From: Rhizobium skierniewicense
Lineage (GTDB): Bacteria; Pseudomonadota; Alphaproteobacteria; Rhizobiales; Rhizobiaceae
Direction of reading: 5' to 3'
Length of the DNA: 64,000 nucleotides
Assembly (NCBI RefSeq): GCF_014196515.1
Contig: NZ_JACIDV010000002.1
Span: 62,001 to 126,000 of the forward strand
Shown: in pieces, positions 1 through 64,000 of the stretch
Position numbering within the stretch: the first letter of the stretch is position 1
Layout: each line of letters starts with the position of its first letter
Program-made: the position numbers and the translations under genes
Notes under the pieces: model-generated
Database searches by the model: none
Seen by the model: only the letters and a program-made list of their open reading frames with translations
Told to the model about the DNA's origin: nothing

Positions 1-45
1 CATGATCCGGAACGCTTCAAAAGCGCGGATTTGCATGAGGCCGGT

Positions 46-366
46 ATGAGCAACGTGCTGGCACAGATTGACGCTAGCCTCGACGAGCGACGGATTGAGG
101 TCGATCAACTGCTCGCTGATGAAGAAACGCGCCTGAACGACGCTCGCAACAAGAACAGCGACGCCATTCTGGCGCTGGAGGATGACTTGACCAAGGCTCG
201 AACCACCGCCGAAAACGAAATTCTCAGGATCAACGGTGAAGTTTCAGCGGCTCGCGATGCTGCAACGGCTGAAATCACCAAGATCAATGCCGATCTTGCC
301 GCGAAAAAGGCGGAGGCCGAGCTCGCAAACAAGGCTGAGAAGCCGCTCAAAAACAAGGCTGAATAA
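46..366 (+). CDS. Coiled-coil phage protein, possibly 5'-truncated
   Basis: I do not recognise this protein. It is about 106 residues, strongly charged, rich in Ala, Glu and Lys, and predicted by eye to be one long coiled coil with heptad spacing. It lies directly upstream of the head-tail connector gene, with 2 bases between them, so it is probably part of the head module. The ATG at 46 has a GAGG five bases upstream, but the same frame is open to the left edge of the window. The real start could therefore be outside, and this could be the C-terminal part of a longer structural protein. Confidence 0.55.
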   Translation: MSNVLAQIDASLDERRIEVDQLLADEETRLNDARNKNSDAILALEDDLTKARTTAENEILRINGEVSAARDAATAEITKINADLAAKKAEAELANKAEKPLKNKAE

Positions 367-368
367 AT

Positions 369-950
369 ATGCATCGTCCAGTCCTTTTGACAGCGCCTGC
401 CATTCTTCCGGTTTCGGTTGAAGACGTGAAGAAGGCGCTCCGGATCGACAGTTCCGATGATGATTCCACGCTTGAGAATCTAGTCCAGGGTGCGGTTGAT
501 CATTATGAGGGCTGGACGGGCATACTTGGTATTTGCCTTGTTGAGCAGGAGTGGCGGCAACGCTTTGATTGTTTCGCCCAGCATATGTTCCTGCCGCTCG
601 GGCCTGTCCGATCAGTTTCGGAAGTCTCCTGGATTGACGCGGCCGGCAATCCCTCACTGGTTTCACCAGTTAGTTACACTCTTGAAACAGATGCCGGCGG
701 TCGAACCTGTGTCCGGCTCGCGAATGCTTTTGCCCGCCCCTCGGGATTGGCTGAAAGCGGCGCTGTGTCCATCACATATAAGGCGGGTTGGCCAGTCGTT
801 GACGGCAAGTCGACCATCCCACGGGATCTTTGGACTGCGATTATAGCCCGCGTTCAGATTGGCTACGAGCAGGGCGCGACGGATGCCAGCATGCCGCTGA
901 AAACGATGGAAGACGCGCTCATCTCCAAATGGCGCAGGATCTCGATATAG
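369..950 (+). CDS. Head-tail connector protein (phiE125 gp8 / HK97 gp6-like)
   Basis: The protein has 193 residues. The family forms the ring under the portal in siphoviruses and gene transfer agents and joins the capsid to the tail. The N-terminal part (about residues 14 to 50) reads VSVEDVKKALRIDSSDDD followed by an amphipathic helix, the usual start of gp6-like connectors. The C-terminal half has the typical IPRDLWTAI helix. It is the first clear gene of an ordered head-tail run on the plus strand, followed by adaptor, gp10-like and DUF3168 genes, which supports the call. The family is recognised by pattern and gene order, not by a search. Confidence 0.8.
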   Translation: MHRPVLLTAPAILPVSVEDVKKALRIDSSDDDSTLENLVQGAVDHYEGWTGILGICLVEQEWRQRFDCFAQHMFLPLGPVRSVSEVSWIDAAGNPSLVSPVSYTLETDAGGRTCVRLANAFARPSGLAESGAVSITYKAGWPVVDGKSTIPRDLWTAIIARVQIGYEQGATDASMPLKTMEDALISKWRRISI

Positions 951-959
951 GAGGCGGCT

Positions 960-1151
960 ATGGCCCGTGTGAAATTCACTCAAGACTTTGACTACAAGCC
1001 CACCAGTCAATCCACAACGGCCTACTTGGCAGGATGGGAAGGCACTGTGAAGCGAGAGTGCGCAGAGCAGGCGATTGACGCTGGCAAGGCTGAATGGGCC
1101 GGTAAAGACGCGGAGGCGCAGCGCGATGGCGAAACCCAGATCAGCGGGTGA
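960..1151 (+). CDS. Small phage protein, unknown function
   Basis: This 63-residue protein is not recognised. It has a good ribosome site (AGGAGG, five bases before the ATG) and lies between the connector and the head closure gene, overlapping the latter by 26 bases. That tight packing argues that it is translated. Sequence features are a charged C-terminal half and no cysteines or membrane segment. Short proteins of this kind are often found at this place in rhizobial siphoprophages. Confidence 0.6.
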   Translation: MARVKFTQDFDYKPTSQSTTAYLAGWEGTVKRECAEQAIDAGKAEWAGKDAEAQRDGETQISG

Positions 1152-1476
1152 TCTCTTCCATAGCGTTGCTTTTGACCAGCGCGAAGGAATTGACCGAGGC
1201 GATGGCGTGACCGTGGGGCAGTGGATTGAGAAATTCAAGGTCAGAGCCGGGTTTGTTCATTTGCGCGGCGGCGAAAGCGTCTTGGCTGACCGCCTTCAAG
1301 GCCAGCATACGCAGGTCATATTTGTTCGCTCTTCCCCGGAGACGCGGCAGATCAATACGGATTGGCGAGTGAGGAACGTTCGCACCGGCGTCGAATACAA
1401 CATTCGGGATATCACCCCGACTGACGACAGGCACTGGCTGGACTTCCTCTGTCAGAGTGGCGTGGCAACCGGATGA
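1126..1476 (+). CDS. Phage head closure / head-tail adaptor protein (SPP1 gp16-like)
   Basis: This protein of about 116 residues has the small beta-barrel pattern of head-tail adaptors: a short N-terminal extension, then VAFDQREGIDRGDG, a QWIE strand, and the C-terminal WRVRNVRTGVEYNIRDI segment typical of the family. Such proteins close the portal-connector channel after DNA packaging and dock the tail. I chose the ATG at 1126 because GGAGG lies nine bases upstream; an upstream TTG at 1075 would make an unlikely long overlap. The stop overlaps the next ATG (ATGA), so the two are translationally coupled. Confidence 0.75.
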   Translation: MAKPRSAGDLFHSVAFDQREGIDRGDGVTVGQWIEKFKVRAGFVHLRGGESVLADRLQGQHTQVIFVRSSPETRQINTDWRVRNVRTGVEYNIRDITPTDDRHWLDFLCQSGVATG

Positions 1477-1937
1477 CGAAAATCCAGAACCTCGATCGCC
1501 TGAAGCGCAAGCTGGCGAAGCTGCCACAGGTCGCAAAGCAGATGATCCGTCAGCAGATGGAAAATACCGCTGAAGAGATCGTCACGATGATGAAAAACCT
1601 TGTGGCTGTCGATGATGGAAGGCTGCGGGACAGCATCGGTTGGACGTGGGGTAAAGCTCCAAAGGGCTCGATCACCTTGGCTTCGGTGAAATCCACCGGC
1701 GCGGATGGTCTGACGCTCACGATCTATGCCGGCAACAGCGAAGCATACTACGCCCGTTGGGTCGAGTTCGGCACGGCGCGCCATGAAAATGGTGGGCTTT
1801 TCGCGGGCTCTATCCACCCCGGCACCACCGCTCAACCATTCTTCTATGTGTCGTGGCGCGCCAACAAGCGTCGCGCTGTTCGTGCGGTGTCCAAGGCAAC
1901 CAGAGACGCAGCTAAGAAAGTGGCAGCCGGATCATGA
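1473..1937 (+). CDS. HK97 gp10 family tail completion protein
   Basis: This 154-residue protein has an N-terminal helix (residues 5 to 35), then VDDGRLRDSIGW and the signature YYARWVEFGTARH around residues 92 to 104, followed by AQPFF. These are the hallmark motifs of the HK97 gp10 / phage tail completion family, which acts at the head-tail joint. It is coupled to the genes on both sides by ATGA overlaps. A second, diverged gp10-like protein lies in the other element of this window (54240 to 54644). Confidence 0.85.
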   Translation: MTKIQNLDRLKRKLAKLPQVAKQMIRQQMENTAEEIVTMMKNLVAVDDGRLRDSIGWTWGKAPKGSITLASVKSTGADGLTLTIYAGNSEAYYARWVEFGTARHENGGLFAGSIHPGTTAQPFFYVSWRANKRRAVRAVSKATRDAAKKVAAGS

Positions 1938-2356
1938 CGCAAGATGCAGCACACGAATTACAGGTGGCGATCGTCAACGCGCTCAAAGCCAGCGCTGATA
2001 TTGTCGCTCTGGTCGGCAACCGCATCTATGACCGCGTGCCGACGCAAGACGGCAAGATTACTGCCACTTTCCCTTACATCTCGTTCGGGCCGGTGCAGGA
2101 CTTGCCGGAAGACGCTGAGTGCATCGAAGCGTCCGAGCTCATAATCCCGTTAGATGCCTGGTCCCGTGATCCCGGCTTCATGGAAGGCCGTAAGATCGCA
2201 AAGGCCATCAAGAGAGCGCTGGACGATCAGAGCCTGCCTCTGGCCGACAACGCCCTTGTCTACTTCGAGTTCGACGGGCGGCGCGATCTGCGCGCACCAG
2301 ACGGCTTGACCACCCAGATTGTCAGCACATTCCGTGCTGGCATCGAACACCACTAA
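1934..2356 (+). CDS. DUF3168 family tail terminator-like protein
   Basis: This 140-residue protein has the features of DUF3168 (lambda gpU / tail terminator fold): an N-terminal ELQVAIVNALKA helix, then VGNRIYDRVP and PYISFGPVQ, then a hydrophobic strand LIIPLDAWS. The family caps the tail tube and contacts the connector. Its place between the gp10-like gene (ATGA overlap) and the tail tube gene is the standard one. Confidence 0.85.
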   Translation: MTQDAAHELQVAIVNALKASADIVALVGNRIYDRVPTQDGKITATFPYISFGPVQDLPEDAECIEASELIIPLDAWSRDPGFMEGRKIAKAIKRALDDQSLPLADNALVYFEFDGRRDLRAPDGLTTQIVSTFRAGIEHH

Positions 2357-2379
2357 ACCCGCCAACACAGGAGGCCGCA

Positions 2380-2829
2380 ATGGCTCAGGCAACCACCATC
2401 AAGGGGGGCAAGATTCGTGTGCTCCTCGGCAACGATGCTGAACCCATCGTCTATTCCGCGCCATGCGGTTTCACGCAACGTTCGATCACGATCACCAAGG
2501 CATTGGAAGAGGTGAACGTTCCTGACTGCGAAGATCCTGATAAGGTCGATTGGGTAGGGCGTGATGCCACTTCTCTATCCATGGCGATTTCTGGGGAAGG
2601 CGTTCTCGCCTCTGAAAGCGTTGATGCATGGCTGGAAGGCGTTGAAAGCATCGAAAGCATTCCGGTTAAGGTCGAGTGGGAGTTTCCGGCGAAGACGATC
2701 ACTTGGACCGGTCGCATGCATATCGAAAGCATGGAAGTCGGCGCTAACAACGGTCAGCGCGCAACCAACAACGTATCGCTTCAGAGCGATGGCGAGATGG
2801 TCCGCGTCACGACGCCGGTCACGCCATAA
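2380..2829 (+). CDS. Phage major tail tube protein
   Basis: This 149-residue protein belongs by pattern to the TP901-1-like major tail protein group. It has an N-terminal GGKIRVLLG strand, the CGFTQRSITITKALEEVNVPDCEDPD segment, and a C-terminal strand TWTGRMHIESMEV. It polymerises into the tail tube around the tape measure protein. The gene has an AGGAGG ribosome site and its stop overlaps the next start. No equivalent of this gene is present in the second element (48394 to 58975). Confidence 0.85.
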   Translation: MAQATTIKGGKIRVLLGNDAEPIVYSAPCGFTQRSITITKALEEVNVPDCEDPDKVDWVGRDATSLSMAISGEGVLASESVDAWLEGVESIESIPVKVEWEFPAKTITWTGRMHIESMEVGANNGQRATNNVSLQSDGEMVRVTTPVTP

Positions 2830-3209
2830 TGCGGGACGGACGTATCGAGTTCGATTGGGCAGACGGGACGTATTCGTTCCGCCTTGCTTGGGGGCAGCTG
2901 GCAGAGCTTCAAGAGAAATGCGATGCGGGGCCGTATGTGGTCCTGCAGCGTCTGCACAGTGGCTCTTGGCGCATTGAGGATATCACCAACATTATACGCC
3001 TCGGACTGATCGGCGCTGGATTGCAGCCAGCTGCTGCGTTGAAACTCGTTCGGGCCTATGTTGAAGACCATCCACCTATGGAAAACCTCATTCCTGCCCA
3101 GGTCATTCTCTCGGCATCCCTGATGGGTGCGCCGGAGGAGAAGGTGGGGGAGGACGACGCAGCAAGTCAAACGGAAAGCAGCTTGACGAACTCCCAAACG
3201 GAAAGCTGA
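2829..3209 (+). CDS. Tail assembly chaperone, GTA gp10-like family
   Basis: This 126-residue protein starts with the typical GRIEFDWADGTYSFRLAWGQ sequence, followed by LAELQEKCDAGP and IIRLGLIGAGLQP. These are the features of the gene transfer agent gp10 family, which acts as a tail assembly chaperone for the tape measure protein. The start overlaps the tail tube stop (TAATG). The C-terminus is a low-complexity acidic tail holding two in-frame copies of the 12-base CAAACGGAAAGC (3168 and 3195). The next reading frame, coding for the second chaperone part, is already open here. Confidence 0.85.
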   Translation: MRDGRIEFDWADGTYSFRLAWGQLAELQEKCDAGPYVVLQRLHSGSWRIEDITNIIRLGLIGAGLQPAAALKLVRAYVEDHPPMENLIPAQVILSASLMGAPEEKVGEDDAASQTESSLTNSQTES

Positions 3210-3388
3210 GATTTGCTGCGCTCTACGGGACCGGCGCTGTGATCGGCTTCACACCGCAGCAGGTCAACGAGATGTCTGTGTGGCAGTTCATGGCGATGGT
3301 CGACGGATATGTCGAAGCCAACTCACCAGATGACGGCAGCCTGACGGCCAAAGAAGTTGATGAGCTTTGGGACTTTGTGCAGGCTTAA
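3182..3388 (+). CDS. Second tail assembly chaperone part (start or frameshift uncertain)
   Basis: A short open frame overlaps the end of the GTA gp10-like gene and runs to a TAA at 3386. Its product includes IGFTPQQVNEMSVWQFMAMV and a DELWDFV ending, similar to the small second chaperones (rcc01693-like) that follow GTA gp10 genes. There is no ATG near its beginning and no good ribosome site. The first plausible start is GTG at 3239, giving 49 residues. The frame is minus one relative to the upstream gene and is open from 3065, so a programmed minus-one frameshift, as in lambda G/GT, would also explain it. The coordinates give the open part after the overlap. Confidence 0.6.
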   Translation, partial: LDELPNGKLRFAALYGTGAVIGFTPQQVNEMSVWQFMAMVDGYVEANSPDDGSLTAKEVDELWDFVQA

Positions 3389-3945
3389 GATTTCCCATTG
3401 AGAAAATCGACGCACTGCTGATAGCTCTTTGAAAAACCGGCTATGACGTCGTCTTTGTCGACTTCGTTGCGATATGGCCAGTTCGTCCAAGAGAATTTGA
3501 TGACGGGGTCTTTCTTCAGAGCGTCGATAGCCTTGCGATCAAGCGAGGCGTAGTTATCGCCGTCGGCCACATAGCGTTTCCCCTCTATGAGGAAATAAGC
3601 ATTCGTCCCAGGGTATGTATCTTCGGTCACGGCAATGCCAGCCGATCCATCCTTGTAGATTCTCACAAAAACATCGCTCATATCTGTGCCGTAGGAGCTC
3701 ACTTTCTGTGTGGCGGGATCGATCCGCTTCTTTGCCAAATGCGCGCTTGTGTACTGCTTAACGTGACAGGTTTTTGTTCCTCTGGCTTCTGAGGTTTCCA
3801 TTTCAGCGGTCGAGACAGAGTTCAGCTTGGCCATCTCGCTTTGAAATTGCCGCGTCTTAATGTCTTCTACCGTGCGGTCGTAGTCTGATTGGCATCCGCA
3901 TAGAGTTGCGCCGCAAAAGACAAAAATCATCATCTTCGAAAACAT
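3385..3945 (-). CDS. Putative lipoprotein, antisense moron in the tail module
   Basis: This gene of about 186 residues runs against all neighbouring tail genes and sits between the tail chaperone and the tape measure gene, where phages usually have nothing. It starts with a lipoprotein signal (hydrophobic stretch then LCGC, lipidated Cys about residue 18), so it should be exported and lipid-anchored. The start at 3945 has GGAGGG seven bases upstream. Its stop overlaps the convergent chaperone stop. The mature part has no domain I recognise; the sequence includes a KTCHVKQ stretch and a late QQC, possibly a disulfide. Independent orientation suggests its own promoter and expression in the lysogen, for example for superinfection exclusion, but that is inference. 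Confidence 0.75.
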   Translation of the reverse strand: MFSKMMIFVFCGATLCGCQSDYDRTVEDIKTRQFQSEMAKLNSVSTAEMETSEARGTKTCHVKQYTSAHLAKKRIDPATQKVSSYGTDMSDVFVRIYKDGSAGIAVTEDTYPGTNAYFLIEGKRYVADGDNYASLDRKAIDALKKDPVIKFSWTNWPYRNEVDKDDVIAGFSKSYQQCVDFLNGKS

Positions 3946-3998
3946 AGTAATTCCCTCCAACCGCTGGTTGATGATGGAATAACAGGAATCTCGAAACT

Positions 3999-6437
3999 AT
4001 GGCAACAGATCTAGAGCGCCTTGTCGTTCAGCTTTCGGCTGACGTTAAGGGATACGAGCGCGCCATGAACAAGGCGATCGGAACCACACAGAAGCGGGCC
4101 AATGAGATTGAGCGACGTTTTGGCGCTATGAATTCCAAGGTAGAAAAGTCGTTTGCCGGAATGGGTAGCCGCATCTCGTCTTCGTTGGATAGCGCTCTGA
4201 GATCGACTGTCGCGTTGGCTGGTACTGCGCTGGGTGTCAGTGAAATCGTCAAGTATGCCGATGCCTGGACTGAGGCAGGCAACAAGATCGGCGCAGCTGC
4301 TGCGTCGGCTAGTGTGCAGGCGCGCTCGCTGAACCAACTGAAAGATGGGGCGAACGGGGCAAGAACCGCGTTCGGTGACTATGTTGACCTGTATGCGAGA
4401 TTGATCCGATCCGCATCAGGTGTGGCGCAGTCGGAGCAGGAAATCGCCACAGCAACCGACATTGTCTCTAAGGCATTCAAGGCGGGCGGCGCTTCTGCAT
4501 CAGAGCAAGCGGCAGGCATTCTGCAATTGGGTCAGGCGCTGGGCTCTGGGGTTCTCCAGGGCGATGAACTCCGGTCCTTGCGAGAGAACGCGCCGATCTT
4601 GGCTCAGGCTATTGCCGACGAATTCAAGGTTACAATCGCAGGACTGAAAGACCTCGGCGCTGAAGGGAAGCTCACATCGGAACGCGTGTTCAAAGCTATC
4701 CTGAATGCACAAAAGCCGATTGAGGCACAGTTCAAAGCGACGAACTCCACGATCTCAGATGCGATGACGCGCATCAATAACGAATTTACTGCGTATATCG
4801 GCAATGCAGATTCGTCTGCTGGCGCGACAGGCAAGCTTGTCGAGGCGCTGAATTACCTTGCTGATAACTTCAAAGAGGTCGGCAATGTCGTCATTGAGTT
4901 TGTTACCATCCTCGTCGGCGCGTTGACAGGACGCGCTCTAGTCGCTGTTGTCGCTGGCCTCGGCAATGCGGTCGTGGCACTTGGTGCATTCATCACTGCC
5001 GTCCGCACGGGCGCGCTTGTGACGGGCAGTCTTGTTGCAGCCCTCGGCCCTATAGGCGTCATAGCAGGCGCAGCAGCTGCCGCAATCTATCTATATGGTG
5101 ACGGTCTATCTTCGGCGGAGCGGGCTTCCATTGCCACAGAGGCTGCGATCAAAACCAACGCTACGGCGCTCGATGCGGCGAAAGCCTCGTCTGAGGGGTA
5201 CACTAGAGCGCTTCGCAACCAGATTGCGATGCAGTTGGAGGTGGCGAAGGCCGAGGCTGCCGCAGCGTCTTATTATGCAGATGCAGCGACGGACAGAGCT
5301 ATAGCATTCACAAGATATTCGAGGATGCTCGGCGTCGAGGCAAAGTTTGAACCTTTCGAATATGCTGCAAACGAGGCTGAAAAGGCCGTCGTCCGAACGG
5401 CAAATGCGGCCACCGCTCTGCAGATGCAGTTGGATCAGGTCGATAAGGGTCTGGGCAAATCGCCATCGGGATTCGGTAAGGGGTCGGGCGCTGCGCCAGC
5501 AGACAAGAAAAAGAAGACCCGCGAGAACGAGTACCAGCGCGAGATCGAGCAGATCACGAAGCGAACCGACGCCCTTAAGGCCGAGACGGCGGCGCAGGCT
5601 GGCCTCAATCCGCTGCTCAACGAATACGGTTTTGCGGTTGAATTTGCGCGCGCCAAGCAGGACTTGCTGACCGCAGCCCAAGAGGCTGGCATCAAGATCA
5701 CGCCAGAACTAACCGCCAGCATCGAAAGCTTGGCATCTGGATATGCCAACGCCGTTGTTGCCTCCGAAAAGCTTGCCGAAAAGCAGGACGAAATTCGTCA
5801 GCGAGCCGAAGAGGCGATGGCGACAGCGAAAGACGTGACGCGAGGTCTGATCGATGGTTTCATTGAAGGCGCGAGCGCGGCTGACCTACTTAAGGACAGC
5901 CTGAAAAAGATCGCGGACACGCTGTTGAACGATGTGCTGAACAGCATCTTCAAGGTCAATAATGCCGGCTCTGGTGGTGGATTTCTGAGCGGACTGTTTA
6001 GCCTATTCGGAGGCGGCGGATTCGCATCTCTGCCCACGACTGGTCCGGTACCAACCCCACGACCATTCTCAGACGGAGGCTACACCGGCGACGGTGGCAA
6101 ATACCAGCCTGCCGGCGTCGTGCATAAGGGCGAGTATGTCTTCGACAAGGCAGCGGTTGCTGCTGCTGGCGGTCCTGCCGCCATGGAAGCCATGCGGCGC
6201 GGTCTGAAAGGCTACGCCAACGGCGGCGCGGTCGGGGTTTCGGTGCCTTCGTTGCCGAGCATAAAGCCACAGGGGCAACAACCGGTTCAAGTCAGCTTCG
6301 CCCCTGTCTACAATGTGCAGGGAAGCGGGCCGGAGATCGCGGAGCTTCGCGCTCAGATGGCGAAGGACAGGGCTCAATTCCCAGGCATAGCAGTCAAGTC
6401 AGTTCGTGAAGCTGGAAGACGATCATCGTCACTCTGA
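3999..6437 (+). CDS. Tail tape measure protein
   Basis: This 812-residue protein sets tail length and is extruded into the host during DNA entry. The N-terminal domain (about residues 5 to 260) resembles the lambda-type tape measure N-terminal domain, including an NQLKDGANGARTAFGDYVDL region and LGSGVLQGDELRSLRENAP. A strongly hydrophobic stretch lies at about residues 295 to 367, followed by coiled coil. The C-terminal 120 residues (6075 to 6437) are nearly identical to those of the tape measure protein on the minus strand at 52274 to 54250, although the rest is different. The ATG at 3999 follows the antisense lipoprotein gene directly. Confidence 0.9.
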   Translation: MATDLERLVVQLSADVKGYERAMNKAIGTTQKRANEIERRFGAMNSKVEKSFAGMGSRISSSLDSALRSTVALAGTALGVSEIVKYADAWTEAGNKIGAAAASASVQARSLNQLKDGANGARTAFGDYVDLYARLIRSASGVAQSEQEIATATDIVSKAFKAGGASASEQAAGILQLGQALGSGVLQGDELRSLRENAPILAQAIADEFKVTIAGLKDLGAEGKLTSERVFKAILNAQKPIEAQFKATNSTISDAMTRINNEFTAYIGNADSSAGATGKLVEALNYLADNFKEVGNVVIEFVTILVGALTGRALVAVVAGLGNAVVALGAFITAVRTGALVTGSLVAALGPIGVIAGAAAAAIYLYGDGLSSAERASIATEAAIKTNATALDAAKASSEGYTRALRNQIAMQLEVAKAEAAAASYYADAATDRAIAFTRYSRMLGVEAKFEPFEYAANEAEKAVVRTANAATALQMQLDQVDKGLGKSPSGFGKGSGAAPADKKKKTRENEYQREIEQITKRTDALKAETAAQAGLNPLLNEYGFAVEFARAKQDLLTAAQEAGIKITPELTASIESLASGYANAVVASEKLAEKQDEIRQRAEEAMATAKDVTRGLIDGFIEGASAADLLKDSLKKIADTLLNDVLNSIFKVNNAGSGGGFLSGLFSLFGGGGFASLPTTGPVPTPRPFSDGGYTGDGGKYQPAGVVHKGEYVFDKAAVAAAGGPAAMEAMRRGLKGYANGGAVGVSVPSLPSIKPQGQQPVQVSFAPVYNVQGSGPEIAELRAQMAKDRAQFPGIAVKSVREAGRRSSSL

Positions 6438-6460
6438 TAGATTCGTGAGGCCCACACCAC

Positions 6461-7072
6461 ATGGCAGAAACATTACCGGTCGGCCTGAGATACGGGCCGA
6501 CCTATCCTAAACTCATGCGCTCAACCAGCGTGTCGAGATACGGCAAGCGGGCCATTTCCTTCATGGAAACCAGCGATCCGTTCTGGCAGGTGTCTATGCG
6601 GGTGGTGGCCTTGAGCAATGCCGACCGGCAGAAGCTTGAGGCATTCATTTCGCGCTGCCGCGATGGCATGGTGACAGTGCTCTATACGCCGAAGCATGTG
6701 TGTCTGCCGCAAGCCTATTGGGGCAACCCGACCGCGCCAGCCATTCTCGATACCGGTGTGTTGTCGGCAATCTCCGGCAATCAGCTAACGGTGTCCAGCG
6801 TCACCAATGGTCTGAAGCTGATGGAGGGCGACCTGATCGGATTCAGTCAGGGCGACTACAACACCATCGTTCGCGTGGTGCAGGACACCACCGCAACTGG
6901 TGGAGCAATAACCATTAAGGCCGAGCCGTTCCTGCCGTCCTACGTCACTGCTGGCGCGACTGTCGTCTTCAAGAACCCAGTCATGAATATGCGCCTGGTG
7001 CCGGACAGTTACGACTGCCCTGACGACTTCCGCCCGACGGCAACTTTCACGCTGATCGAGGTGCCGCGCTAA
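6461..7072 (+). CDS. Phage distal tail / DUF2460-like protein
   Basis: This 203-residue protein follows the tape measure gene and is coupled to the next gene (TAATG). The position is that of the distal tail protein in GTA-like phages. The N-terminal part (residues 5 to 90) has a PTYPKLMRST and DPFWQVSMRV pattern; the middle (about 95 to 165) reads like a small beta domain, and the end returns to VPDSYDCPDDFRPTATF. I infer a structural role at the tail tip; the exact family is not certain. Confidence 0.65.
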   Translation: MAETLPVGLRYGPTYPKLMRSTSVSRYGKRAISFMETSDPFWQVSMRVVALSNADRQKLEAFISRCRDGMVTVLYTPKHVCLPQAYWGNPTAPAILDTGVLSAISGNQLTVSSVTNGLKLMEGDLIGFSQGDYNTIVRVVQDTTATGGAITIKAEPFLPSYVTAGATVVFKNPVMNMRLVPDSYDCPDDFRPTATFTLIEVPR

Positions 7073-7644
7073 TGGCTTTCCCAACACGACTGCAGCAGCT
7101 GCTCAATGAGGGCAGGGTGAAGATCGGGTCTGGCGTCAAGTTTGAGTTTGGAACCGGCACATACGGGTTCTTCTCAGGTAAAGGTACGCTCGATTACAAC
7201 GGGCTGACCTACAAGGGCAATTCGATCATCGAGATTGATGAGCCTGCTTTCGCGCTCGGCACCACGGCAAATCCGGTCACGATGCGGCTGCCCGCACGAT
7301 CCGATTTCGGCCTGACGCCGGACAAGCTGCTTCTGATCGAAAACGAAGAATACAAGGGCCGTCCAGTCACGCTGTACGACTTCTATTTCGATCCCGACAA
7401 CAACGCTTTCCTGCACGCCGAGCCGACCTTCTACGGCTACGTCGATACGATCGATCACCGCGAAGAGAACGGCGATGCCTGGCTTGAGGCCAACATCGAA
7501 ACCGAAGCGATCGACAACTTCCGCGAAGGCTACCGATACGCCAGCCACGAAGACCAGCAACTGGTCTCGGCTGGCGACATGTTCTTCGAACACGCTGCGA
7601 GGCTGAAAAATGAGTTCTTCAATTTCGAGTTCAGCCCGAAGTGA
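7072..7644 (+). CDS. Phage tail hub protein (DUF2163 / GTA gp13-like)
   Basis: This 190-residue protein has a beta-rich sequence with GTGTYGFFSGKGTLDYNGL near the start and the C-terminal pattern SAGDMFFEHAARLKNEFFNF, which resembles the end of DUF2163 / gp13-type hub proteins. These form the baseplate hub between the distal tail protein and the tip. The gene overlaps its upstream neighbour at TAATG and its 3' end overlaps the GNAT gene by 35 bases. Confidence 0.65.
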   Translation: MAFPTRLQQLLNEGRVKIGSGVKFEFGTGTYGFFSGKGTLDYNGLTYKGNSIIEIDEPAFALGTTANPVTMRLPARSDFGLTPDKLLLIENEEYKGRPVTLYDFYFDPDNNAFLHAEPTFYGYVDTIDHREENGDAWLEANIETEAIDNFREGYRYASHEDQQLVSAGDMFFEHAARLKNEFFNFEFSPK

Positions 7645-8083
7645 TGTGAGGCCAGCACGAAACTCTGATGCTGGCGCAGTTGTCGACTTACTGAGGAAAA
7701 GCCACGCCGCGGCAAGATGGTCGTTTCCTTTCGACCCGGCACGGGCGCACGCGCTGTTCGTCCAGCACATGCAAAGCTCAAGGTCATGCGTGCTGGTTCT
7801 GGATGGCGATATTGGCGTGTCGGGCATACTGATGGCTGGCGTGTTCGATCATCCCTTTGGCGCTGGCCTGTGCGCAAACGAAACGGTCTGGTTCATCGCT
7901 GAGCATGCTCGCGGGCGCGGTTCTCTCACGATGCTGGACGCCTATGAGGCGTGGGCGAAAGAGCAGGGCTGTGCCGTGGTTTGCATGGCGTCACTCGCCA
8001 TCAACGATGTGTCTCGGATCTACGCCCGCCGTGGTTACGCGCCGGTGGAAACTCATTTCATGAAAGCGCTGGTGAGCGAATGA
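7610..8083 (+). CDS. GNAT family N-acetyltransferase within the tail module
   Basis: This 157-residue protein has a GNAT fold pattern: DVRPARNSDAGAVVDLL at the N-terminus, LVLDGDIGVSGILMAGVFD as the central strands, a WFIAEHARGRGSLTMLDAYE segment in place of the acetyl-CoA loop, then an AINDVSRIYARRGYAPVETH ending that is typical of the family. It overlaps the hub gene and is coupled by ATGA to the next gene, so it belongs to the late operon. Similar genes occur at this place in other alphaproteobacterial phages. The substrate is unknown; modification of a phage or host protein is possible. Confidence 0.8.
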   Translation: MSSSISSSARSDVRPARNSDAGAVVDLLRKSHAAARWSFPFDPARAHALFVQHMQSSRSCVLVLDGDIGVSGILMAGVFDHPFGAGLCANETVWFIAEHARGRGSLTMLDAYEAWAKEQGCAVVCMASLAINDVSRIYARRGYAPVETHFMKALVSE

Positions 8084-8454
8084 AGAAGCTTGCAAAGGCT
8101 ATCCGCAAAGACGGGTGGGATCGGCGCCTTGAGGACGCTGTGTCCCTCATGTCGAGCTGTCTCCCGACAGACGTCGTACTGTGCGACGTAGCGGCTGTCT
8201 GCGATGCCATCAAGGCCATGCTTTCCATTGCCGTGAAGCCGAAAGGCAGGGATGGGAAAGAGTTTCTTGAAAGCCTGAAACTTGAACCGGTCAACCGGTT
8301 CGCTGCCCGTCGCGGCGACGTGGGAGTGTTTTTCTTCGAAGGCCGTTATCTCGCTGGCGTCGTGTCCAGCGCAGGCTTTGTCGTGCGGATGCCTCATGGC
8401 GTCTCGATTTTCTCGATCACCGATATCGAGCAGGCTTACAAGATAGGCGCATAG
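8080..8454 (+). CDS. DUF6950-like protein (tail peptidase position)
   Basis: This 124-residue protein is coupled to the GNAT gene by ATGA. It occupies the place where GTA-like phages carry an NlpC/P60-type cell wall peptidase. The C-terminal half, with RRGDVGVFFFEGRYLAGVVS and then VRMPHGV, fits the DUF6950 pattern, a family thought to be related to such peptidases. A cysteine-histidine catalytic pair is not obvious, so the enzyme may be inactive or purely structural. The ATG at 8080 was chosen for the overlap; a longer start at 7951 would run through the GNAT gene. Confidence 0.6.
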   Translation: MKKLAKAIRKDGWDRRLEDAVSLMSSCLPTDVVLCDVAAVCDAIKAMLSIAVKPKGRDGKEFLESLKLEPVNRFAARRGDVGVFFFEGRYLAGVVSSAGFVVRMPHGVSIFSITDIEQAYKIGA

Positions 8455-8458
8455 CTCA

Positions 8459-11400
8459 ATGGCATTCATCTCGTTTATTACCGCCGCGGTTACGGCAATA
8501 TCCGCGTGGGCGGCTGCTTACCCCATTCTTGCCGGCTTGGCGCAAAGCGCTTTCGCTGTTGCCGCATCGTTTGGCATCAACAAGATTTTCGCGCAGAAAG
8601 TGCCAAGCACCTCTGCCCAGCTCCAGACCGAGTATGGCGCCAATAATCCACGCACCGTCGTTCTCGGCACGTGTGGCCTTACTGGTCGGCATGTCTATCG
8701 CAACAACTTCGGTTCTGGCGGCCGTAACTTCCAGGACGTTTACGAGCTCGCCAGCTTTCGCATCACAGGCGTTCCACGCGTTCGCTATAACGGTAAGTGG
8801 CGCACGCTGACTGAACAAAACGCCGAAGGTTTCTGGCTGGTCCCGAACGAAGGCACGAGCGGCGACAACCACGACGATGTGAGGGTGAAGTTTTACTTCG
8901 GCTCAATGGACCAGCAGGCAGAGCCGACGTTTATCGCCAATTCGCGTCCTGCCGGCCGGTGGACGGCGGCGCACCGTGGTGCTGGCGTTGCCTATGCCGT
9001 TGTGTATTCCGGCCTTCGGCGCCAAGGCAACGGCCTTGCCGCTCCTGCCCAGCTTCTGTTCGAGGTCAAGGGCGCCCCGCTCTACGATTGGCGCAAGGAT
9101 AGTTCTGTCGGTGGCTTCGGCCCGCATCGCTGGAATGACCAGTCCACATGGGAATACAGCGACAATCCATTCGTACAGGCCTACAATCTGGAGCGTGGTT
9201 TCTACAATGGAAACCAGCTTATGGTCGGCAAGGGCGTTCGCGCTTCTCGCCTGCCATTGTCCGAGTGGACGCAGGCTGCCAACATTGCTGACGAAATCAT
9301 AGACGGCGATTACCGCTATCGCTCGCACATGATCGCCAAGGATGGTCCCGGCGCGAACCACGATTCCAACCTCCAGCCTTTGCTCATGGCCGCATGTGCT
9401 TCCTGGGTTGAGCGTGTTGATGGCGAGTTCCCGATTGCAGGCGCACCGCAGGCAGTCGTCGCAACAATTACAGACGACGATATCAAGATTGGCGCTCCAA
9501 AGCGGTTCACAGTGAAGCGCAAGCGGACGGATCTGATCAACACCGTGGCAGCCTCGTATGTCTCGCCGGACGACTTCTACGAGACCAAGGACGCGGCAAC
9601 ACGTATTGACCAGTCAGCACTAGCCGAAGACCGCGAAACGCTTGCCAGCGCCATTCCCTATGGCGCGGTGACGAACGTCAAGCAGGTGGACCGTCTGGCT
9701 GACATCGCCATCCGTGGCGCTCGGTTCCAGGCGTCGGCTGAAATCACCATTCACCCGCGTTTTCTGGACGTGGTGAAGGAAGGCCGGTGGATCACGTGGG
9801 CAAGCGCCAAACATGGCACGCGCACGTATCAGGTGCTGACGCGCACGCTTGGACCCCACAACAGCGATGGCGTTCGGGATATCACAGTCGCCTTGCAGGA
9901 AATCAGCAACGGCGTGTTTGACCCGACCGCTTATGCGACCAACCCGCCTGTCATCATCGTTGTGCCGCCTCCGCAGTATCTGGCCGAGGTGCAGAACTTT
10001 GCGGCCACGCCCAATATCGTGCAGGCAGAAGGTGGCGGTAAGCTCCCCGGCGTTCGACTGACATGGGACCAGATCGAAGACATCAGTGTTTCCGGCGTCC
10101 TGATTGAGTATTGGCCTGTCGCCAACCCAACTCAGGTTTTCACAAAGGCTGTGACCGCCGACATCAGTGTTGTCCAAATCGTTGAAGGCCTGACATCTGA
10201 AACCGACTGGCAGGTTCGCACGACCTTGATGGTCGATAATGGCCGCGCCGTATCTGCGTCTGGCATTACGAACTTTCGCACGCTTCAGGCCGGTGGCGAT
10301 CTCATCACCAATCTGGAAAACCTCGGGCAGGATGTCCGGGACACCATCGCTCTTATCGGGGGCGCGCGACAGGAGTTATTGAACCGTATCGAGCAGATCG
10401 GGCAGGCGGTTTCTCTTGAGGCGGCACTATCCCAGATCCAGCGCGACACCATGCGCGCCGAAGTCGGAGGGACCTATGCCGAGATTGAGACCGTCCGAAC
10501 AGTTGCTGCCACCGAGACAGAGGCGGTTGCCCAGCGGGTAACGACGCTTTCGGCGGTGGTTGGTGACACCTCGGCAAAGCTGATCGAAGAGCAGCAAGTG
10601 AGGGCGACGGCGGATAGTGCGTTTACAACCCAACTCACTTCGCTCAATGCAACGGTGGGCCAAAACACAGCGGCGATCGGGACGGAGGCAACGGCTCGCG
10701 TCAATGCGGACGGCGCTATTTCTCAACAGATCATCGGTGTATCTGCCACGTTCAATGGCATGTTTGCCGATGGTCTGGTGATGTTTCAGGCTACGGCCAC
10801 CCCTGCGGGTGTATCTGCTCGGTTCGCTGTTCTTCTTCGGGGAAATACTGGTTCAGGGTTTGTCGAAAGCGGAATGTACATTCAGCTGAGAACCGTAAAT
10901 GGTGTCCTGAAATCCGAAGTTGGCTTCCTCGCGGACAAGTTCGTCGTCATCAACGGGGACCAAAGCATAGCCGTTTTCGCCATCGAGAACGGCATCGTAA
11001 AGATACCAAACCTTCAGGTTAGCCAAGCGCAGATCATAAGCCTTTTCATTGGCGACGAACAAATAGTTCCCGGTTCAGTGATCAGAATAAGGTCAGCATC
11101 AACCTCGAGCAATAATGCGCCGGGCTATGCGGAAATATCGTTGACTGTTGATCATGGTGTTCGTGCAAATCCAAGCAACCCAATTTTGATCAGAGTCGAA
11201 TACACTGCGACGGGCAAGGCGAACCAAGCTCAGACAGTGCTTGTCGGTCCGCATCTTATTGATGACGTCACGGGGGGTGGGTCAACGAACATCTACACAT
11301 CAAATGCGAACACGGCGGTCGCAGGCGATGCATTCAGAGACTACACCGCTTTCAGAACATTCACAGTCCCCAATAGAGCGTCTACGGTCCTGCGACTGAG

Positions 11401-11470
11401 GCTTCCATCAGAGAGCGCAATTAACTGGACTGCAATGGTCCTATCCGCGATGGCTTTCCGCAACAATTAA
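8459..11470 (+). CDS. Phage tail tip / host specificity protein
   Basis: This 1003-residue protein is the large tip protein of the siphovirus tail (lambda gpJ / GTA gp15 type), which contacts the host receptor. The N-terminal part has a hydrophobic segment (residues 5 to 40) and the central hub-like region (about 50 to 480). A fibronectin type III-like domain lies near residues 515 to 610 and a coiled-coil stalk near 620 to 750. The C-terminal region (about 760 to 1003) is beta-rich and probably receptor-binding. It is preceded by DUF6950-like and followed by the fibre gene, the expected order. Confidence 0.85.
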   Translation: MAFISFITAAVTAISAWAAAYPILAGLAQSAFAVAASFGINKIFAQKVPSTSAQLQTEYGANNPRTVVLGTCGLTGRHVYRNNFGSGGRNFQDVYELASFRITGVPRVRYNGKWRTLTEQNAEGFWLVPNEGTSGDNHDDVRVKFYFGSMDQQAEPTFIANSRPAGRWTAAHRGAGVAYAVVYSGLRRQGNGLAAPAQLLFEVKGAPLYDWRKDSSVGGFGPHRWNDQSTWEYSDNPFVQAYNLERGFYNGNQLMVGKGVRASRLPLSEWTQAANIADEIIDGDYRYRSHMIAKDGPGANHDSNLQPLLMAACASWVERVDGEFPIAGAPQAVVATITDDDIKIGAPKRFTVKRKRTDLINTVAASYVSPDDFYETKDAATRIDQSALAEDRETLASAIPYGAVTNVKQVDRLADIAIRGARFQASAEITIHPRFLDVVKEGRWITWASAKHGTRTYQVLTRTLGPHNSDGVRDITVALQEISNGVFDPTAYATNPPVIIVVPPPQYLAEVQNFAATPNIVQAEGGGKLPGVRLTWDQIEDISVSGVLIEYWPVANPTQVFTKAVTADISVVQIVEGLTSETDWQVRTTLMVDNGRAVSASGITNFRTLQAGGDLITNLENLGQDVRDTIALIGGARQELLNRIEQIGQAVSLEAALSQIQRDTMRAEVGGTYAEIETVRTVAATETEAVAQRVTTLSAVVGDTSAKLIEEQQVRATADSAFTTQLTSLNATVGQNTAAIGTEATARVNADGAISQQIIGVSATFNGMFADGLVMFQATATPAGVSARFAVLLRGNTGSGFVESGMYIQLRTVNGVLKSEVGFLADKFVVINGDQSIAVFAIENGIVKIPNLQVSQAQIISLFIGDEQIVPGSVIRIRSASTSSNNAPGYAEISLTVDHGVRANPSNPILIRVEYTATGKANQAQTVLVGPHLIDDVTGGGSTNIYTSNANTAVAGDAFRDYTAFRTFTVPNRASTVLRLRLPSESAINWTAMVLSAMAFRNN

Positions 11471-11482
11471 GGCAAACCCAAC

Positions 11483-12757
11483 ATGACCACACCCTACACA
11501 ACGGGCACGGTATCCGTGACCGCTGGCAGCACCACCGTGACCGGGAATGGCACGGGATGGCTGACCGGCGGCATCGTGCCGTATATTCTCGGCGTCGATG
11601 GTCTATCTGCGCCAGTGGCAACCGTCGTCAGCGATACCGAGCTTACTCTCGCCGTCGGGTGGCCGGGACCGTCTGCCAGCGGCAAGTCCTATTGGCTGAC
11701 CTACGACACCAGCATTGGCCAGCAGAGCATCGAAAACACAGTCACCCTGGCCGAGTACCTTGCGCGCCTAGACAAGCCGACGCTCGCCGCTCTGGCTGCT
11801 CTCACGCCCGCCGCGAACAAGCTGCCTTACTTCGGAACTAACGCGGTTGGTGCCTTGGCGGACTTCCCGGCTTCGGCACGGTCGCTATTAGGCCTCACTG
11901 GAGCAGCAAACAAGCTTCCTTACATGAATGGCGCAAATGGGTATTCTCTTGTTGACTTCCCTGCCTTGGCTCGGTCGCTGTTGGCTCTAGGTGGGGCTGC
12001 AAACAAGCTGCCCTATCAGGATGCGGCCAACACCTACGCGACCACTGATCTGACGGCGAGGGCAAGAGAGCTTCTTGCGAGCGCCGACACTAGCACCATG
12101 AAGGGGGTGCTCGGTCTATCTGGTGCTATTCAGGTTGTTAAGTTCCGACTCATTACCGCGTCTGGAACATATGTACCCGATGCAAACCTCGTTTACGCTG
12201 TTATTGAGGCTGTCGGCGGTGGTGGTGGCGGTGGCGCAGGTGTAAGTAATTCATCCGACCTCACAATCGGAGCGGGCGGCGGGGCTAGCGAATACTCGAT
12301 TGCCGTCAAATCCAAAGCTGATTTATCACCAAGCCAACCTGTGACGATTGGCGCGGGAGGGTTGGCCGGAGCAAATGGGGGTAATACGTCTCTAGGAAGC
12401 CTGGTCGTGGCAATAGGTGGTAACGGTGGTGGAGCCGCAACTGGTGCAGGCAGTACCGGCCCGGGGGCATTTGGCGGAACAGGCGGAGTCGGAGATTTGC
12501 GGGTCCCCGGCCAATCGGGAACAGGTGGAAACACTGTCGTTGGCTCCGGGGGCGCTGTGACGCGTGTCAACAGCGGATCAGGTGGAAGTGGAAGATTTGG
12601 ATCGGGTGGGCGGCACAATGTTGGTTCAGTGGGCCAAGCTGGGCAGGGGTATGGCTCTGGTGGAGGTCCCGGTGGCGTCTTCCAATCAACTGCCACTGTA
12701 AACGGAGGTCCCGGTGCTCCGGGTCTTGTGTTCATAACCGAATATTGCACGGCTTGA
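11483..12757 (+). CDS. Glycine-rich tail fibre protein
   Basis: This 424-residue protein starts with a threonine-rich beta strand region. It then has three repeats of about 30 residues, each centred on AANKLPY and ending with an ARSLL-type helix (residues about 110 to 205). The last 190 residues hold a very glycine-rich region (runs such as GGGGGGAG), like the glycine-rich adhesin tips of tail fibres of Salmonella phages. It probably binds a surface receptor. The glycine-rich part would make polyglycine sandwich structure; this is inference. Confidence 0.8.
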   Translation: MTTPYTTGTVSVTAGSTTVTGNGTGWLTGGIVPYILGVDGLSAPVATVVSDTELTLAVGWPGPSASGKSYWLTYDTSIGQQSIENTVTLAEYLARLDKPTLAALAALTPAANKLPYFGTNAVGALADFPASARSLLGLTGAANKLPYMNGANGYSLVDFPALARSLLALGGAANKLPYQDAANTYATTDLTARARELLASADTSTMKGVLGLSGAIQVVKFRLITASGTYVPDANLVYAVIEAVGGGGGGGAGVSNSSDLTIGAGGGASEYSIAVKSKADLSPSQPVTIGAGGLAGANGGNTSLGSLVVAIGGNGGGAATGAGSTGPGAFGGTGGVGDLRVPGQSGTGGNTVVGSGGAVTRVNSGSGGSGRFGSGGRHNVGSVGQAGQGYGSGGGPGGVFQSTATVNGGPGAPGLVFITEYCTA

Positions 12758-12768
12758 GGATTATGCGC

Positions 12769-13302
12769 ATGACTATTTATGTGAAAGTCGCAGATGGTAT
12801 CGTAACGGATAGAGCTATATTTGACGGTCCCGTACCGGATGATTTTCCAGATCACAAGTCTTGGATTGCGCAACAAGATGCGCAAATAGGATGGAGTTTT
12901 ACGGACGGCCAGTTCACACCCCCGCATACACCTGCTCCGGATCTTGAAGAGGTAAAGCGCAATCTCAAAATCCAGATCGATGACGATGCTGAGGCGGCAC
13001 GTTGTCAGTACATCACGCCCGGCGCTGGTCAGGCAATGACCTACCAGCGCAAGGTTGATGAGGCAAAGCTGGCCGTTCTTGAAAATGATCCGCAGTCCGC
13101 AGATTACCCGATGCTTGCGGCGTCACTTGGCATAGATGGCGACGCCATCAAGGATATCGCCCTGCTGGTTCTGGCTATGGACGCGCAGTGGGCCATCATC
13201 GGCAGTGCTATCGAGCGCGCTCGGCAGACAGCAAAAGAGGCGGTGAATGCCTCTGAAACGGTCGAGGCGGTTCAGATCGCCGCGCAAGTCGTCTGGCCTT
13301 AA
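12769..13302 (+). CDS. Tail fibre-associated protein (assembly chaperone-like)
   Basis: This protein of about 177 residues directly follows the fibre gene, which is typical of tail fibre assembly proteins. The N-terminal 50 residues look like a small beta domain (IYVKVADGIVTDRAIFDGPV and a WSFTDGQF strand). The C-terminal part is helical, similar to DUF4376-type fibre assembly proteins. I chose ATG 12769 because GAGGA lies eight bases upstream; ATG 12763 would have only two bases of spacing. Confidence 0.65.
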   Translation: MTIYVKVADGIVTDRAIFDGPVPDDFPDHKSWIAQQDAQIGWSFTDGQFTPPHTPAPDLEEVKRNLKIQIDDDAEAARCQYITPGAGQAMTYQRKVDEAKLAVLENDPQSADYPMLAASLGIDGDAIKDIALLVLAMDAQWAIIGSAIERARQTAKEAVNASETVEAVQIAAQVVWP

Positions 13303-13344
13303 TCCGTTAGGCAACTAACCCCACCACAAAATCAGGAGACCACC

Positions 13345-13413
13345 ATGGCGACTGTACGCGACGTACAGCGGCATCCGCATGCCTCCCAACGGCACTCGAT
13401 CGTGCTGAGCTAA
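13345..13413 (+). CDS. Very small open frame with ribosome site, 22 residues
   Basis: A short frame (ATG at 13345, TAA at 13411) lies between the fibre assembly gene and the holin-like gene and has AGGAG eight bases upstream. The product is basic and histidine-rich. Nothing is recognised. It may be a leader or a remnant; the ribosome site is the only support. Confidence 0.3.
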   Translation: MATVRDVQRHPHASQRHSIVLS

Positions 13414-13435
13414 ACCTACATCAGAGGACATTTTT

Positions 13436-13681
13436 ATGCTCGTCCAGAATTGGCGGCAGGTGCTGAAACGCGCCTGGTCTGTCCGCCTCATGATCATTGC
13501 TGCCGTCTTGTCGGGTCTGGAAGTCGCGCTTCCGCTGATCGATGGCTTTGTCGAAATCCCCCCTGGCGTCTTTGCTGCACTCTCCGGCCTTACGGTGGCC
13601 GGGGCTTTCACGGCGCGCCTTCTCGTTCAGAAAGGAATTCCTAATGCCGATAAACAAGATCGCTCCGACGAAGCGCGGTAA
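13436..13681 (+). CDS. Holin-like phage membrane protein (DUF7940-like)
   Basis: This 81-residue protein has the pattern WRQVLKRAWSVRLMIIAAVLSG followed by a second hydrophobic segment around PPGVFAALSGLTVAGAF, and a short charged tail. Small proteins of this type sit directly before the endolysin in rhizobial prophages and are probable holins. The 3' end overlaps the endolysin start by 38 bases. The holin function is inferred from position and two membrane segments. Confidence 0.7.
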   Translation: MLVQNWRQVLKRAWSVRLMIIAAVLSGLEVALPLIDGFVEIPPGVFAALSGLTVAGAFTARLLVQKGIPNADKQDRSDEAR

Positions 13682-14231
13682 AGCGGCGATCGCCACTGTG
13701 CTCGCGGGGATCGCTGCCGGCAGCTATGCTGCTTACGATCGCTACGCCACCTATGGCAAGATGGACCCCGCTGTCATTGTTTCCGTCGAAAAAGCAATTA
13801 TTCCGTGGGAGGGGCTGGTCCTGAAATCTCACTGGGACCCGTTCGCCAAGATCTGGGACATTTGCTACGGGGAGACCAAGGGGATTGGCCCCGGCATGAC
13901 GAAGACGAGAGCAGAGTGCAAGGATATGCTGCTTCGTCGTGTTCATGATGACTATTACCAGGTCATCGTGCAGTGCTCTCCCAACCTTTCCAAATCCCCC
14001 ATCAGTGTTCGCGCCTCGATGATCTCCGGATCTTACAATTTCGGCGTGGGTGCCTGGTGCAGATCCACTGCCAAGGCCCGGATCGAAGCTGGGCAGTGGC
14101 GCGCGGCATGTGAAGCCCAGACGGCGTTCAATCGCGCCGGCGGGCAGATCGTGCGGGGACTGGTCAATCGGCGTGAGATGGGGGACGCACAGCGGATCGG
14201 TGAAGCCGAGCTTTGCGTGAGCGGACTATGA
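13644..14231 (+). CDS. Endolysin, GH24 lysozyme with N-terminal membrane segment
   Basis: This 195-residue muramidase cleaves the glycan strands of peptidoglycan. The catalytic glutamate is Glu56 in IPWEGL, followed by Asp65 and the IWDICYGET segment that matches the VLTVCYG part of R21-type lysozymes. At the place of the usual catalytic Thr there is Asp72. Residues 12 to 33 are a small-residue-rich hydrophobic stretch without a cleavage site, as in signal-arrest-release endolysins. The ATG at 13644 has AAAGGA upstream. The stop overlaps the spanin start (ATGA). Confidence 0.85.
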   Translation: MPINKIAPTKRGKAAIATVLAGIAAGSYAAYDRYATYGKMDPAVIVSVEKAIIPWEGLVLKSHWDPFAKIWDICYGETKGIGPGMTKTRAECKDMLLRRVHDDYYQVIVQCSPNLSKSPISVRASMISGSYNFGVGAWCRSTAKARIEAGQWRAACEAQTAFNRAGGQIVRGLVNRREMGDAQRIGEAELCVSGL

Positions 14232-14608
14232 GCTCCTTCCTGACCAGCACGATCGGGCGGGTGATCTCTGCCGTCATTCTTCTCCTCATTGCTTTTGTCG
14301 GCTTCCGGATCTGGCTGGCCGCGCACGACGACGCGCTGCTGAGTGGTTACGTGCTGCTTTCAGAAAAGACAGCCGCTGAAGCGAAGATCACTGAGCTCGA
14401 GCGACAGCGCAATGCTGCTGCCCAGGCTGTCGAAGAATACCGGAAGCGCGCCATGGCCGACGCGCTGACGCAACAGAAGCTCGAAGCCCAACTTGAACAG
14501 GCGATCAAAGATGACAATCAGAATGTTTATGATGGCGATTACCGCTGGAGCGATGCAGATCGTCTCTGGCTGTGCCGGCAAAGAGGCGCGGCTGATTGCG
14601 GCGGCTAA
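14228..14608 (+). CDS. Inner membrane spanin (Rz-like)
   Basis: This protein of about 126 residues has one N-terminal membrane segment (about residues 10 to 30, VISAVILLLIAFVGFRIW) followed by a long charged coiled coil (residues 40 to 95), the plan of an i-spanin. It works with the outer membrane lipoprotein spanin to fuse inner and outer membrane at lysis. The start overlaps the endolysin stop, and the o-spanin starts inside its coding region in the plus-one frame. Confidence 0.75.
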   Translation: MSSFLTSTIGRVISAVILLLIAFVGFRIWLAAHDDALLSGYVLLSEKTAAEAKITELERQRNAAAQAVEEYRKRAMADALTQQKLEAQLEQAIKDDNQNVYDGDYRWSDADRLWLCRQRGAADCGG

Positions 14609-14819
14609 CACCCAGGGCAAAACAGCGGCCGGCGTGAACCTGCCTGATCTGCCGGATGAGTGCCGGCAGAAGATGGCGCGCGTCGTGCCGAAGTATGGGG
14701 CCGAAAAGCCCCGGAATACCCAGCTGCGATGGGAGTTCTCTGCCGACGCAGTGGACGCAAGGACGGGCCGATGTGCCGGGTTCTATGACGGCGTGAAAAC
14801 ACGCTTCGGTGCGAAATGA
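14511..14819 (+). CDS. Outer membrane spanin (Rz1-like lipoprotein)
   Basis: This protein of about 102 residues begins inside the Rz-like gene in another frame, the overlapping Rz/Rz1 arrangement. It has a signal sequence ending in a lipobox VSGC (Cys at about residue 21), and a mature part with scattered prolines (NLPDLPDECRQ) and a coiled-coil-poor sequence. It should be an outer membrane lipoprotein that pairs with the i-spanin. ATG 14511 gives a proper signal peptide; no strong ribosome site is visible, which is common for embedded Rz1 genes. Confidence 0.7.
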   Translation: MTIRMFMMAITAGAMQIVSGCAGKEARLIAAANTQGKTAAGVNLPDLPDECRQKMARVVPKYGAEKPRNTQLRWEFSADAVDARTGRCAGFYDGVKTRFGAK

Positions 14820-14840
14820 TAATGGGCATAAGGCTGCGAC

Positions 14841-15140
14841 ATGGCAGGGATCTACCAAATGAGCGAAGAACTACCAGAGAAAATGGTGGAACTGCCAGAG
14901 AAGACGAGAGCCTTCCTTGCCGGTCTCCGTCCTGACGAATTGAAGACGCTCGAGGCTATTATCGAGATGCCTGCCGAAGATGTCCGTGAGGGCTTCCGAA
15001 TGGTCCGGGACATGCGGGCTGTCGGAAAGTTTATGCGCTGGCTGCTGCTGTCCATGATTGCGCTCTTCGTCGGCTCCATCATGCTCTACGAGAACATTCA
15101 AAAAGCAATCGGTTATCTCAAAGGAGGGCCGACACCATGA
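14841..15140 (+). CDS. Small membrane protein of the lysis region
   Basis: This 99-residue protein has a charged, helical N-terminal part (about 65 residues) and a single membrane segment near residues 68 to 88 (WLLLSMIALFVGSIML). Its place after the spanins and its ATGA overlap with the next gene suggest a role in lysis or lysis timing, for example an antiholin or second holin. No family is recognised. An alternative start lies at 14859. Confidence 0.6.
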   Translation: MAGIYQMSEELPEKMVELPEKTRAFLAGLRPDELKTLEAIIEMPAEDVREGFRMVRDMRAVGKFMRWLLLSMIALFVGSIMLYENIQKAIGYLKGGPTP

Positions 15141-15607
15141 AGCGTTACCTTTGGAAAGTGGTAGGCATCGGCGTGTTTGCGCTGGCCGGGCTGGGCTCGG
15201 TAAATTTGGGCATCTGGGTTGCCGACCGTGAACCGCCGATTATTTATGAGGATGCCAAGGCGCTGGCGCCAACGGTAGAGCAGGGCGATACTATCGAGAT
15301 TGAGTTCTCGGTATTCCGTACCCGCATTTGCCCGCTGATCACAAAGCGCTGGCTGACTGATTCTGCCAAGGAACGTCACAGCATCCCCCAGTTTACCACA
15401 GGGCTTAAGTTGCTGGCAGGTAGGGAAACTTATCGCCGGTCGATCACCGTTCCCGTGGCTGCGGCTCCTGGGCCTGCTGAATACCGCGTGACATTGGAGT
15501 ACCGATGTAATCCGCTTCAAAACTTCTTGGGCCCCATCGTCGTCACATCGCCACCGATCCGGTTCAGCGTGTTGCCTGCCCGCATTCTCACGCTCCCATC
15601 CGATTGA
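15137..15607 (+). CDS. Membrane-anchored phage protein, unknown function
   Basis: This 156-residue protein has one N-terminal membrane segment (about residues 7 to 28) and a beta-rich outer part with conserved-looking cysteines (TRICPLITKRW and EYRCNPL) that may form a disulfide in the periplasm. The start overlaps the upstream stop (ATGA), so both belong to the late operon. Function unknown; it may act in lysis or in altering the lysogen envelope. Confidence 0.6.
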   Translation: MKRYLWKVVGIGVFALAGLGSVNLGIWVADREPPIIYEDAKALAPTVEQGDTIEIEFSVFRTRICPLITKRWLTDSAKERHSIPQFTTGLKLLAGRETYRRSITVPVAAAPGPAEYRVTLEYRCNPLQNFLGPIVVTSPPIRFSVLPARILTLPSD

Positions 15608-15641
15608 CTTAACTCCCGGATTGCGATTGATCATCGTTCTA

Positions 15642-15911
15642 ATGATCGCAGAAGCAAACCATGCCATTGCCCCGCTGAAAATCGAGTGGGGGTCATTCGA
15701 AACCCTATCCACAGTAGAGGGATTGGCGCGCTGCTTGATTGACCAATGGCCTGCAGATTGCACAACTGATGCCTACGTAACAGCCCTGATGGTTTGTGCC
15801 GCTGTCTTGACTGGCGGCGATGAGGATACGGCAGAAGACGCCAGAGCGGCGTTTGTGGATGCGGCGCATGAAGTAGGGCTATCGGTCAGCCCAGACGATG
15901 ACTTCATCTAG
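15642..15911 (+). CDS. DUF982 family protein
   Basis: This protein of about 89 residues ends with GGDEDTAEDARAAFVDAAHE, the typical DUF982 pattern. DUF982 proteins are small, abundant in rhizobia and their plasmids and phages, and have no known function. I chose ATG 15642; a TTG at 15621 is also possible. It is the last gene of the plus-strand run; the next genes are convergent. Confidence 0.65.
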   Translation: MIAEANHAIAPLKIEWGSFETLSTVEGLARCLIDQWPADCTTDAYVTALMVCAAVLTGGDEDTAEDARAAFVDAAHEVGLSVSPDDDFI

Positions 15912-16089
15912 CTTGGCCGCGCGAGACGGGCTGTGAAGGCGTCTTGTGTGGGTAATGCTCCCAGCACCACCACTGCACCCGCTCTGCCTTGCTGCGGGCG
16001 AAACCAAACCCACCCCACTTCTTGCAGTTCGGCAAACAGCAGTAGTGGTTCTCATGGACGCCATCGCCGGTTACGCTTGTGTCGCTCAC
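15904..16089 (-). CDS. Small zinc-finger-like protein, end of the SOS operon
   Basis: This 61-residue protein has Cys17, Cys18 and Cys22 (CCLPNC) and a later C-x2-H (WCWEHYP), a probable treble-clef zinc site. It begins with GTG at 16089, overlapping the SRAP stop (GTGA), so it is the last gene of the SOS-controlled operon. The cluster of cysteines and coupling to SRAP suggest a nucleic acid-binding partner, but no function is known. Confidence 0.6.
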   Translation of the reverse strand: MSDTSVTGDGVHENHYCCLPNCKKWGGFGFARSKAERVQWWCWEHYPHKTPSQPVSRGQAR

Positions 16090-16745
16090 AGCAGCGATCC
16101 TTGTGGCTCGGGTTCTTCCGCCGACACCACAATCAGCTTGTCATCGGCAAGAGGGCGTTGAAGCTCTTTCGCCTCGTCCCATGGCGCACTCATCCACACC
16201 TCGACTTCCTCCTTCGTTGTCAACACGACCGGCATGGCTTTTGGGTGGATTGGCTTCACCACTTCGTTTGGGTCTGTGGTGAGGAAGGCGAACAACTCGT
16301 GTTGCCCATGGCGTGGGTTTTTCATCGAGCCTCTGGTGCCAGTCCAATCCGTCCAGACGCCGGCGAAGAAAGCCAAGGGCTCGCTATCATCAATCACGAA
16401 CCACCGCTTTGTCTTGCGCGGCTTTGTGTCCTCCCATTCGCAGAAGCGCGTCCAAGGCACGATGCAGCGGTTTTCCACCTTCAGCCACCGGCGCCAGTGT
16501 GGCGATGTGACGTTGCGGATGTTCGTGACGCCGGTGTCTGGTTTGTCACCAAGAATGTTGGGCGGCGTCGGCATGCCCCACGTCAACTCTGCCAGATCGC
16601 GTGCGCCATCCTTGTTTCGCACAACAGGGGCAGGGCGATCCGGATAGACCTCGATGTCAGGTTGAAGGTTGATCCGCTCATTCATCATGCCGGCGATGTC
16701 GCGCATCGCCTCCTGATTGGTGCGGACCTGGTACAGATTACACAT
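16086..16745 (-). CDS. SOS response-associated peptidase (SRAP, YedK/HMCES family)
   Basis: This 219-residue protein starts MCNLYQ, so Cys2 becomes the N-terminal catalytic residue after Met removal. Further family landmarks are NIRNVTSP (Asn near residue 75), RCIVPWTRFCEW (Glu near 107) and HPKAMPVVL (His near 167). SRAP proteins form a covalent thiazolidine link with abasic sites in single-stranded DNA and protect them. The gene is third in a four-gene minus-strand operon with an SOS box upstream at 17484 to 17498, which matches the family role in DNA damage. In the prophage it may protect phage DNA during induction. Confidence 0.92.
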   Translation of the reverse strand: MCNLYQVRTNQEAMRDIAGMMNERINLQPDIEVYPDRPAPVVRNKDGARDLAELTWGMPTPPNILGDKPDTGVTNIRNVTSPHWRRWLKVENRCIVPWTRFCEWEDTKPRKTKRWFVIDDSEPLAFFAGVWTDWTGTRGSMKNPRHGQHELFAFLTTDPNEVVKPIHPKAMPVVLTTKEEVEVWMSAPWDEAKELQRPLADDKLIVVSAEEPEPQGSLL

Positions 16746-16748
16746 GCG

Positions 16749-17222
16749 TCACCTCGGAAGTTTGGCGAGGGTCAATTCGACATCACCCTTGCGATTGCAC
16801 TTTTTGCACCGAAGAAGCTTTTTCAGGTCGTCTAAAGTCATTCCAGGCTTTGTAACCTTGCTGACGCGCCAACGTTCCAAATTAGAAACGTGTCCGCAAT
16901 AGCGGCATTTGCCGACGACGATTTCCCAACTGGAAAGATATTCGAGCCTGGGGGAGGGCGGTGGCTCAGACTTGATCTTATAAGTCTCGTGTCCCTCATA
17001 ATAGTTGAGCCGACACCTGTTGCTGTAGCCTTCTGTTTCCCTGCAGCATTTGATGATGTCTTTTGCGATCGGCGCTCTGAGGGACATCAACTCGACATCG
17101 CCGTAGACCTCCATCAATGCGGCATAATCCATTTTACGCAATAGCTCGCAATCGATGCACATGACGTAAATCAGATCGTCCTTTTTAGACGATAGCTTCG
17201 GCAGATGGTCATAGGCCATCAC
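16749..17222 (-). CDS. Zinc-ribbon protein, unknown function
   Basis: This 157-residue protein is not recognised. It has a C-terminal zinc ribbon built of CRYC and CKKC pairs (about residues 105 to 145) and another CIDC pair near residue 22. It lies three bases before the SRAP gene and its start overlaps the 71-residue gene by 14 bases, so it is co-expressed with them under the SOS box. A DNA-binding or nuclease-associated role is possible. Confidence 0.6.
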   Translation of the reverse strand: MMAYDHLPKLSSKKDDLIYVMCIDCELLRKMDYAALMEVYGDVELMSLRAPIAKDIIKCCRETEGYSNRCRLNYYEGHETYKIKSEPPPSPRLEYLSSWEIVVGKCRYCGHVSNLERWRVSKVTKPGMTLDDLKKLLRCKKCNRKGDVELTLAKLPR

Positions 17223-17424
17223 GCCCCTCGCTCGGTACCCACCCCCGCGTAAAGCCCCGTCCCATTGCCACCACAGCCAAGCTCAACTGGTGTTGCAGGT
17301 GTTCGATCTCTTCCTGCATCGCCTCGATAGCGGCTTTCGCATCCCCCTCGTGGCATTGCAAAATGTAATCCGCCACATCGACCGGGGCTTTTTCAAATTC
17401 AGGACGCACGTTCTCACTCTCCAT
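17209..17424 (-). CDS. Small protein, first gene of the SOS operon
   Basis: This 71-residue protein is acidic and helical (a DAKAAIEAMQEEIEHLQHQL coiled coil). Its ATG lies about 60 bases downstream of the SOS box and it overlaps the following gene. Not recognised. Co-transcription with SRAP suggests expression on DNA damage or prophage induction. Confidence 0.55.
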   Translation of the reverse strand: MESENVRPEFEKAPVDVADYILQCHEGDAKAAIEAMQEEIEHLQHQLSLAVVAMGRGFTRGWVPSEGRDGL

Positions 17425-17754
17425 ATTTCAGAGCCCAATGCCGCAATGTATTTTCGGAAAGCACGCGCACCCGTGCCAGCGATGTTCTATTTATGTTCTC
17501 ATCGCTGCTTGAGTCAAGACTTGCGTGATATGAACTGGTATTTGATGCTGATCATGATGAGGGTCGAAGGCGCTGTGTGCCACATAGAGCGATACACAGA
17601 GTGCCACTTGAAGCGGAAATAACCCTCAAGAACGCTGGTTTCCAGCACTTCTTGGAGTTGGTCCAAGTCCCGCCGTCCGCACCTTTTCTTGCTGATAATT
17701 ACGATTGCCCAGTCGGACGCTGCGCCTGCTAAAATGGGTGCTTCGAGAGTTTGA
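17425..17754. other. 330-base region with the SOS box only
   Basis: Apart from the SOS box there is no convincing gene. A 30-codon frame at 17530 lacks a ribosome site. Near 17636 a small inverted repeat (GCTGG, CCAGC, flanked by AAGAA and TTCTT) may be the terminator of the minus-strand gene that ends at 17755. Confidence 0.5.
17484..17498 (-). promoter_or_regulatory. LexA (SOS) box, GTTC-N7-GTTC
   Basis: The sequence GTTCTATTTATGTTC is an exact match to the alphaproteobacterial LexA site (GTTC-N7-GTTC, or GAAC-N7-GAAC on the other strand). It is 60 bases upstream of the first ATG of the minus-strand operon 17424 to 15904, which contains the SRAP gene. LexA control of that operon is the natural reading. 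Confidence 0.85.
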
Positions 17755-18534
17755 TCAGCTCATTGCTGCTATCCGAAAAACCGAAACTGGATCCTTCGCG
17801 CCGGCGAAAGTTTTGCGCCATTTATGCACTTGAGAAATATTCTGTGGTGTTAACGTAACCATTTCGCGCATCGCTAACTCCTCACCAGAGCCCCTCCATG
17901 ACTGGACGACGGATCCAATAAAGTCTCTATCACGGTGCGCTATATCAAGGTTCTCGAAATCAGACGGCATGCGCTGCTTGTCTACTTTGACAAGAAATAA
18001 GAATCTGGCTGCGTATATCCGTAGAAATCGCACATTCTCGAAGCGGTCAACTGCAGGAGATAAGAATGGAACATTGCGGTTGTCGAACTCGGTAACGCAA
18101 ACTGAAGTGCGTTGGGTGGTTGGCTCTAAAACTTCGTGTTTAAAAAGTGTCTCGTATGGACCCAAGTGGACGGAGCGGAACATAGCGTGGGTGCTATGAT
18201 GCGCGCGCCAAGCAACAGAAATAACAAATCGCCGGATCAACTCCGTATCTGTCACATGGTAAACGCGTGCTAAGCCATCCGTTTCAGGTGGTACGTGCCC
18301 TACCTTTGTCAGAAGCTGCTCAGCTGCTGCTTGATCGAAGATGCCTAGGTTCGAATCGCAGGCTGCACACAGTATTCCTTCATCGTAAACGCCAATTGGA
18401 GCCTTCCTCGGAAATTGGAACTTGTCCGACGACAATAATTTGGTGGTTGCAGAGTTTGGAAAGAAGGCTTTGGGTATCACGTGCGATTTGATTAGTTTTT
18501 TTTCTTCACCACATAATTTGCATAAATCAGCCAT
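17755..18534 (-). CDS. HNH-like zinc-finger protein, prophage cargo
   Basis: This 259-residue protein starts with CKLCGEEKKLIKSHVIPKAF and has a second cysteine pair CAACDSNLG about residue 58. Two CxxC pairs around a SHVIP motif suggest a treble-clef zinc fold related to HNH nucleases. The remaining 190 residues are helical and not recognised. The gene lies alone near the right end of the prophage, where phages often carry genes useful to the host, including defence genes. A nuclease or anti-phage role is possible but not shown; the classic HNH catalytic set is not clear. Confidence 0.65.
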   Translation of the reverse strand: MADLCKLCGEEKKLIKSHVIPKAFFPNSATTKLLSSDKFQFPRKAPIGVYDEGILCAACDSNLGIFDQAAAEQLLTKVGHVPPETDGLARVYHVTDTELIRRFVISVAWRAHHSTHAMFRSVHLGPYETLFKHEVLEPTTQRTSVCVTEFDNRNVPFLSPAVDRFENVRFLRIYAARFLFLVKVDKQRMPSDFENLDIAHRDRDFIGSVVQSWRGSGEELAMREMVTLTPQNISQVHKWRKTFAGAKDPVSVFRIAAMS

Positions 18535-18613
18535 TTTGGTTTGCCGCGCTTTCTTTGAAGCTACCCGCCTTCGTCATTTCTGAGGCTTGTTGCAGCTACC
18601 TCTATTTCTGTTC

Positions 18614-19093
18614 TTATCGCGTTAGGATCACATCGAGGTTCTGCCCGTTGCTGACAGTAACAAACTTTGTCAGGTCACCGCCTTGCGTGCTGTCTCCGGC
18701 GCGCCAGTTGACGTTCGTAACGAGAAGATATTCGCCATCCGGAACCCCTTGAAAGGAGAAACGCCCTTCACCGTTAGCCTGGGCAACTTTCGTGTAATTT
18801 TTCAGCCTTACGTCAAGATTTGTCACGGGCGGAGCGCCGTAAACCTTCTGACTGGTGTCATACAATTCGCGCACATAGCTTGAGGCAGGTAGCAGCAAGG
18901 CCTGACTTCCGGCAGCGTAGACGACCATTCCATCATTGCGCCGCATGAAAGCCTGCGCGCTTACAGTCGCCTTGCCAGGCTTTGCAGCAAACTCATGCTC
19001 TGAAGGATTGAATGGCGTTTTCACCGTAACGGACTGAACGCATGCGGAAAGAGCGACAACGATCGTCGCTACCATTATGGACCTGAATTTCAT
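18614..19093 (-). CDS. Putative lipoprotein with carboxypeptidase-regulatory-like domain
   Basis: This protein of about 159 residues begins MKFRSIMVATIVVALSACVQ, a lipoprotein signal with the lipidated Cys at about residue 18. The C-terminal part (GEGRFSFQGVPDGEYLLVTNV) matches the beta-sandwich of carboxypeptidase-regulatory-like domains. The start at 19093 has a GGGG stretch upstream; a longer start at 19186 would put the signal inside. It is the last gene before attR, so it is a likely lysogenic conversion gene affecting the cell envelope. Confidence 0.7.
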   Translation of the reverse strand: MKFRSIMVATIVVALSACVQSVTVKTPFNPSEHEFAAKPGKATVSAQAFMRRNDGMVVYAAGSQALLLPASSYVRELYDTSQKVYGAPPVTNLDVRLKNYTKVAQANGEGRFSFQGVPDGEYLLVTNVNWRAGDSTQGGDLTKFVTVSNGQNLDVILTR

Positions 19094-19673
19094 AAGTACC
19101 CCCCGATCTTGAAAGTACAAAATGCCAGAGCGCGGGGCATGTTGCAATCCGGCGACAGCAGCCAACTCGCCATCCCGACATGACACGTAGTCGCGACGCA
19201 GAGTCCCGAAATCGCGTCGTAGTTACGCGCTAAATCGCCCGTAATTTATCTGGGAGGATTGCAGTGATCGGTCTTCCGATACCGTCCCCCAAAAGTTTTA
19301 CAGCGCTATTGAAAACATTATGGAATTTCGTGCCGATTTGAGTGAGTTTTACACTCAAGGCGTTGATCTATAGGCGATAGATCAAGCTTCCCAAGCTGAA
19401 TACGAGGGTTCGATTCCCTTCACCCGCTCCAGCCTTCGACCCTGCCGAATTTTTGGATATGCGGGTACCGACTGTTCACGCGCGGCCGTTGCTCCAATAT
19501 CGAGCTTGCTGTCGTTATTTTTGTTGCTTTGAGGCCGCATCTTGTCGGCAGACGGTTTAAAAATTAACGTCGCCACTTTCGCCTTTACACGATCTACTTC
19601 TGCTAATCTTCCGTTGGCTGGAACAAAATCCATTAGACCCACGTTGGTTTCCTGAAAAGAAAAGGAATTACCA
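19094..19673. other. Prophage-chromosome junction without genes
   Basis: This 580-base stretch holds the tRNA-Gly fragment. No protein gene is convincing; a minus-strand frame across the tRNA fragment has the well-known false-gene sequence produced by tRNA-Gly. The chromosomal side probably contains the promoter of the BA14K gene. Confidence 0.5.
19384..19431 (+). repeat. tRNA-Gly(CCC) 3' fragment, prophage attR
   Basis: The sequence from AAGCTTCCCAAGC to GATTCCCTTCACCCGCTCCA is the anticodon arm to 3' end of a tRNA-Gly with CCC anticodon. The 5' half of the tRNA is missing and the left partner of the anticodon stem is imperfect. This is what an integration event at a tRNA 3' end leaves. It marks the right end of the prophage; the intact tRNA (attL) should lie left of the window. 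Confidence 0.8.
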
Positions 19674-19997
19674 ATGGTCAAGATGGTAAAAATCATTTCT
19701 GCATTTGCATTAAGCTCGGGTTTGGCGACTGGCTTCGTCTCACCTGCCAGCGCGCTCAGCTTGATAGGGCCGGCCTATGAGAATCAGGCTGAATCTCAGG
19801 CAACAGTCTATGGCAACTCTCCCATTGCCTTTACAGGTGGTGCGGCTGGCAATGCGGGCTCCACCGGCCTGATGCTTTCCGAGCATGAGATAAACCACGT
19901 AAAATGGTGCGCAAAAACCTACGTGTCTTACCATGCAACTGACAACACATTCCAAGCCGAAAACGGTGTTCGCGTAGCTTGCCAGTCGCCATACTGA
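19674..19997 (+). CDS. BA14K family protein
   Basis: This 107-residue secreted protein has a signal peptide (cleavage after about SPASA) and the C-terminal BA14K-like motif [20 protein letters not shown] ending in VACQSPY. BA14K proteins are rhizobial and Brucella surface proteins, immunoreactive in Brucella, with proposed lectin-like activity. AAAAGGA lies before the first ATG. It is the first chromosomal gene after the prophage. Confidence 0.85.
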
Positions 19998-20037
19998 TTA
20001 ATTTAGAATAATTTATAATACATTGAAGTATATATTT

Positions 20038-21978
20038 TCATTTTTTTCTTGAAGTGGGCTTGTGCGGTGTCTTGTTCCAGACAAAGGGCTTGTATCGCAA
20101 TTCATAAACAGCACGCCACGCCGCCACAGAGAGCATAAGCCAGTACACAGGAGTGTAAAGCCAGCGTTTGCCAATCAGCTTACGCTCATGGGCAATCATC
20201 GCCTTCGTTCCCATGAGGATGAACACCGTATAACTGGCGGCGATGTTGACGATATCAACGATGAAAAGAAAGATCTGCAAAGGCGCAAGCGCTGATATTC
20301 CGTCAACCCAGACCAGTCGTGCGATGTAGAAGATGTAGAGAATGAACATCGGATGGGTCAATGAGGACAACAGCATGCCCCCGATCAGGAGGTGGAACAC
20401 CAGATAGGCCTTCCATCCCATTTCGCGAGAGATTGCCGAGGGCGATCGCATCATAACAAGCCAGCTTTGCAGCCACCCTTTGAACCACCGGCTGCGCTGG
20501 CTCAGCCACACGGAAATGTCGGTCGGTGCGTCTTCAAGTGTCTGGTATTTGATGACGTCGGACTGGTAGCCCAATCGGTGAAGCCGAAGCCCAAGATCGG
20601 CATCCTCAGTAACATTGTATGGATCCCATGCGCCAACCTTGCGAAGAACCGAGGCGCGAAAATGATTTGATGTTCCACCAAGCGGAAGCGGCATCTTCAT
20701 GCGTGCTAACATGGGCAACATGCGCCGGAACAGAGCGGAGTATTCCAGCGAGAAAGAGGCGGTGATCCAAGAGGCACTGGCGTTGCTGATAATGAGCGGT
20801 GCCTGCAGGCATGCGAGCTGATCTGATCCAGTGCGAAAGCGAGTATAGGCTTCGCGCAACTGTTTGGGGTGAGGTCGATCTTCTGCATCATAAATGGCGA
20901 TAAATTCTCCGCGCGCGCCAGCAAGGGCATAGGTCAGCGCTTTTGGTTTTGTACGTGGCAATGAGGGCGGTACGTGAACAATTTCGATGTGGTAACCGGG
21001 GCTTAGTCGGGTAATTGCATCAATGGTCGTGGCATCGTCGTCTTCGCAGACGAGCTTGATGTCGAGACAGGATTTCGGCCAGTCTAGCCGATCAAGCGCG
21101 TTGATGAGTTGTTCTACGACCGCTTCTTCACGGTAAAGTGCCACGAGAATGGTGTAAACTGGCAGCTGCTCATCGGTTGTCTGATCGAGAAGAGCAAGAT
21201 TTCGTCCAGAGGTTTCCTCGGCGGGGGTTGCGCGAAAGAGTATGGCGGCCATGTAGAGCCCGGCCGTCACGATGTGTAAAAGCTGAAATGTCGGTGTTGG
21301 CGCCAAAAGCATCGATCCGAATAGAAGCGCCGCGCAGATACCCAGTAGAAAGCCCTGTTTCCCGTGCAGAGTGATGCGCGCCGAATAGAGAGGCGCGGTC
21401 TCGAACAGTGAGTTTATGGTCTGCCGGGTTCGCCGTTCCTCGCCCGCCCTCCACACCGCTTTTCGAAGGGCAGATGGTGTCGTCACGACAAGACCTGCAG
21501 TGACCGTCGGGTTGTTTTCGAGCGCTGTCTTCAGTCGCTCAATGCTCTCCAGGTCAGGCGTAACTGCGATATAGGGTTTGGCGTCAGCGGGCGAAAGGCG
21601 CACCATGCGCGTGTCGATAAGCTGAATGTCGAGTGACGGAGTGTCCACAACGATGGCGGCATCCAGGTCGGCATGGAAAGGGAGCCGCAGAAAGCGGGCG
21701 AAGGCACCGAAATAGGCGTCTTCCGTCACCAGTCCGTCTGCCAGCAATTCCGTCTCGAATGTGGACCCGTTGCATGCGGCTTTTGCGGTGTAACGGTCAA
21801 TATGGGGTTTTCCGAGCCCAAGCGATTTGAGAAAGGCAACATCGTCGCGCTCTGGCGCGGCTTTGCCGTGAAGCGTGAAGGGATCATCATATAAGGGATC
21901 GAAGGCAAGAATTTCGCCCTGCACCAGCATCGCGTTTTGCGAGACTTGTGTATACTCTTCAAAACGCGACATACACAT
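20038..21978 (-). CDS. Processive family 2 glycosyltransferase (cellulose synthase-like)
   Basis: This 646-residue membrane protein has the GT2 processive set: CEDDD near residue 311, DAED at 364 to 367, TED at 457 to 459 and QRSRW at 494 to 498. Membrane segments lie near residues 208 to 248 and several from about 520 to the end. The first 170 residues are a cytoplasmic domain resembling the MshEN-like N-terminal region seen in related rhizobial transferases. It should make and export a beta-linked polysaccharide; the polymer is not known. Its start is divergent from the solute-binding protein gene. Confidence 0.85.
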   Translation of the reverse strand: MCMSRFEEYTQVSQNAMLVQGEILAFDPLYDDPFTLHGKAAPERDDVAFLKSLGLGKPHIDRYTAKAACNGSTFETELLADGLVTEDAYFGAFARFLRLPFHADLDAAIVVDTPSLDIQLIDTRMVRLSPADAKPYIAVTPDLESIERLKTALENNPTVTAGLVVTTPSALRKAVWRAGEERRTRQTINSLFETAPLYSARITLHGKQGFLLGICAALLFGSMLLAPTPTFQLLHIVTAGLYMAAILFRATPAEETSGRNLALLDQTTDEQLPVYTILVALYREEAVVEQLINALDRLDWPKSCLDIKLVCEDDDATTIDAITRLSPGYHIEIVHVPPSLPRTKPKALTYALAGARGEFIAIYDAEDRPHPKQLREAYTRFRTGSDQLACLQAPLIISNASASWITASFSLEYSALFRRMLPMLARMKMPLPLGGTSNHFRASVLRKVGAWDPYNVTEDADLGLRLHRLGYQSDVIKYQTLEDAPTDISVWLSQRSRWFKGWLQSWLVMMRSPSAISREMGWKAYLVFHLLIGGMLLSSLTHPMFILYIFYIARLVWVDGISALAPLQIFLFIVDIVNIAASYTVFILMGTKAMIAHERKLIGKRWLYTPVYWLMLSVAAWRAVYELRYKPFVWNKTPHKPTSRKK

Positions 21979-22029
21979 TCAGCCACCGTAACCGGTGGCG
22001 CCCCAACAATGCCAGTTTGGATGATATAC

Positions 22030-22908
22030 ATGCGCCTTTCAGTTGCACCCCTGAAATTCAGTAGTATTTTTTCTTTATTGATCGGCGTGGTAATTTTTTC
22101 ATTGCCTGCTCAGCCCAGAGCGCAGGAGTTGGTACAAACCGGGCGCCTGCCGGTGCTGTTCGATGCGCAGGAACGCATGCCGGGCGCGGATTTATCGACG
22201 GTCTCGCGTGTTCGGTTCTTGATGTCGGTGGATTTTCCACCCTTCAATTTCACGGATCAGGACGGGCGTCTGGTGGGGTTTCATGTCGATCTGGCCCGCG
22301 AAATATGCGCGCAACTTAAGATAGAAAATAAATGCCAGGTACAGGCGCTGCCGTTCGATGAATTGGAAGCGGCGGTCGAAATGGGCGAGGGGGAGGCCGT
22401 GATGTCGGGCATCGCCTCGAGCGCGGATCTACGAAAAAGCTTCAGCTTTACCAGGCCCTACACGCTTTTACCCGCACGCTTTGCGGTTAACAAGGCGGCT
22501 AGGCTCGAAGGTCAAGCGGCCGACGCACTCTCAGGAAAAAAGGTCGGCGTCGTCAGTAATTCCCGGCATGAGGCCATGCTGAAGGCATTTTTTCCCGCCG
22601 TTCAGGTCACCGGCTTCGATGGCTATGAGCCGATGTACGAGGCACTGAAATCCGGCAAGATCGACGGCGTCTTTGCCGACGGTTTGCGGCTGCCTTTCTG
22701 GGTTGCAGGTACGGCATCGAATGGGTGCTGCACCATGTTCGATGGTCCCTATATGTCGGACCGCTTTTTAGGCGAAGGCCTGTCTATTATGACGGTCGAT
22801 CCGGAAAACAAACTGGTTCCCGCTTTCGATCAGGCCCTTGCTGCACTCTCGCGCAACGGGCGGCTGGAAGAAATCTATCGCCGCTATTTTCCTTACGGCA
22901 TGTTTTGA
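22030..22908 (+). CDS. Periplasmic solute-binding protein, family 3
   Basis: This protein of about 292 residues has a signal peptide (hydrophobic segment about residues 9 to 28) followed by the SBP_bac_3 domain: VRFLMSVDFPPFNFTDQDGRLVGFHVDL, then DLRKSFSFTRPY, and a C-terminal GRLEEIYRRYF. The family binds amino acids for ABC uptake or acts as a sensor. No permease or ATPase gene is nearby, so it may be an orphan or serve a signalling role beside the glycosyltransferase. Starts at 22009 or 21937 are possible. Confidence 0.8.
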   Translation: MRLSVAPLKFSSIFSLLIGVVIFSLPAQPRAQELVQTGRLPVLFDAQERMPGADLSTVSRVRFLMSVDFPPFNFTDQDGRLVGFHVDLAREICAQLKIENKCQVQALPFDELEAAVEMGEGEAVMSGIASSADLRKSFSFTRPYTLLPARFAVNKAARLEGQAADALSGKKVGVVSNSRHEAMLKAFFPAVQVTGFDGYEPMYEALKSGKIDGVFADGLRLPFWVAGTASNGCCTMFDGPYMSDRFLGEGLSIMTVDPENKLVPAFDQALAALSRNGRLEEIYRRYFPYGMF

Positions 22909-22915
22909 TCAGGTG

Positions 22916-23581
22916 CTACTGGCTGGCCCAGATGATCCGCGCCATCCATTCCACCTCTTTGAGGTCGAAGCTGCGATTGGGATGTTCCGGATTGAGCGAC
23001 AAAAGCTCGATAGTCTTGGCCGTCTGACGAGCTAGGACTTTGGCCATGACCTCGCCATCCCGGCTTTTCACCACCACGCGGTCGCCGCGCCGCATCTGCG
23101 CGCCCGGTTCTACGATCAGCACATCGCCATCGCGGTACAGCGGCATCATGCTGTCGCCTTGCACTTCCAAGGCATAGGCTCCGGCCTTGTTGGCGGGGGA
23201 GGCGGGAAAGTCCACCACGTCCCAGCCTTGGCCTGCGGGAAAGCCACCGTCATCGAAAAATCCGCCTGAGCCGGCCTGTGCGAAACCGATAAGGGGAATG
23301 GCGCCCGTCTGGGACGGAAGATTTCCATCCGGCAATGCATTTTTGTTCGAGTGCCCCATGGCATAGCCAAAGAACTGATCGATCGTCGCACCGGTGGCGT
23401 CCAGAACTTTTGAGATGGATTCAGTGGAGGGCCAACGCTGGCGTCCGTCTGGACCGACCCGCTTGGATTTGTTGAACGACGTCGGATCCAGCCCCGCTTT
23501 GCGTGCCAAGCCGGACGGCGAAAGCTGGTTCCGATCGGCAAGCGTATCGATTGCACTCCAGATATCATCGTGTGACAGCAT
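22916..23581 (-). CDS. LexA/CI-like S24 family repressor
   Basis: This 221-residue regulator has an N-terminal helix-turn-helix (about residues 15 to 70, with GLARKAGLDPTSFNKSK) and a C-terminal S24 peptidase domain: Ala-Gly cleavage site at 103-104 (FAQAGSGG), catalytic Ser144 in GDSMMPLY and Lys181. It could cleave itself with RecA, like LexA or lambda CI. It lies in ordinary chromosome and is not near phage genes, and similar genes are found in many rhizobia, so a stress regulator seems likelier than a prophage remnant. Confidence 0.85.
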   Translation of the reverse strand: MLSHDDIWSAIDTLADRNQLSPSGLARKAGLDPTSFNKSKRVGPDGRQRWPSTESISKVLDATGATIDQFFGYAMGHSNKNALPDGNLPSQTGAIPLIGFAQAGSGGFFDDGGFPAGQGWDVVDFPASPANKAGAYALEVQGDSMMPLYRDGDVLIVEPGAQMRRGDRVVVKSRDGEVMAKVLARQTAKTIELLSLNPEHPNRSFDLKEVEWMARIIWASQ

Positions 23582-23691
23582 GTTCAGGGCCCGGGTGGAG
23601 CGGCGTCGTCACGCGGCTCGCTTCAATATAACGCGAAACCTAGCCAATTATGCCTTCGGAGTAAAGTATTAAAGGAATAAAATCCTTGTCT

Positions 23692-24342
23692 TTATGCAAC
23701 CAAAGTCGACATATTGATCTTTGAAAGCTGAATCACGGCCTGTGTGCGGCTATCGACTTTCAGTTTTAACAATATCGCCGAGACATGCGCCTTGACCGTG
23801 GCTTCCGAAACGCTGAGCTCATAGGCAATTTGCTTGTTGAGCAAGCCTTCGCCCAGCATGCCCAGCACACGATTTTGCTGTGGTGTCAAAGTGCGGAGCC
23901 GATTGATGAGGTCGGCCATGTCCGGGTCGTGATCCTGCCCGGCCTGACAGGACGCCGGTATCCAGACATCCCCCTCCAGCACCGCCCGAATACCTGCGCG
24001 CAGGTCCTCAATGCCTGAGGATTTGGAAATGAAACCGGAGGCCCCGAGTTCTATGGCACGGCGCATGGTCGCTGGATCATCGCTAGCCGATACGATGACA
24101 ATGGGCAGGCTGGAAAACTCGGCCCTTAACGCCATCAGCCCGGAAAACCCGCTGACGCCCGGCATGGCAAGGTCGAGCAGCATGAGATCGGCATCCGGCT
24201 GATCTGCGGCGGCCATTTTTGCCGCTTCGAAATCGCCAGCCTCGATAATGGCGTGGCCGCCATCCAGCCCCGAAACCGCCTGGCGCAACGCGCCGCGAAA
24301 CAGAGGATGGTCGTCCACGATTATGATGGTCATCTGTAACAT
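23692..24342 (-). CDS. LuxR-type two-component response regulator
   Basis: This 216-residue protein has a receiver domain (IIIVDDHPLFRGAL, phosphorylated Asp57 in LLDLAMPG, conserved Lys in FISKSSG) and a C-terminal LuxR helix-turn-helix (LTPQQNRVLGMLGEGLLNKQ). It is NarL/FixJ type. No histidine kinase is adjacent. The start at 24342 has GGGAGG about nine bases upstream; ATG 24333 is also possible. Confidence 0.9.
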   Translation of the reverse strand: MLQMTIIIVDDHPLFRGALRQAVSGLDGGHAIIEAGDFEAAKMAAADQPDADLMLLDLAMPGVSGFSGLMALRAEFSSLPIVIVSASDDPATMRRAIELGASGFISKSSGIEDLRAGIRAVLEGDVWIPASCQAGQDHDPDMADLINRLRTLTPQQNRVLGMLGEGLLNKQIAYELSVSEATVKAHVSAILLKLKVDSRTQAVIQLSKINMSTLVA

Positions 24343-24564
24343 GCCGCGCCCCCTCCCAAGAGCATTTCATGCGCGCATCATTCTTGAGGAGCGCGATCAA
24401 GCGTCAAGTCCCACAAACCGAGGATTGCGTAAATGTCGCCACAACACAAGCGCTTGATGCTAGCAAAGGCTCGCGCCACCCTGTGTATGCGCAAAAATCT
24501 GCGTGAGGCGGTGGACAACAAAGAGCATTTGCGGCAAACCGCCCATATATGAAGGAGACGCCAC

Positions 24565-24918
24565 ATGAGTGAAACGCCCCCCGTCCTTTACAAGATCGTA
24601 CCGAGCGCCCTGTGGCGAGAGGCGCAAGAAAAGGGTGTTTTCGAAGGTGCCGAGATTGATCTCCAGGATGGTTACATCCATTTTTCCACCGCAGCCCAGG
24701 TCAAGGAAACTGCGCTGAAGCATTTCACCGGTCAGAATGATCTTCTGCTGGTCGCCGTGGACGGTACCGCCTTGGGCGAGAAGCTGGTGTTTGAAACCTC
24801 TCGTGGCGGCGACCTTTTTCCGCATCTTTACGCTTCATTGCCATTGAGTGCGGTTTTGTGGGAAACGCCGCTGACGCTGGATGATGACGGTGCACACCAG
24901 TTTCCGGAGATTGCATGA
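24565..24918 (+). CDS. DUF952 family protein
   Basis: This 117-residue protein matches DUF952 by YKIVPSALWREAQEKGVFEG, DGYIHFSTAAQV and the FPHLYASLPLSAV end. The fold is like ADP-ribosyltransferases, but activity is unknown. It overlaps pyrD by four bases and both share an operon, an arrangement seen in other alphaproteobacteria. AAGGAG precedes the ATG. Confidence 0.9.
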   Translation: MSETPPVLYKIVPSALWREAQEKGVFEGAEIDLQDGYIHFSTAAQVKETALKHFTGQNDLLLVAVDGTALGEKLVFETSRGGDLFPHLYASLPLSAVLWETPLTLDDDGAHQFPEIA

Positions 24919-26006
24919 TGAGCGGAATTTTTTCCTCGATTGGTCGGCGCGGCCTCTTCCTGATGGACCCGGAAGTGGCGCATGGCATGTCGATTACCGC
25001 GTTGCGCTCAGGCTTTATTCCCACCTGCCACGTCCCGCATGATCCGCGCCTGCAGCAGACCGTCGCGGGCCTTGTGTTTCCCAACCCGCTCGGCATGGCG
25101 GCGGGCTATGACAAGAACGCGGAAGTGCCGGGTCCCCTCTTGAAGCTGGGGTTTGGTTTTACCGAAATCGGGACCGTGACCCCACGAGCTCAATCGGGCA
25201 ATCCCAAGCCGCGGATTTTCCGTCTGGTGGAAAACGATGCCGTCATCAACCGTCTGGGTTTCAACAATGAGGGGCATGCCGCGGCACTTGCGCGTCTCAT
25301 CGCAGCGGGGCTTCGCGGCATCGTCGGTGTCAATATCGGAGCCAATAAGGACAGCGAAGATCGGATTTCAGATTATGTGAAGGGCATCGAGACCTTCGCG
25401 TCTGTCGCGTCCTACTTCACCGCCAACATTTCCTCGCCCAACACGCCGGGCCTGCGTGATTTACAGGCCCGTGAAGGTCTGTCGGCTCTTTTGAAAGCGG
25501 TACTGGAAACACGCGATACCGAGGCGCAAAAGCTCAACAGGTCCATCCCGGTCTTCCTGAAAATTGCGCCTGATCTGACCGAGGAAGGGCTTGACGATAT
25601 CGCCGCGGAAGCCTTGGCGCATAATCTCGATGGTCTGATCGTCTCGAATACAACGCTCTCCCGTACAGGCCTCACACCCGGCCAGAACAACGGTGAAACC
25701 GGTGGTCTTTCCGGTAAGCCGCTGTTTGATCTGTCCACCACGGTTCTGGCCAAGATGCGCAGGCGCGTGGGCCCCGCCATGCCCATCATCGGCGTTGGCG
25801 GCGTTTCATCGGCTGAAACCGCACTGGAAAAAATCCGCGCAGGTGCAGACCTTGTGCAGCTATATTCCTGCATGGTGTATGAGGGGCCAGCTCTGCCGGG
25901 TAAAATCGTGCGCGGCCTGTCAACGCTCGTGGCGAAAGAGCAGGTCGGCAATATCCGCGACCTGCGCGATACCACAATGGAAAAATGGGCGGAGCGGACG
26001 CTTTAG
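24915..26006 (+). CDS. pyrD: Dihydroorotate dehydrogenase, quinone type
   Basis: This 363-residue enzyme oxidises dihydroorotate to orotate in pyrimidine synthesis and passes electrons to quinone at the membrane. Visible landmarks are the N-terminal amphipathic extension of class 2 enzymes, NPLGMAAGYDKNAE (FMN site), RLGFNNEG, NISSPNTPGLR (catalytic Ser), and GVGGVSSAE (phosphate-binding). Length fits class 2. It is translationally coupled to the DUF952 gene. Confidence 0.95.
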   Translation: MMSGIFSSIGRRGLFLMDPEVAHGMSITALRSGFIPTCHVPHDPRLQQTVAGLVFPNPLGMAAGYDKNAEVPGPLLKLGFGFTEIGTVTPRAQSGNPKPRIFRLVENDAVINRLGFNNEGHAAALARLIAAGLRGIVGVNIGANKDSEDRISDYVKGIETFASVASYFTANISSPNTPGLRDLQAREGLSALLKAVLETRDTEAQKLNRSIPVFLKIAPDLTEEGLDDIAAEALAHNLDGLIVSNTTLSRTGLTPGQNNGETGGLSGKPLFDLSTTVLAKMRRRVGPAMPIIGVGGVSSAETALEKIRAGADLVQLYSCMVYEGPALPGKIVRGLSTLVAKEQVGNIRDLRDTTMEKWAERTL

Positions 26007-26026
26007 TCCGCGCCACGGCGAAGCAA

Positions 26027-26524
26027 TTACCGACACAGCACCATGGCCCAATACGGCCTGTTCTTCGCGCTCGCATCATAGGCAACCGCCACTCCCAGGC
26101 CGCCATAGTTGCCCAGCATGTTTTCCAGATGGTGCGGAGAGCTGATCCAGGCCTTCACCACGCGCTCGACCGTATCCTGTCCTGCAGCTACATTTTCGGC
26201 GGCGGGGAGGGGAACGCCTCCGTCCTTCATGCGAATGAGAAAGCTGTCCGTCAGGCCGATGAGATGCGCCATCTTCTGGGCTTTGACCATGCGGTTTGCC
26301 TGGTAGGCGGCGGCCTGTTGCGCGGCGCTGTTGGCTGAGAGCGTGGAAAGCCCTCTGGAACGACGAAGCTCGTTGACCATGGGAAGCGCTGAAGCAGTCT
26401 CGTCTCGCGTACCGGAGGCGATGCCTTTGTTGGTGGGCGCCGAGACGCAGGCGGAAAGGGCGGCACCAGCCGAAGCCAGCACGAAGCCGCGCCGTGAAAA
26501 GGTGAACAAGGACTGTTGGGTCAT
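26027..26524 (-). CDS. CAP domain (SCP-like) lipoprotein
   Basis: This protein of about 165 residues has a RRGFVLASAGAALSAC signal, combining a twin-arginine-like start with a lipobox (Cys about residue 26). The mature part is a bacterial CAP domain: MVNELRRSRGLSTLSANSAA, QKMAHL, AAENVAAGQ, WISSPHHLENML and the final YWAMVLC. Function unknown; bacterial CAP proteins may be proteases or bind lipids. The start overlaps the DUF6460 stop. Confidence 0.88.
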   Translation of the reverse strand: MTQQSLFTFSRRGFVLASAGAALSACVSAPTNKGIASGTRDETASALPMVNELRRSRGLSTLSANSAAQQAAAYQANRMVKAQKMAHLIGLTDSFLIRMKDGGVPLPAAENVAAGQDTVERVVKAWISSPHHLENMLGNYGGLGVAVAYDASAKNRPYWAMVLCR

Positions 26525-26790
26525 CAGCGGCGGAAGCTCAAAAGGCGAAGGATGATGAAGACTGGCACGACGATGATGGCACCCGCCAGCAGGTAGTCTC
26601 CAATACTGCCCAAGGCGCGGAAGCCGCTGTGCCAGATATCGAGTATGAAATCCCGAACGCCATAAATGATGTTCCAAGGTGTCAGGCCAAACACAGCCAT
26701 GACGAACCCAACGATCAGGGACACGACGAGCAATTTGACGATTGTCCGCGCCACGCTATCACCCAGCACCTTATCGACCCCACCGGCCAT
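26524..26790 (-). CDS. DUF6460 family membrane protein
   Basis: This 88-residue protein has two hydrophobic segments (KLLVVSLIVGFVMAVFGLTP and YLLAGAIIVVPVFIILRLL) with a conserved-looking WNIIYGV stretch between them. It is a small inner membrane protein of unknown function, found upstream of the CAP gene in related rhizobia. I chose ATG 26790 with GAGGAG eight bases upstream. Confidence 0.75.
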   Translation of the reverse strand: MAGGVDKVLGDSVARTIVKLLVVSLIVGFVMAVFGLTPWNIIYGVRDFILDIWHSGFRALGSIGDYLLAGAIIVVPVFIILRLLSFRR

Positions 26791-26949
26791 CAGCAAATCT
26801 CCTCAATTTCAGCCAGGACATATGAAGCCAGGCGCGTCGATGCAAGTTATGACGCGTTCTGGGCGCGCCGTTTGTCGCTGCCATGAAATAGGACTTGAGT
26901 TTTTTTATGGCTTGATGAAAGACAACCTACCTCTTTCAGGAAAGTGCGG

Positions 26950-27891
26950 ATGGCCCCACACCAGTTTTCGTCCGGTGATGCGATTGCAGACCGGCGCGCC
27001 GATTATGCCCGCATGCTGGCGGAAAGCGCAGATCACGCCGCCGCTGCAGAATTGATGGAGCAGGCGCTGGAGCTTACCCCGTCATGGGCCGCCGGTTGGG
27101 TGCAGCTGGGAGACTATTGCGAGAAGGCAGGACTGACCGAAAAGGCTATCGCGGCCTATGAAACCGTCGACACATTGGACGTCGAGGGAATTTTCGCAGC
27201 TCCCCTGAAACTGGCCGTGCTGGGAGCCGCCGAGACGCCCGAACAGCCGCCGAGCGCCTATATCGAGGGTCTGTTTGATGATTACGCCGACCGTTTCGAA
27301 ACCTCACTCGTGAAAAAGCTGGACTATAGCGTCCCGCAAAAACTGGCCGCGCTGATCGAAATGGCAAAACCTTCGGCGGGTTTTAACTGCGTTGTCGACA
27401 TCGGGTGTGGTACCGGCCTGCTCGGTCTGGAAATCGTCGATTGGACGCACCGCCTCGAGGGCTTCGACATTTCCACGAACATGCTGGCAAAAGCCGAAGA
27501 AAAAGCGATTTACCACCATTTGGCACAGACTGATCTTTCCCTTTCCGCCGAAGCGTCCGGCCTGTTTGCCGGCGATCTTGCCCGTCACCGCGCCGATCTG
27601 GTCGCGGCGGCGGATGTGATGATGTATCTCGGCAGTCTGGAAACGGTTATGCCACTGGTTCTCGCGCTCTTGGCACCGGGCGGAACATTCGCCTTTTCAG
27701 TGGAGGACGCGGGCAACGACGAGGGCTTCGTTCTCCAGCCTTCGCTGCGCTATGCCCATTCTGAGCGCTACATCACAAGTTTGTTGAGCGTATCCGGTTT
27801 TCAAATGCTGGAATCCCGAAAAACCACCATTCGCAAGGACGCCGGAAAACCCCTTTCCGGCATTCTGTTTCTTGCCAGAAAAGCCGCCTGA
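26950..27891 (+). CDS. TPR-containing SAM-dependent methyltransferase
   Basis: This protein of about 313 residues has N-terminal TPR-like helices (residues 15 to 75, including LTPSWAAGWVQLGDYCEKAG) and a C-terminal class I methyltransferase domain with CVVDIGCGTGLLG near residue 150 as SAM-binding motif I. The substrate is unknown. The ATG at 26950 has AGGAAA eight bases upstream; a GTG at 26944 is also possible. Confidence 0.85.
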   Translation: MAPHQFSSGDAIADRRADYARMLAESADHAAAAELMEQALELTPSWAAGWVQLGDYCEKAGLTEKAIAAYETVDTLDVEGIFAAPLKLAVLGAAETPEQPPSAYIEGLFDDYADRFETSLVKKLDYSVPQKLAALIEMAKPSAGFNCVVDIGCGTGLLGLEIVDWTHRLEGFDISTNMLAKAEEKAIYHHLAQTDLSLSAEASGLFAGDLARHRADLVAAADVMMYLGSLETVMPLVLALLAPGGTFAFSVEDAGNDEGFVLQPSLRYAHSERYITSLLSVSGFQMLESRKTTIRKDAGKPLSGILFLARKAA

Positions 27892-28064
27892 TCTTTTCGT
27901 TTCTTGCCTTTTTATCGATAGGTCAGCCCTGCTTACATATCCACATTGAAACGCAGCCTGTTGCGGTGCAAAATGCAGCATATCCGGCTGGTCTCACCTG
28001 CAATAAGGTGACACGGCAAAGCAGTTTCAGACAGCACAGACAGTTTCATTCCGGGGTAACGCGC

Positions 28065-28703
28065 ATGGCATTCACGAGAAGCGTTTATGGCATGTGGAGC
28101 GCCGATCCCGCAAAGCATGCGCCGCTGGAAGACATCCAAGGGATCGTCACAGGCAGCATCGTATCGGCGCTTGGCTTCTATCTTCTTGCCAGGGTCGGCC
28201 TGCTCACCGGCGGAACGGCAGGCGTCGCATTTCTCATTCACTATGCCTTCGGCATCAGCTTCGGCCTGCTGTTCTTCCTCGTCAATCTGCCGTTCTATTA
28301 TCTGTCCTTCCGCCGTCTTGGCCTCGCCTTTTCACTCAAGACCTTCATCGCCATCGGCCTCGTGTCGGTACTGACGGAACTGGAAAGCCGCTGGATGGTG
28401 GTGGAAAGCATCAATCCGCTCTGGGCCGCTTTGCTTGGCGGGCTTCTCCTGGGTTACGGGCTTCTGGCACTGTACCGCCACCGCGCCAGTCTTGGCGGCA
28501 TCGGCATTCTGGCGATTTACATTCAGGATCGTTTCGGCATCCGCGCAGGTCTCATTCAGCTTGCCTTCGACAGCTGCGTGATGATTGCCGCTTTTGCGGT
28601 CATCAACCCTGAGACGGTGCTGTACTCCATCGTCGGTGCTTTTGTGCTCAACCTCTTCCTTGCGATCAACCATCGCTCGGATCGTTACATCGTCGTGCGC
28701 TGA
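28065..28703 (+). CDS. YitT family membrane protein (copy 1)
   Basis: This 212-residue protein has the YitT/DUF161 membrane pattern: LEDIQGIVTGSIVSALGFYL, GLLTGGTAGVAFL, FFLVNLPFYYLSF, and several later segments. It lacks the cytoplasmic DUF2179 domain found in longer YitT proteins. Function unknown, possibly transport. It is followed after 46 bases by a paralogue of the same organisation. Confidence 0.85.
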   Translation: MAFTRSVYGMWSADPAKHAPLEDIQGIVTGSIVSALGFYLLARVGLLTGGTAGVAFLIHYAFGISFGLLFFLVNLPFYYLSFRRLGLAFSLKTFIAIGLVSVLTELESRWMVVESINPLWAALLGGLLLGYGLLALYRHRASLGGIGILAIYIQDRFGIRAGLIQLAFDSCVMIAAFAVINPETVLYSIVGAFVLNLFLAINHRSDRYIVVR

Positions 28704-28749
28704 ACGCTTGAAATTTCTCTCCATGCGGCGCAAGGAGGAGAGACGCAAT

Positions 28750-29403
28750 GTGGGAACGATGATGAGCGATGTAGCAGAGCGCAAGCGCAACCGGTTTTGG
28801 GCATCCACCTCGGATAAGCACTCTGTCGTCGAAGACGCGCAGGCCGTCATTGCTGGCAGCATGCTCGTCTCGCTCGGCGTCGTACTCTTATCCGGCGGTG
28901 GCCTTTTGACCGGCGGTGTGGTGGGTGTGGCTTTCCTGTTGCATTATGCAACGGGCGTCAGCTTCGGTCTTCTCTTCTTCCTTGTCAATCTACCATTTTA
29001 CTATATCGCGTTTCGTCGCCTTGGCCTTGCCTTCACCATAAAGACCTTCTGTGCCGTGGCGCTGACATCGGTCCTGTCGGAATATCTTCCGCATCTGATC
29101 GTGCTACAAAACGTCAACCCCGTCATCGCGGCTCTGTTTGGCGGCTTGACCGTGGCGGCAGGCATGCTGGCGCTGTTTCGCCACCGTGCCAGCCTCGGAG
29201 GCTTTGGAATTCTGGCGCTCTATCTGCAGGATCGGTTTGGCATTCGTGCCGGGCTGGCGCAGATGGCATTCGATTGTACGGTGCTCTTCTGCGCGTTCTT
29301 CGTCGCAACGCCGTTCATCATCCTGTGTTCCATCCTCGGCGCGTTGATCATGAACCTCGTCATCGCCGTTAATCACCGAAACGACCGCTATATCGCGATG
29401 TAA
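28750..29403 (+). CDS. YitT family membrane protein (copy 2)
   Basis: This protein of about 217 residues is a paralogue of the upstream gene with the same motifs (GGGLLTGGVVGVAFLLHYATG, FFLVNLPFYYIAFRRLGLAF, RHRASLGGFGILALYLQDRF). The C-terminal half is most alike, ending NHRNDRYI in place of NHRSDRYI. I prefer GTG 28750, which has AAGGAGGAG nine bases upstream; ATG 28759 lacks such a site. Confidence 0.85.
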   Translation: MGTMMSDVAERKRNRFWASTSDKHSVVEDAQAVIAGSMLVSLGVVLLSGGGLLTGGVVGVAFLLHYATGVSFGLLFFLVNLPFYYIAFRRLGLAFTIKTFCAVALTSVLSEYLPHLIVLQNVNPVIAALFGGLTVAAGMLALFRHRASLGGFGILALYLQDRFGIRAGLAQMAFDCTVLFCAFFVATPFIILCSILGALIMNLVIAVNHRNDRYIAM

Positions 29404-29463
29404 GGCCCTTCTTTTTCAGTCCGCTTTCCCTACTTTAGGGGAGTGAAACACACAGAGCCTCCC

Positions 29464-31962
29464 ATGACCGGCCAGAATGTCGGAACCTTGCCTCTCTCGT
29501 TCCAGACATGGTTCGACGAGAAGGGCTGGAGCCCGCGCGCCCACCAGTTAGAGTTATCGGCCCGCGCCCAAGCTGGCGAAAATATGCTGCTGATTGCACC
29601 GACTGGAGCGGGAAAGACGCTGGGCGGTTTCATGGCTTCGCTGACAGACCTTACGCGGCGCGGCAAGGTGCCACCGGGCTCTGCCTTCGTTGGCGTCCAC
29701 ACGCTTTATATCTCGCCGCTGAAGGCGCTAGCCGTGGATATCGAGCGCAATCTCATGAAGCCGGTGACGGAGATGGGTCTGCCCATTTCGGTCGAAACCC
29801 GCACGGGCGACACGCCGCAATCCAAACGCCAGCGCCAGAAGCTGAAACCACCGGATATTCTGCTGACGACGCCGGAACAGGTCTCGCTGCTACTTGCCAA
29901 CAAGGAAGCCGAGCGCTTTTTCAAGGACCTGAAATATGTGGTGCTGGACGAGTTACACTCGCTCGTCACCTCCAAGCGCGGCCATCTCCTGTCGCTGGCC
30001 ATCGCCCGTATTCGCAAACATGCACCCGGCATGCGCACCATCGGTCTTTCCGCCACGGTGGCCGATCCCATGGATTTGCAACGCTATCTTAGTCCGCAGG
30101 TGAAGGGTGAGCCGCCGGCCGGTCTCATCACGGTCGATGGTGGCGCAAAACCCGATATCGCCATTTTGGGCACCGAAGAGCGTATTCCATGGTCCGGACA
30201 TTCGGCGCGATATGCCATGCAGGATCTCTATCCGGCATTAAAATCGCACAAGACGACACTGATATTCGTCAACACCCGCTCGCAGGCGGAGCGCATCTTT
30301 CAGGAGCTCTGGACCATCAACGACGACAATCTGCCGATTGCGTTGCATCACGGCTCACTGGATGCGGGACAGCGCCGCAAGGTCGAAGCGGCCATGGCGG
30401 ACAACAAGCTGCGGGCGGTTGTCGCCACCTCAACACTCGATCTCGGTATCGACTGGGGTGACGTTGATCTCGTGGTGCATGTGGGCGCGCCGAAGGGCGC
30501 AAGCCGTCTGGCCCAGCGCATAGGCCGGTCCAATCACCGTATGGATGAGCCTTCCAAGGCCATTCTGGTGCCCGCGAACCGTTTCGAGGTCATGGAGTGC
30601 CGCGCAGCGCTGGATGCGAACTATGTCGGCGCGCAGGATACGCCACCGATAGCTGAGGGCGCGCTGGATGTTCTGGCGCAACACGTCCTCGGGATGGCCT
30701 GCGCCGAGCCCTTCGACGCCGATGAGCTTTACCGCGAAGTCACCAGTGCCTCTCCCTATGCCAGCTTGCCCCGCGAAACCTTCGACCGCGTCGTAGATTT
30801 TACGGCGACCGGCGGTTATGCGCTGCGCACCTATGAGCGTTATGCCCGCATTCGCCAGACGAAGGATGGTCTGTGGCGCGTTTCCAACCAGCAGGTCGCC
30901 ATGCAGTACCGTCTCAACCTCGGCACCATCGTCGAGGCGGCGGAACTCAATGTCCGCATGGTCAAGCGTAATGCCAAGGGCACGGTCGGGCGCGGCGGCA
31001 TGTCGCTGGGCAAGGTGGAGGAGCATTTTCTCGAACAATTGGTGCAGGGGGATACATTTCTGTTCGCGGGCAAGGTGCTGCGCTTTGAAGGCATCCGCGA
31101 AAACGAATGCCTCGTCAGCCAGGCCTTTTCCATGGACCCTAAAATCCCGTCCTATGCGGGCGGCAAGTTTCCGCTCTCCACCTATCTGGCAGACCAAGTG
31201 CGCTCCATGCTGGCGGACCCTGCGCGTTGGAACGCCCTGCCGGATCAGGTGCGCGACTGGCTGGCCATCCAGAAAGAGAAGTCGATCATACCCAAACGCG
31301 ATGAGTTGCTGGTCGAGACCTTCCCGTTCCGCAAACGTTTCTTCATGGTCATGTATCCGTTCGAAGGGCGGCTAGCGCACCAGACGCTCGGCATGCTTTT
31401 GACACGGCGGCTGGAGCGGGCAGGGGCGAAACCCATGGGCTTTGTCGCCACCGATTATTCTCTGGCCATCTGGGCGCTGGAAGATATCGGCTCGCGTCTG
31501 CAATCGAACCGTCTGTCGCTGCCCGACCTGTTGGACGAGGATATGCTGGGTGATGATCTGGAAGCATGGCTGGACGAATCCTTCATGCTCAAGCGCACCT
31601 TCCGCAACTGCGCCGTCATTGCGGGACTTATCGAGCGACGTCATCCCGGCAAGGAAAAGACCGGGCGACAGGTCACGGTGTCCGCAGATCTTATTTATGA
31701 CGTTCTTCGCAGCCATGAGCCCGACCACATCCTGCTGGAGGCCACGCGTCGCGATGCCGCATCGGGACTTTTGGACATTGGCCGTCTTGGCGATATGCTA
31801 AGGCGAATCAAGGGACACACTACCCATTGCGCTTTGGAGCATGTCTCGCCGCTGGCCGTTCCGGTCATGATGGAAATCGGGCGTGAGACGGTACCGGGCC
31901 AGGCCATGGATGACGTGCTGGCAGAGGCCGCCGATGAGCTGATTGCGGATGCAATGTCATGA
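29464..31962 (+). CDS. Ligase-associated DEXH-box helicase (Lhr-like)
   Basis: This 832-residue helicase has Walker A APTGAGKT near residues 45 to 52, a DELH box near 160, motif III GLSATVADP, and motif VI RIGRSNHRMD. The C-terminal Lhr-specific region follows. It belongs to the group usually encoded with an ATP-dependent ligase, an exonuclease and PdeM in a DNA damage cluster. Here PdeM follows, but no ligase or exonuclease is in view. Start is uncertain (ATG 29464 or GTG 29443). Confidence 0.92.
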   Translation: MTGQNVGTLPLSFQTWFDEKGWSPRAHQLELSARAQAGENMLLIAPTGAGKTLGGFMASLTDLTRRGKVPPGSAFVGVHTLYISPLKALAVDIERNLMKPVTEMGLPISVETRTGDTPQSKRQRQKLKPPDILLTTPEQVSLLLANKEAERFFKDLKYVVLDELHSLVTSKRGHLLSLAIARIRKHAPGMRTIGLSATVADPMDLQRYLSPQVKGEPPAGLITVDGGAKPDIAILGTEERIPWSGHSARYAMQDLYPALKSHKTTLIFVNTRSQAERIFQELWTINDDNLPIALHHGSLDAGQRRKVEAAMADNKLRAVVATSTLDLGIDWGDVDLVVHVGAPKGASRLAQRIGRSNHRMDEPSKAILVPANRFEVMECRAALDANYVGAQDTPPIAEGALDVLAQHVLGMACAEPFDADELYREVTSASPYASLPRETFDRVVDFTATGGYALRTYERYARIRQTKDGLWRVSNQQVAMQYRLNLGTIVEAAELNVRMVKRNAKGTVGRGGMSLGKVEEHFLEQLVQGDTFLFAGKVLRFEGIRENECLVSQAFSMDPKIPSYAGGKFPLSTYLADQVRSMLADPARWNALPDQVRDWLAIQKEKSIIPKRDELLVETFPFRKRFFMVMYPFEGRLAHQTLGMLLTRRLERAGAKPMGFVATDYSLAIWALEDIGSRLQSNRLSLPDLLDEDMLGDDLEAWLDESFMLKRTFRNCAVIAGLIERRHPGKEKTGRQVTVSADLIYDVLRSHEPDHILLEATRRDAASGLLDIGRLGDMLRRIKGHTTHCALEHVSPLAVPVMMEIGRETVPGQAMDDVLAEAADELIADAMS

Positions 31963-31969
31963 TGCATCG

Positions 31970-32084
31970 GCCACTAAAGCATGTCGCGTTTCATTGTCCT
32001 CAATGAAACGATAACGTACATGCGACAAAACAAGAGCTAAAGCGTGTCGCAGTGAATCCTATTCACAGAGGCACGCTTTAGAAG
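31970..32084. repeat. Rhizobial-type intergenic palindromic repeat
   Basis: Two palindromes lie between the helicase and pdeM genes. The first has CGTTTCATTG and CAATGAAACG around a TCCT loop (31987 to 32010), flanked by GCATGTCGC and TGCGACA. The second has arms CTAAAGCGTG and CACGCTTTAG (32037 to 32081) with an inner GTGAAT/ATTCAC pair. Such elements with AAAGCATGTCGC are scattered in Agrobacterium and Rhizobium genomes; role unknown. Confidence 0.7.
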
Positions 32085-32104
32085 ATGAAGGACAAAACCG
32101 AAAC

Positions 32105-32833
32105 GTGCTGAGCAGACTTGCCTTGAGCGATAAATTTGCCACAGGCTTTGAATGCCTGGGCTCTGAAACGGACATCAATGGTGTCGCCGGCTGGTGCGAT
32201 CCGCTGGGAGGTCTTTATCTGCCGGACCTGTCCCTGCTGGTCGTGTCTGATCTGCACTTGGAAAAGGGTGCGGCTTTTGCCCGCCGTGGACGGCTTTTAC
32301 CGCCCTACGACACGATCGCAACCCTCAAGATCCTTGCCTCTCTTGTCTCCCGCTACGATCCGAAAATCGTCGTCAGCCTCGGCGATAATTTCCATGACCG
32401 CATCGGCTCAACGCATTTGCCGTTGCCGCTTCGTGATCTCATCAAGGAGATGGCCAAGGGTCGCGAGTGGATCTGGATCAATGGCAACCACGATCCCGAT
32501 GGTACCGTGGATTTGCCGGGCGCCTCGACCGACGAGATGGTCTACGGCAACCTTGTCTTCCGGCATGAGCCGAAATCCGGTGTCTGCGTGGGTGAAATCG
32601 CCGGCCACCTTCACCCAGCCGCGACGGTGCGTCGCCGCGACAAATCCGTTCGCCGTCCGTGTTTCGCAACCGATGGCGCGCGTATGCTCATGCCTGCCTT
32701 CGGCGTTTTGAGCGGCGGTCTGGATTTGCGGCATAGGGCGATGCAGGGCCTGTTCGATCACACGTCTCTCGTTGCGCATCTGCTCGGTCGGGAGCGGATT
32801 TACTCGGTGCGTTTCGCCAATCTTCTGGGATAA
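32105..32833 (+). CDS. pdeM: Ligase-associated DNA damage response endonuclease PdeM
   Basis: This 242-residue metallophosphoesterase shows all five metal motifs: SDLHLEKG, SLGDNFHD, INGNHD, FRHEP and GHLHP. PdeM proteins act with the ligase-associated helicase. The start is GTG at 32105; a later start is possible as the first 30 residues are not needed for the fold. The palindromic repeat separates it from the helicase gene. Confidence 0.88.
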   Translation: MLSRLALSDKFATGFECLGSETDINGVAGWCDPLGGLYLPDLSLLVVSDLHLEKGAAFARRGRLLPPYDTIATLKILASLVSRYDPKIVVSLGDNFHDRIGSTHLPLPLRDLIKEMAKGREWIWINGNHDPDGTVDLPGASTDEMVYGNLVFRHEPKSGVCVGEIAGHLHPAATVRRRDKSVRRPCFATDGARMLMPAFGVLSGGLDLRHRAMQGLFDHTSLVAHLLGRERIYSVRFANLLG

Positions 32834-32840
32834 TAGCGTC

Positions 32841-34124
32841 TCAGTGATAGACGTATGGCGCGACGGCGCTTTTGTCGATCTTCACCTTTGCCAATGTCAG
32901 GAAACGATCGAGCGGACAGGCTCCGTCTTTAACTTCTCCTTCGCACCCAGGCATGGCTACCGCAGCCTGAAGCGGGGGCGATTTGTCGTCAATCACCGAG
33001 GCATTGCGGATCTGGTCGAGCGAGGGCGCAACGAAACCCATTCGGACATAGGGTTTCCCGTCTGCGTCGTGAAGGCGCTCGAAGGTCAGAGCGCCTGTCG
33101 GCGGCGTCTCATCATCGAGATAGGGTGGGATTTTCCAGTGGATGCCAAGCAGCGTTGCCAACTCGGCCTGCTGGGTGTCGCTGCCCATAAGCAACAGGAA
33201 CTTCGCGTCCGGCGGGCCACCCGCTGGGGGGGTCTTGTCCAGTGCGAGAAGAAGCTGATTGAGAAAATTCGAACCATCGCGTTGCGCGATATAGGGCACG
33301 CGGTTGCTGAGATCATATTTGATCTGCCGCAGTTGCGACAATCGGATGATATCGGCTGCTGCGGATGCTTTGCCGAAGGCCACCTCATCAGCCGGAAAAC
33401 CGTTGGCATATTGCAGCAGAAAGACCTGAGCAAGGGTGCCCGCCTCGGCTAGCGGTCCTTTCAGGCTGACGCTTGCTGGCTTGTCGCCCTTGTCCTTTTT
33501 GACCTCGATGGACCACGGCCGGTTCTGTAACGAGCAGTCGCTACCGGCTGCATCGCATCCGAGGATCGCATCCATCTCCCTCATCAGCGGTGCTGCCTTT
33601 TGCTTGGCCGCATCAAGACTGTCGCCCGCCGCTTCCAGAATGGCGGCTTCCGCTGTGTCTGTATCGATGGCACCGAGTGCCGTCTCGGACGCATCATATA
33701 GCGGGTCCGGGCCATCGCCGGATGCATGGCCAACCGTCAGGCCACAGCCCGGAAACATGGTCGAAAGAATGACATTGCCGGTGTCGATGGTGCGCTGGAC
33801 GGTGCTGTTACCCCACGAGAAAACGCTCTCCTTTGCAGGGCAGCCCGTCTCTGGGACTAGCCCCTTGGCGGCCAGCATGCCATGCTCCCACCTCGCCAGT
33901 TGCGCCGCTGCTGTGGCTCCGTGCGACGTCAGCGCCCCATCTGGCGTGTTCCACACCGGCCACTGCTTTGCCGACATGCGGGCAAGTTCTTTGCTACTGG
34001 TCTGCGGGCGCACCCCGTGTCGCATCACGGCGACAAATTTGTCACTGACAAGCGTCTCGCAAACCGCAGGGCCAGACATCAGGCAGATTAGAAACGTGGC
34101 AGACAAAGTCCGTTTGATGTCCAT
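32841..34124 (-). CDS. Histidine-type acid phosphatase, secreted (phytase-like)
   Basis: This 427-residue protein has a signal peptide and the RHGVRPQT motif of branch 2 histidine phosphatases (catalytic His in VMRHG). The C-terminal acid motif, usually HD, appears as GSDTQQAE. It should hydrolyse phosphate monoesters such as glucose-1-phosphate or phytate in the periplasm. Eight cysteines in the mature part suggest disulfides. The stop is convergent with pdeM and only seven bases away. Confidence 0.88.
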   Translation of the reverse strand: MDIKRTLSATFLICLMSGPAVCETLVSDKFVAVMRHGVRPQTSSKELARMSAKQWPVWNTPDGALTSHGATAAAQLARWEHGMLAAKGLVPETGCPAKESVFSWGNSTVQRTIDTGNVILSTMFPGCGLTVGHASGDGPDPLYDASETALGAIDTDTAEAAILEAAGDSLDAAKQKAAPLMREMDAILGCDAAGSDCSLQNRPWSIEVKKDKGDKPASVSLKGPLAEAGTLAQVFLLQYANGFPADEVAFGKASAAADIIRLSQLRQIKYDLSNRVPYIAQRDGSNFLNQLLLALDKTPPAGGPPDAKFLLLMGSDTQQAELATLLGIHWKIPPYLDDETPPTGALTFERLHDADGKPYVRMGFVAPSLDQIRNASVIDDKSPPLQAAVAMPGCEGEVKDGACPLDRFLTLAKVKIDKSAVAPYVYH

Positions 34125-34194
34125 GTCGTCGTCCTGCGCCTGTGAAAGGAGACACCACAGATAGGATCGCTTTGTGAACCTTTTGTGACCGTAT

Positions 34195-35016
34195 TCAGTC
34201 CCTGCGGAACAGGATGCTTGCGCCCCAACCCGTCACGATTGCCAGCAGCACGCACAGAAAGCCATAAACCACCGGTGTCTGATGCGCGGCATCTGTGATG
34301 GCCTGCTCCATGCCGGTCTTCACCACGCGCAGTCGCAGTTCCTTTTGCGCCACAGGCATACCGCTCTTGAAGAGATAGGCGCGGGCCGTATGGACGCCGT
34401 TCGGCACGTTTGCAGGTAGACGAAGCGTGGCCCAGAACAATCCCGTTCGTTCAAGCCGCACGCCGGTCGTATCGTTGCGGTAGATGCCGCTCGACAGTTT
34501 CAGGCGGCGATAGGCTTCCTGGAAATCATAGACATTGTCGGGCACGCCGGAAAAGACAGCACTGCGCAATGGCAGATGGTCTACGCCCAGACCCATGGCC
34601 TTCAGCGTTCCCGCCGTTGCGATATTGTCGATGCTGCGGGTACTGGCCATGGAGTAGGATTCCGGCAGTGGCGCAAAGGTGATCGCGCTGGTGTTGATCC
34701 AGATGCCAGCGACACGGCTTTTCTTGCGTACGGTGGAATATTCGTTGGGGCCTTCCAGCGTCACGACGATGTCATACTGCCCGATTGCCAGCAAAAGCTG
34801 ATCGGCATTGTTCAGCGCACCGAACATGGTGAAATCGGCGCCACGAAAATCAGAGGCGATGGAAATTTCGGTCGTCGACGCACCGATCTCGATGTTTTCC
34901 TGCAAGGTTCGGGCCTGGCCAGTGGCATCGGGTGAAATCGGCAGCGGCGGTGTCTGCGCAAAGGCAGGCGTGCACAGCGCGCTGAAGGCGGCAGCAAGAA
35001 GGGCGGCGCGGATCAA
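34195..35016 (-). CDS. TIGR02186 family protein
   Basis: This 273-residue protein has a signal peptide (cleavage near CTPAFAQ), a beta-rich exported part beginning with EIGASTTEISIASDFRGADFTMFG, and one C-terminal membrane segment (about residues 250 to 270). It matches the TIGR02186 family, almost always found next to a TauE/SafE exporter, as here (ATGA overlap). Function unknown, probably an exporter partner. Confidence 0.9.
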   Translation of the reverse strand: MIRAALLAAAFSALCTPAFAQTPPLPISPDATGQARTLQENIEIGASTTEISIASDFRGADFTMFGALNNADQLLLAIGQYDIVVTLEGPNEYSTVRKKSRVAGIWINTSAITFAPLPESYSMASTRSIDNIATAGTLKAMGLGVDHLPLRSAVFSGVPDNVYDFQEAYRRLKLSSGIYRNDTTGVRLERTGLFWATLRLPANVPNGVHTARAYLFKSGMPVAQKELRLRVVKTGMEQAITDAAHQTPVVYGFLCVLLAIVTGWGASILFRRD

Positions 35017-35939
35017 TAGCCCAGCCCTCCGACAGCCACGGAAAACAGATCTTCAGGTTTCAACACCAGCGAAATCGCAAGTCTCACGCCAACGGCCAGC
35101 ACCAGCAGTGCCAGCAATGCACGCAACTGCTCGCCACGCAGTTTCTGGCCGACCCGAACCCCGTATTGCGCCCCGACCACGCCGGCCAGCATGAGGATGA
35201 AAGCCAGCACGATATCGACGGAAAAATTCGTCGCCGCCTGGACGATGGTGGTGTAGGCAGTGACAAAAATGATCTGGAACAGCGAGGTGCCGACAACGAC
35301 GTTGGTGGGCACGCGCAGGAGGTAGATCATGGCCGGTACCATGATGAAGCCGCCGCCGACACCCATGACCGATGTCAGCACACCGATGCCGAAACCCAGG
35401 ACGATGATGGGAATGACGCTGAGATAGAGTTTCGATTTCTTGAAACGCATCTTCAACGGCAGGCGATGGACCCAGTTGTGGTGACCGGGGCGGCGCAATG
35501 TCACTGTCTCGTTGCGGGCAGACCGGCGGATGGCCGAGATGCTTTCTTTTAGCATCAGCGCACCGACGGTACTCAGCAAAATGACGTAGAGAAGCGAGAT
35601 GATGAGATCGAGCTGACCGATGCTGCGCAAAAGCGTAAACAGCCAGACACCCACCGTCGCCCCGCAAAGGCCTCCGATCAGCAGCATGCCGCCGAGCTTC
35701 ATATCCAAAGTGCCGCGCCGGAAGTGGCTGATGGAGCCTGAAACGGAAGAGGCGACCACCTGGTTGGCACCGGTTGCCACGGCGACGACAGGGGGAATGT
35801 TATAGAAGATGAGAAGCGGAGTGATGAGAAAGCCACCGCCGACGCCGAACATGCCGGACAGAAAACCCACAGCGGCGCCCATGCCAAGAATGATGAAGAT
35901 ATTCACCGATAATTCTGCGATGGGCAGGTAGACAGTCAC
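35013..35939 (-). CDS. Sulfite exporter TauE/SafE family protein
   Basis: This protein of about 308 residues has about eight membrane segments with the two TauE repeats: GFLSGMFGVGGGFLITPLL near the start and LTSVMGVGGGFIMVPAMIY in the second half. The family exports sulfite or related sulfonates. I chose the GTG at 35939 with GAGG upstream; a longer start at 36038 adds a non-hydrophobic tail. It is coupled to the TIGR02186 gene. Confidence 0.9.
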   Translation of the reverse strand: MTVYLPIAELSVNIFIILGMGAAVGFLSGMFGVGGGFLITPLLIFYNIPPVVAVATGANQVVASSVSGSISHFRRGTLDMKLGGMLLIGGLCGATVGVWLFTLLRSIGQLDLIISLLYVILLSTVGALMLKESISAIRRSARNETVTLRRPGHHNWVHRLPLKMRFKKSKLYLSVIPIIVLGFGIGVLTSVMGVGGGFIMVPAMIYLLRVPTNVVVGTSLFQIIFVTAYTTIVQAATNFSVDIVLAFILMLAGVVGAQYGVRVGQKLRGEQLRALLALLVLAVGVRLAISLVLKPEDLFSVAVGGLGY

Positions 35940-35973
35940 ATCAGGACCTCGGGCATGGTTCCGTGTAAAACGA

Positions 35974-35998
35974 CAAAGCCGCCGGAAGGCGGGCTTTG
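35974..35998 (-). terminator. Likely terminator between podJ and tauE genes
   Basis: An inverted repeat (CAAAGCCGCC and GGCGGGCTTTG with one mismatch) lies 140 bases downstream of the podJ stop, followed on the minus strand by a short T-rich run. It fits a rho-independent terminator for the podJ transcript. Confidence 0.5.
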
Positions 35999-36137
35999 CC
36001 ACGAAAGGCGGTATCTGTCTGGGTGGCGGAGGCAGCAAAACCTGCGACCTTTACCGGTCATGCCCGTGGAGGGCATGACTGTCAATTATTCAACGGCAAA
36101 TACGTTGATAATTTGAAAAGATTGGCACAGGCCGGAA

Positions 36138-39100
36138 TTACTTGTTGCGGGCCAGCAACGCGGTCACCAGTTCATCGGTGATGCGGCCATCCGGCGTCTG
36201 TCCGACGGACTTCTGGAAGTTCTTGATGGCCGCCACGGTGGCGCGACCCAGCTTGCCGTCCGGTTCACCCGCCTTGAAGCCATTGTTGTTGAGAATGGCC
36301 TGAATGTTGCGGATCGCCTTTTGCATATCGACAGACGATGTCTTGACCTCTTCGCCGCCTGTCCATTCGGCTGGCAGGTTCACCGAGTTGGCGTCATCGT
36401 CCATGGGCGTTGCCTGCCAGGTTTCGACTTTCGCCTTGGCGCTGGCCAGTTGTTCCGGTCGCATGGCCTTGGCTACGTCGTCGCGCTTCTGTCCGGCATC
36501 GGCATCACCATCACGAGCGGCAATAGCAAACCACTTGTAGGATTCTTCCAGGCTCTGCGGAACGCCGCTGCCGCGTGCGTAAAGAATGGCCAGGTTGAAC
36601 TGGCTATCGCGGACACCGAGATTGGATGCCTTGATGAACCAGTCGCCCGCGGCCTTGAAGTCCGGAGCACCGGCAGCATCGGAGGCAAGCAGAACGGCCA
36701 GATTGTGCATGGCGCCAGCGTTGCCCTGATCTGCCGCCATCTGATAGTAGCGCTTCGCCTCAGGAAGGTTACGCTCTACGCCGTTCGCCTTCTCATACAT
36801 ATTGCCAAGGCGGTATTGCGCGGGCGCAAAACCACGGTCGGCGGAAAGCTTGTACCACTTTGCAGCTTCAGAACGATCGGCGGCAACGCCGCGACCGTCT
36901 GTGTAACGCGCACCGACTTCAAACAGGGCCTGACGATCACCCTTGGCAGCCGCTTCGGAAAGCGACGCAGGTTTGATGTCCGATGGCACTGCAATCGTAT
37001 CGGCTGCTGCCAGGATTTGCTGTTGAACCTCGTCAACCGGCGCCGCGGCAGGGGCTTGCTGTGCAATTTCAGCGCCGGGTTCTGGTGCGGGCGCTTGCAC
37101 CGCTGGCGCTTCCTCGGGAAGAGGCGAGCCGCCAATCGGGCGCGGGTCGATCTGGTCCGTCTTGGCGTCGGCGCCGACCTGCATGCGCTCAGCGGCCGCC
37201 TTTACATTCTCATCGATCATGGCGTCGGATGGAATGGTGACAGCTGGGCGAACGTCGGCAGGAGCAGCCGGTACGGCAGAAATGGTAGGCTCTGTGGCTT
37301 TGGGCGTGACCGACGTCGGTTCCACTGAGATGGAAGCGGGCTCGTTTCCAATCAGCGATTTGATGGCGGGCATTGCCATCATCGCAAGAAGAATGGCACC
37401 AATGCCGAGCAACAGCGGACGACGATAGCGTGACAGGGCAGAGCCCTGCTCTTCACCGGTCGTCGCACGCTGAGCCCGCGAAGACAGGCCCTTATCGGGA
37501 ACGCTTTCCTGCGCAGCGGCCTGGGCTGCACGACGGGCGGCGGCAATGAAGTCGGCTCGGTTGTCTGTGTCGCCTGCGCCTGCGCGTGCAGCAGCCGTCT
37601 GGCTGGCACGGACGCGTTCGAGAATCTTCTTGATATCAGGCGCACCGGAGCCTGGCTCCAGCAATTCTGTCTCGATGTCCGACTGCAAGGTTTCGACCGG
37701 ATCCAGCGCGGGTGTGGGATCAATCTGCGTGCGGGCGGGAGCCTGCGCTTGTGGAGCCTCGTCGCTCTTGGCAGCGCTGGATTTGAAACGACTGGTCAGG
37801 CTGGACAGCAGGCCGCGCTTTTCCTGTGCCACGGGCTTCGCGGCCTCAGGCGGAACCAGCGTATCCGTCGCCATATCGGCGTCGAGTTGGCGAGAGATTT
37901 CGGTTTCGAACGATGCCCGGTCCTGCTTGCCGATCAACCCGTCTTCGGGAAAACTGGCGGCAGGCATGCGCGCACCATCGTAGTCCGCCCAGTCATTCTC
38001 GCCATTGGCAGAAACGACAGCGCGCGGTGCATTGCGATTGTCGAGATTATCGAGACGACCGGCAATCTGCACCAGCGTTTCATGCAGTGCCTCGAAGGTG
38101 CGGTGCGTGCGCTCTTCAGTGTTGCGGCTCAAGCCTTCAAGCTTGCGCAAATCATTGGCAAGTTCGGTGAGAATGGCGATGTCGGAACTGCTGGCTGTCT
38201 GGGCCAGATTGTTGCGCGTGTGCGCTTCCAGAACGGCTTCGGCCGCTTGGCGGGCCGCTTCGATGATGTACTCATCGCTGGACGCCATGTACTCTTCGAT
38301 CGCCGACATGCGCTGATCGAGTTCCGGCGACATGCCAGCGGCTTCGCTCGCAACCGGCGTTTTCGTCTCATCCAGTTTGGCGGCAATATCGCTCAGGCGG
38401 TCTTCCAGACGCTTGAATGCGGTCTCGTAAGACGCAGCCTTCGCCTGTGCAGGCCTGGCTTCGATTTCCTCGATCCGGCGTGCGATTTTCTCCAGCCGTT
38501 CAGCCAGCTTGTCGTTGACGGCGCCTTCGCCAAGCTCGTCGATCTTGCGGGAAATATCTGTGAGGGCAGATGTCAGTTCCGGCTGGCTGGATGGGCGTTG
38601 CGAGCGCTCCATCATCTTGGAAAGCTGATCCAGCCGCTCACCAAGTTCAGAAACGCTGCGTTCGGTCGAAAGCTCTTCAATGCGGGTCGTCAGCGCATCG
38701 AGACGCGCACCCAACGCGTCCGATGGCTTGTTCTGCGCCTCGGAAACATCCTTCAGCGTATCGATTTGCGACGACAGTGCGCTCAAACGGTTTTCCAGCC
38801 GCTCTGCAACTGCAGGGTCGAAAGCAGGGGCTGGTCTGTTTCCGGCAGCAGCGATGGCGCGGCTGATTTCGTCCAGACGCTGGTCGAGGCCAGAGAAATG
38901 CTCGGAGAACATGCGGTCGTTGGGCTGGATGTGCTTGCCCAGATGCTCGACAGCGCTGGCAATCGTCAGAAGCTTTTCTTCCAGCGCGCGGACCGGCGCG
39001 CTGCCGTTCATGGAGGCGAGCTGTGTCTTGATGTCGTCCAGACGATAGGCCAGTCCGATGACTTCTTCCTGGAGCGGCGCAGGATCAAAGCCACGCAACG

Positions 39101-39872
39101 TGTCCTCGACCGTTTCCCAGCGACGCTCGATCCGGTGCACGCTGTCTTCACGGGCGACCTGGTCCATCAGGACACGCAGTTCTTCGAATTCGCTGCGCAG
39201 CGCTTCGGCGTCTGGCGATGCGCTTGCGCCCATGCGCTCGATGCTGGCAGCCAGACGTGCGACGTCCTCGCGAATGTCTTCGGCGAAATGCTGATCTTCG
39301 GCAAACGACCGGATGTTGCGCAGTTCAGAGCGCACGCCCTGCATTTCGCGGGCGACACCTTCGGTGATCTCGTGCTTCAATTCCTGGCGCAGGCTGACCA
39401 GCGCTTCTGCGACCTCGCGCAGCGCCGCGTCGCCTTGTTGGGGGGCAGGGGGTTGCGGGGCAGGAGCGGTGCGTTCGAAGCGGGCAGTGGGGCGCGGACG
39501 TGCCGGAGGAATAGCGGTCGAGGTGCGGTAGTCACGCTCGACATAACGGCGGTCCAGATCGCGCTCGAGCACGGTCTCCGCGCGTGGCGATTCGGTTTTC
39601 TGGCGCTCCCAACGGGCATCGAGCGCCTGTTGGCGCTGGCGGATTTCATGGACGGGATCGAAACGACTGGAGGTCGGTTCTCTGGTCGGGCGGGACTGAG
39701 GGATCGGCCGTTCGTTTTCGATGCGCGTCGTTTGATTATCATATGAAGGGCGGGTCGCGGTTGCGCCAAGAAGATCGTCAATCCGGGCTTCCAGCCCCTC
39801 GATGGTGCGATTGAGCGCATCCAGAGACGATCTGTCGCTGTGCTGAGGGGAATTCGATCGCAATCCGTTCAT
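36138..39872 (-). CDS. podJ: Polar organizer PodJ-like protein with Sel1 repeats
   Basis: This 1244-residue protein has a cytoplasmic coiled-coil N-terminal two-thirds, one membrane segment near residues 814 to 834 (LLLGIGAILLAMMAMPAI), a proline-rich linker, Sel1-type repeats in the periplasm (about 975 to 1110) and a C-terminal peptidoglycan-binding domain (about 1180 to 1244). This is the PodJ plan; in Agrobacterium PodJ marks the new pole and directs the growth-pole to old-pole change. Long plus-strand frames inside this region are shadows. Confidence 0.88.
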   Translation of the reverse strand: MNGLRSNSPQHSDRSSLDALNRTIEGLEARIDDLLGATATRPSYDNQTTRIENERPIPQSRPTREPTSSRFDPVHEIRQRQQALDARWERQKTESPRAETVLERDLDRRYVERDYRTSTAIPPARPRPTARFERTAPAPQPPAPQQGDAALREVAEALVSLRQELKHEITEGVAREMQGVRSELRNIRSFAEDQHFAEDIREDVARLAASIERMGASASPDAEALRSEFEELRVLMDQVAREDSVHRIERRWETVEDTLRGFDPAPLQEEVIGLAYRLDDIKTQLASMNGSAPVRALEEKLLTIASAVEHLGKHIQPNDRMFSEHFSGLDQRLDEISRAIAAAGNRPAPAFDPAVAERLENRLSALSSQIDTLKDVSEAQNKPSDALGARLDALTTRIEELSTERSVSELGERLDQLSKMMERSQRPSSQPELTSALTDISRKIDELGEGAVNDKLAERLEKIARRIEEIEARPAQAKAASYETAFKRLEDRLSDIAAKLDETKTPVASEAAGMSPELDQRMSAIEEYMASSDEYIIEAARQAAEAVLEAHTRNNLAQTASSSDIAILTELANDLRKLEGLSRNTEERTHRTFEALHETLVQIAGRLDNLDNRNAPRAVVSANGENDWADYDGARMPAASFPEDGLIGKQDRASFETEISRQLDADMATDTLVPPEAAKPVAQEKRGLLSSLTSRFKSSAAKSDEAPQAQAPARTQIDPTPALDPVETLQSDIETELLEPGSGAPDIKKILERVRASQTAAARAGAGDTDNRADFIAAARRAAQAAAQESVPDKGLSSRAQRATTGEEQGSALSRYRRPLLLGIGAILLAMMAMPAIKSLIGNEPASISVEPTSVTPKATEPTISAVPAAPADVRPAVTIPSDAMIDENVKAAAERMQVGADAKTDQIDPRPIGGSPLPEEAPAVQAPAPEPGAEIAQQAPAAAPVDEVQQQILAAADTIAVPSDIKPASLSEAAAKGDRQALFEVGARYTDGRGVAADRSEAAKWYKLSADRGFAPAQYRLGNMYEKANGVERNLPEAKRYYQMAADQGNAGAMHNLAVLLASDAAGAPDFKAAGDWFIKASNLGVRDSQFNLAILYARGSGVPQSLEESYKWFAIAARDGDADAGQKRDDVAKAMRPEQLASAKAKVETWQATPMDDDANSVNLPAEWTGGEEVKTSSVDMQKAIRNIQAILNNNGFKAGEPDGKLGRATVAAIKNFQKSVGQTPDGRITDELVTALLARNK

Positions 39873-40234
39873 CTTCCTGCTCGCTTCGTTGCCCTGTTTT
39901 TTTCTATCCCGGCCACAAAATGGGGTGTGGAACGGAGGTTTTTTTAAATAGTCGGGTGACGGAGGGTTCTTCAGGACGCGAAGCAGTTCCGCCGAAAGCT
40001 ACAATGGCCGGAATATGGTTAACAAATAATGAATTAGCAATTACTGTTTTAACGCTTTCTTCATGAAGGTGAACGAAACCACTGATTAACCGCAGTCACG
40101 CAAGCTTCGCGCAAGCTTGAAATCGCTGCCAGATTTCTCACGAATGTCATTTGACGTTTACGCGCACGTCAAATATTGTGACCATCATGTTGACGCCGGA
40201 GTGGTCCGGTAAACGATGCGGAGGATCATCGGTA
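39873..40234. other. 362-base intergenic region between podJ and the fad cluster
   Basis: The divergent promoters of podJ and the acyl-CoA dehydrogenase gene should lie here. Visible structure is an operator-like palindrome at 40150 to 40173, listed separately, and a direct repeat of CGCAAGCTT (around 40100). No gene is supported. Confidence 0.5.
40150..40173 (+). promoter_or_regulatory. Operator-like palindrome before the fad cluster
   Basis: TTTGACGT, eight bases, ACGTCAAA form a perfect inverted repeat 61 bases upstream of the acyl-CoA dehydrogenase start. The sequence resembles MerR-family LiuR-type sites reported for fatty acid and leucine catabolism in proteobacteria. The match to that family is from memory and needs checking. 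Confidence 0.5.
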
Positions 40235-42031
40235 ATGCCTGTTTACAAGGCCCCTGTTCAAGATACGCTTTTCATTCTCAATGACGTGCTCGGCATCGAG
40301 CGCTACAACAATCTGCCCGGTTTTGAGGACGCAACGCCTGACATGATCGAAGCGATCACGGGTGAGGCTGCAAAAGTGGCCGAAGAGCAGCTCTTCCCGC
40401 TGAACCTGTCTGGTGACCAGCAGGGCTGTCAGCGAAGCGCCGATGGTTCGGTTACCGTACCTGACGGCTTCAAGGAGGCCTACGACGCCTATTGTGAAGG
40501 TGGTTGGACCGGCTTGGCCGTTCCGCCTGAATATGGTGGGCAGGGGCTTCCTTACACGTTGCATGCGGCCATCGGCGAATATATGTCGTCGGCCAACCTG
40601 TCGCTGATGATGTATCCTGGCCTGACGCAGGGGGCGATTGCGGCGGTTCTGGCGCATGGCTCCGAGGAACAGAAGCAGACCTACCTGCCGAAAATGGTCG
40701 AGGGCACATGGTCTGGCACCATGAACCTGACGGAACCCCATTGCGGCACCGATCTGGGTCTTCTGCGCACCAAGGCCGTGCCGCAGGGCGATGGCTCATA
40801 TAAACTGTCCGGTCAGAAGATTTTCATCTCCGCTGGCGAACATTCCATGACCAGCAACATCATCCATCTGGTTCTTGCCCGGATCGAGGGGGCGCCTGAA
40901 GGCACCAAGGGTATTTCGTTGTTCATCGTGCCGAAGTTCCTTGTCAACGACGATGGCTCGGTCGGTGCACGTAACGGTGTCGTCTGTGGCGCGCTCGAAC
41001 ACAAGATGGGTATCCACGGCAACGCGACCTGCGTCATGAATTACGACGATGCGACCGGTTATCTCATCGGCGCCGAGAACAAGGGCCTTTCGGCCATGTT
41101 CGTGATGATGAACGAAGCGCGCCTCGGCGTTGGTCTCCAAGGTCTTTCGGTCGGCGAGATCGCCTACCAGAACGCCGTGGAATATGCCCGCGAGCGTATT
41201 CAGGGCCGCTCTCTCTCCGGTGCGAAAGCGCCCGAAAAGAAAGCCGATCCGATCATCGTTCACCCGGATATCCGCCGCACGTTGATGACCATCAAGGCTT
41301 ATAACGAAGCCAGCCGTGCGTTCCTTTTGTGGACAGCGCTGCAATCGGATATCGCCCACCGCGCCACCGATGAGAAGGAACGTCAGGCGGCCGACGACAT
41401 TCTCGGCCTCGTCACGCCGATCCTCAAGGGTGTGCTGACCGACAAGGGCTTTGACCATGCCGTGATGGCACAACAGGTCTTCGGCGGTCACGGCTACATC
41501 GAAGAACACGGCATGAGCCAGTATGTGCGCGATGCCCGCATCACCATGATCTATGAAGGTGCCAACGGCATTCAGGCGCTTGATTTGGTGGGCCGCAAGC
41601 TCGGCCTCAATGGCGGCCGTGCCGTCATGGCGCTGTTTAAGGAAATCGGTGATTTCTGCGAGGAAAACCGCGCAGACGAGAGCCTTACGCTCTACACCAA
41701 GGGCCTCAAGAAAGGTCTGAACGACCTGCAAGCGGCCACCATGTGGTTCATGCAGCATGCCATGGCGAAGCCGGATAATGCCGGTGCCGGTTCTACCGAC
41801 TACATGCACCTCTTCGGCCTCGTCGTGCTGGGTTACATGCAGGCCCGCATGGCGAAGGCTGCGCAGGTCGCACTGTCTTCAGGTTCTGCAGCGGACGAGC
41901 AATATCTCAAGACCAAGCTCGTCACGGCCAAGTTCTTCATGGAACGTATTCTGCCGGAGACGGCGCTGCGCAAGACCCGCATCGAGGCCGGTGCCGACAC
42001 GATGATGGAACTGGCTGCGGAAGCGTTTTGA
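40235..42031 (+). CDS. Acyl-CoA dehydrogenase, long C-terminal extension type
   Basis: This 598-residue flavoenzyme introduces the 2,3 double bond in acyl-CoA. It has the family motifs [31 protein letters not shown], and [23 protein letters not shown] with the FAD contact RDARI and [13 protein letters not shown]. The C-terminal extension of about 120 residues is typical of this group. ATG 40235 has GGAGGA nine bases upstream. It begins the beta-oxidation cluster. Confidence 0.93.
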
Positions 42032-42061
42032 TAGTGAGCGAGGGGCAAGACCCCTCACCAA

Positions 42062-42217
42062 CAAAATCTAAGACTTAGCTTTGCTAAGACTTTGATTTTG
42101 TGTCCTCTCCCACAAGGGGAGAGGTAACCCGGAGCGGGCGCGGCACCCTTATCTCTCCCCTTGTGGGAGAAAAAGCGATTTCGAAATCTTAGCCAGCGGC
42201 TAAGTTTCAGAAATCGC
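42062..42217. repeat. Composite palindromic intergenic element, fad cluster
   Basis: Nested palindromes occupy this stretch. They are CAAAATC with GATTTTG arms near 42062 to 42100, CCTCTCCCACAAGGGGAGAGG-type arms at 42104 to 42124 and 42152 to 42170, and a longer palindrome at 42175 to 42217 with GCGATTTC and GAAATCGC ends. The element shares the CCTTGTGGG/CCCACAAGG core with the element after the thiolase gene. It is probably a rhizobial mobile palindromic repeat. Confidence 0.7.
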
Positions 42218-42285
42218 AAGTGAGGGGTAGCCTTGCGCCACCCGAAAGTTTCAAGGCGCCAAAACGCCGACAGGGAGATTAACAA

Positions 42286-43494
42286 ATGACTGACGTATAC
42301 ATTTATGACCACGTCCGCACCCCGCGCGGGCGCGGCAAGAAGGATGGTTCGCTGCACGAAGTGCCGTCCGTTCGTCTGGCCGCCAAGACGCTGGAAGCGA
42401 TCCGCGACCGCAACGGGCTTGATACGGCGACCGTCGATGACATCATCATGGGCTGTGTCGATCCGGTCATGGATGCGGGTGCCGTCATCGCCAAGGGTGC
42501 TGCCTTCGAGGCTGGATACTCCACCAAGGCACCGGGCATGCAGATTTCCCGCTTCTGCGCATCGGGTCTGGATGCCATCAACTTTGCGGCTGGTAAGATT
42601 GCGGCGGGTGCCGATGAGATTGTCATCGCAGGCGGTGTCGAAAGCATGTCGCGTGTCGGCATGGGCATGTCCGGCGGTGCCTGGTACATGGACCCGTCCG
42701 TCAGCTTCCCGGCCTATTTCATGCCGCAGGGCGTATCGGCCGATCTCATCGCCACCAAATACGGCTTCACCCGCGATGACGTCGATGCTTTCGCTGTCGA
42801 GAGCCAGAAGCGCGCCGCCCACGCCTGGGAAAACGGCTACTTCAAGAACTCCGTCATTCCGGTGAAGGACCAGAACGGCATCACCATCCTCGACCGCGAT
42901 GAGCATATGCGCCCCGGCACCGATATGCAGGCGCTGGCCTCGCTCAACGCATCCTTCCAGATGCCGGGCGAAATGGGCGGTTTCGAAGCTGTCGGCATCA
43001 TGGCGCATCCTGAAGTGGAGCGCATCAATTACGTCCACCATGCGGGCAATTCGTCCGGTATCGTCGATGGCGCTGCCGCCGTTCTTGTCGGTTCCAAGGC
43101 GGGCGGCGAGAGCATGGGGCTGAAACCCCGCGCCCGCATCCGCTCCTTCGCCAATATCGGCTCCGACCCGGCGCTGATGCTGACCGGCCCCGTCGATGTC
43201 ACCGAAAAACTACTGGCGAAGACCGGCATGTCGATTGCAGATATCGATCTGTTCGAACTTAACGAAGCCTTCGCCGCCGTTGTGCTGCGCTATCTCCAGG
43301 CCTTCGACATCAGCCATGACAAGATGAACGTCAACGGCGGCGCAATCGCCATGGGCCACCCGCTGGGTGCCACCGGCGCGATGATCCTCGGCACGGTTCT
43401 GGACGAACTGGAACGCCGCGATCTCAACACCGCACTGGTCACGCTGTGCATCGGCGCAGGCATGGGCACGGCAACGGTTATCGAGCGGGTTTGA
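42286..43494 (+). CDS. Acetyl-CoA C-acyltransferase (thiolase)
   Basis: This 402-residue thiolase cleaves 3-ketoacyl-CoA. The active cysteine is Cys91 in SRFCASGLDA, the second is in LCIGAGMG and the His lies in GGAIAMGHPLGATGA. AGGGAG precedes the ATG. It is the second gene of the beta-oxidation cluster and probably pairs with the FadB-like protein as the trifunctional partner. Confidence 0.94.
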   Translation: MTDVYIYDHVRTPRGRGKKDGSLHEVPSVRLAAKTLEAIRDRNGLDTATVDDIIMGCVDPVMDAGAVIAKGAAFEAGYSTKAPGMQISRFCASGLDAINFAAGKIAAGADEIVIAGGVESMSRVGMGMSGGAWYMDPSVSFPAYFMPQGVSADLIATKYGFTRDDVDAFAVESQKRAAHAWENGYFKNSVIPVKDQNGITILDRDEHMRPGTDMQALASLNASFQMPGEMGGFEAVGIMAHPEVERINYVHHAGNSSGIVDGAAAVLVGSKAGGESMGLKPRARIRSFANIGSDPALMLTGPVDVTEKLLAKTGMSIADIDLFELNEAFAAVVLRYLQAFDISHDKMNVNGGAIAMGHPLGATGAMILGTVLDELERRDLNTALVTLCIGAGMGTATVIERV

Positions 43495-43500
43495 TTTGGT

Positions 43501-43600
43501 CTTAACCCTCCCCCTTGTGGGGAGGGTGGCCGGCAGGCGGGAGGGGTCTTTGCCGCAAATTCCCCTCCCCAACCCCTCCCCACAAGGGGGAGGGGCTTAA
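43501..43600. repeat. Inverted repeat intergenic element (CCTTGTGGGG core)
   Basis: An inverted repeat of about 100 bases lies between the thiolase and FadB-like genes. Its outer parts are TTAACCCTCCCCCTTGTGGG and its near reverse complement, with a spacer of about 45 bases. The core is shared with the element at 42062 to 42217. The transcript would fold strongly and may affect mRNA stability. Confidence 0.7.
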
Positions 43601-43668
43601 CCCCGCCAGATCGCACCTGCTTGGAGCGGTGGCTGTCGTAAAGAAATTCAGGGAAGAGGAATCCCAAT

Positions 43669-45885
43669 ATGAGCACTTATAAAAATTTCACCCTCGAAAC
43701 AGACGCAGACGGCATCGCCCTCGTGACCTGGGATATGCCGGACAAATCCATGAACGTCTTTACGGCGGACGTCATGGAAGAACTGAACGCAATCGTTGAC
43801 GCAACGGTGGCGGATGGTGCCGTCAAGGGCGTGGTCTTTACATCCGGCAAAGCCACCTTTTCCGGCGGCGCTGATCTGTCGATGATCAAATCCATGTTCT
43901 CGTTCTACCACGAGGAAAAAGCGAAGAACCCGGAGGAGGCATCCAAGAAGCTGTTCGATCTGGTTGGCAAGATGAACGGCCTGTTTCGCAAGATCGAAAC
44001 CAATGGCAGGCCGTGGGTATCTGCCATCAACGGCACCTGCATGGGCGGCGCGTTTGAATTGTCGCTGGCCTGCCACGGCCGTGTTGCCTCCAATGCCAAA
44101 AGCGTCAAGCTGGCGCTGCCGGAAATCAAGGTCGGCATTTTCCCCGGTGCTGGTGGCACGCAGCGCGTTTCGCGCCTGACCGATGCGCAATCCGCACTTC
44201 AGATGATGACAACAGGCCAGTCGCTGACGGCAAGCCGCGCCAAATCCATGAACCTCGTCCATCAGGTGGTGGAGCCGGATCAACTGATCCCTGCCGCCAA
44301 ACAGATGATCAAGGATGGCCTGAAGCCCGTCGCCCCATGGGATGAAAAAGGCTTCAAGGCCCCCGGTGGCGGCATCTGGACGCCAGCTGCCGCCCAGCTT
44401 TGGCCAGCGGCTCCCGCCATTCTGCGCCGCGAAAGTGCTGGCAACTACCCGGCAGCCCTCGCCATCCTCAAATGCGTTTACGAAGGTCTGCAATTGCCCT
44501 TCGACACGGCCTTGAAGGTCGAGCAGCGCTATTTCACGGAAATCCTGCGCTCGAAAGAAGCGTTTGCGATGATCCGCTCGCTGTTCATTTCCATGCAGGA
44601 ACTGGGCAAAGGCGCGCGCCGTCCCGTTGGGCAGCCGAAGAGCGATCTCAAACATGTCGGCGTCGTAGGCGCGGGCTTCATGGGCGCGTCGATTGCTTAT
44701 GTCACCGCCGTTGCCGGTCTTGATGTCACCCTGATCGACCGTGACGACGAGGCCGCCGCGAAGGGCAAGACCACCTGCGAAACGTTGGTGAAGGATAGCG
44801 TCGGCAAGGGCCGCATGACACAGGAAGAGGGTGCCGCCATCCTCGCCCGCATCACCCCAAGCGCCGATCACGCCTCGCTCACGACCGCAAATCTCGTCAT
44901 CGAAGCCGTGTTTGAGGATCGTGACGTGAAGAAGGCCGTGATAGAAGCTGTCGAGGCCGTACTGCCGGAAGGCGCGATCTTCGCATCCAACACCTCCACT
45001 CTGCCCATCACCGGCCTGGCGAAAAACGCCAAGCGTCCGATTGATTTCATTGGCATCCACTTCTTCTCGCCAGTCGAAAAGATGATGCTGACCGAAGTTA
45101 TCATGGGCGAGGAAACGGGCGATAAGGCACTGGCGGTCGCGCTGGATTATGTGGCGAAAATCAAGAAGACGCCGATCGTCGTCAACGACACACGTGGCTT
45201 CTTCGTCAACCGCTGCGTGCTGCGCTACATGGCCGAAAGCTACGACATGCTGATCGAAGGTGTCCCCGCCGCCATGATCGAAAATGCCGCGAAATTCGCT
45301 GGCATGCCGGTCGGCCCGTTGGCGCTGAACGATGAAGTCGCCATCGACCTTTCCTACAAGATCCTCAAAGCCACCGTCGCCGATCTTGGCGAAAAGGCTG
45401 TCGATCCGCGCCATATGGAACTGGTCAAGAAGATGGTGGAAGGCGAGGGCCGCTTTGGCCGCAAGAACGCCAAGGGCTTCTACGACTACCCGGCAAAGCC
45501 TGCCAAGAAGTCCCTATGGCGTGGCCTCAAGGACCTCAATGCACAGAAGAAGCCTGAGGAGGTGGACATGGAGGTGCTGAAACAGCGCTTCCTCGTTACC
45601 ATCGCCCTGGAAGCGGCCCGCACGGTAGAAGAAGGCATCGTCACCGATCCCCGCGAGGCAGACGTCGGCTCCATCCTCGGCTTTGGCTTTGCGCCCTACA
45701 CCGGCGGAGCACTGTCCTACATCGACGGCATGGGTGTGAAGGCGTTCGTGGAGCTTGCGGAAAAGCTGGCGCAGAGCTACGGCCCGCATTTCCAGCCGAC
45801 CCCGTTGCTGAAAGACATGGCCACCAAGGGCGAAACCTTCTACGGCCGGTTCGATCCCTATGGCTCTGCTGCAAAAGCGGCTTGA
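43669..45885 (+). CDS. FadB-like enoyl-CoA hydratase / 3-hydroxyacyl-CoA dehydrogenase
   Basis: This 738-residue multifunctional enzyme hydrates trans-2-enoyl-CoA and oxidises 3-hydroxyacyl-CoA. Residues 1 to 190 are the hydratase (SGGADLSM, NGTCMGGAFELSLACHGR, EIKVGIFPGAGGTQR). The NAD-binding site is GVVGAGFMGASIA near residue 330. The dehydrogenase signature FIGIHFFSPVEKM and NDTRGFFVNR follow. The gene completes the beta-oxidation cluster. Confidence 0.94.
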   Translation: MSTYKNFTLETDADGIALVTWDMPDKSMNVFTADVMEELNAIVDATVADGAVKGVVFTSGKATFSGGADLSMIKSMFSFYHEEKAKNPEEASKKLFDLVGKMNGLFRKIETNGRPWVSAINGTCMGGAFELSLACHGRVASNAKSVKLALPEIKVGIFPGAGGTQRVSRLTDAQSALQMMTTGQSLTASRAKSMNLVHQVVEPDQLIPAAKQMIKDGLKPVAPWDEKGFKAPGGGIWTPAAAQLWPAAPAILRRESAGNYPAALAILKCVYEGLQLPFDTALKVEQRYFTEILRSKEAFAMIRSLFISMQELGKGARRPVGQPKSDLKHVGVVGAGFMGASIAYVTAVAGLDVTLIDRDDEAAAKGKTTCETLVKDSVGKGRMTQEEGAAILARITPSADHASLTTANLVIEAVFEDRDVKKAVIEAVEAVLPEGAIFASNTSTLPITGLAKNAKRPIDFIGIHFFSPVEKMMLTEVIMGEETGDKALAVALDYVAKIKKTPIVVNDTRGFFVNRCVLRYMAESYDMLIEGVPAAMIENAAKFAGMPVGPLALNDEVAIDLSYKILKATVADLGEKAVDPRHMELVKKMVEGEGRFGRKNAKGFYDYPAKPAKKSLWRGLKDLNAQKKPEEVDMEVLKQRFLVTIALEAARTVEEGIVTDPREADVGSILGFGFAPYTGGALSYIDGMGVKAFVELAEKLAQSYGPHFQPTPLLKDMATKGETFYGRFDPYGSAAKAA

Positions 45886-45908
45886 GATCAAAATCACTCA
45901 ACCAACAG

Positions 45909-45934
45909 CAGGCCCTCCGGGGCCTGTTTCTTTG
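45909..45934 (+). terminator. Rho-independent terminator after the fad cluster
   Basis: A stem CAGGCCC/GGGCCTG with TCCG loop followed by TTTCTTT lies 24 bases after the FadB-like stop. It should end the operon. Confidence 0.75.
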
Positions 45935-46169
45935 CCGGTATCTCTCGAGACCAATCTGTAATTGCGTGCCGGTGTATAACTTGAAAATTATAGAGGATCG
46001 TTACAGGGAGTGCCCAGCCCGCGACGCGTTAACTCTGGCCACAACATTCTGTATTACTTGATATTATTCTGATGACTTAATAACGACATTTCCTTTATAT
46101 CCATTTTAGCAACGGCTGGGGCACCATTGCTCACTGATATTGCGCGCCTCAATTCCAGAGGGTTTTTCC

Positions 46170-46661
46170 ATGAAAAGAACCATGTTGGCCGCCGCCTTTG
46201 TACTGGCGCCTTTTTTTGCCCAAGCCGAAACACTCAAGTTTCCCGGCGAAGCGCCTATCGCATCGGTCATAATTCCCGATGACTGGGAGCCGAAGGAAAC
46301 CGAAACCGGCGTAGACGCCACATCGCCCGATGCCGCGATCTACTTCTCCATCGATGTCGCCAGCGACAAGACCATGGACAAGGTCATCGATGACGCCATC
46401 AAGTTCCTGACCGACAATGGCGTGGAGATCGATGCCAGCACCAAGTCTGATTCCGGCGACGTCGAGATCAACGGCATGCAGTTCGGCAGCATCGAGTTCG
46501 ATGGCAAGGATGAGGATGGCCCGGTCGACGTGTCCTTGGGCTTTGCATCGCCGCGCGAAGGCAAGATGCTGGTCGTGACCTATTGGGGTACAAAGGCCAC
46601 GCAGGATGCGCATCACGCGGAACTGGTCGGCATCTTGCAGTCGCTTAAACCCGTCAAGTAA
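46170..46661 (+). CDS. Small periplasmic protein, unknown function
   Basis: This protein of about 163 residues has a clear signal peptide (MKRTMLAAAFVLAPFFAQA). The mature part is acidic and beta-rich, with SVIIPDDWEPKETETGVDAT and repeated FDGKDEDG-type turns. The family is not recognised. AGAGGG lies before the ATG at 46170. Confidence 0.7.
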   Translation: MKRTMLAAAFVLAPFFAQAETLKFPGEAPIASVIIPDDWEPKETETGVDATSPDAAIYFSIDVASDKTMDKVIDDAIKFLTDNGVEIDASTKSDSGDVEINGMQFGSIEFDGKDEDGPVDVSLGFASPREGKMLVVTYWGTKATQDAHHAELVGILQSLKPVK

Positions 46662-46839
46662 GCCGCCCTGTGCTTCGGCACGTGCCACGCCGATACCACC
46701 GTCTCGACTGGCGTTTGAAACTGCTTTGGCGATTGGATGAAACGCTGCATCCTTTTTCTAATTTCCGCGTTTGCTAACTATCTGCTGTCCGGCCGAGACG
46801 TCGCGACGGCGCAAAGCGAAATTGCGAGAGGAGAAGTGA

Positions 46840-47238
46840 ATGAGGGCACCGGTACGTTCCCATGGTTTCGACAAACCATCAGACCTTGAAGACGAACTTT
46901 CTGAACTGGACGATGATGTGAGCACAACACCCAGAAAGCCTGCCATGAGAGCCAAGCCACCTGGGAAGGAACCGGGCGCTGTTGATTTGAGAGAGGAATT
47001 GACCGCGCTGCGCCGTGACGTGGATGCCCTCCGCAAACAGGTCGAGACACTTCAATCGGCGCGCGCGCACCAAAAGCAGTCGTCCGGCCACCGGGCCGAT
47101 GTGGCAAACTGGCTTCCTGTCGTCCGCTCGGTTGCGATCACATCAATCGCTGGCCGCATCTTTGCGTCCTCGCCCATCATGGCGCTGCTCGTCGCTGCAG
47201 TGCCTTTCGCCTTGGGGCTATCTGCCGGTTCGAAATAA
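46840..47238 (+). CDS. Coiled-coil membrane protein, unknown function
   Basis: This 132-residue protein has an acidic, basic-patched N-terminal part, a coiled coil (LREELTALRRDVDALRKQVE, residues about 50 to 75) and one or two C-terminal membrane segments (about residues 90 to 130). It has a good ribosome site (GAGAGGAG). Not recognised. The terminator at 47261 follows. Confidence 0.65.
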   Translation: MRAPVRSHGFDKPSDLEDELSELDDDVSTTPRKPAMRAKPPGKEPGAVDLREELTALRRDVDALRKQVETLQSARAHQKQSSGHRADVANWLPVVRSVAITSIAGRIFASSPIMALLVAAVPFALGLSAGSK

Positions 47239-47260
47239 CGGCAGACATGGTTTGGAAAAC

Positions 47261-47296
47261 AAAGGCCCTGCCGGCTTCCGGCAGGGCCTTTGTCCT
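47261..47296. terminator. Strong bidirectional terminator
   Basis: A perfect 14-base stem (AAAGGCCCTGCCGG with CCGGCAGGGCCTTT, loop CTT) sits between the convergent genes 46840 to 47238 and 47295 to 48068, and has T runs in both directions. It should end both transcripts. Confidence 0.85.
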
Positions 47297-48068
47297 ATTT
47301 CATTGCAGCATCCAGTTTCGCTTTCCAGCCGCCATCGTCCAGTTGCTTTCGGACGAAATCATCGACGGCTGCCTTCAAAGCGGGGTCTTTTCGCACGAGA
47401 TATGCGTTTTCGAAGTGTGTGAAAGGCTCCGTGACTTTCGTGGGGCACAGTACACCGGGATGAAGCTTGGATTGAAGATCGACTTCTACGCCGTCGGTCA
47501 CCATCACATCTGCTCTGTTGGCAGCAATTTCATCGAAAATCACACGGTTGTCCGGAAAGACCGCGATCTTCGCATCGGTGAAATGCTCATGGGCAAATTT
47601 GTCGTTCGTACCGCCCGGATTGACGATGACGCGTGTGGACGGCTGGTTGATGGCATCGATGCTTGAATACTTGGTCTGATCTTCGCACCGGGCGATCGGC
47701 CGCTTGCCGTCCTTGACGTTTGGCACCGAAAAATCGCCGACCTCCGCACGCGCCGCGTCGACGGTTATGCCGCCTACCAAAACATCGAATTTTTTGGCCT
47801 TGAAGTCTTCCAGCAGCGTCTTCCATGTGGTTGGCACGAACTCCGGCTCGACACTAAGAGATGCCGCCAGTTCCTGTGCCATGGAGATATCTGCACCCGT
47901 CAGTTCACCGTTCGGGCTTTTGTAACTGAAGGGTTTGTAATCGCCGGTCGTCCCAATTTTCAAAACACCTGCCTTCTTGATAAGGGCAAGGGCGCTGTCG
48001 TCCGCATGAGCAGAGGCTGTGGTCATAAAGGTTGCAATGATGAGTACGAGCAATGAAGTTTTCTTCAT
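47295..48068 (-). CDS. Periplasmic solute-binding protein (PheC-like, family 3)
   Basis: This protein of about 257 residues has a signal peptide (cleavage after SAHA) and a family 3 domain with VLKIGTTGDYKPFSYKSPNGELTGADI, then GGITVDAARAEVGDFSVP. The pattern is closest to cyclohexadienyl dehydratase (PheC)-like binding proteins, some of which convert prephenate or arogenate. Whether it is an enzyme or binder is uncertain. AAGGGGAAC precedes the ATG at 48068. Confidence 0.85.
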   Translation of the reverse strand: MKKTSLLVLIIATFMTTASAHADDSALALIKKAGVLKIGTTGDYKPFSYKSPNGELTGADISMAQELAASLSVEPEFVPTTWKTLLEDFKAKKFDVLVGGITVDAARAEVGDFSVPNVKDGKRPIARCEDQTKYSSIDAINQPSTRVIVNPGGTNDKFAHEHFTDAKIAVFPDNRVIFDEIAANRADVMVTDGVEVDLQSKLHPGVLCPTKVTEPFTHFENAYLVRKDPALKAAVDDFVRKQLDDGGWKAKLDAAMK

Positions 48069-48365
48069 TAATGTGTTCCCCTTGTGCTGTGTCATAATTA
48101 ATAACGGCCGTTCCGTGTGGGCGATCGGAGGCCATCCTCATTTCTTGTTCAACGAAAAACGGGGCGCAAGCCAATTGTGTGTTTCGTCGAAGAGTTTTAT
48201 CTTTTGCGTTGATCTGGGCATGGCCAGAAACGACGAAAAAACTGTCAAAAAAGTTTCGTCAAGCGCTTGCCATGGCCGAACAAGATGCTATAACCCCGCT
48301 CACTTCCGGGGCAGATTGCTTCTCCGGTACTGACCAAAAGTGAGGGTTCTCATAGAGCCTGTAGT

Positions 48366-48441
48366 GCCCGAATAGCTCAGTTGGTAGAGCAGCGGATTGA
48401 AAATCCGCGTGTCGGTGGTTCAAATCCGCCTTCGGGCACCA
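48366..48441 (+). tRNA. tRNA-Phe (GAA)
   Basis: The 76-base cloverleaf has acceptor stem GCCCGAA with TTCGGGC, anticodon loop TTGAAAA (GAA anticodon), T-arm GGTTCAAATCC and encoded CCA. It is the integration target of the element that follows; its 3' part from 48394 belongs to attL. Confidence 0.97.
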
Positions 48442-48446
48442 TTCTA
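48394..48446 (+). repeat. attL core of the tRNA-Phe element (53 bp)
   Basis: The 53 bases from GGATTGAAAATCC to CACCATTCTA, covering the tRNA-Phe anticodon to 3' end plus five bases, are repeated exactly at 58923 to 58975. They mark the left end of an integrated element of about 10.6 kb. Confidence 0.92.
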
Positions 48447-48500
48447 ACCCCTTGGTGTTGCTGTCTTTTTCCATATTCAAGCTATTCCTTATAAATTCGG

Positions 48501-48535
48501 GTTTGACAGAATTTTCAAGATGGTTTGACAGAATT
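48501..48535 (+). repeat. Arm-type integrase sites, left end
   Basis: Two copies of GTTTGACAGAATT, at 48501 to 48513 and 48523 to 48535, lie close to attL; the second overlaps the end of the integrase gene. A third perfect copy is at 58874 and a partial one at 58833, near attR. They have the expected placing for arm-type sites of a lambda-like integrase. Confidence 0.65.
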
Positions 48536-49597
48536 CGTTTTCCGTCTGTTCACTTCGGCGGCGAAATCCTTCACGGCGGCGTTGGTCTGTTTCGACATAT
48601 CCGCTCGTCTCGAATAGTGTTTCGCCATGGCTTCCGTCTTCTGGCCAAGGACGTTGGCAATGGTCCCGTAGTCCATGTTCATTTCTCGGAGAATGGTCGC
48701 CACAGTGTGCCTCAGACCCTTCAAGGTCAGCCCCGGCTGGACGCTGCCTTGCTCCTCCAGTGCCATCCGAACAGGTCGCCACGACGCCCTAAACCCTGAG
48801 ACAGTCCACGGCTTGCCATGGCTGTTTGCACAGAGTGTCATCGCGGAATGTTCCGGCGCAGCGTCCAGCGCGGCCGAGACAGGGTCTAGGAGAGGCAACA
48901 GAACCGCTTCGCCTGTCTTGCCACGCTTGGTGTCGATCATCCCTTTCCGAATAGCCGTGCGGGGCAGGGATATGGCGTCCTGCGGATCGAGGCCGTAGAA
49001 CATCATCAGCGTGACTGCTGGCAGCATGTGAGAGGGCAGGGCCGCAAGCACGGCGTCCCGTTCGCTGTCCATCCATGGCCTGTTGGCTTCCGGCGCGTTC
49101 TTCGGGCGCTTAATGGCCTTGATGCCAGCGGCCGGGTTCTCTTTCACCTCACCCCGCTCTTTCCCCCAGGCGAACAAGAGGGAAAGCACCGTCCGGACAT
49201 AAGATCCAAACTTACGGCCCTTGCTCTCGCCTGCCTTGTCGCGGATCTTCACGATCAGCGGCGGCTTGAACGCTGTAAGCGGCGTGTTCTCAATGCTTTT
49301 GAGGTAATCAAAGCATTTCTGATAATCGGAGCGAGTGCGGGCCGAGATCTCGGTTTGAAATGCTGGACTGGCGCGGTACTTGGTGATGAGAGCGCCGAGG
49401 GTGCCAGCCTTCACGGCGTTGCTTTTTTCGTGGAGCTGGCTGATGCGGTAGCACTCGCCATAAAACTCCATCGTCCAGAGTGGGAATTGATCGATGTCGA
49501 TGGTGCTGCCAGTCTTGCGATGGTAGCAGCGCCATTTGAAAGGCGGCTTCTTATCCTGAAAAATCTGGAAGCCCTTTGGGCGTTTACGATCTGCCAT
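48515..49597 (-). CDS. Tyrosine recombinase / integrase with diverged active site
   Basis: This 360-residue integrase has an N-terminal arm-binding and core-binding part (SDYQKCFDYLKSIENTPL) and a catalytic domain ending with nucleophile Tyr328 in KHYSRR. Arg296 in LKGLRHT is kept. The position of the first catalytic Arg holds Asp204 (YGLDPQDAISLPR), His I is Lys293, and His/Trp III is Gln319. This set is shared by related rhizobial integrases from memory, so the enzyme may still be active. It lies beside attL, pointing to the end. Confidence 0.88.
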   Translation of the reverse strand: MADRKRPKGFQIFQDKKPPFKWRCYHRKTGSTIDIDQFPLWTMEFYGECYRISQLHEKSNAVKAGTLGALITKYRASPAFQTEISARTRSDYQKCFDYLKSIENTPLTAFKPPLIVKIRDKAGESKGRKFGSYVRTVLSLLFAWGKERGEVKENPAAGIKAIKRPKNAPEANRPWMDSERDAVLAALPSHMLPAVTLMMFYGLDPQDAISLPRTAIRKGMIDTKRGKTGEAVLLPLLDPVSAALDAAPEHSAMTLCANSHGKPWTVSGFRASWRPVRMALEEQGSVQPGLTLKGLRHTVATILREMNMDYGTIANVLGQKTEAMAKHYSRRADMSKQTNAAVKDFAAEVNRRKTNSVKPS

Positions 49598-49836
49598 CAA
49601 CCGAGCCTCGCGATAATAGCGTCATCGCCCGCTGCCTCGCCGCCTTTCAGCGCATCGAGGAAGTCGTCGAGGTCGCGCATATCGTAGACCTTGCCACCGG
49701 AAGGCATCGCGATCGGCGTCACGTGGCAATCCACAGGGAAGCGCTTCACTGGAAGGCCGCAATAGTCTGCGGCCTCCCTGAGCGTCAGCATACGCCGAGG
49801 CGCAACCCGAATGTTCAATGTTGCGGATGCAGCCAT
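49597..49836 (-). CDS. Excisionase-like winged helix protein
   Basis: This protein of about 79 residues has a MerR/excisionase-like helix-turn-helix (MLTLREAADYCGLPVKRF) followed by GGKVYDMRDLDDFLDAL. Such proteins bend att DNA and favour excision. Its stop overlaps the integrase start. ATG 49836 has AAAGG about nine bases upstream. Confidence 0.75.
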   Translation of the reverse strand: MAASATLNIRVAPRRMLTLREAADYCGLPVKRFPVDCHVTPIAMPSGGKVYDMRDLDDFLDALKGGEAAGDDAIIARLG

Positions 49837-49871
49837 TTCACGGAGCCTTTCTGTGCGTATCGGCACCAATA

Positions 49872-50141
49872 TTAGACATTAAAATCCGCCCTCGCTTTGC
49901 CCTGAATATCATCCACCATGGCGCTGACGGCCGCGCGGGGAATAGCGAGATCAGTAAGGGCTCGATCAAGGCACTCAGCGCATTTTTCGATGTGACTGTC
50001 ATCAAGCCAATCTTTGCTTTGTAGGGCCAACCAAACGACGCGCAGCAATGAGTCGACCCGGTAAAGATCCTCTGTGATGTCAATGAATGGGTCAGCTTTT
50101 GCGAGAGCTTCCATAAAATCGCTTCGACCAGTGGAGCTCAT
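49872..50141 (-). CDS. Small element protein, unknown function
   Basis: This 89-residue helical protein is not recognised. It has two tryptophans and two cysteines (AECLDRAL). It overlaps the upstream 113-residue gene by ATGA and precedes the excisionase-like gene, so it is part of an early minus-strand operon with the integrase. Confidence 0.5.
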   Translation of the reverse strand: MSSTGRSDFMEALAKADPFIDITEDLYRVDSLLRVVWLALQSKDWLDDSHIEKCAECLDRALTDLAIPRAAVSAMVDDIQGKARADFNV

Positions 50142-50476
50142 GCTGAACCGCCTTCCGGGCAGCAGTCCCGCAGATCGATAAGCTTGACCTGCAAGGCGTC
50201 TGAGAGCTTTTCCAATTCAAACGCGGCGTCCCAGATCTCGGCGGAGGCGAAGCCTAGAACTTTGCGTTGATCATCCCCGCAATAGTAGAAGCCAGGACGA
50301 TCGTTGATTTCACACGACTTAAAAAGAACGTCATCAATCAGGTTTTGGTTGATGATTCCGAAGCAATACAAGCTGTGAAGCTGTTCCTTGAGCGCTTCCA
50401 TTAACTTGCTGCATTCATGAATTTTTTCAGCAGCACTTGCGCCACTGGCAATTCTCGTTGTATGTATCGCGGGCAT
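50138..50476 (-). CDS. Element protein, unknown function
   Basis: This protein of about 112 residues is predicted helical, with CSKLMEALKEQLHSLYCFG and a C-terminal ELEKLSDALQVKLIDLRDCC stretch. ATG 50476 has AAAGG upstream. Not recognised. It lies between the Arc-like gene and the 89-residue gene in the early operon. Confidence 0.5.
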   Translation of the reverse strand: MPAIHTTRIASGASAAEKIHECSKLMEALKEQLHSLYCFGIINQNLIDDVLFKSCEINDRPGFYYCGDDQRKVLGFASAEIWDAAFELEKLSDALQVKLIDLRDCCPEGGSA

Positions 50477-50519
50477 AGATTGACCTTTCCAAGGGGTTAG
50501 GAAAAGCCGACGCTGGTTC

Positions 50520-50693
50520 TCAGGCCGTAGCGTCGGCTTTTTTCGTTTCGTGAATTTTTGTGCTCGAATATATGCTCTCAAGTGCCACTATGATCTCAGC
50601 ATTCATCGATCGCCGATTTTGCAGGGCTGACGCCTTGATTTTTTCTTTGACGTCTTGGGGCAAGCGAACCCCAAGCGGAGGAATTGCACTCAT
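50520..50693 (-). CDS. Arc family DNA-binding protein (small repressor)
   Basis: This 57-residue protein (MSAIPPLGVRLPQDVKEKIK, then NRRSMNAEI) is a ribbon-helix-helix protein of the Arc/Mnt family, which acts as a dimer of dimers. AAGGA lies seven bases upstream. It is divergent from a second Arc-like gene, and three operator-like palindromes lie between the starts, as in phage immunity switches. Confidence 0.8.
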   Translation of the reverse strand: MSAIPPLGVRLPQDVKEKIKASALQNRRSMNAEIIVALESIYSSTKIHETKKADATA

Positions 50694-50711
50694 TGAAAGT
50701 TCCTTAGGTGA

Positions 50712-50777
50712 CTACACAGTGTAATCGCTACACATTGTAGCTATTGTCGTCAATCAAATTTTAACTACAACGTGAAG
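50712..50777. promoter_or_regulatory. Three-site operator between divergent Arc-like genes
   Basis: Three related dyads are visible: CTACACAGTGTAA (50712 to 50724), GCTACACATTGTAGC (50727 to 50741, perfect), and CTACAACGTGAAG (50765 to 50777, degenerate, touching the ATG at 50780). The first two are 16 bases apart centre to centre. They are good candidates for binding sites of the Arc-like proteins. Confidence 0.7.
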
Positions 50778-50779
50778 TC

Positions 50780-51400
50780 ATGAGCATCAAAAAGCCCGCC
50801 GACGAAAAAGTTTCTAATGTTCCACCCTTTGGATTGCGCTTGCTTCCGGAGTTAAAGGACAAAATTGCCAAAGCGGCCTCTGAGAATAATCGCTCTATGA
50901 ATGCTGAGATCGTTGCGCGTCTCACGCTGACCTTGGAAGAGACGATATGGGAGCGCCAGAAATTTATCGATACGCTCAATTTTAAGCAGCACATGCTCGA
51001 AAAAGCAGGCCACATGCTCTTTCGCAATATTGCGGAAATGAGAGCTTTGAAAAATAATCTTGAGTACGAGACCGCCCTCCGGATTTCTCAAAGTAATACT
51101 GTAGCTGCTCTCTGCCATGCGATTTTGGATTCTGATGCAGAAGGCCGACTGAAAGAGACAGCAGATTTTGTGTTGTCCGCTGCCATCAATCCAGACACGG
51201 TTACCGATATGGATGCCCTGCAGGAGATGTTGGATCGAGAGCTCGGCGACAGCGATGACGTTCCGGCGGACTGGGAAGATTCCCTTTCGGACGAGGATAA
51301 GAAGAACCTCAACGAGGCAAAGATGTTTGTGGCTCGCGACGGAGATGTCGAACTGAATAGACTCGGCAACCGACCAAGAAAACAAAAGCCTAAGAAATAG
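50780..51400 (+). CDS. Arc family DNA-binding protein with long C-terminal region
   Basis: This 206-residue protein has an N-terminal ribbon-helix-helix domain (FGLRLLPELKDKIAKAASEN then RSMNAEIVARLTLTLEE) and a helical and acidic C-terminal region of about 140 residues with a basic tail (PRKQKPKK). It is divergent from the 57-residue Arc-like gene. The two share the RSMNAEI core helix and could compete for the same operator. Confidence 0.8.
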   Translation: MSIKKPADEKVSNVPPFGLRLLPELKDKIAKAASENNRSMNAEIVARLTLTLEETIWERQKFIDTLNFKQHMLEKAGHMLFRNIAEMRALKNNLEYETALRISQSNTVAALCHAILDSDAEGRLKETADFVLSAAINPDTVTDMDALQEMLDRELGDSDDVPADWEDSLSDEDKKNLNEAKMFVARDGDVELNRLGNRPRKQKPKK

Positions 51401-51488
51401 CCCCATTCCTAAGTGCCGATAACCTCTGACTTATCGGAACTCAGCACCCTTCTGTCACTTCATCTAAAAACAAGCAGACGCTATTCTC

Positions 51489-51797
51489 ATGAAATCAATA
51501 TGGTTGCCCTTGGGCCTGATAGTCGTTCTGATCGGCCTAGCTGTATGGCTGGGAGGCGTCCGCATCTTCGTAATCCAGCCTATAGGCGCTATTCCGAAAG
51601 GCGTGACGGCTGTAGTGATCGGAATACACGGCCTGAACTTTGTCGATAGTCCTGACGCGGTATGCGCTCGATTGGGACAACCGAACCTGTTCTGCCGTGG
51701 TGCGGCGGCCGCGCGTGTGGCAAATGAGGGAAAGATTATTCTACGCCTTCCTTACAGCGAGACTCTCTATCGGATGACAGGCCCAAAAATGTATTAG
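51489..51797 (+). CDS. Small membrane protein of the element
   Basis: This 102-residue protein has one N-terminal membrane segment (residues about 5 to 27, LPLGLIVVLIGLAVWLGGVR) and a soluble periplasmic part with two cysteines (DAVCARLGQPNLFCRG), perhaps a disulfide. It may be expressed in the lysogen together with the Arc-like gene upstream. Not recognised; a superinfection-exclusion role is possible. Confidence 0.55.
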   Translation: MKSIWLPLGLIVVLIGLAVWLGGVRIFVIQPIGAIPKGVTAVVIGIHGLNFVDSPDAVCARLGQPNLFCRGAAAARVANEGKIILRLPYSETLYRMTGPKMY

Positions 51798-51810
51798 GTG
51801 AACTGAAAAA

Positions 51811-52026
51811 GGGTTCGCAAAATTGGCGAACCCTCACCTTGGACAATTTGTCCGTTGCTTACGTGGTGGACAAATTGTCCGTGACGTAACTGGGGAATTT
51901 CCCCACCATGCTCATCGCCAAGTTGGCGACGAGGGTTAGAGTTGCCAATCTGGCGACTCTTTCAACGGCCAGCAGCAAGTCGCCAACTTGGCGACATGGC
52001 AACGTTCAAGTGGCAAACTTTGCCAC
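51811..52026. repeat. Array of eight spaced short palindromes
   Basis: Eight palindromes of 13 to 23 bases lie in a row: 51811-51833, 51841-51853, 51868-51880, 51892-51904, 51915-51929, 51938-51960, 51979-51995 and 52010-52026. Most have the centre AANTT with an unpaired middle base (for example GGACAATTTGTCC, GGACAAATTGTCC, GGGGAATTTCCCC, GTCGCCAACTTGGCGAC, GTGGCAAACTTTGCCAC). Centre distances are 25, 27, 24, 24, 27, 38 and 31 bases. Arm sequences differ but remain self-complementary. The last one lies in the end of the helix-turn-helix gene. Purpose unknown. Confidence 0.85.
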
Positions 52027-52251
52027 ATGAGCCTTTGGAAGGCGCATATGGTTTGTGTCGCCTTCACCCACCCGCCTAAAAACCAGCAGATCCCCCGCTT
52101 TTTCTGCCTTCTTGACGGCTATTCTAACGGTAGATCGACTGACGCCGGCCCGCGCTGCGACCTCGACATGTGATAGCTCACAGCAATTACGGCGGCTGAT
52201 TTCGGTGTAGATCGCCACCAGGGCGCGGTTTTCAAGTTCAGAATAGACCAT
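52006..52251 (-). CDS. Winged helix-turn-helix protein
   Basis: This protein of about 81 residues has a clear helix-turn-helix (LSHVEVAARAGVSRSTVRIA then VKKAEKAGDLLVFRR). It is the last gene of the element's minus-strand structural operon, after the tape measure gene, and its end touches the palindrome array. It may bind that array. ATG 52251 has GGAG nine bases upstream. Confidence 0.7.
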   Translation of the reverse strand: MVYSELENRALVAIYTEISRRNCCELSHVEVAARAGVSRSTVRIAVKKAEKAGDLLVFRRVGEGDTNHMRLPKAHVAKFAT

Positions 52252-52273
52252 AGAACAGGCTCCCAACAACCAG

Positions 52274-54250
52274 TTAAAGTGACGATGATCGTCTCGCAGC
52301 TTCACGAACCGACTTGACTGCGATGCCAGGGAACTGAGCCCTATCCTTAGCCATCTGCGCCTTGAGTTGCTCGATTTCCGGCCCGCTACCTCGCACGTTG
52401 TAGACGGGGGCAAAGCTGACTTGAACAGGCTGTTGCCCTTGTGGCTTCATGCTCGGCAGTGACGGCACCGAAACACCGACCGCGCCGCCGTTGGCGTAAC
52501 CTTTGAGGCCGCGCCGCATGGCCTCCATTGCGGCGGGACCGCCAGCGGCCGCGACAGCCGCCTTGTCGAAAACGTATTCGCCCTTATGAACGACGCCGGC
52601 AGGCTGATATTTACCACCGTCACCAGTGTAGCCCCCCTCTGCAAACAGACCGCCAGGCGCGGAGGGAAATTTGCCGCCGCCGCCGCCAAGCATGCTGAAT
52701 ATGCTACCGAGCCCGCCCCCGCCCCCGCCGCTGAAAAGCTGGTTCAAGCCGCTGTCGAGTAGCCGACTGGCAAGGCTCTTCAAGGCGTTGCCCAACGATT
52801 CCGCTGCCGAAGCGCCGTTGAGGAAGCCATCAACCATCGTGCCTGCAAAGTCCTTCGCAGCTTCTCGCGCCTCTTGTGCGGCTTCTGCAAGCCTGTCTGT
52901 GGCGTCCTGCTCCCGCTGGATTGCGTCGATCTTGTTGGCGATGGAAAGCTGCTCGTCGCTGGTCGCTGCCGCGCCTGCCTGTCTCAGCGCGTTCATCTTC
53001 TCTTGTTGGACCGCAGTCTTGCCGATCAGCGAATATTCGAAATCAAGCTGCGCTATCAGGTCGGTTACGGCCTTGCGTTCCCTGTCGGCTAGATTGGCAG
53101 CTCTTTCACGCCCGCGCTCTTCGCCGGGGTCTGTCGGCTTGATGGGAGTGAAGGTCCGGTCTGTTGGCTTCGAGACTTCCGGAAGCCGAGAGTTTCGGAT
53201 TTCGACAATCTTCTGCTCTTCCTTGGCGATATCTTCGAGGCGCTGCTGATGCTCTCGCAAGTCGGTGTTGTTGACTGCCTGAGACAGGGGATTGCTCATC
53301 CCTGCACGTTCAATCTCCCGCTGGCTTTCCTTCGAGGCCAGTATCTTGTTCTCGATTTCTAGCCGTTCAAGCCCCAGTTCGGCGGCGCGTCTGTCGAGCG
53401 TTGTGTTATTTTGGTTTTCTACCGAGCGCCAAGCGTCGATGAAATCCACAAGCGAGTCTGCAGCGGAAACAATTGCGCCCTTCAGGTTCTGGCCCACTGT
53501 GTTAACGATGGTGTTGAACTTTGCGTCCAGATCAGCGGCGCGCTTTACGAGCTTTTCCTCAATCACGATGCCCAGGTCATTTGCTGCCGTGATCTGCGAC
53601 CGAATCCCCGCTTCGCCTTGCTCGATGAGCGCAACCATTCGTTCGCCGCCTTGACCACCGAATAGCTCATCAAATATGCGGACGCCTGCCGCCGTGTCTT
53701 TCAACTGGCGGGTTCTCTCGACGAGTAGCAGGAGGAACTCAGACGGATTTTTCAGCCGCTCCTGTACCTCCTGAGGTGTCAATCCAAGCCGCTGGAAAGC
53801 CTCGGCAGCGCTGCCCTTGCCAGTCACGGCAAACTCGTCGGCTCGCAGCGACAGCTCTTTGAGGCCATCCGTGATGGCGTCAATCGGAATACGGGCTTGT
53901 TCGGCCACATAACGCCACTCTTGAAATGCTTCGACCGACACACCTGCGATCTTGGCTTGATCCCCCAGCTCGGCCACGGCTTTCGTTGCAGCCACAAATC
54001 CGGAGGTTAACCCGGCTATCCCGCCCGCTGCGACACCTGCGAACAGTCCGGCGCCAAAGCTCTTGAACACACCGCCGATCTTTGCCGCGCTGGAAGCGAA
54101 CGATGTTTCCATGGTTCGCGCTGCGCTGCGGCTGCGGCGTTCGATATTTGACATATTCTTGTCTACGCCACTTTCGAAGCGCTTTAGCTTCTTTTCAGCG
54201 TCAGCGAGGCGCACCTCCATGCGCGTGTACAGAACGGCATCATTTGCCAT
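52274..54250 (-). CDS. Tail tape measure protein of the compact element
   Basis: This 658-residue protein has a lambda-type tape measure plan: an N-terminal coiled coil, a hydrophobic stretch near residues 55 to 95 (GGVFKSFGAGLFAGVAAGGI), long helices, and a glycine-rich hinge (about 510 to 535). The last 120 residues (52274 to 52636) match those of the prophage protein at 6075 to 6437 with about six changes. It follows the gp10-like gene by an overlap. The gene is complete, with no frameshift. Confidence 0.88.
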   Translation of the reverse strand: MANDAVLYTRMEVRLADAEKKLKRFESGVDKNMSNIERRSRSAARTMETSFASSAAKIGGVFKSFGAGLFAGVAAGGIAGLTSGFVAATKAVAELGDQAKIAGVSVEAFQEWRYVAEQARIPIDAITDGLKELSLRADEFAVTGKGSAAEAFQRLGLTPQEVQERLKNPSEFLLLLVERTRQLKDTAAGVRIFDELFGGQGGERMVALIEQGEAGIRSQITAANDLGIVIEEKLVKRAADLDAKFNTIVNTVGQNLKGAIVSAADSLVDFIDAWRSVENQNNTTLDRRAAELGLERLEIENKILASKESQREIERAGMSNPLSQAVNNTDLREHQQRLEDIAKEEQKIVEIRNSRLPEVSKPTDRTFTPIKPTDPGEERGRERAANLADRERKAVTDLIAQLDFEYSLIGKTAVQQEKMNALRQAGAAATSDEQLSIANKIDAIQREQDATDRLAEAAQEAREAAKDFAGTMVDGFLNGASAAESLGNALKSLASRLLDSGLNQLFSGGGGGGLGSIFSMLGGGGGKFPSAPGGLFAEGGYTGDGGKYQPAGVVHKGEYVFDKAAVAAAGGPAAMEAMRRGLKGYANGGAVGVSVPSLPSMKPQGQQPVQVSFAPVYNVRGSGPEIEQLKAQMAKDRAQFPGIAVKSVREAARRSSSL

Positions 54251-54644
54251 CGTTAAACTCCTTTACGGCTTTGTTGAGCGCACGGCTGCGACGGCTTCGG
54301 AACTTCTTTTTCAGCAATCGATAGGCAGGCCAGTAAAATGGTTGAGCGTTTTGTTTGACGGTCCCGAACTCGGCCGCCAAGGCGTAATCATACTTACCGC
54401 CAGCACTTGGCCTGGTCGTCGTCGCACCACCTGCGCGCACCACCTGTCCACCCGTCTCGGTTTCATGGTGCCTGATGCTGTCATGAAGCGGCGTTCCGTC
54501 CTCCGGATCTTTGGGGACAAAGCGTTGAGACAGATTAACCCATTCCTGAGCATCCTTCTCAATCGCTTTGTTGACTTCCTTCAGGACCGTTTTAGGAAGC
54601 CTTCGGAGCCGCCGCTTGAATTCGGCCATCCCGTTGTTAGCCAT
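54240..54644 (-). CDS. HK97 gp10-like protein of the compact element
   Basis: This 134-residue protein has the gp10 pattern: MAEFKRRLRRLPKTVLKEVN helix, PKDPEDGTPLHDSIRHHE, then YDYALAAEFGTVKQNAQPFYWPAYR. It would act at the head-tail joint. It overlaps the chaperone-like gene upstream and the tape measure gene downstream. Confidence 0.78.
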   Translation of the reverse strand: MANNGMAEFKRRLRRLPKTVLKEVNKAIEKDAQEWVNLSQRFVPKDPEDGTPLHDSIRHHETETGGQVVRAGGATTTRPSAGGKYDYALAAEFGTVKQNAQPFYWPAYRLLKKKFRSRRSRALNKAVKEFNDGK

Positions 54645-54984
54645 CGGCTGTGTCTACGTCTTTGTCAGTGCCGAAAAGGAAAGACTCAACGACCGTGAGA
54701 ACGGTCGGCATACTCTCGGCAATCGGCCTGTTTTCCACCCAGGTCTTAACCTTGCTGGTCGCCTCGATCGGCGTCATGCCGCCACCAACAAGGCCGAGGT
54801 GTAAAATAGACCGAATGTCGATTAGCATGGCGGCTCTGGCCTGAACCATCTGATTGAAGGTAGAAAAAAGGGAGCGGCCGTTGTCACGCTCCCAACTGCA
54901 TGCGAGCTCCCATGTGAGATTGAAGGTGTATTCACCGTCTCCGAATGGCAGAGTTACTTCGCCGAGAGATTTTGGCGGCGTCAT
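54637..54984 (-). CDS. GTA gp10-like tail assembly chaperone of the compact element
   Basis: This 115-residue protein has LGEVTLPFGDGEYTFNLTWE and a later RSILHLGLVGGGMTPIEA, the same family as the chaperone at 2829 to 3209. It lies directly after the capsid gene with no tail tube or connector gene between, an unusual order. It probably serves the tape measure protein made from the same operon. Confidence 0.78.
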   Translation of the reverse strand: MTPPKSLGEVTLPFGDGEYTFNLTWELACSWERDNGRSLFSTFNQMVQARAAMLIDIRSILHLGLVGGGMTPIEATSKVKTWVENRPIAESMPTVLTVVESFLFGTDKDVDTADG

Positions 54985-55072
54985 GGATAGATCCTTTGAA
55001 GGTTGAGTGAAAGAACGGCGGCTCCCCCAGGAGAAAAGGGAGCCGCTTACTGACCGGATGGGATTGGCCCGA

Positions 55073-56299
55073 TCAGGTCACGTTACCGAAATCACCGTAG
55101 GTCAGTGCCTTCGGGTTCTTCACGGCAAAGGCGAGACGTTCTTCGGCAAGAACGGTGACCATGTTGTTGATGAAGTCCTTATCGACGTAACCAACCTCGA
55201 TGCGCGCTTCCCAGCGGTCGTAGATGGTCGCGGCCTGACGGAAGGCACCGACGAGGAATTTATCCACGGAGATCGCGGGCGTTGAAACAACAGGCAGGCC
55301 GAAAAGAACGGGCTGAACAACGGACTGCGGATCTCCCATGATGTAACGGCCCTGACTGTCTTTCGTCAGGCGCATGGCCCACCAGTCAGCAGGATTGACG
55401 ATGACGCCATCAGGCTCATAGAGGGCAAGAGAGGTTTGCAGCGCGGCGAGGGCAACATTGTCGATCGCCGTTGCTCCGGCAACAACGATGGGAGCGGCAT
55501 AAGCCGTCGCCTGAGGGATCATTCCGAGCAGATTTTGGCCCGTGCCGTCACCGCTCAGGAGCTGAGTCTCTTCTTTGAGAGCGAGGCCGTAAAGAAGTTC
55601 GCTGTCGATGATGCTGGAAAGCTGCGGGACATCATCGAGAACCTGCCGTGACGCCTTCATCCAGTGAGCGATTACCTTCGCGGCCGTTGTCTTGAGTTCG
55701 AACTGGAGATCGCTTTCGGGCTTCGTCGCCGTTTCTGCGACCATGCCCGCGTTCAAATTGCGATTGAGCATGTTCGGGTATTCGACAGAACCCACTTCAA
55801 TCTTGATCGAGGTAAGAAGGTCGCGGACGGTGAGGCGGGTGCGAGGCAATTGATTGACGCTGTCTCTGTACGGGGAAGCCATCGCGCCCGCCGATCCGGC
55901 CGCATTCGTTGTTGCTGTGGTGATAGATGCCTTCACGCGCATCTCGCCGGGGCGCGCATTCTTCTGGTCTTTCACGTCGAGGAAGTTTGCGAAACCGTCG
56001 CTCTCGACGAAGCTTGCGCCAACTGACTTGCCAGAATGGTTTCCGCCACCAGCGTAATTGGCGCGCGCCGCTTTCTGCTCAAGCGTAGCAATCGATTCAT
56101 TCATCCCTTCGTGAAGCTTCTTCAGTTTTTCGTCCTGAATGCCAAGCTTTTTCATCACCTCAGCGGTGTGTTCGCCAAACTGCTTTGCGAGGAGTTCTAG
56201 CGGCGCGTCGGAGCCTTCGCTCTTTGTCCGCATTTTCGCACTGTCGAACAGATGGAGGGCGGCGCTTTCGGTGAGGGTGCGTTTCGTATGCATGTTCAT
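55073..56299 (-). CDS. HK97-type major capsid protein
   Basis: This protein of about 408 residues has the typical delta domain coiled coil (residues 30 to 75, HTAEVMKKLGIQDEKLKKLH), a linker, and the HK97 fold with VAETATKPESDLQFELKTTA, HWMKASRQVLDD, LLSGDGTGQNLLGM and the C-terminal FAVKNPKAL. The start at 56299 has AAGGA upstream and is two bases from the protease stop. The gene is intact. Confidence 0.92.
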   Translation of the reverse strand: MNMHTKRTLTESAALHLFDSAKMRTKSEGSDAPLELLAKQFGEHTAEVMKKLGIQDEKLKKLHEGMNESIATLEQKAARANYAGGGNHSGKSVGASFVESDGFANFLDVKDQKNARPGEMRVKASITTATTNAAGSAGAMASPYRDSVNQLPRTRLTVRDLLTSIKIEVGSVEYPNMLNRNLNAGMVAETATKPESDLQFELKTTAAKVIAHWMKASRQVLDDVPQLSSIIDSELLYGLALKEETQLLSGDGTGQNLLGMIPQATAYAAPIVVAGATAIDNVALAALQTSLALYEPDGVIVNPADWWAMRLTKDSQGRYIMGDPQSVVQPVLFGLPVVSTPAISVDKFLVGAFRQAATIYDRWEARIEVGYVDKDFINNMVTVLAEERLAFAVKNPKALTYGDFGNVT

Positions 56300-56300
56300 G

Positions 56301-57137
56301 TCAGATTTCCTTGAGTTTCTGAGTTGCTTCGCTGATCTGCGCCAAGAGGCGGGACACTTGCTCATTGTCGATTTCTTCATGCTTGGAGAGGGCTTTCCAG
56401 CCACCAGACATGACGAGGCGTGCGGCCTGTTTCGACAGGCCACCAGCGCGGAGAATATTTTCGATTTCGTCTTGTGATTTATGCCCTGTGATGCTGGCAT
56501 CTCGGTTTGCCGGGAACGTGACAGGCGACACCTCGTAAACGTCCAGTTCGATCAGATCGAGGACGCCGTCGCGGTCGCGTTGCGCATTTTTTTCGTGATA
56601 GCCGATCGACAGGCTGTCCACGTCACCAGCCGAAATATGCTCGTAAGCGTTTCGGCCTGCATCCGTTTTGAGGTTGATCTGGCCCTCGACAAAGAGGCCT
56701 TTTCCATCCTCTGTAGCCCGTGACCATATGCCAATCGGCATATCGGCCCGATGCTGCCAGAGCATTTTTATGCGTGAACCACGCTGGGAGTGCTGAGCGA
56801 GACTAGCCTTGAACGCACCAGGCAGAACACGTTCGCCGTAGCTATCGACATTGCCGAAAATCGAGCCGTAGCCAGAGATGCGGCCCGAACTATCGGCCTT
56901 GATTTCCAACGCCAAGGCGTTCGAAAACTTAAAGTTTGGGGAGTTTTTTTGCAGAAACACGGCTTCACCTTCGGAAACGTCAAAACACTCGGGCTGTTTG
57001 CCCGTTTTCTTGTGCTTCGCGTCCGGTATGGTCGCCGGTCCTGTCGAAGGTGGTTCGTCGCCGTGCGCCCTAGACCAGCCAGTGACGCTTTCAATCGAAC
57101 CGTGGCAAGAATTGCGCTGAGTCTGCTGATTTGTCAA
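56301..57137 (-). CDS. HK97-type prohead protease
   Basis: This protein of about 278 residues has the protease domain from residue about 70: GRISGYGSIFGNVDSYGERV, LPGAFKASL, catalytic-type His129 in LWQHRADMPIG, Ser177 in SLSIGYH, then VYEVSPVTFPAN. It removes the capsid protein delta domain during head maturation. I propose a TTG start at 57137, which overlaps the upstream stop (TTGA) and has GGGGAG upstream; no ATG fits. A C-terminal part of about 60 residues is helical. Confidence 0.85.
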   Translation of the reverse strand: MTNQQTQRNSCHGSIESVTGWSRAHGDEPPSTGPATIPDAKHKKTGKQPECFDVSEGEAVFLQKNSPNFKFSNALALEIKADSSGRISGYGSIFGNVDSYGERVLPGAFKASLAQHSQRGSRIKMLWQHRADMPIGIWSRATEDGKGLFVEGQINLKTDAGRNAYEHISAGDVDSLSIGYHEKNAQRDRDGVLDLIELDVYEVSPVTFPANRDASITGHKSQDEIENILRAGGLSKQAARLVMSGGWKALSKHEEIDNEQVSRLLAQISEATQKLKEI

Positions 57138-57406
57138 TTGGGGTTTCTCCCCTCGCCAGTGAGGCTGTGGAAAAGTCCGGCCTCGATCTTGTCCGCGACC
57201 TCTCGCAACGCGGCGGCGGTCTTGGCGGAACCATCGTTCACAGCGGCCTGTGCGGTCGCGTATGTCAGCATTCGATCGAGGATCATCGGGACCGGCGCGC
57301 CGGCTTCCGACGCGGCGAGTTCTGCGGCGCGGGAAATTACCAGGTCGCAGAATTGCTTCTGGCGCTCTGCCGCTTCGCTCTCGATGGTAACTTTGGTGGG
57401 CTTCAT
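57134..57406 (-). CDS. Small element protein, unknown function
   Basis: This 90-residue helical protein is not recognised (KVTIESEAAERQKQFCDLVI, then ALREVADKIEAGLFHSL). It is coupled to the zinc-finger gene upstream (ATGA) and the protease downstream (TTGA). A position between a small zinc protein and protease is normally taken by terminase and portal genes; these are absent. Confidence 0.55.
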   Translation of the reverse strand: MKPTKVTIESEAAERQKQFCDLVISRAAELAASEAGAPVPMILDRMLTYATAQAAVNDGSAKTAAALREVADKIEAGLFHSLTGEGRNPN

Positions 57407-57663
57407 GGCTTTCCCTTTCTGGACTTGATGAGCGCGAGGAGCTCCCCCTGTGTGGGAGCCCGGCCGCCAAACATTGCGTGAATTTTTGCCCGCAGATCGC
57501 GGTTATCTTGGCGGTAAGTCGCCCCGTATCGCAGCGCCCGTTCACGCTTGCATGCTTCCGAGCAAACCTGCCGAGGCCGATCTCCATTTTCAAATTCGGC
57601 GTTGCAGATCACGCAAATTCCGACGCGAGGGCCATCGGTAAAAAATACCTCTTTTTCAGTCAT
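57403..57663 (-). CDS. Small zinc-finger protein (HNH-like position)
   Basis: This 86-residue protein has two cysteine pairs, CVICNAEF and CSEACKRERAL, a probable zinc site like that of small treble-clef proteins. In HK97-type phages an HNH protein lies at this place, next to the packaging site, and helps terminase cut cos. No catalytic HNH set is clear. Translation is coupled to the next gene. Confidence 0.6.
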   Translation of the reverse strand: MTEKEVFFTDGPRVGICVICNAEFENGDRPRQVCSEACKRERALRYGATYRQDNRDLRAKIHAMFGGRAPTQGELLALIKSRKGKP

Positions 57664-57880
57664 TCGGCACCTCGTCGCGCGATAAAAAGAAGCAATTACA
57701 ATGGCTTAATTTTTCGCTGCGCTCGTAAACCGTCTTTTTCATCGGTTGACGGTAAAAATAATCGCGCCGAAAAAAAATCTCTGAATGAGGGGGAGGCGGG
57801 TCTGTGAAAGTGAGGCTTTTCAGACTTTTAGCCCGCCCCCCGGTCTGCGCGTTTGGGTGTCGCTGGTTCGTATCCATCAT
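57656..57880 (-). CDS. Doubtful 74-residue frame in possible packaging region
   Basis: An open frame begins at 57880 inside the replication gene stop (ATGA) and ends at 57656. The product is rich in basic residues and prolines and looks unlike a folded protein (SLTFTDPPPPHSE). The DNA under it is unusual, with a run of T on the minus strand and a CCCCC stretch, so the region may rather be a signal such as a packaging site. Confidence 0.3.
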   Translation of the reverse strand: MMDTNQRHPNAQTGGRAKSLKSLTFTDPPPPHSEIFFRRDYFYRQPMKKTVYERSEKLSHCNCFFLSRDEVPND

Positions 57881-58668
57881 GCGCCACCAGCCTTCCCAGG
57901 CATCTGCGACACGCGCTCGATAACCATGTGGACGCCAGATCCTTGCGTCTTGAGTTCCGCGACAATCGCCGCGCTCTCGATCTCAGGCGTCATGCGCTGG
58001 TCGATGACTGAACGGATGGTCTCACCCAGCTTGCCGATCTCGCATTCGATGCGATGTCTCGCCGCCTCCTGCGCAGCCACAACCGAAGGTAGTTGACGCT
58101 TGATCGCAGGTCGATGCCTCAAGCTGTCTCTCAAGAGCCCTTGAACCGTCTCGGCTGATACAGTTCGAACAGGCTTTGAGGATGGATGATCGTCACCCCT
58201 TCCACTTGCTCCGTCAGCATCATTGAGTTTCTTGGTTGAGTTCCTTGATTGAGTTAGGGTGCAAGAACTTGCACTATGTATGTGCAAGCTTTTGCACTTA
58301 GTATGTGCAGGTTCTTGCACTATCTCAGTCTCCGTTTCATCGCCTTCGAACTGTCGAATGAGTGCGTTAAAGGCCTCCCATTTTGGCTGATATCGGGACC
58401 GGAAACCGTTCCCGCCGTGCCTTACCTTTACAACCAAGCCGAGCCTGTGAAGCTCATTCGTGGCGTTCACGACAGACCTTCGGCTTGCACCAGATTTGCT
58501 CATCAGGCGTTCCGTGCCGGGGTCACACTGCCCCGTTCTGACGTTGAAATGTCCGATGATAATGGCCGCGATCTTCTTGGCATCGCCCGACAATCCGTCA
58601 GCCAGACAGATGGCACGGTAGGCAATGGGAAGGTCGTTTTTGCCGGGAAGGTCTGGCTTATCGCTCAT
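57877..58668 (-). CDS. Replication initiator-like helix-turn-helix protein (lambda O-like)
   Basis: This protein of about 263 residues has an N-terminal winged helix typical of phage replication proteins (LIAYRAICLADGLSG-like start, ERLMSKSGASRRSVVNATNE, LHRLGLVVKVRHGGNGFRS). The middle is a low-complexity linker coded by DNA that carries three dyad iterons (58259 to 58320) and three 13-base repeats (58222 to 58260). This is the arrangement of lambda O with its internal ori. No helicase loader or helicase gene follows. The start overlaps the small upstream frame. Confidence 0.75.
   Translation of the reverse strand: MSDKPDLPGKNDLPIAYRAICLADGLSGDAKKIAAIIIGHFNVRTGQCDPGTERLMSKSGASRRSVVNATNELHRLGLVVKVRHGGNGFRSRYQPKWEAFNALIRQFEGDETETEIVQEPAHTKCKSLHIHSASSCTLTQSRNSTKKLNDADGASGRGDDHPSSKPVRTVSAETVQGLLRDSLRHRPAIKRQLPSVVAAQEAARHRIECEIGKLGETIRSVIDQRMTPEIESAAIVAELKTQGSGVHMVIERVSQMPGKAGGA
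58222..58260 (+). repeat. Three 13-base tandem repeats beside the iterons
   Basis: ATTGAGTTTCTTG, GTTGAGTTCCTTG and ATTGAGTTAGGGT follow each other without gaps, directly before the dyad iterons. They are AT-rich relative to the region and could be the unwinding part of an origin. Confidence 0.6.
58259..58320 (+). repeat. Three dyad iterons with 23-base period (putative origin)
   Basis: GTGCAAGAACTTGCAC, GTGCAAGCTTTTGCAC and GTGCAGGTTCTTGCAC are each 16-base dyads, with 7-base spacers TATGTAT and TTAGTAT. They lie in the coding sequence of the replication-like gene. Form and location are like the O-binding iterons of lambda ori. Confidence 0.8.
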
Positions 58669-58841
58669 CGATAGGTCAGTTGATGCGCTGCTTTCGCGGC
58701 GTCCGTGGCTTCCATTGTGGTCAGGATGAACTTGCGGCGTAGGAAGACGAGGACGCTTCCTGATACCTGCGAACGGTTCAGGTAAAGCCACATCGCAGCT
58801 TCGCGAACCCGAGGCTGAAAGGCCTCTAAGGAGTTTGACAA
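58665..58841 (-). CDS. Small protein coupled to the replication gene
   Basis: A frame of about 58 residues starts with TTG at 58841 or, shorter, ATG at 58793 (MWLYLNRSQVSGSVLVFLRR). Its stop overlaps the start of the replication-like gene. It ends with MEATDAAKAAHQLTYR. Helical; not recognised. No strong ribosome site is seen, so the start is uncertain. Confidence 0.4.
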   Translation of the reverse strand: MSNSLEAFQPRVREAAMWLYLNRSQVSGSVLVFLRRKFILTTMEATDAAKAAHQLTYR

Positions 58842-58886
58842 ATCTCTAGTAACGTACTGATTTCCAGCATCGAGTTTGACAGAATT
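58833..58886 (+). repeat. Arm-type integrase sites, right end
   Basis: GTTTGACAGAATT at 58874 to 58886 is an exact copy of the left-end sites, in the same orientation. A shortened copy GTTTGACAAATC lies at 58833 to 58844. Confidence 0.6.
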
Positions 58887-58922
58887 ATCGGCGCAAGTGA
58901 TTGAATGAGGCTGAACAACACG

Positions 58923-58975
58923 GGATTGAAAATCCGCGTGTCGGTGGTTCAAATCCGCCTTCGGGCACCATTCTA
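58923..58975 (+). repeat. attR core of the tRNA-Phe element (53 bp)
   Basis: Exact copy of the 53-base attL core. Only the anticodon to 3' part of tRNA-Phe is present, so it is not a functional tRNA. It may also be the left junction of the decayed element that follows. Confidence 0.92.
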
Positions 58976-59053
58976 TCTCCTTGATATTGTTTGGTGTTTT
59001 GTAATTGTACTATAAGTTAGTTTTCTCGCGTCTAGACATACTTTCGGTTTTCC

Positions 59054-59397
59054 CTAGACGTTTGGTGTTTTCCTCCTGTTCACCTCCACCTCAAAATTAG
59101 CGATTGTTTCTGTCATCTTTTCCAACATATCGGCACGCCTTGAATAGTGCCTCGCCATGGCCGCAACAGTGTGCCGCAGTCCTTTCAGCGTCAGGCCAGG
59201 CTTTACGTATCCAGCCTCCTCAGGTTTTACCCGTACAGGACGCCATGACGCCCTGAGGCCTGAAACGGTGCAAGGCTTGCCATACAGGCTGCGATCGATC
59301 GACCGCTCCATTCTGTGGCAAGAGGCCACATTAGGCCGAACTTGTAGGTGCCGTCGGCGAAGTTGGCCTCGACAAGTGCAAAGGGTTGTGTAGTCAT
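59054..59397 (-). pseudogene. Remnant of a third element: tail chaperone-integrase chimera
   Basis: The first part (from ATG 59397) codes for EANFADGTYKFGLMWPLATE, the start of a GTA gp10-like chaperone. In another frame the sequence then continues as an integrase C-terminus: YGKPCTVSGLRASWRPVR, LKGLRHTVAA, then MARHYSRRADM, with about 22 residues missing compared with the integrase at 48515. It is a deletion remnant of a related element that used the same tRNA-Phe. It has no second att copy to the right. Confidence 0.75.
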
Positions 59398-59522
59398 GTT
59401 GTTTTCCATGTGAAACGCCAACGCGAAAGCACGCGCCGGATGGGCGCGTGGTGGGGGGCGGTGGTGTTGGTGTGGAACTGCCGGTCTTGGCAAACGTTCC
59501 TACTGCAATCAGGAGAGATCAA

Positions 59523-59756
59523 ATGAAACTTCTCACAGCATCGCTTTGCCTCGTATCGTTGGGAATCCTGAGCGGATGCGTAGACGGCCCCGGCTACCGT
59601 GGCAGCCCAGCAGCCCGCGACCAGTCATGCGGCATGGGCCAAGATGACGTGTCTCACCCCTACGCTGGTCGTTGCGACTGGCGTCGTGAGAACGGTAGGG
59701 ACTGGGCTAACAGCGGATCCAGCGACAGTGACTCCGTCTACGTGAGAGGTAGATAG
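59523..59756 (+). CDS. Small lipoprotein
   Basis: This protein of about 77 residues has a lipoprotein signal (LGILSGCVDG, Cys about residue 19) and a mature part rich in Gly, Ser, Asp and Arg with two further cysteines (DQSCGMGQDD and GRCDWRRE). AGGAGA precedes the ATG. Function unknown. It lies between the decayed element and the flagellar genes and may belong to either. Confidence 0.65.
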   Translation: MKLLTASLCLVSLGILSGCVDGPGYRGSPAARDQSCGMGQDDVSHPYAGRCDWRRENGRDWANSGSSDSDSVYVRGR

Positions 59757-59880
59757 GGGGCCTATCCGAATTCGGGTCTACACCCTTTTTCTGGCATCAA
59801 CGTATGTCGTCGCGGCCGTGCCAGCGGGATATGCGCGAAAAGTGTGGTGCTATAATTTCCGAATCGATTGCTGAGTGTGC

Positions 59881-60447
59881 CTACTCGGAATAAACTTCAC
59901 CCGATGAAGTGATGATCTGCCATTTGCCATCCACGCTGTTCATTGATACCAGGCGGCTGTCGTCGGGGAGGGCAGAGCCGATCTGGACGAGGAACATGCC
60001 GGATTTGTCTTCGATGAGTGCGCGGCCGTTCGAGACGTGCAGGAGTTTGAAGCGTGTACCGCCGGGGAAGGGCTGAGAGGGTCCGCTGTCGGTTTGGCTT
60101 TCGCCAGTCCCGCCCGTCGGAAGGGTTGCGGTGGTCAGGGGATCGAGTTGCAATGCTACCGTGTCGGCTTTGTTGTCGGGCGGCGTGTCTTTATCGAAGT
60201 GCGGCGCAACAGCGGTCACACCACCGCCTTGGCGTTGCGGTACGTGCTTGAGCGCTTCCCAACCATTGCCGCTGATGCCGAATTTCTCCGGGTTGAAGAA
60301 CACATACCATGGCAGCGCAGCAGCTGTGGCTGCAATGACGAGGAGGCCGCCGGTCAGGTAACGGTCAAAATCCCGGATAGACCGTCTTTGGCGTGCATCG
60401 CGGGCCAGATTTTCGTTAATTTTCGAATGGATCAGATTCATGGTCAT
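59881..60447 (-). CDS. Flagellar cluster membrane protein, unknown function
   Basis: This 188-residue protein has one membrane segment (about residues 30 to 50, GGLLVIAATAAALPWYVFF) and a periplasmic part with a linker and a C-terminal beta domain (FKLLHVSNGRALIEDKSGMFLVQIGS). It is coupled to fliI by ATGA, and related rhizobial genomes have a similar protein there. It is probably a flagellar export or assembly factor, unproven. Confidence 0.75.
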   Translation of the reverse strand: MTMNLIHSKINENLARDARQRRSIRDFDRYLTGGLLVIAATAAALPWYVFFNPEKFGISGNGWEALKHVPQRQGGGVTAVAPHFDKDTPPDNKADTVALQLDPLTTATLPTGGTGESQTDSGPSQPFPGGTRFKLLHVSNGRALIEDKSGMFLVQIGSALPDDSRLVSMNSVDGKWQIITSSGEVYSE

Positions 60448-61895
60448 CCCCGCCGCTGTAAAGGCGCTGGCTGATTGTTGACGGGTGCGTTGCGCAACGC
60501 ATTTGCAAGCTCGGCATAGGCGTCGATAACGGTCCGGTCGCCCGGCGATTGCTTGAGTACATCGTAGACGAACGGAACTTGTTTGACGGCCATATCGAGT
60601 TCGGCATCCACGCCGGGTCGATAGCCGCCGATCAGACGCAAATCCTTGGTTTCTTCGTAATTGTGAATGAGCGATTTCAACCGCGAGACCAGCTTTTGCT
60701 GGTCGGGCGTCCAGGCCTTGTGCGACAGGCGCGAAATGGAGGCGAGCGGGTTGATCGGCGGATAGCGGCCCTCATCGGCCAGAGCGCGGTCCAGCACGAT
60801 GTGTCCGTCGAGAATGCCACGGGTCGAGTCGGCGATGGGGTCGTTGTGATTGTCTCCATCAACCAGAATGGAGATGATCGCGGTTACTGTTCCCGTGCCT
60901 TCCGGGCCGGGTCCGGCGCGCTCCAGCAAACGGGGCAATTCGGTGAAGACAGAGGCAGGATAGCCACGCGCAATAGGCGGCTCTCCGGCGGCAATGGCCA
61001 CTTCGCGAATGGCGTGGGCGAACCGCGTGATGCTGTCTGCAATGAAGAGGACATTTTCGCCTTTGTCGCGAAAGTGTTCGGCAATCGTCATGGCCACCAG
61101 CGGCGCCATTTTGCGCAACATAGGGCTCTCGTCGCTGGTTGCGACGATGGCGATGGATTTCTGCATGTTGTCACCGAGCGTGTCCTCGATGAACTCACGA
61201 ACTTCGCGACCACGTTCGCCAACGAGCGCAATGACGACCTTGTCAAATGCATCGGCGCGGGCAAGCATGGAAAGCAGGGTGGATTTACCAACGCCCGAGC
61301 CGGCAAAGATGCCCAGACGCTGACCGAAGCAGAGGGGTGTGAAGATGTCGATGGCTTTGACGCCGGTGCGGAAGCCCGAAATGACCCGGCTGCGCGTCAT
61401 CGACGGTGGCGGCAGTGCCATGACCGAACGTTTTCTAGGTCCCTTCAGAAGGGGGCCTTTATTGTCGATGGGTTTGCACAGCGAGTTGATGGTGCGCCCA
61501 CACCAGCTGTCATCAGGCTGAACGCGGAATTCGCCTTCGCGCAAGACCACATCGTTGACGCCGATCGGGTCACCAGGTTCGATGGGGCACACATAGATCA
61601 GGTCCGGTTCGACACGAACCACTTCACCCAGATGCAGGCCCGTGGCGCTCTTGTGAACGACGAATTCGCCGAGCCGCACATGTTCCGAAAGACCGCTGAC
61701 CGTGTAATGGCCTGCAGCGATGGTTCTGACCTTGCCGCCGCGCGACATCGGCATGCCGGCGGCGACCTGCGCCTCCATCATTTGTGCAAGTGCTTCCAGT
61801 TTTGGAAAGATGTTCGGCCGTGCCAGTGGCGCGACCAGGATGTCCCCATCCATTTCCGTATCTGTTACTGTCTCGATATCGGGTTGGGCTTCCAT
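60444..61895 (-). CDS. fliI: Flagellar export ATPase FliI
   Basis: This 483-residue ATPase drives the flagellar type III export machine. Walker A is GIFAGSGVGKST (about 196 to 206), followed by VIALVGERGREVREFIED, a Walker B-like NVLFIADSITRFAHA segment and PARGYPAS-type loop (ARGYPASVFTELPRL). Length is near the usual 440 to 480. It is downstream of flgF in the same direction. Confidence 0.96.
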   Translation of the reverse strand: MEAQPDIETVTDTEMDGDILVAPLARPNIFPKLEALAQMMEAQVAAGMPMSRGGKVRTIAAGHYTVSGLSEHVRLGEFVVHKSATGLHLGEVVRVEPDLIYVCPIEPGDPIGVNDVVLREGEFRVQPDDSWCGRTINSLCKPIDNKGPLLKGPRKRSVMALPPPSMTRSRVISGFRTGVKAIDIFTPLCFGQRLGIFAGSGVGKSTLLSMLARADAFDKVVIALVGERGREVREFIEDTLGDNMQKSIAIVATSDESPMLRKMAPLVAMTIAEHFRDKGENVLFIADSITRFAHAIREVAIAAGEPPIARGYPASVFTELPRLLERAGPGPEGTGTVTAIISILVDGDNHNDPIADSTRGILDGHIVLDRALADEGRYPPINPLASISRLSHKAWTPDQQKLVSRLKSLIHNYEETKDLRLIGGYRPGVDAELDMAVKQVPFVYDVLKQSPGDRTVIDAYAELANALRNAPVNNQPAPLQRRG

Positions 61896-61910
61896 CTCAG
61901 TCAGCCGCCG

Positions 61911-62645
61911 TTACTGTCCGCCACCAAGGGTGCGGATGGCCTGCGCGAAGGAATCTTCCGTCGACTTCATCAGCGAGGAGATGCCTTCGAAAGCGCGGTT
62001 GACCTGAACAAGCTGGGTCATCTGGCTGATGGCGTTGACATTGGATTGTTCTGCATAGCCCTGCATGACGCCAACGGCCGAATTGTCGACCACCGGCTGC
62101 GGCGCTTCGGAGAAGATGACGCCACTGTTTTCATAGCGCACAAAACCCTTCTTCGCATCAGCGGAGAAAAGGCCGAGCTGCGCAACTGTGGTGCCATTTT
62201 GAACAATACGGCCATCCGCACCGACGGTCGGCGTGCCACCGGCGAGGTTGAGCTGTATAGGCGCGCCACCAGCATCGATAACTGGATAGCCTTGCGTGGA
62301 GACCAGCTCGCCCGTTACCGACATGGAGAAGCGACCATCGCGCGTCATGACCTGGCCGGCTGGCGTGTTGATGCCGAACCATCCATCCCCCTTGACCGCG
62401 AAATCAAGCGGGTTGCCGGTCTTGATCATTTCACCGTTGCGTGTCGAAAGATAATCGCTTCCCTGCGTCACGAAGGAAATGTCGGCCTTCAGATCGTTGC
62501 GCGTCTGGCTCATGACCTGGTCGAACTTTACTTCCGTACCGCGAAAACCGACCGTGTTCATGTTGGCGATATTGTCGGCAATGGTAGTCAGGCGGCGTTC
62601 CAAGGCAATCTGGGAGGAAATGCCGACGTAAATTCCTGATTGCAT
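61911..62645 (-). CDS. flgF: Flagellar basal body rod protein FlgF
   Basis: This 244-residue protein has the rod/hook start MQSGIYVGISSQIALERRL, the TIADNIANMNTVGFRGTEV motif and a C-terminal MTQLVQVNRAFEGISSLMKS helix. FlgF forms part of the proximal rod. ATG 62645 has AGGAGAG upstream. It precedes fliI by 15 bases, an order seen in Agrobacterium and Sinorhizobium. Confidence 0.95.
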   Translation of the reverse strand: MQSGIYVGISSQIALERRLTTIADNIANMNTVGFRGTEVKFDQVMSQTRNDLKADISFVTQGSDYLSTRNGEMIKTGNPLDFAVKGDGWFGINTPAGQVMTRDGRFSMSVTGELVSTQGYPVIDAGGAPIQLNLAGGTPTVGADGRIVQNGTTVAQLGLFSADAKKGFVRYENSGVIFSEAPQPVVDNSAVGVMQGYAEQSNVNAISQMTQLVQVNRAFEGISSLMKSTEDSFAQAIRTLGGGQ

Positions 62646-62886
62646 GGTGCTCTCCTGTTCGGACAATGAAGAAAAGGCGCACTGCTTCACAGCAACCTCG
62701 TATCTGCCCCGAAACTAGAAGCGCTGGCTTGTGCGAAGCTTTTGAGCGCGACCATGGGACGAGGGGTCTAGGCTGAGCTGGTATTGCTTGGAATGCGGGC
62801 TTGGAAACAGCCGTTGATAGCCAGCCTCGCACAAGGCATGTCACCTATCCCTGAAATGCGAAATTGGCATCAGACGCGAGCTTCAG

Positions 62887-63759
62887 ATGAACATTCTTAT
62901 CGGATTAGTGATTACCTTCGGCTGTATTATCGGCGGTTACATGGCCATGGGCGGTCATTTGGACGTGCTGTTCCAGCCATTCGAGCTTGTCATCATCGGC
63001 GGCGCTGGTATCGGTGGCTTCATCATGGCCAACCCCATGAAAGTGGTGAAGGACAGCGGTAAGGCACTTGGCGAAGCATTCAAGTTTGCCGTCCCCAAAG
63101 AGCGGAACTATCTGGACGTTCTGGGTGTCCTTTATTCGCTGATGCGCGATCTGCGTACGAAATCGCGCAACGAGATCGAAGCTCATATCGACAATCCGGA
63201 GGAATCCTCGATTTTCCAGACCGCACCATCGGTTCTGAAAAACAAGGAGCTCACGTCTTTCATCTGCGATTATGTTCGCCTCATCATCATCGGCAATGCG
63301 CGCAGCCACGAGATCGAGGCGCTGATGGACGAAGAAATCGAAACCATTCTGCACGACAAGATGAAGCCCTATCACGCCATTACCGCGATGGGCGATTCAT
63401 TCCCCGCCATCGGTATCGTGGCCGCGGTTCTCGGCGTTATCAAAGCGATGGGCAAGATCAACGAATCGCCTGCGGTTCTGGGCGGCCTCATCGGTGCTGC
63501 ACTCGTTGGCACCATGCTTGGTATCATCCTGTCCTACTCCATCTGTAATCCTCTGTCGGCGCAGATAAAGATCGTGCGCACCAAGCAGCACCGTCTTTAC
63601 ATCATCGTGAAACAGACCTTGCTTGCCTACATGAATGGCTCGGTCCCGCAGGTCGCGCTGGAATACGGACGCAAGACCATTTCCAACTATGAGCGTCCGT
63701 CCATCGATGCCGTGGAGCAGGAAATGATGAACCCGGGTGGCGACCAGAAGGCGGCTTGA
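62887..63759 (+). CDS. motA: Flagellar motor stator protein MotA
   Basis: This 290-residue protein has four membrane segments (first: [20 protein letters not shown]; last pair about residues 170 to 220 with [12 protein letters not shown] and [12 protein letters not shown]) and a cytoplasmic loop with charged residues that contact FliG. It is divergent from flgF and coupled to fliM (TGATG). Confidence 0.96.
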
Positions 63760-64000
63760 TGATGGCAAATATTGCCCAGACCACTGTCACGACCATGGAA
63801 CCGGCACTTCTCGCGAAGTTGACGGGTGGCCTTGGCGACAGCAAGAAAGTTGCCAAGATTGGTGCTGATATGGGCCAGCTGTACAGCAATTTTCTGCCCG
63901 ATATCTTTCACAGCGAGACGGGCATCACCATAGAGGTCGACTATGTCGGCTGCGAATCAGGCCTGATGACCGATCTTGTTCGCAAGCTGGGCAAGGATTT
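63759..64000 (+). CDS. fliM: Flagellar motor switch protein FliM (5' part)
   Basis: Only the first 80 codons are in the window. The product starts [15 protein letters not shown] and continues with LTGGLGDSKKVAKIGADMGQ. In Agrobacterium and Sinorhizobium fliM follows motA, and the start overlaps the motA stop. The N-terminal sequence differs from the enterobacterial CheY-binding motif, so the call rests mainly on gene order. Confidence 0.8.
   Translation, partial: MMANIAQTTVTTMEPALLAKLTGGLGDSKKVAKIGADMGQLYSNFLPDIFHSETGITIEVDYVGCESGLMTDLVRKLGKD

Follow-up and report, generated by a model that had tools for sequence, protein, structure and literature searches.

Is a compact element that carries genes for a capsid and a tape measure protein (TMP), and no matched gene for a terminase or portal, what is left of a prophage, or is it a satellite that takes its packaging motor from a helper phage? 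The question was raised by a 10.58-kb, att-bounded element integrated at tRNA-Phe in Rhizobium skierniewicense, within a stretch of 64,000 nucleotides (the window; contig NZ_JACIDV010000002.1, positions 62,001 to 126,000), in which all coordinates are given. A first-pass annotation of the window had put it forward as a candidate satellite, and on sequence grounds this is supported by its recurrence, gene order, selection and a cos-like site. Known satellites reshape the head of their helper, build a complete head with packaging genes (cf-PICIs) or swap parts of the tail (PLEs). Our preferred reading, with a probability of roughly 0.8, is that the element is an integrated satellite with its own determinants of head and tail length, which borrows motor, portal, tail tube and tail tip. 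Gene content, att sites, recurrence, the conserved odd gene order, purifying selection in sister elements, cos homology and the chimeric TMP are seen in the sequences; expression, particle composition, transfer and the identity of the helper are inferred.

Borders and gene content

The element is bordered by direct repeats in which 53 nt are identical, as had been claimed (94% over 67 nt); attL (48394..48446) forms the 3' portion of the tRNA-Phe(gaa) at 48366-48441, and attR (58923..58975) was recognized as its direct repeat. The tyrosine integrase (48515..49600, minus strand; PF00589 2e-7, phrog_1 3e-32) is 87% identical at the amino acid level to the integrases of two other elements occupying the same att site. 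The small excisionase/AlpA-like gene (49597..49869, minus) retains that name on the basis of its position and relatives, with no match in Pfam or PHROG, and two early ORFs of unknown function (89 and 147 aa) occupy 49872..50581 on the same strand. The repressor pair of the first-pass annotation corresponds to two Arc-type repressor genes on opposite strands (50520..50693, minus, PF03869 1e-9; 50780..51400, plus, PF03869 3e-9). A gene at 51489..51797 (plus; phrog_37309), present in sister satellites too, encodes a small protein with an N-terminal stretch that appears hydrophobic by eye. Six perfect 13-bp palindromes, each with the core AA-N-TT, are arrayed at 51841..52025, and a winged-helix regulator is encoded at 52006..52251 (minus; HTH_24, phrog_15967). 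The predicted replication gene with iterons was recovered as a replication-initiation-like gene (57877..58668, minus; HTH_36, phrog_678) with short tandem repeats inside it at 58222-58323.

The structural genes, described earlier as intact and coupled, all lie on the minus strand in open frames with family matches: an S78 prohead protease (56301..56960, start uncertain; PF04586, Peptidase_S78, 2e-31), an HK97-type major capsid protein (55073..56299; PF05065 9e-50), a tail assembly chaperone (TAC) of the Phage_TAC_11, GTA gp10 type (54637..54984; PF11836 6e-12), an HK97-gp10-like neck or tail-completion protein (54240..54644; phrog_5 1e-12) and a TMP of 658 aa (52274..54250; phrog_10574 4e-147). 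Overlaps of a few bases link adjacent structural genes, and the best capsid start, 56299, picked by overlap, abuts the protease stop at 56301. The test for a Sid-type scaffold yielded a 90-aa ORF (57134..57406, minus) with a weak scaffolding-like match (phrog_206 3e-4) and a weak relative in an Oricola MAG element; a small Cys-rich ORF (57403..57663, minus) has a weak HNH match (phrog_1271 1e-3), and in general the relatives found for the small ORFs of the element are very weak. An ORF of 74 codons (57656-57880) is probably not a gene, because it holds the cos-like site described below.

Among the element ORFs in the Pfam/PHROG profile scan (20 ORFs, 18 of them in or mostly in the element), there were zero matches to terminase, portal, tail-tube, tip, holin or lysin families. 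The earlier list of missing modules is to this extent correct, and the only connector-class match in the element is gp10 (phrog_5) itself. Over the whole genome, the portal profile PF04860 matched in two places, both outside the element, and the terminase profile PF20441 solely at C2:57609, also outside. Beyond attR lies what is left of another satellite, decayed and in tandem with the first (58976..59412, minus), in which an integrase end is joined to a TAC start (84% and 81% nucleotide identity, respectively, to the integrase end and TAC of G019).

Recurrence, gene order and selection

Had this been a prophage deletion in one strain, related genomes might hold the full-length parent, a check that the first-pass annotation had proposed. 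No one full prophage emerged as a parent; instead, att-bounded sister elements with the order TAC-gp10-TMP were found in three other species, at tRNA-Phe in two and at tRNA-Ser in the third. Neither terminase nor portal was matched in them by Pfam and PF20441/PF04860 searches, an absence that for the Pfam scan holds among the matches listed (25 of 35 families) and is also backed by the further searches. The order TAC-gp10-TMP occurred in 25 locus entries, equivalent to 19 distinct loci (no pair sharing long stretches at >92% identity), and 17 of these 19 have neither a TerL nor a portal match; the exceptions, kept in the count, are L229, where an ORF of 116 aa at the edge of its contig matches a portal family, and L228, with a TerL match. 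A portal match in L042 (phrog_1289), to a tail-fibre ORF, was rejected as spurious because tail-fibre families score better on the same ORF. The phage order, seen in 10 entries, is gp10-...-TAC-TMP, so that the element does not follow the layout of a parent phage.

Beyond the genus, such elements seem to be rare: of the 40 TMP loci retrieved from the 52 genomes with a match, out of 394 sampled across the family, L103 alone has a capsid yet lacks terminase and portal matches. The 97 ORFs of L103, L127, L131 and L132, considered also for the baseplate hub gene discussed below, produced one GPD match (25 of 26 Pfam families listed). The s164 protein was tried as a family-wide marker and discarded, being absent from the element's own genome and present in one of the ten genomes searched; in IMG/VR it occurred at five loci, every one of the sister type. 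Evidence for precise excision from the comparison of empty sites is weak, as among the four single-att genomes L391 alone had both flanks, some 2.2 kb apart.

The dN/dS check, likewise proposed earlier, gave values well below one in the sister elements, not those of relaxed selection. In the closest sister pair (G035/G034), whose members occupy different tRNA sites, dN/dS was 0.05 for the capsid, 0.05 for gp10 and 0.10 for TAC at dS of 0.36-0.57. Over all sister elements with finite dS, the ranges were 0.05-0.08 for gp10, 0.09-0.10 for TAC and 0.05-0.26 for the capsid, pairs with the more divergent satellite G017 giving capsid values of 0.19-0.26 at high dS; TMP pairs gave 0.15-0.36, again at high dS. 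In the sister elements, capsid, TAC and gp10 evolve under purifying selection; the element's own capsid has solely distant relatives for such a comparison, with dS near saturation.

A cos-like site shared with prophages

The site at 57770..57841 (minus) is 78% identical (56/72) to one upstream of terS in the resident prophage of the same genome, and is a candidate cos-like counterfeit of a helper's packaging signal; such a helper-type site would explain how the element could be packaged. This sequence, type 1, had five occurrences in 39 genomes, namely upstream of terS in four prophages, including the resident one, and in the element, and the reversed control had none in the same 39. A scan with the type-1 core alone of IMG/VR, where most members of the type are incomplete contigs, found seven contigs: five with terS adjoining, the element, and a 10.5-kb contig that carries a primase-polymerase, S78 protease, capsid and integrase and has no terminase or portal match. 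Types 2 and 3 were confined to other satellites and terminase-proximal prophage DNA, with six matches (three prophages, three satellites) and three matches (one prophage, two satellites), respectively. In some sister satellites two cos types adjoin, and with two different sites side by side these members could be open to packaging by helpers of two unrelated kinds.

A chimeric tape measure protein and possibly exchanged modules

The last 122 residues of the TMP are 93% identical to those of the resident prophage TMP, and the rest 30%, so that by its sequence the protein is chimeric; the 3' end of the gene (52278..52641, minus) is 86% identical in nucleotides to the prophage 3' end at 6070-6433 of the window. 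A shorter TMP was dismissed as a general trait of satellites, the lengths (651, 658, 702, 784 and 853 aa) overlapping those of ten prophages of the genus (647-904 aa).

Elements at the tRNA-Phe att site differ in carrying unrelated capsid/TMP modules: an HK97-type capsid with a siphophage TMP, a lambda-E-type capsid with a phrog_28 TMP, and a protease-capsid fusion with a phrog_28 TMP. That capsids of three unrelated types occur in elements at a single att site speaks for repeated capture. We consider it reasonably probable, with less assurance than for the element itself, that there is a family of satellites in which capsid and TMP, the size determinants, form a swapped module accompanied by a counterfeit cos site, in some members a dual one, and by no packaging motor.

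Comparison with known systems

Gene transfer agents are defined by a full head and packaging cluster with no att, integrase or cos; the element differs in possessing an integrase, att sites and a cos-like site, and in its unmatched terminase and portal. Like a cf-PICI, the element is integrated and brings a major capsid protein and a protease of its own. However, a cf-PICI has genes for portal, connectors, TerS/TerL and HNH and relies on its helper for tails alone (PMC10690885), whereas the element has no matched portal, terminase or connector besides gp10 and does have TAC and TMP; dependence for tails only does not describe an element with TMP, TAC and gp10 and no packaging gene matched. PLEs were shown in 2026 to replace the TMP and TAC of the helper with their own, resulting in chimeric tails (PMC12987554), and the element also encodes both. 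PLE11 virions have contractile tails and helper capsid proteins (PMC12987554), whereas the element has a capsid gene of its own; the PLE helper, moreover, is virulent, and the BhuB-like baseplate hub gene of PLE11 had no match in the element ORF scans.

P4 and cos-type PICIs exploit the helper terminase via a helper-like cos site (PMC10690885), and the element resembles them in its putative cos-like site and its own replication; they, however, reshape the helper capsid where the element encodes a capsid protein, and a sister element may have two types of cos next to each other. The Mulch and Flayer satellites of Streptomyces phages also have capsid genes, but encode the terminase and portal that are unmatched in the element, and are described as having no recognisable primases (PMC10690885). 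The element falls outside the definitions of both cf-PICIs and PLEs, its closest known systems. The first-pass annotation had regarded a satellite with both capsid and TMP as new: the literature searched, as far as accessible, gave no account of a satellite that lacks a terminase and has the two, but a TMP and TAC belonging to PLEs, and a putative tmp in some cf-PICIs (PMC12987554, legend to Extended Data Fig. 10), were already known. As far as we have found, it is the combination of own capsid and TMP with an apparently copied phage packaging signal that is new for satellites.

Proposed mechanism and alternatives

We propose that the repressors would hold the element silent until induction of, or infection by, a helper, whereupon it would be excised by its own integrase and replicated, presumably by its own initiator and iterons. 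The element would make its capsid protein, protease, TMP, TAC and neck protein, and the helper would give the portal, other connectors, tail tube, tail tip, lysis and terminase. The helper terminase would recognise the cos-like site and fill heads built of satellite protein, for which the satellite capsid would have to work with a foreign portal. By analogy with the PLEs of V. cholerae, tails would be chimeric, the satellite TMP docking on the helper tip via its helper-like C-terminus and setting its own tail length. Scaled from the PLE case, in which 95 aa correspond to an expected 10-15 nm, a TMP of 658 aa in place of one of 812 aa would shorten the tail by some 16-24 nm.

An origin as a degenerate cf-PICI, deprived of its portal, connectors and terminase and hence reliant on a helper for packaging too, is possible but doubtful, and as it concerns origin it is compatible with the function proposed above. 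The nearest TMPs outside the genus are in cf-PICI-like elements, as are near relatives of the sister-satellite capsids, and the gene s260 is common to some such elements, but also to one full prophage (L041). The order in cf-PICI-like loci (portal-protease-capsid-HNH-connectors-TerS-TerL-TMP), however, differs from TAC-gp10-TMP, and the unrelated capsids at one att site point to repeated capture. It is improbable that the element is instead an anti-phage island, its capsid and TMP being dominant-negative decoys that spoil helper virions, with transmission secondary or absent. Satellites do interfere with helper assembly, as with PLE11 Rta, which targets the helper TMP (PMC12987554), and a helper-like TMP C-terminus would admit a decoy into helper tails, but a decoy could do without a cos site, an origin of replication, an integrase and a protease, and the finding that capsid, TAC and gp10 are together under purifying selection fits the building of particles better. 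Least likely is a prophage shortened by clean deletions, the alternative offered in the first-pass annotation, with the capsid and TMP genes as leftovers and the cos-like site as a relic: each structural part has a phage homologue, the capsid is 48-55% identical to those of full prophages of the genus and a decayed remnant sits next door, but this reduced set is met again in several species and at two tRNA sites, its order is not obtainable by simple deletion, sister elements are under purifying selection and the cos-like site has been kept with no terS/terL match, the same four observations (recurrence, order, selection, cos) ruling out a single-strain deletion.

If the element is indeed a satellite with borrowed motor, portal and tail, it would have taken over both dimensions of the virion and left the packaging motor to the helper. 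Its capsid would be fillable through a foreign portal and terminase, tail length could be reset by a satellite TMP docking on the helper tip, and the range of helpers could be read from cos sites. Searches that demand the packaging genes of cf-PICIs would probably miss such elements. In this strain, the satellite and the matching resident prophage lie approximately 50 kb apart.

The element and its sister elements

The element is flanked by exact 53-bp repeats (48394-48446 and 58923-58975), the left copy being the end of tRNA-Phe, and carries an integrase, a small excisionase-like gene, two Arc-type repressors on opposite strands and a replication-type gene with internal repeats. Its structural block, on the minus strand, comprises an S78 protease, an HK97-type capsid protein, a TAC_11 tail assembly chaperone (TAC), a gp10-like neck protein (gp10) and a 658-aa tape-measure protein (TMP). 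Terminase, portal, tail-tube, tip and lysis families had no match in the 18 ORFs in or mostly in the element, and the first-pass annotation, which had described both the integrative features (att repeats, integrase, repressor pair and replication gene) and a capsid, protease and TMP lacking these partners, was borne out on each count. Across the genome, all matches to the TerL-nuclease and portal families lay outside the element: the resident prophage, the candidate helper, has TerL at C2:57609 and a portal at C2:58649, its structural genes crossing the window's left edge, and a second portal locus (portal family only) is on contig C9. IMG/VR has contigs for both, of 40,212 bp for the prophage and 9,366 bp for the element.

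The capsid was matched in 16 of 39 genomes of the genus, and the fetched neighbourhoods were for the most part full prophages. The search of other genomes that the annotation had proposed also recovered relatives at tRNA-Phe in G035 (54-bp att repeat, 16.1 kb) and G019 (51 bp, 15.7 kb), and at tRNA-Ser in G034 (16-bp repeat, 16.5 kb), each with integrase, excisionase-like gene, capsid, TAC, gp10 and TMP, and none with a terminase or portal match. In these three and the element, 102 ORFs reach 110 aa or more, and Pfam gave four matches each to capsid, TAC_11, gp10 and integrase among them, terminase and portal being absent from the matches listed (25 of 35 families); PF20441 and PF04860, searched in the four whole genomes, gave no hits within the four elements. 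A further member, in G017, lies on a 12-kb contig, with no TAC or gp10 recognised in it. It is probable (about 0.8) that the element belongs to a recurrent satellite type.

Selection and gene order

The annotation had held that a dN/dS near one would speak against a satellite; the capsid value was 0.05 in the G035/G034 sisters, and TMP pairs gave 0.15-0.36. In these pairwise Nei-Gojobori comparisons, where strong saturation spares only the G035/G034 values and some of those for s164 and the TMP C-terminus, G035 and G034 also gave 0.05 for gp10, 0.10 for TAC and 0.06 for the neighbouring gene s164 (dS 0.36-0.59), the G019 capsid 0.05-0.06 against either (dS >1.6), the more divergent G017 capsid 0.19-0.26, the element's TMP 0.15 against that of G034 (dS 2.1), the remaining TMP pairs with finite dS up to 0.36, and the element's integrase 0.06-0.07 against two others at the same att site (dS 1.5).

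Annotated phages have the order gp10, terminator, tube, TAC, TMP (some records leave genes unnamed). Among 163 TMP locus entries, the order test being inapplicable to 128, TAC-gp10-TMP was found in 25 and the phage order in 10. Deletion by itself could not exchange the places of gp10 and TAC. The 25 entries represent 19 distinct loci once double fetches are removed, no pair of which shares long stretches of >92% identity. Among these, L228 has TerL, and L229 has a portal fragment of 116 aa where its contig ends. Because many IMG/VR loci are incomplete contigs, only in the att-bounded elements can terminase and portal firmly be called absent. On L228, an 8.6-kb viral contig, TerL and another TMP come after TAC-gp10-TMP, as if two types of satellite had been fused. 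Two other viral contigs with TAC-gp10-TMP, L219 and L222, have TerS matches (8e-5 and 5e-16, respectively) and no TerL or portal match.

A chimeric tape measure

The last 122 residues of the element's TMP are 93% identical to the resident prophage TMP (312/364 nt), and the remaining 469 aligned residues 30%. The body is closest to that of the G034 satellite (64%) and then, among aligned TMPs, to cf-PICI-like elements (46%). Siphophage TMPs dock at the tail tip by their C-terminus, so the chimera would be what a satellite ruler needs on a helper tip. The lengths, 658 aa versus 812 aa in the resident prophage, predict shorter tails for this pair; satellite TMPs are not shorter as a group, spanning 651-853 aa where ten prophages of the genus span 647-904 aa.

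Candidate packaging sites

Once coding homology was set aside, the best match between element and resident prophage was 57770-57841, where 56 of 72 nt agree with prophage DNA immediately upstream of the small terminase gene (terS). This type-1 anatomy (GGGGGG.. AAAAGTCT .. GCC, then GAGATTTTTTT 60 bp from the start, shortly before terS) recurs in Agrobacterium phage Rivra and in three more prophages, one of which lacks the exact end block, with no further match among 154 loci scanned. In 39 whole genomes the pattern occurred five times, in four prophages and the element, and its reversed control not at all. Scanned blind with the type-1 core, IMG/VR returned seven contigs: terS adjoins in five, the sixth is the element, and the seventh (10.5 kb) has a primase-polymerase, S78 protease, capsid and integrase by Pfam, with terminase and portal unmatched.

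The sister satellites have sites of other types, lying between their capsid and TAC genes. Type 2 occurred six times in the 39 genomes: three prophages have it upstream of terL, and it is in the satellites of G034, G035 and G017. Type 3 occurred three times, in a single prophage and in the satellites of G019 and G035. The two are 80 bp apart in G035, and both kinds are also present in G017 and G019 (BLAST, 76-98%). By position and conservation, we infer that these candidates would be cos sites. Two unlike cos-like sites adjoin between the capsid gene and TAC in L042 (11464-11646), L046 (the G017 member) and L045 (10415-10578), preceded in the first two, by eye, by a cold-shock-like and an HNH gene.

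One att site, probably exchanged modules

The att core is present in two copies in 10 of the 39 genomes, including the element's own, G019 and G035. At this site G026, whose integrase gave no match to that of the element, has a phrog_53 protease, a lambda-E-type capsid (phrog_29), TAC_7 and a phrog_28 TMP; G032 combines a phrog_28 TMP with a protease-capsid fusion (phrog_4523); and a second G034 element has a protease, decoration protein, E-type capsid and fibre-like gene, no TMP being found in it. The integrases of G032, G034 and G027 are related to the element's; in G027 a partial ORF scan recognised only a fibre-like gene. The G030 element (29.6 kb) gave integrase, excisionase-like and tail-tip matches only, and the G018 att copies enclose 60.7 kb. 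A second, decayed satellite resembling that of G019 sits on the right side of attR, and thus at least two insertions have occurred here. The 7.1-kb G004 insertion was rejected as a satellite of this kind, the satellite genes being replaced by other ORFs. Judged by eye, this insertion (L126, C12:243598-250753, same tRNA-Phe att) appears to encode a DNA methyltransferase, a histidine-kinase-like ATPase, a response regulator and a Vsr-like nuclease, and looks like a defence island.

Relatives outside the genus

Of 394 genomes searched family-wide, 52 had a TMP match. TerL lay directly 5' of TMP in 25 of the 40 loci fetched, TerL or portal lay elsewhere in 14, and neither was found in one, an element of an Oricola MAG (L103; L177 is the same locus) with integrase, TMP, capsid and a weak type-1-like site (59/80, E 8e-4). 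For 97 ORFs from this element, G026, G032 and the second G034 element, Pfam listed 25 of 26 families, none of them a terminase or a portal. A scan of genome contigs gave 193 relatives, of which the 80 retained, chiefly from Rhizobiales and Rhodobacterales, had TerL directly before TMP in 58 (32 with a tail-tube match), TerL or portal elsewhere in 17 and neither in five, only one of these, L177, with a capsid match. By these counts (1/40; 5/80, one with capsid), the terminase-less type is therefore a minority outside the window's genus.

Elements with TerL before TMP resemble capsid-forming PICIs (cf-PICIs) with tmp. According to PMC12987554, a putative tmp is present in some cf-PICIs, and PLEs, satellites of Vibrio cholerae, build chimeric tails with their own TMP and TAC; cf-PICIs and other satellites are defined in PMC10690885 and PMC10803314, and PMC12846349 is related work. 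No terminase-less satellite with capsid and TMP was found described in the literature searched, of which coverage was partial. Two compact elements, L095 and L097, adjoin an integrase and run from portal to TerL, TMP, tail tube (phrog_158, in the scan of L097) and a minor tail gene of gpM-like type; they are intermediate between a cf-PICI and a small phage. The genome of the G019 satellite also holds a cf-PICI-like locus (L387, contig C42) with TerS, TerL and TMP, beside which the portal match is an ORF of only ~160 aa.

Palindromes

Six perfect 13-bp palindromes with a common AA-N-TT core and differing arms (GGACAANTTGTCC, GGGGAANTTCCCC, CGCCAANTTGGCG, GGCAAACTTTGCC) lie at 51841-52025; of 24 such palindromes in the window, five fall in one 250-bp bin, and the next-best bins listed hold one. 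Two types co-occur in two other elements (L044, 2599-2636; L128, 6430-6469). Around GGACAAATTGTCC, 25 of 26 bases at 51861-51886 are identical to the resident prophage (L030, 2815-2840), possibly an operator common to both. The prophage copy lies inside a 529-aa ORF, judged by eye to be ParB/methyltransferase-like.
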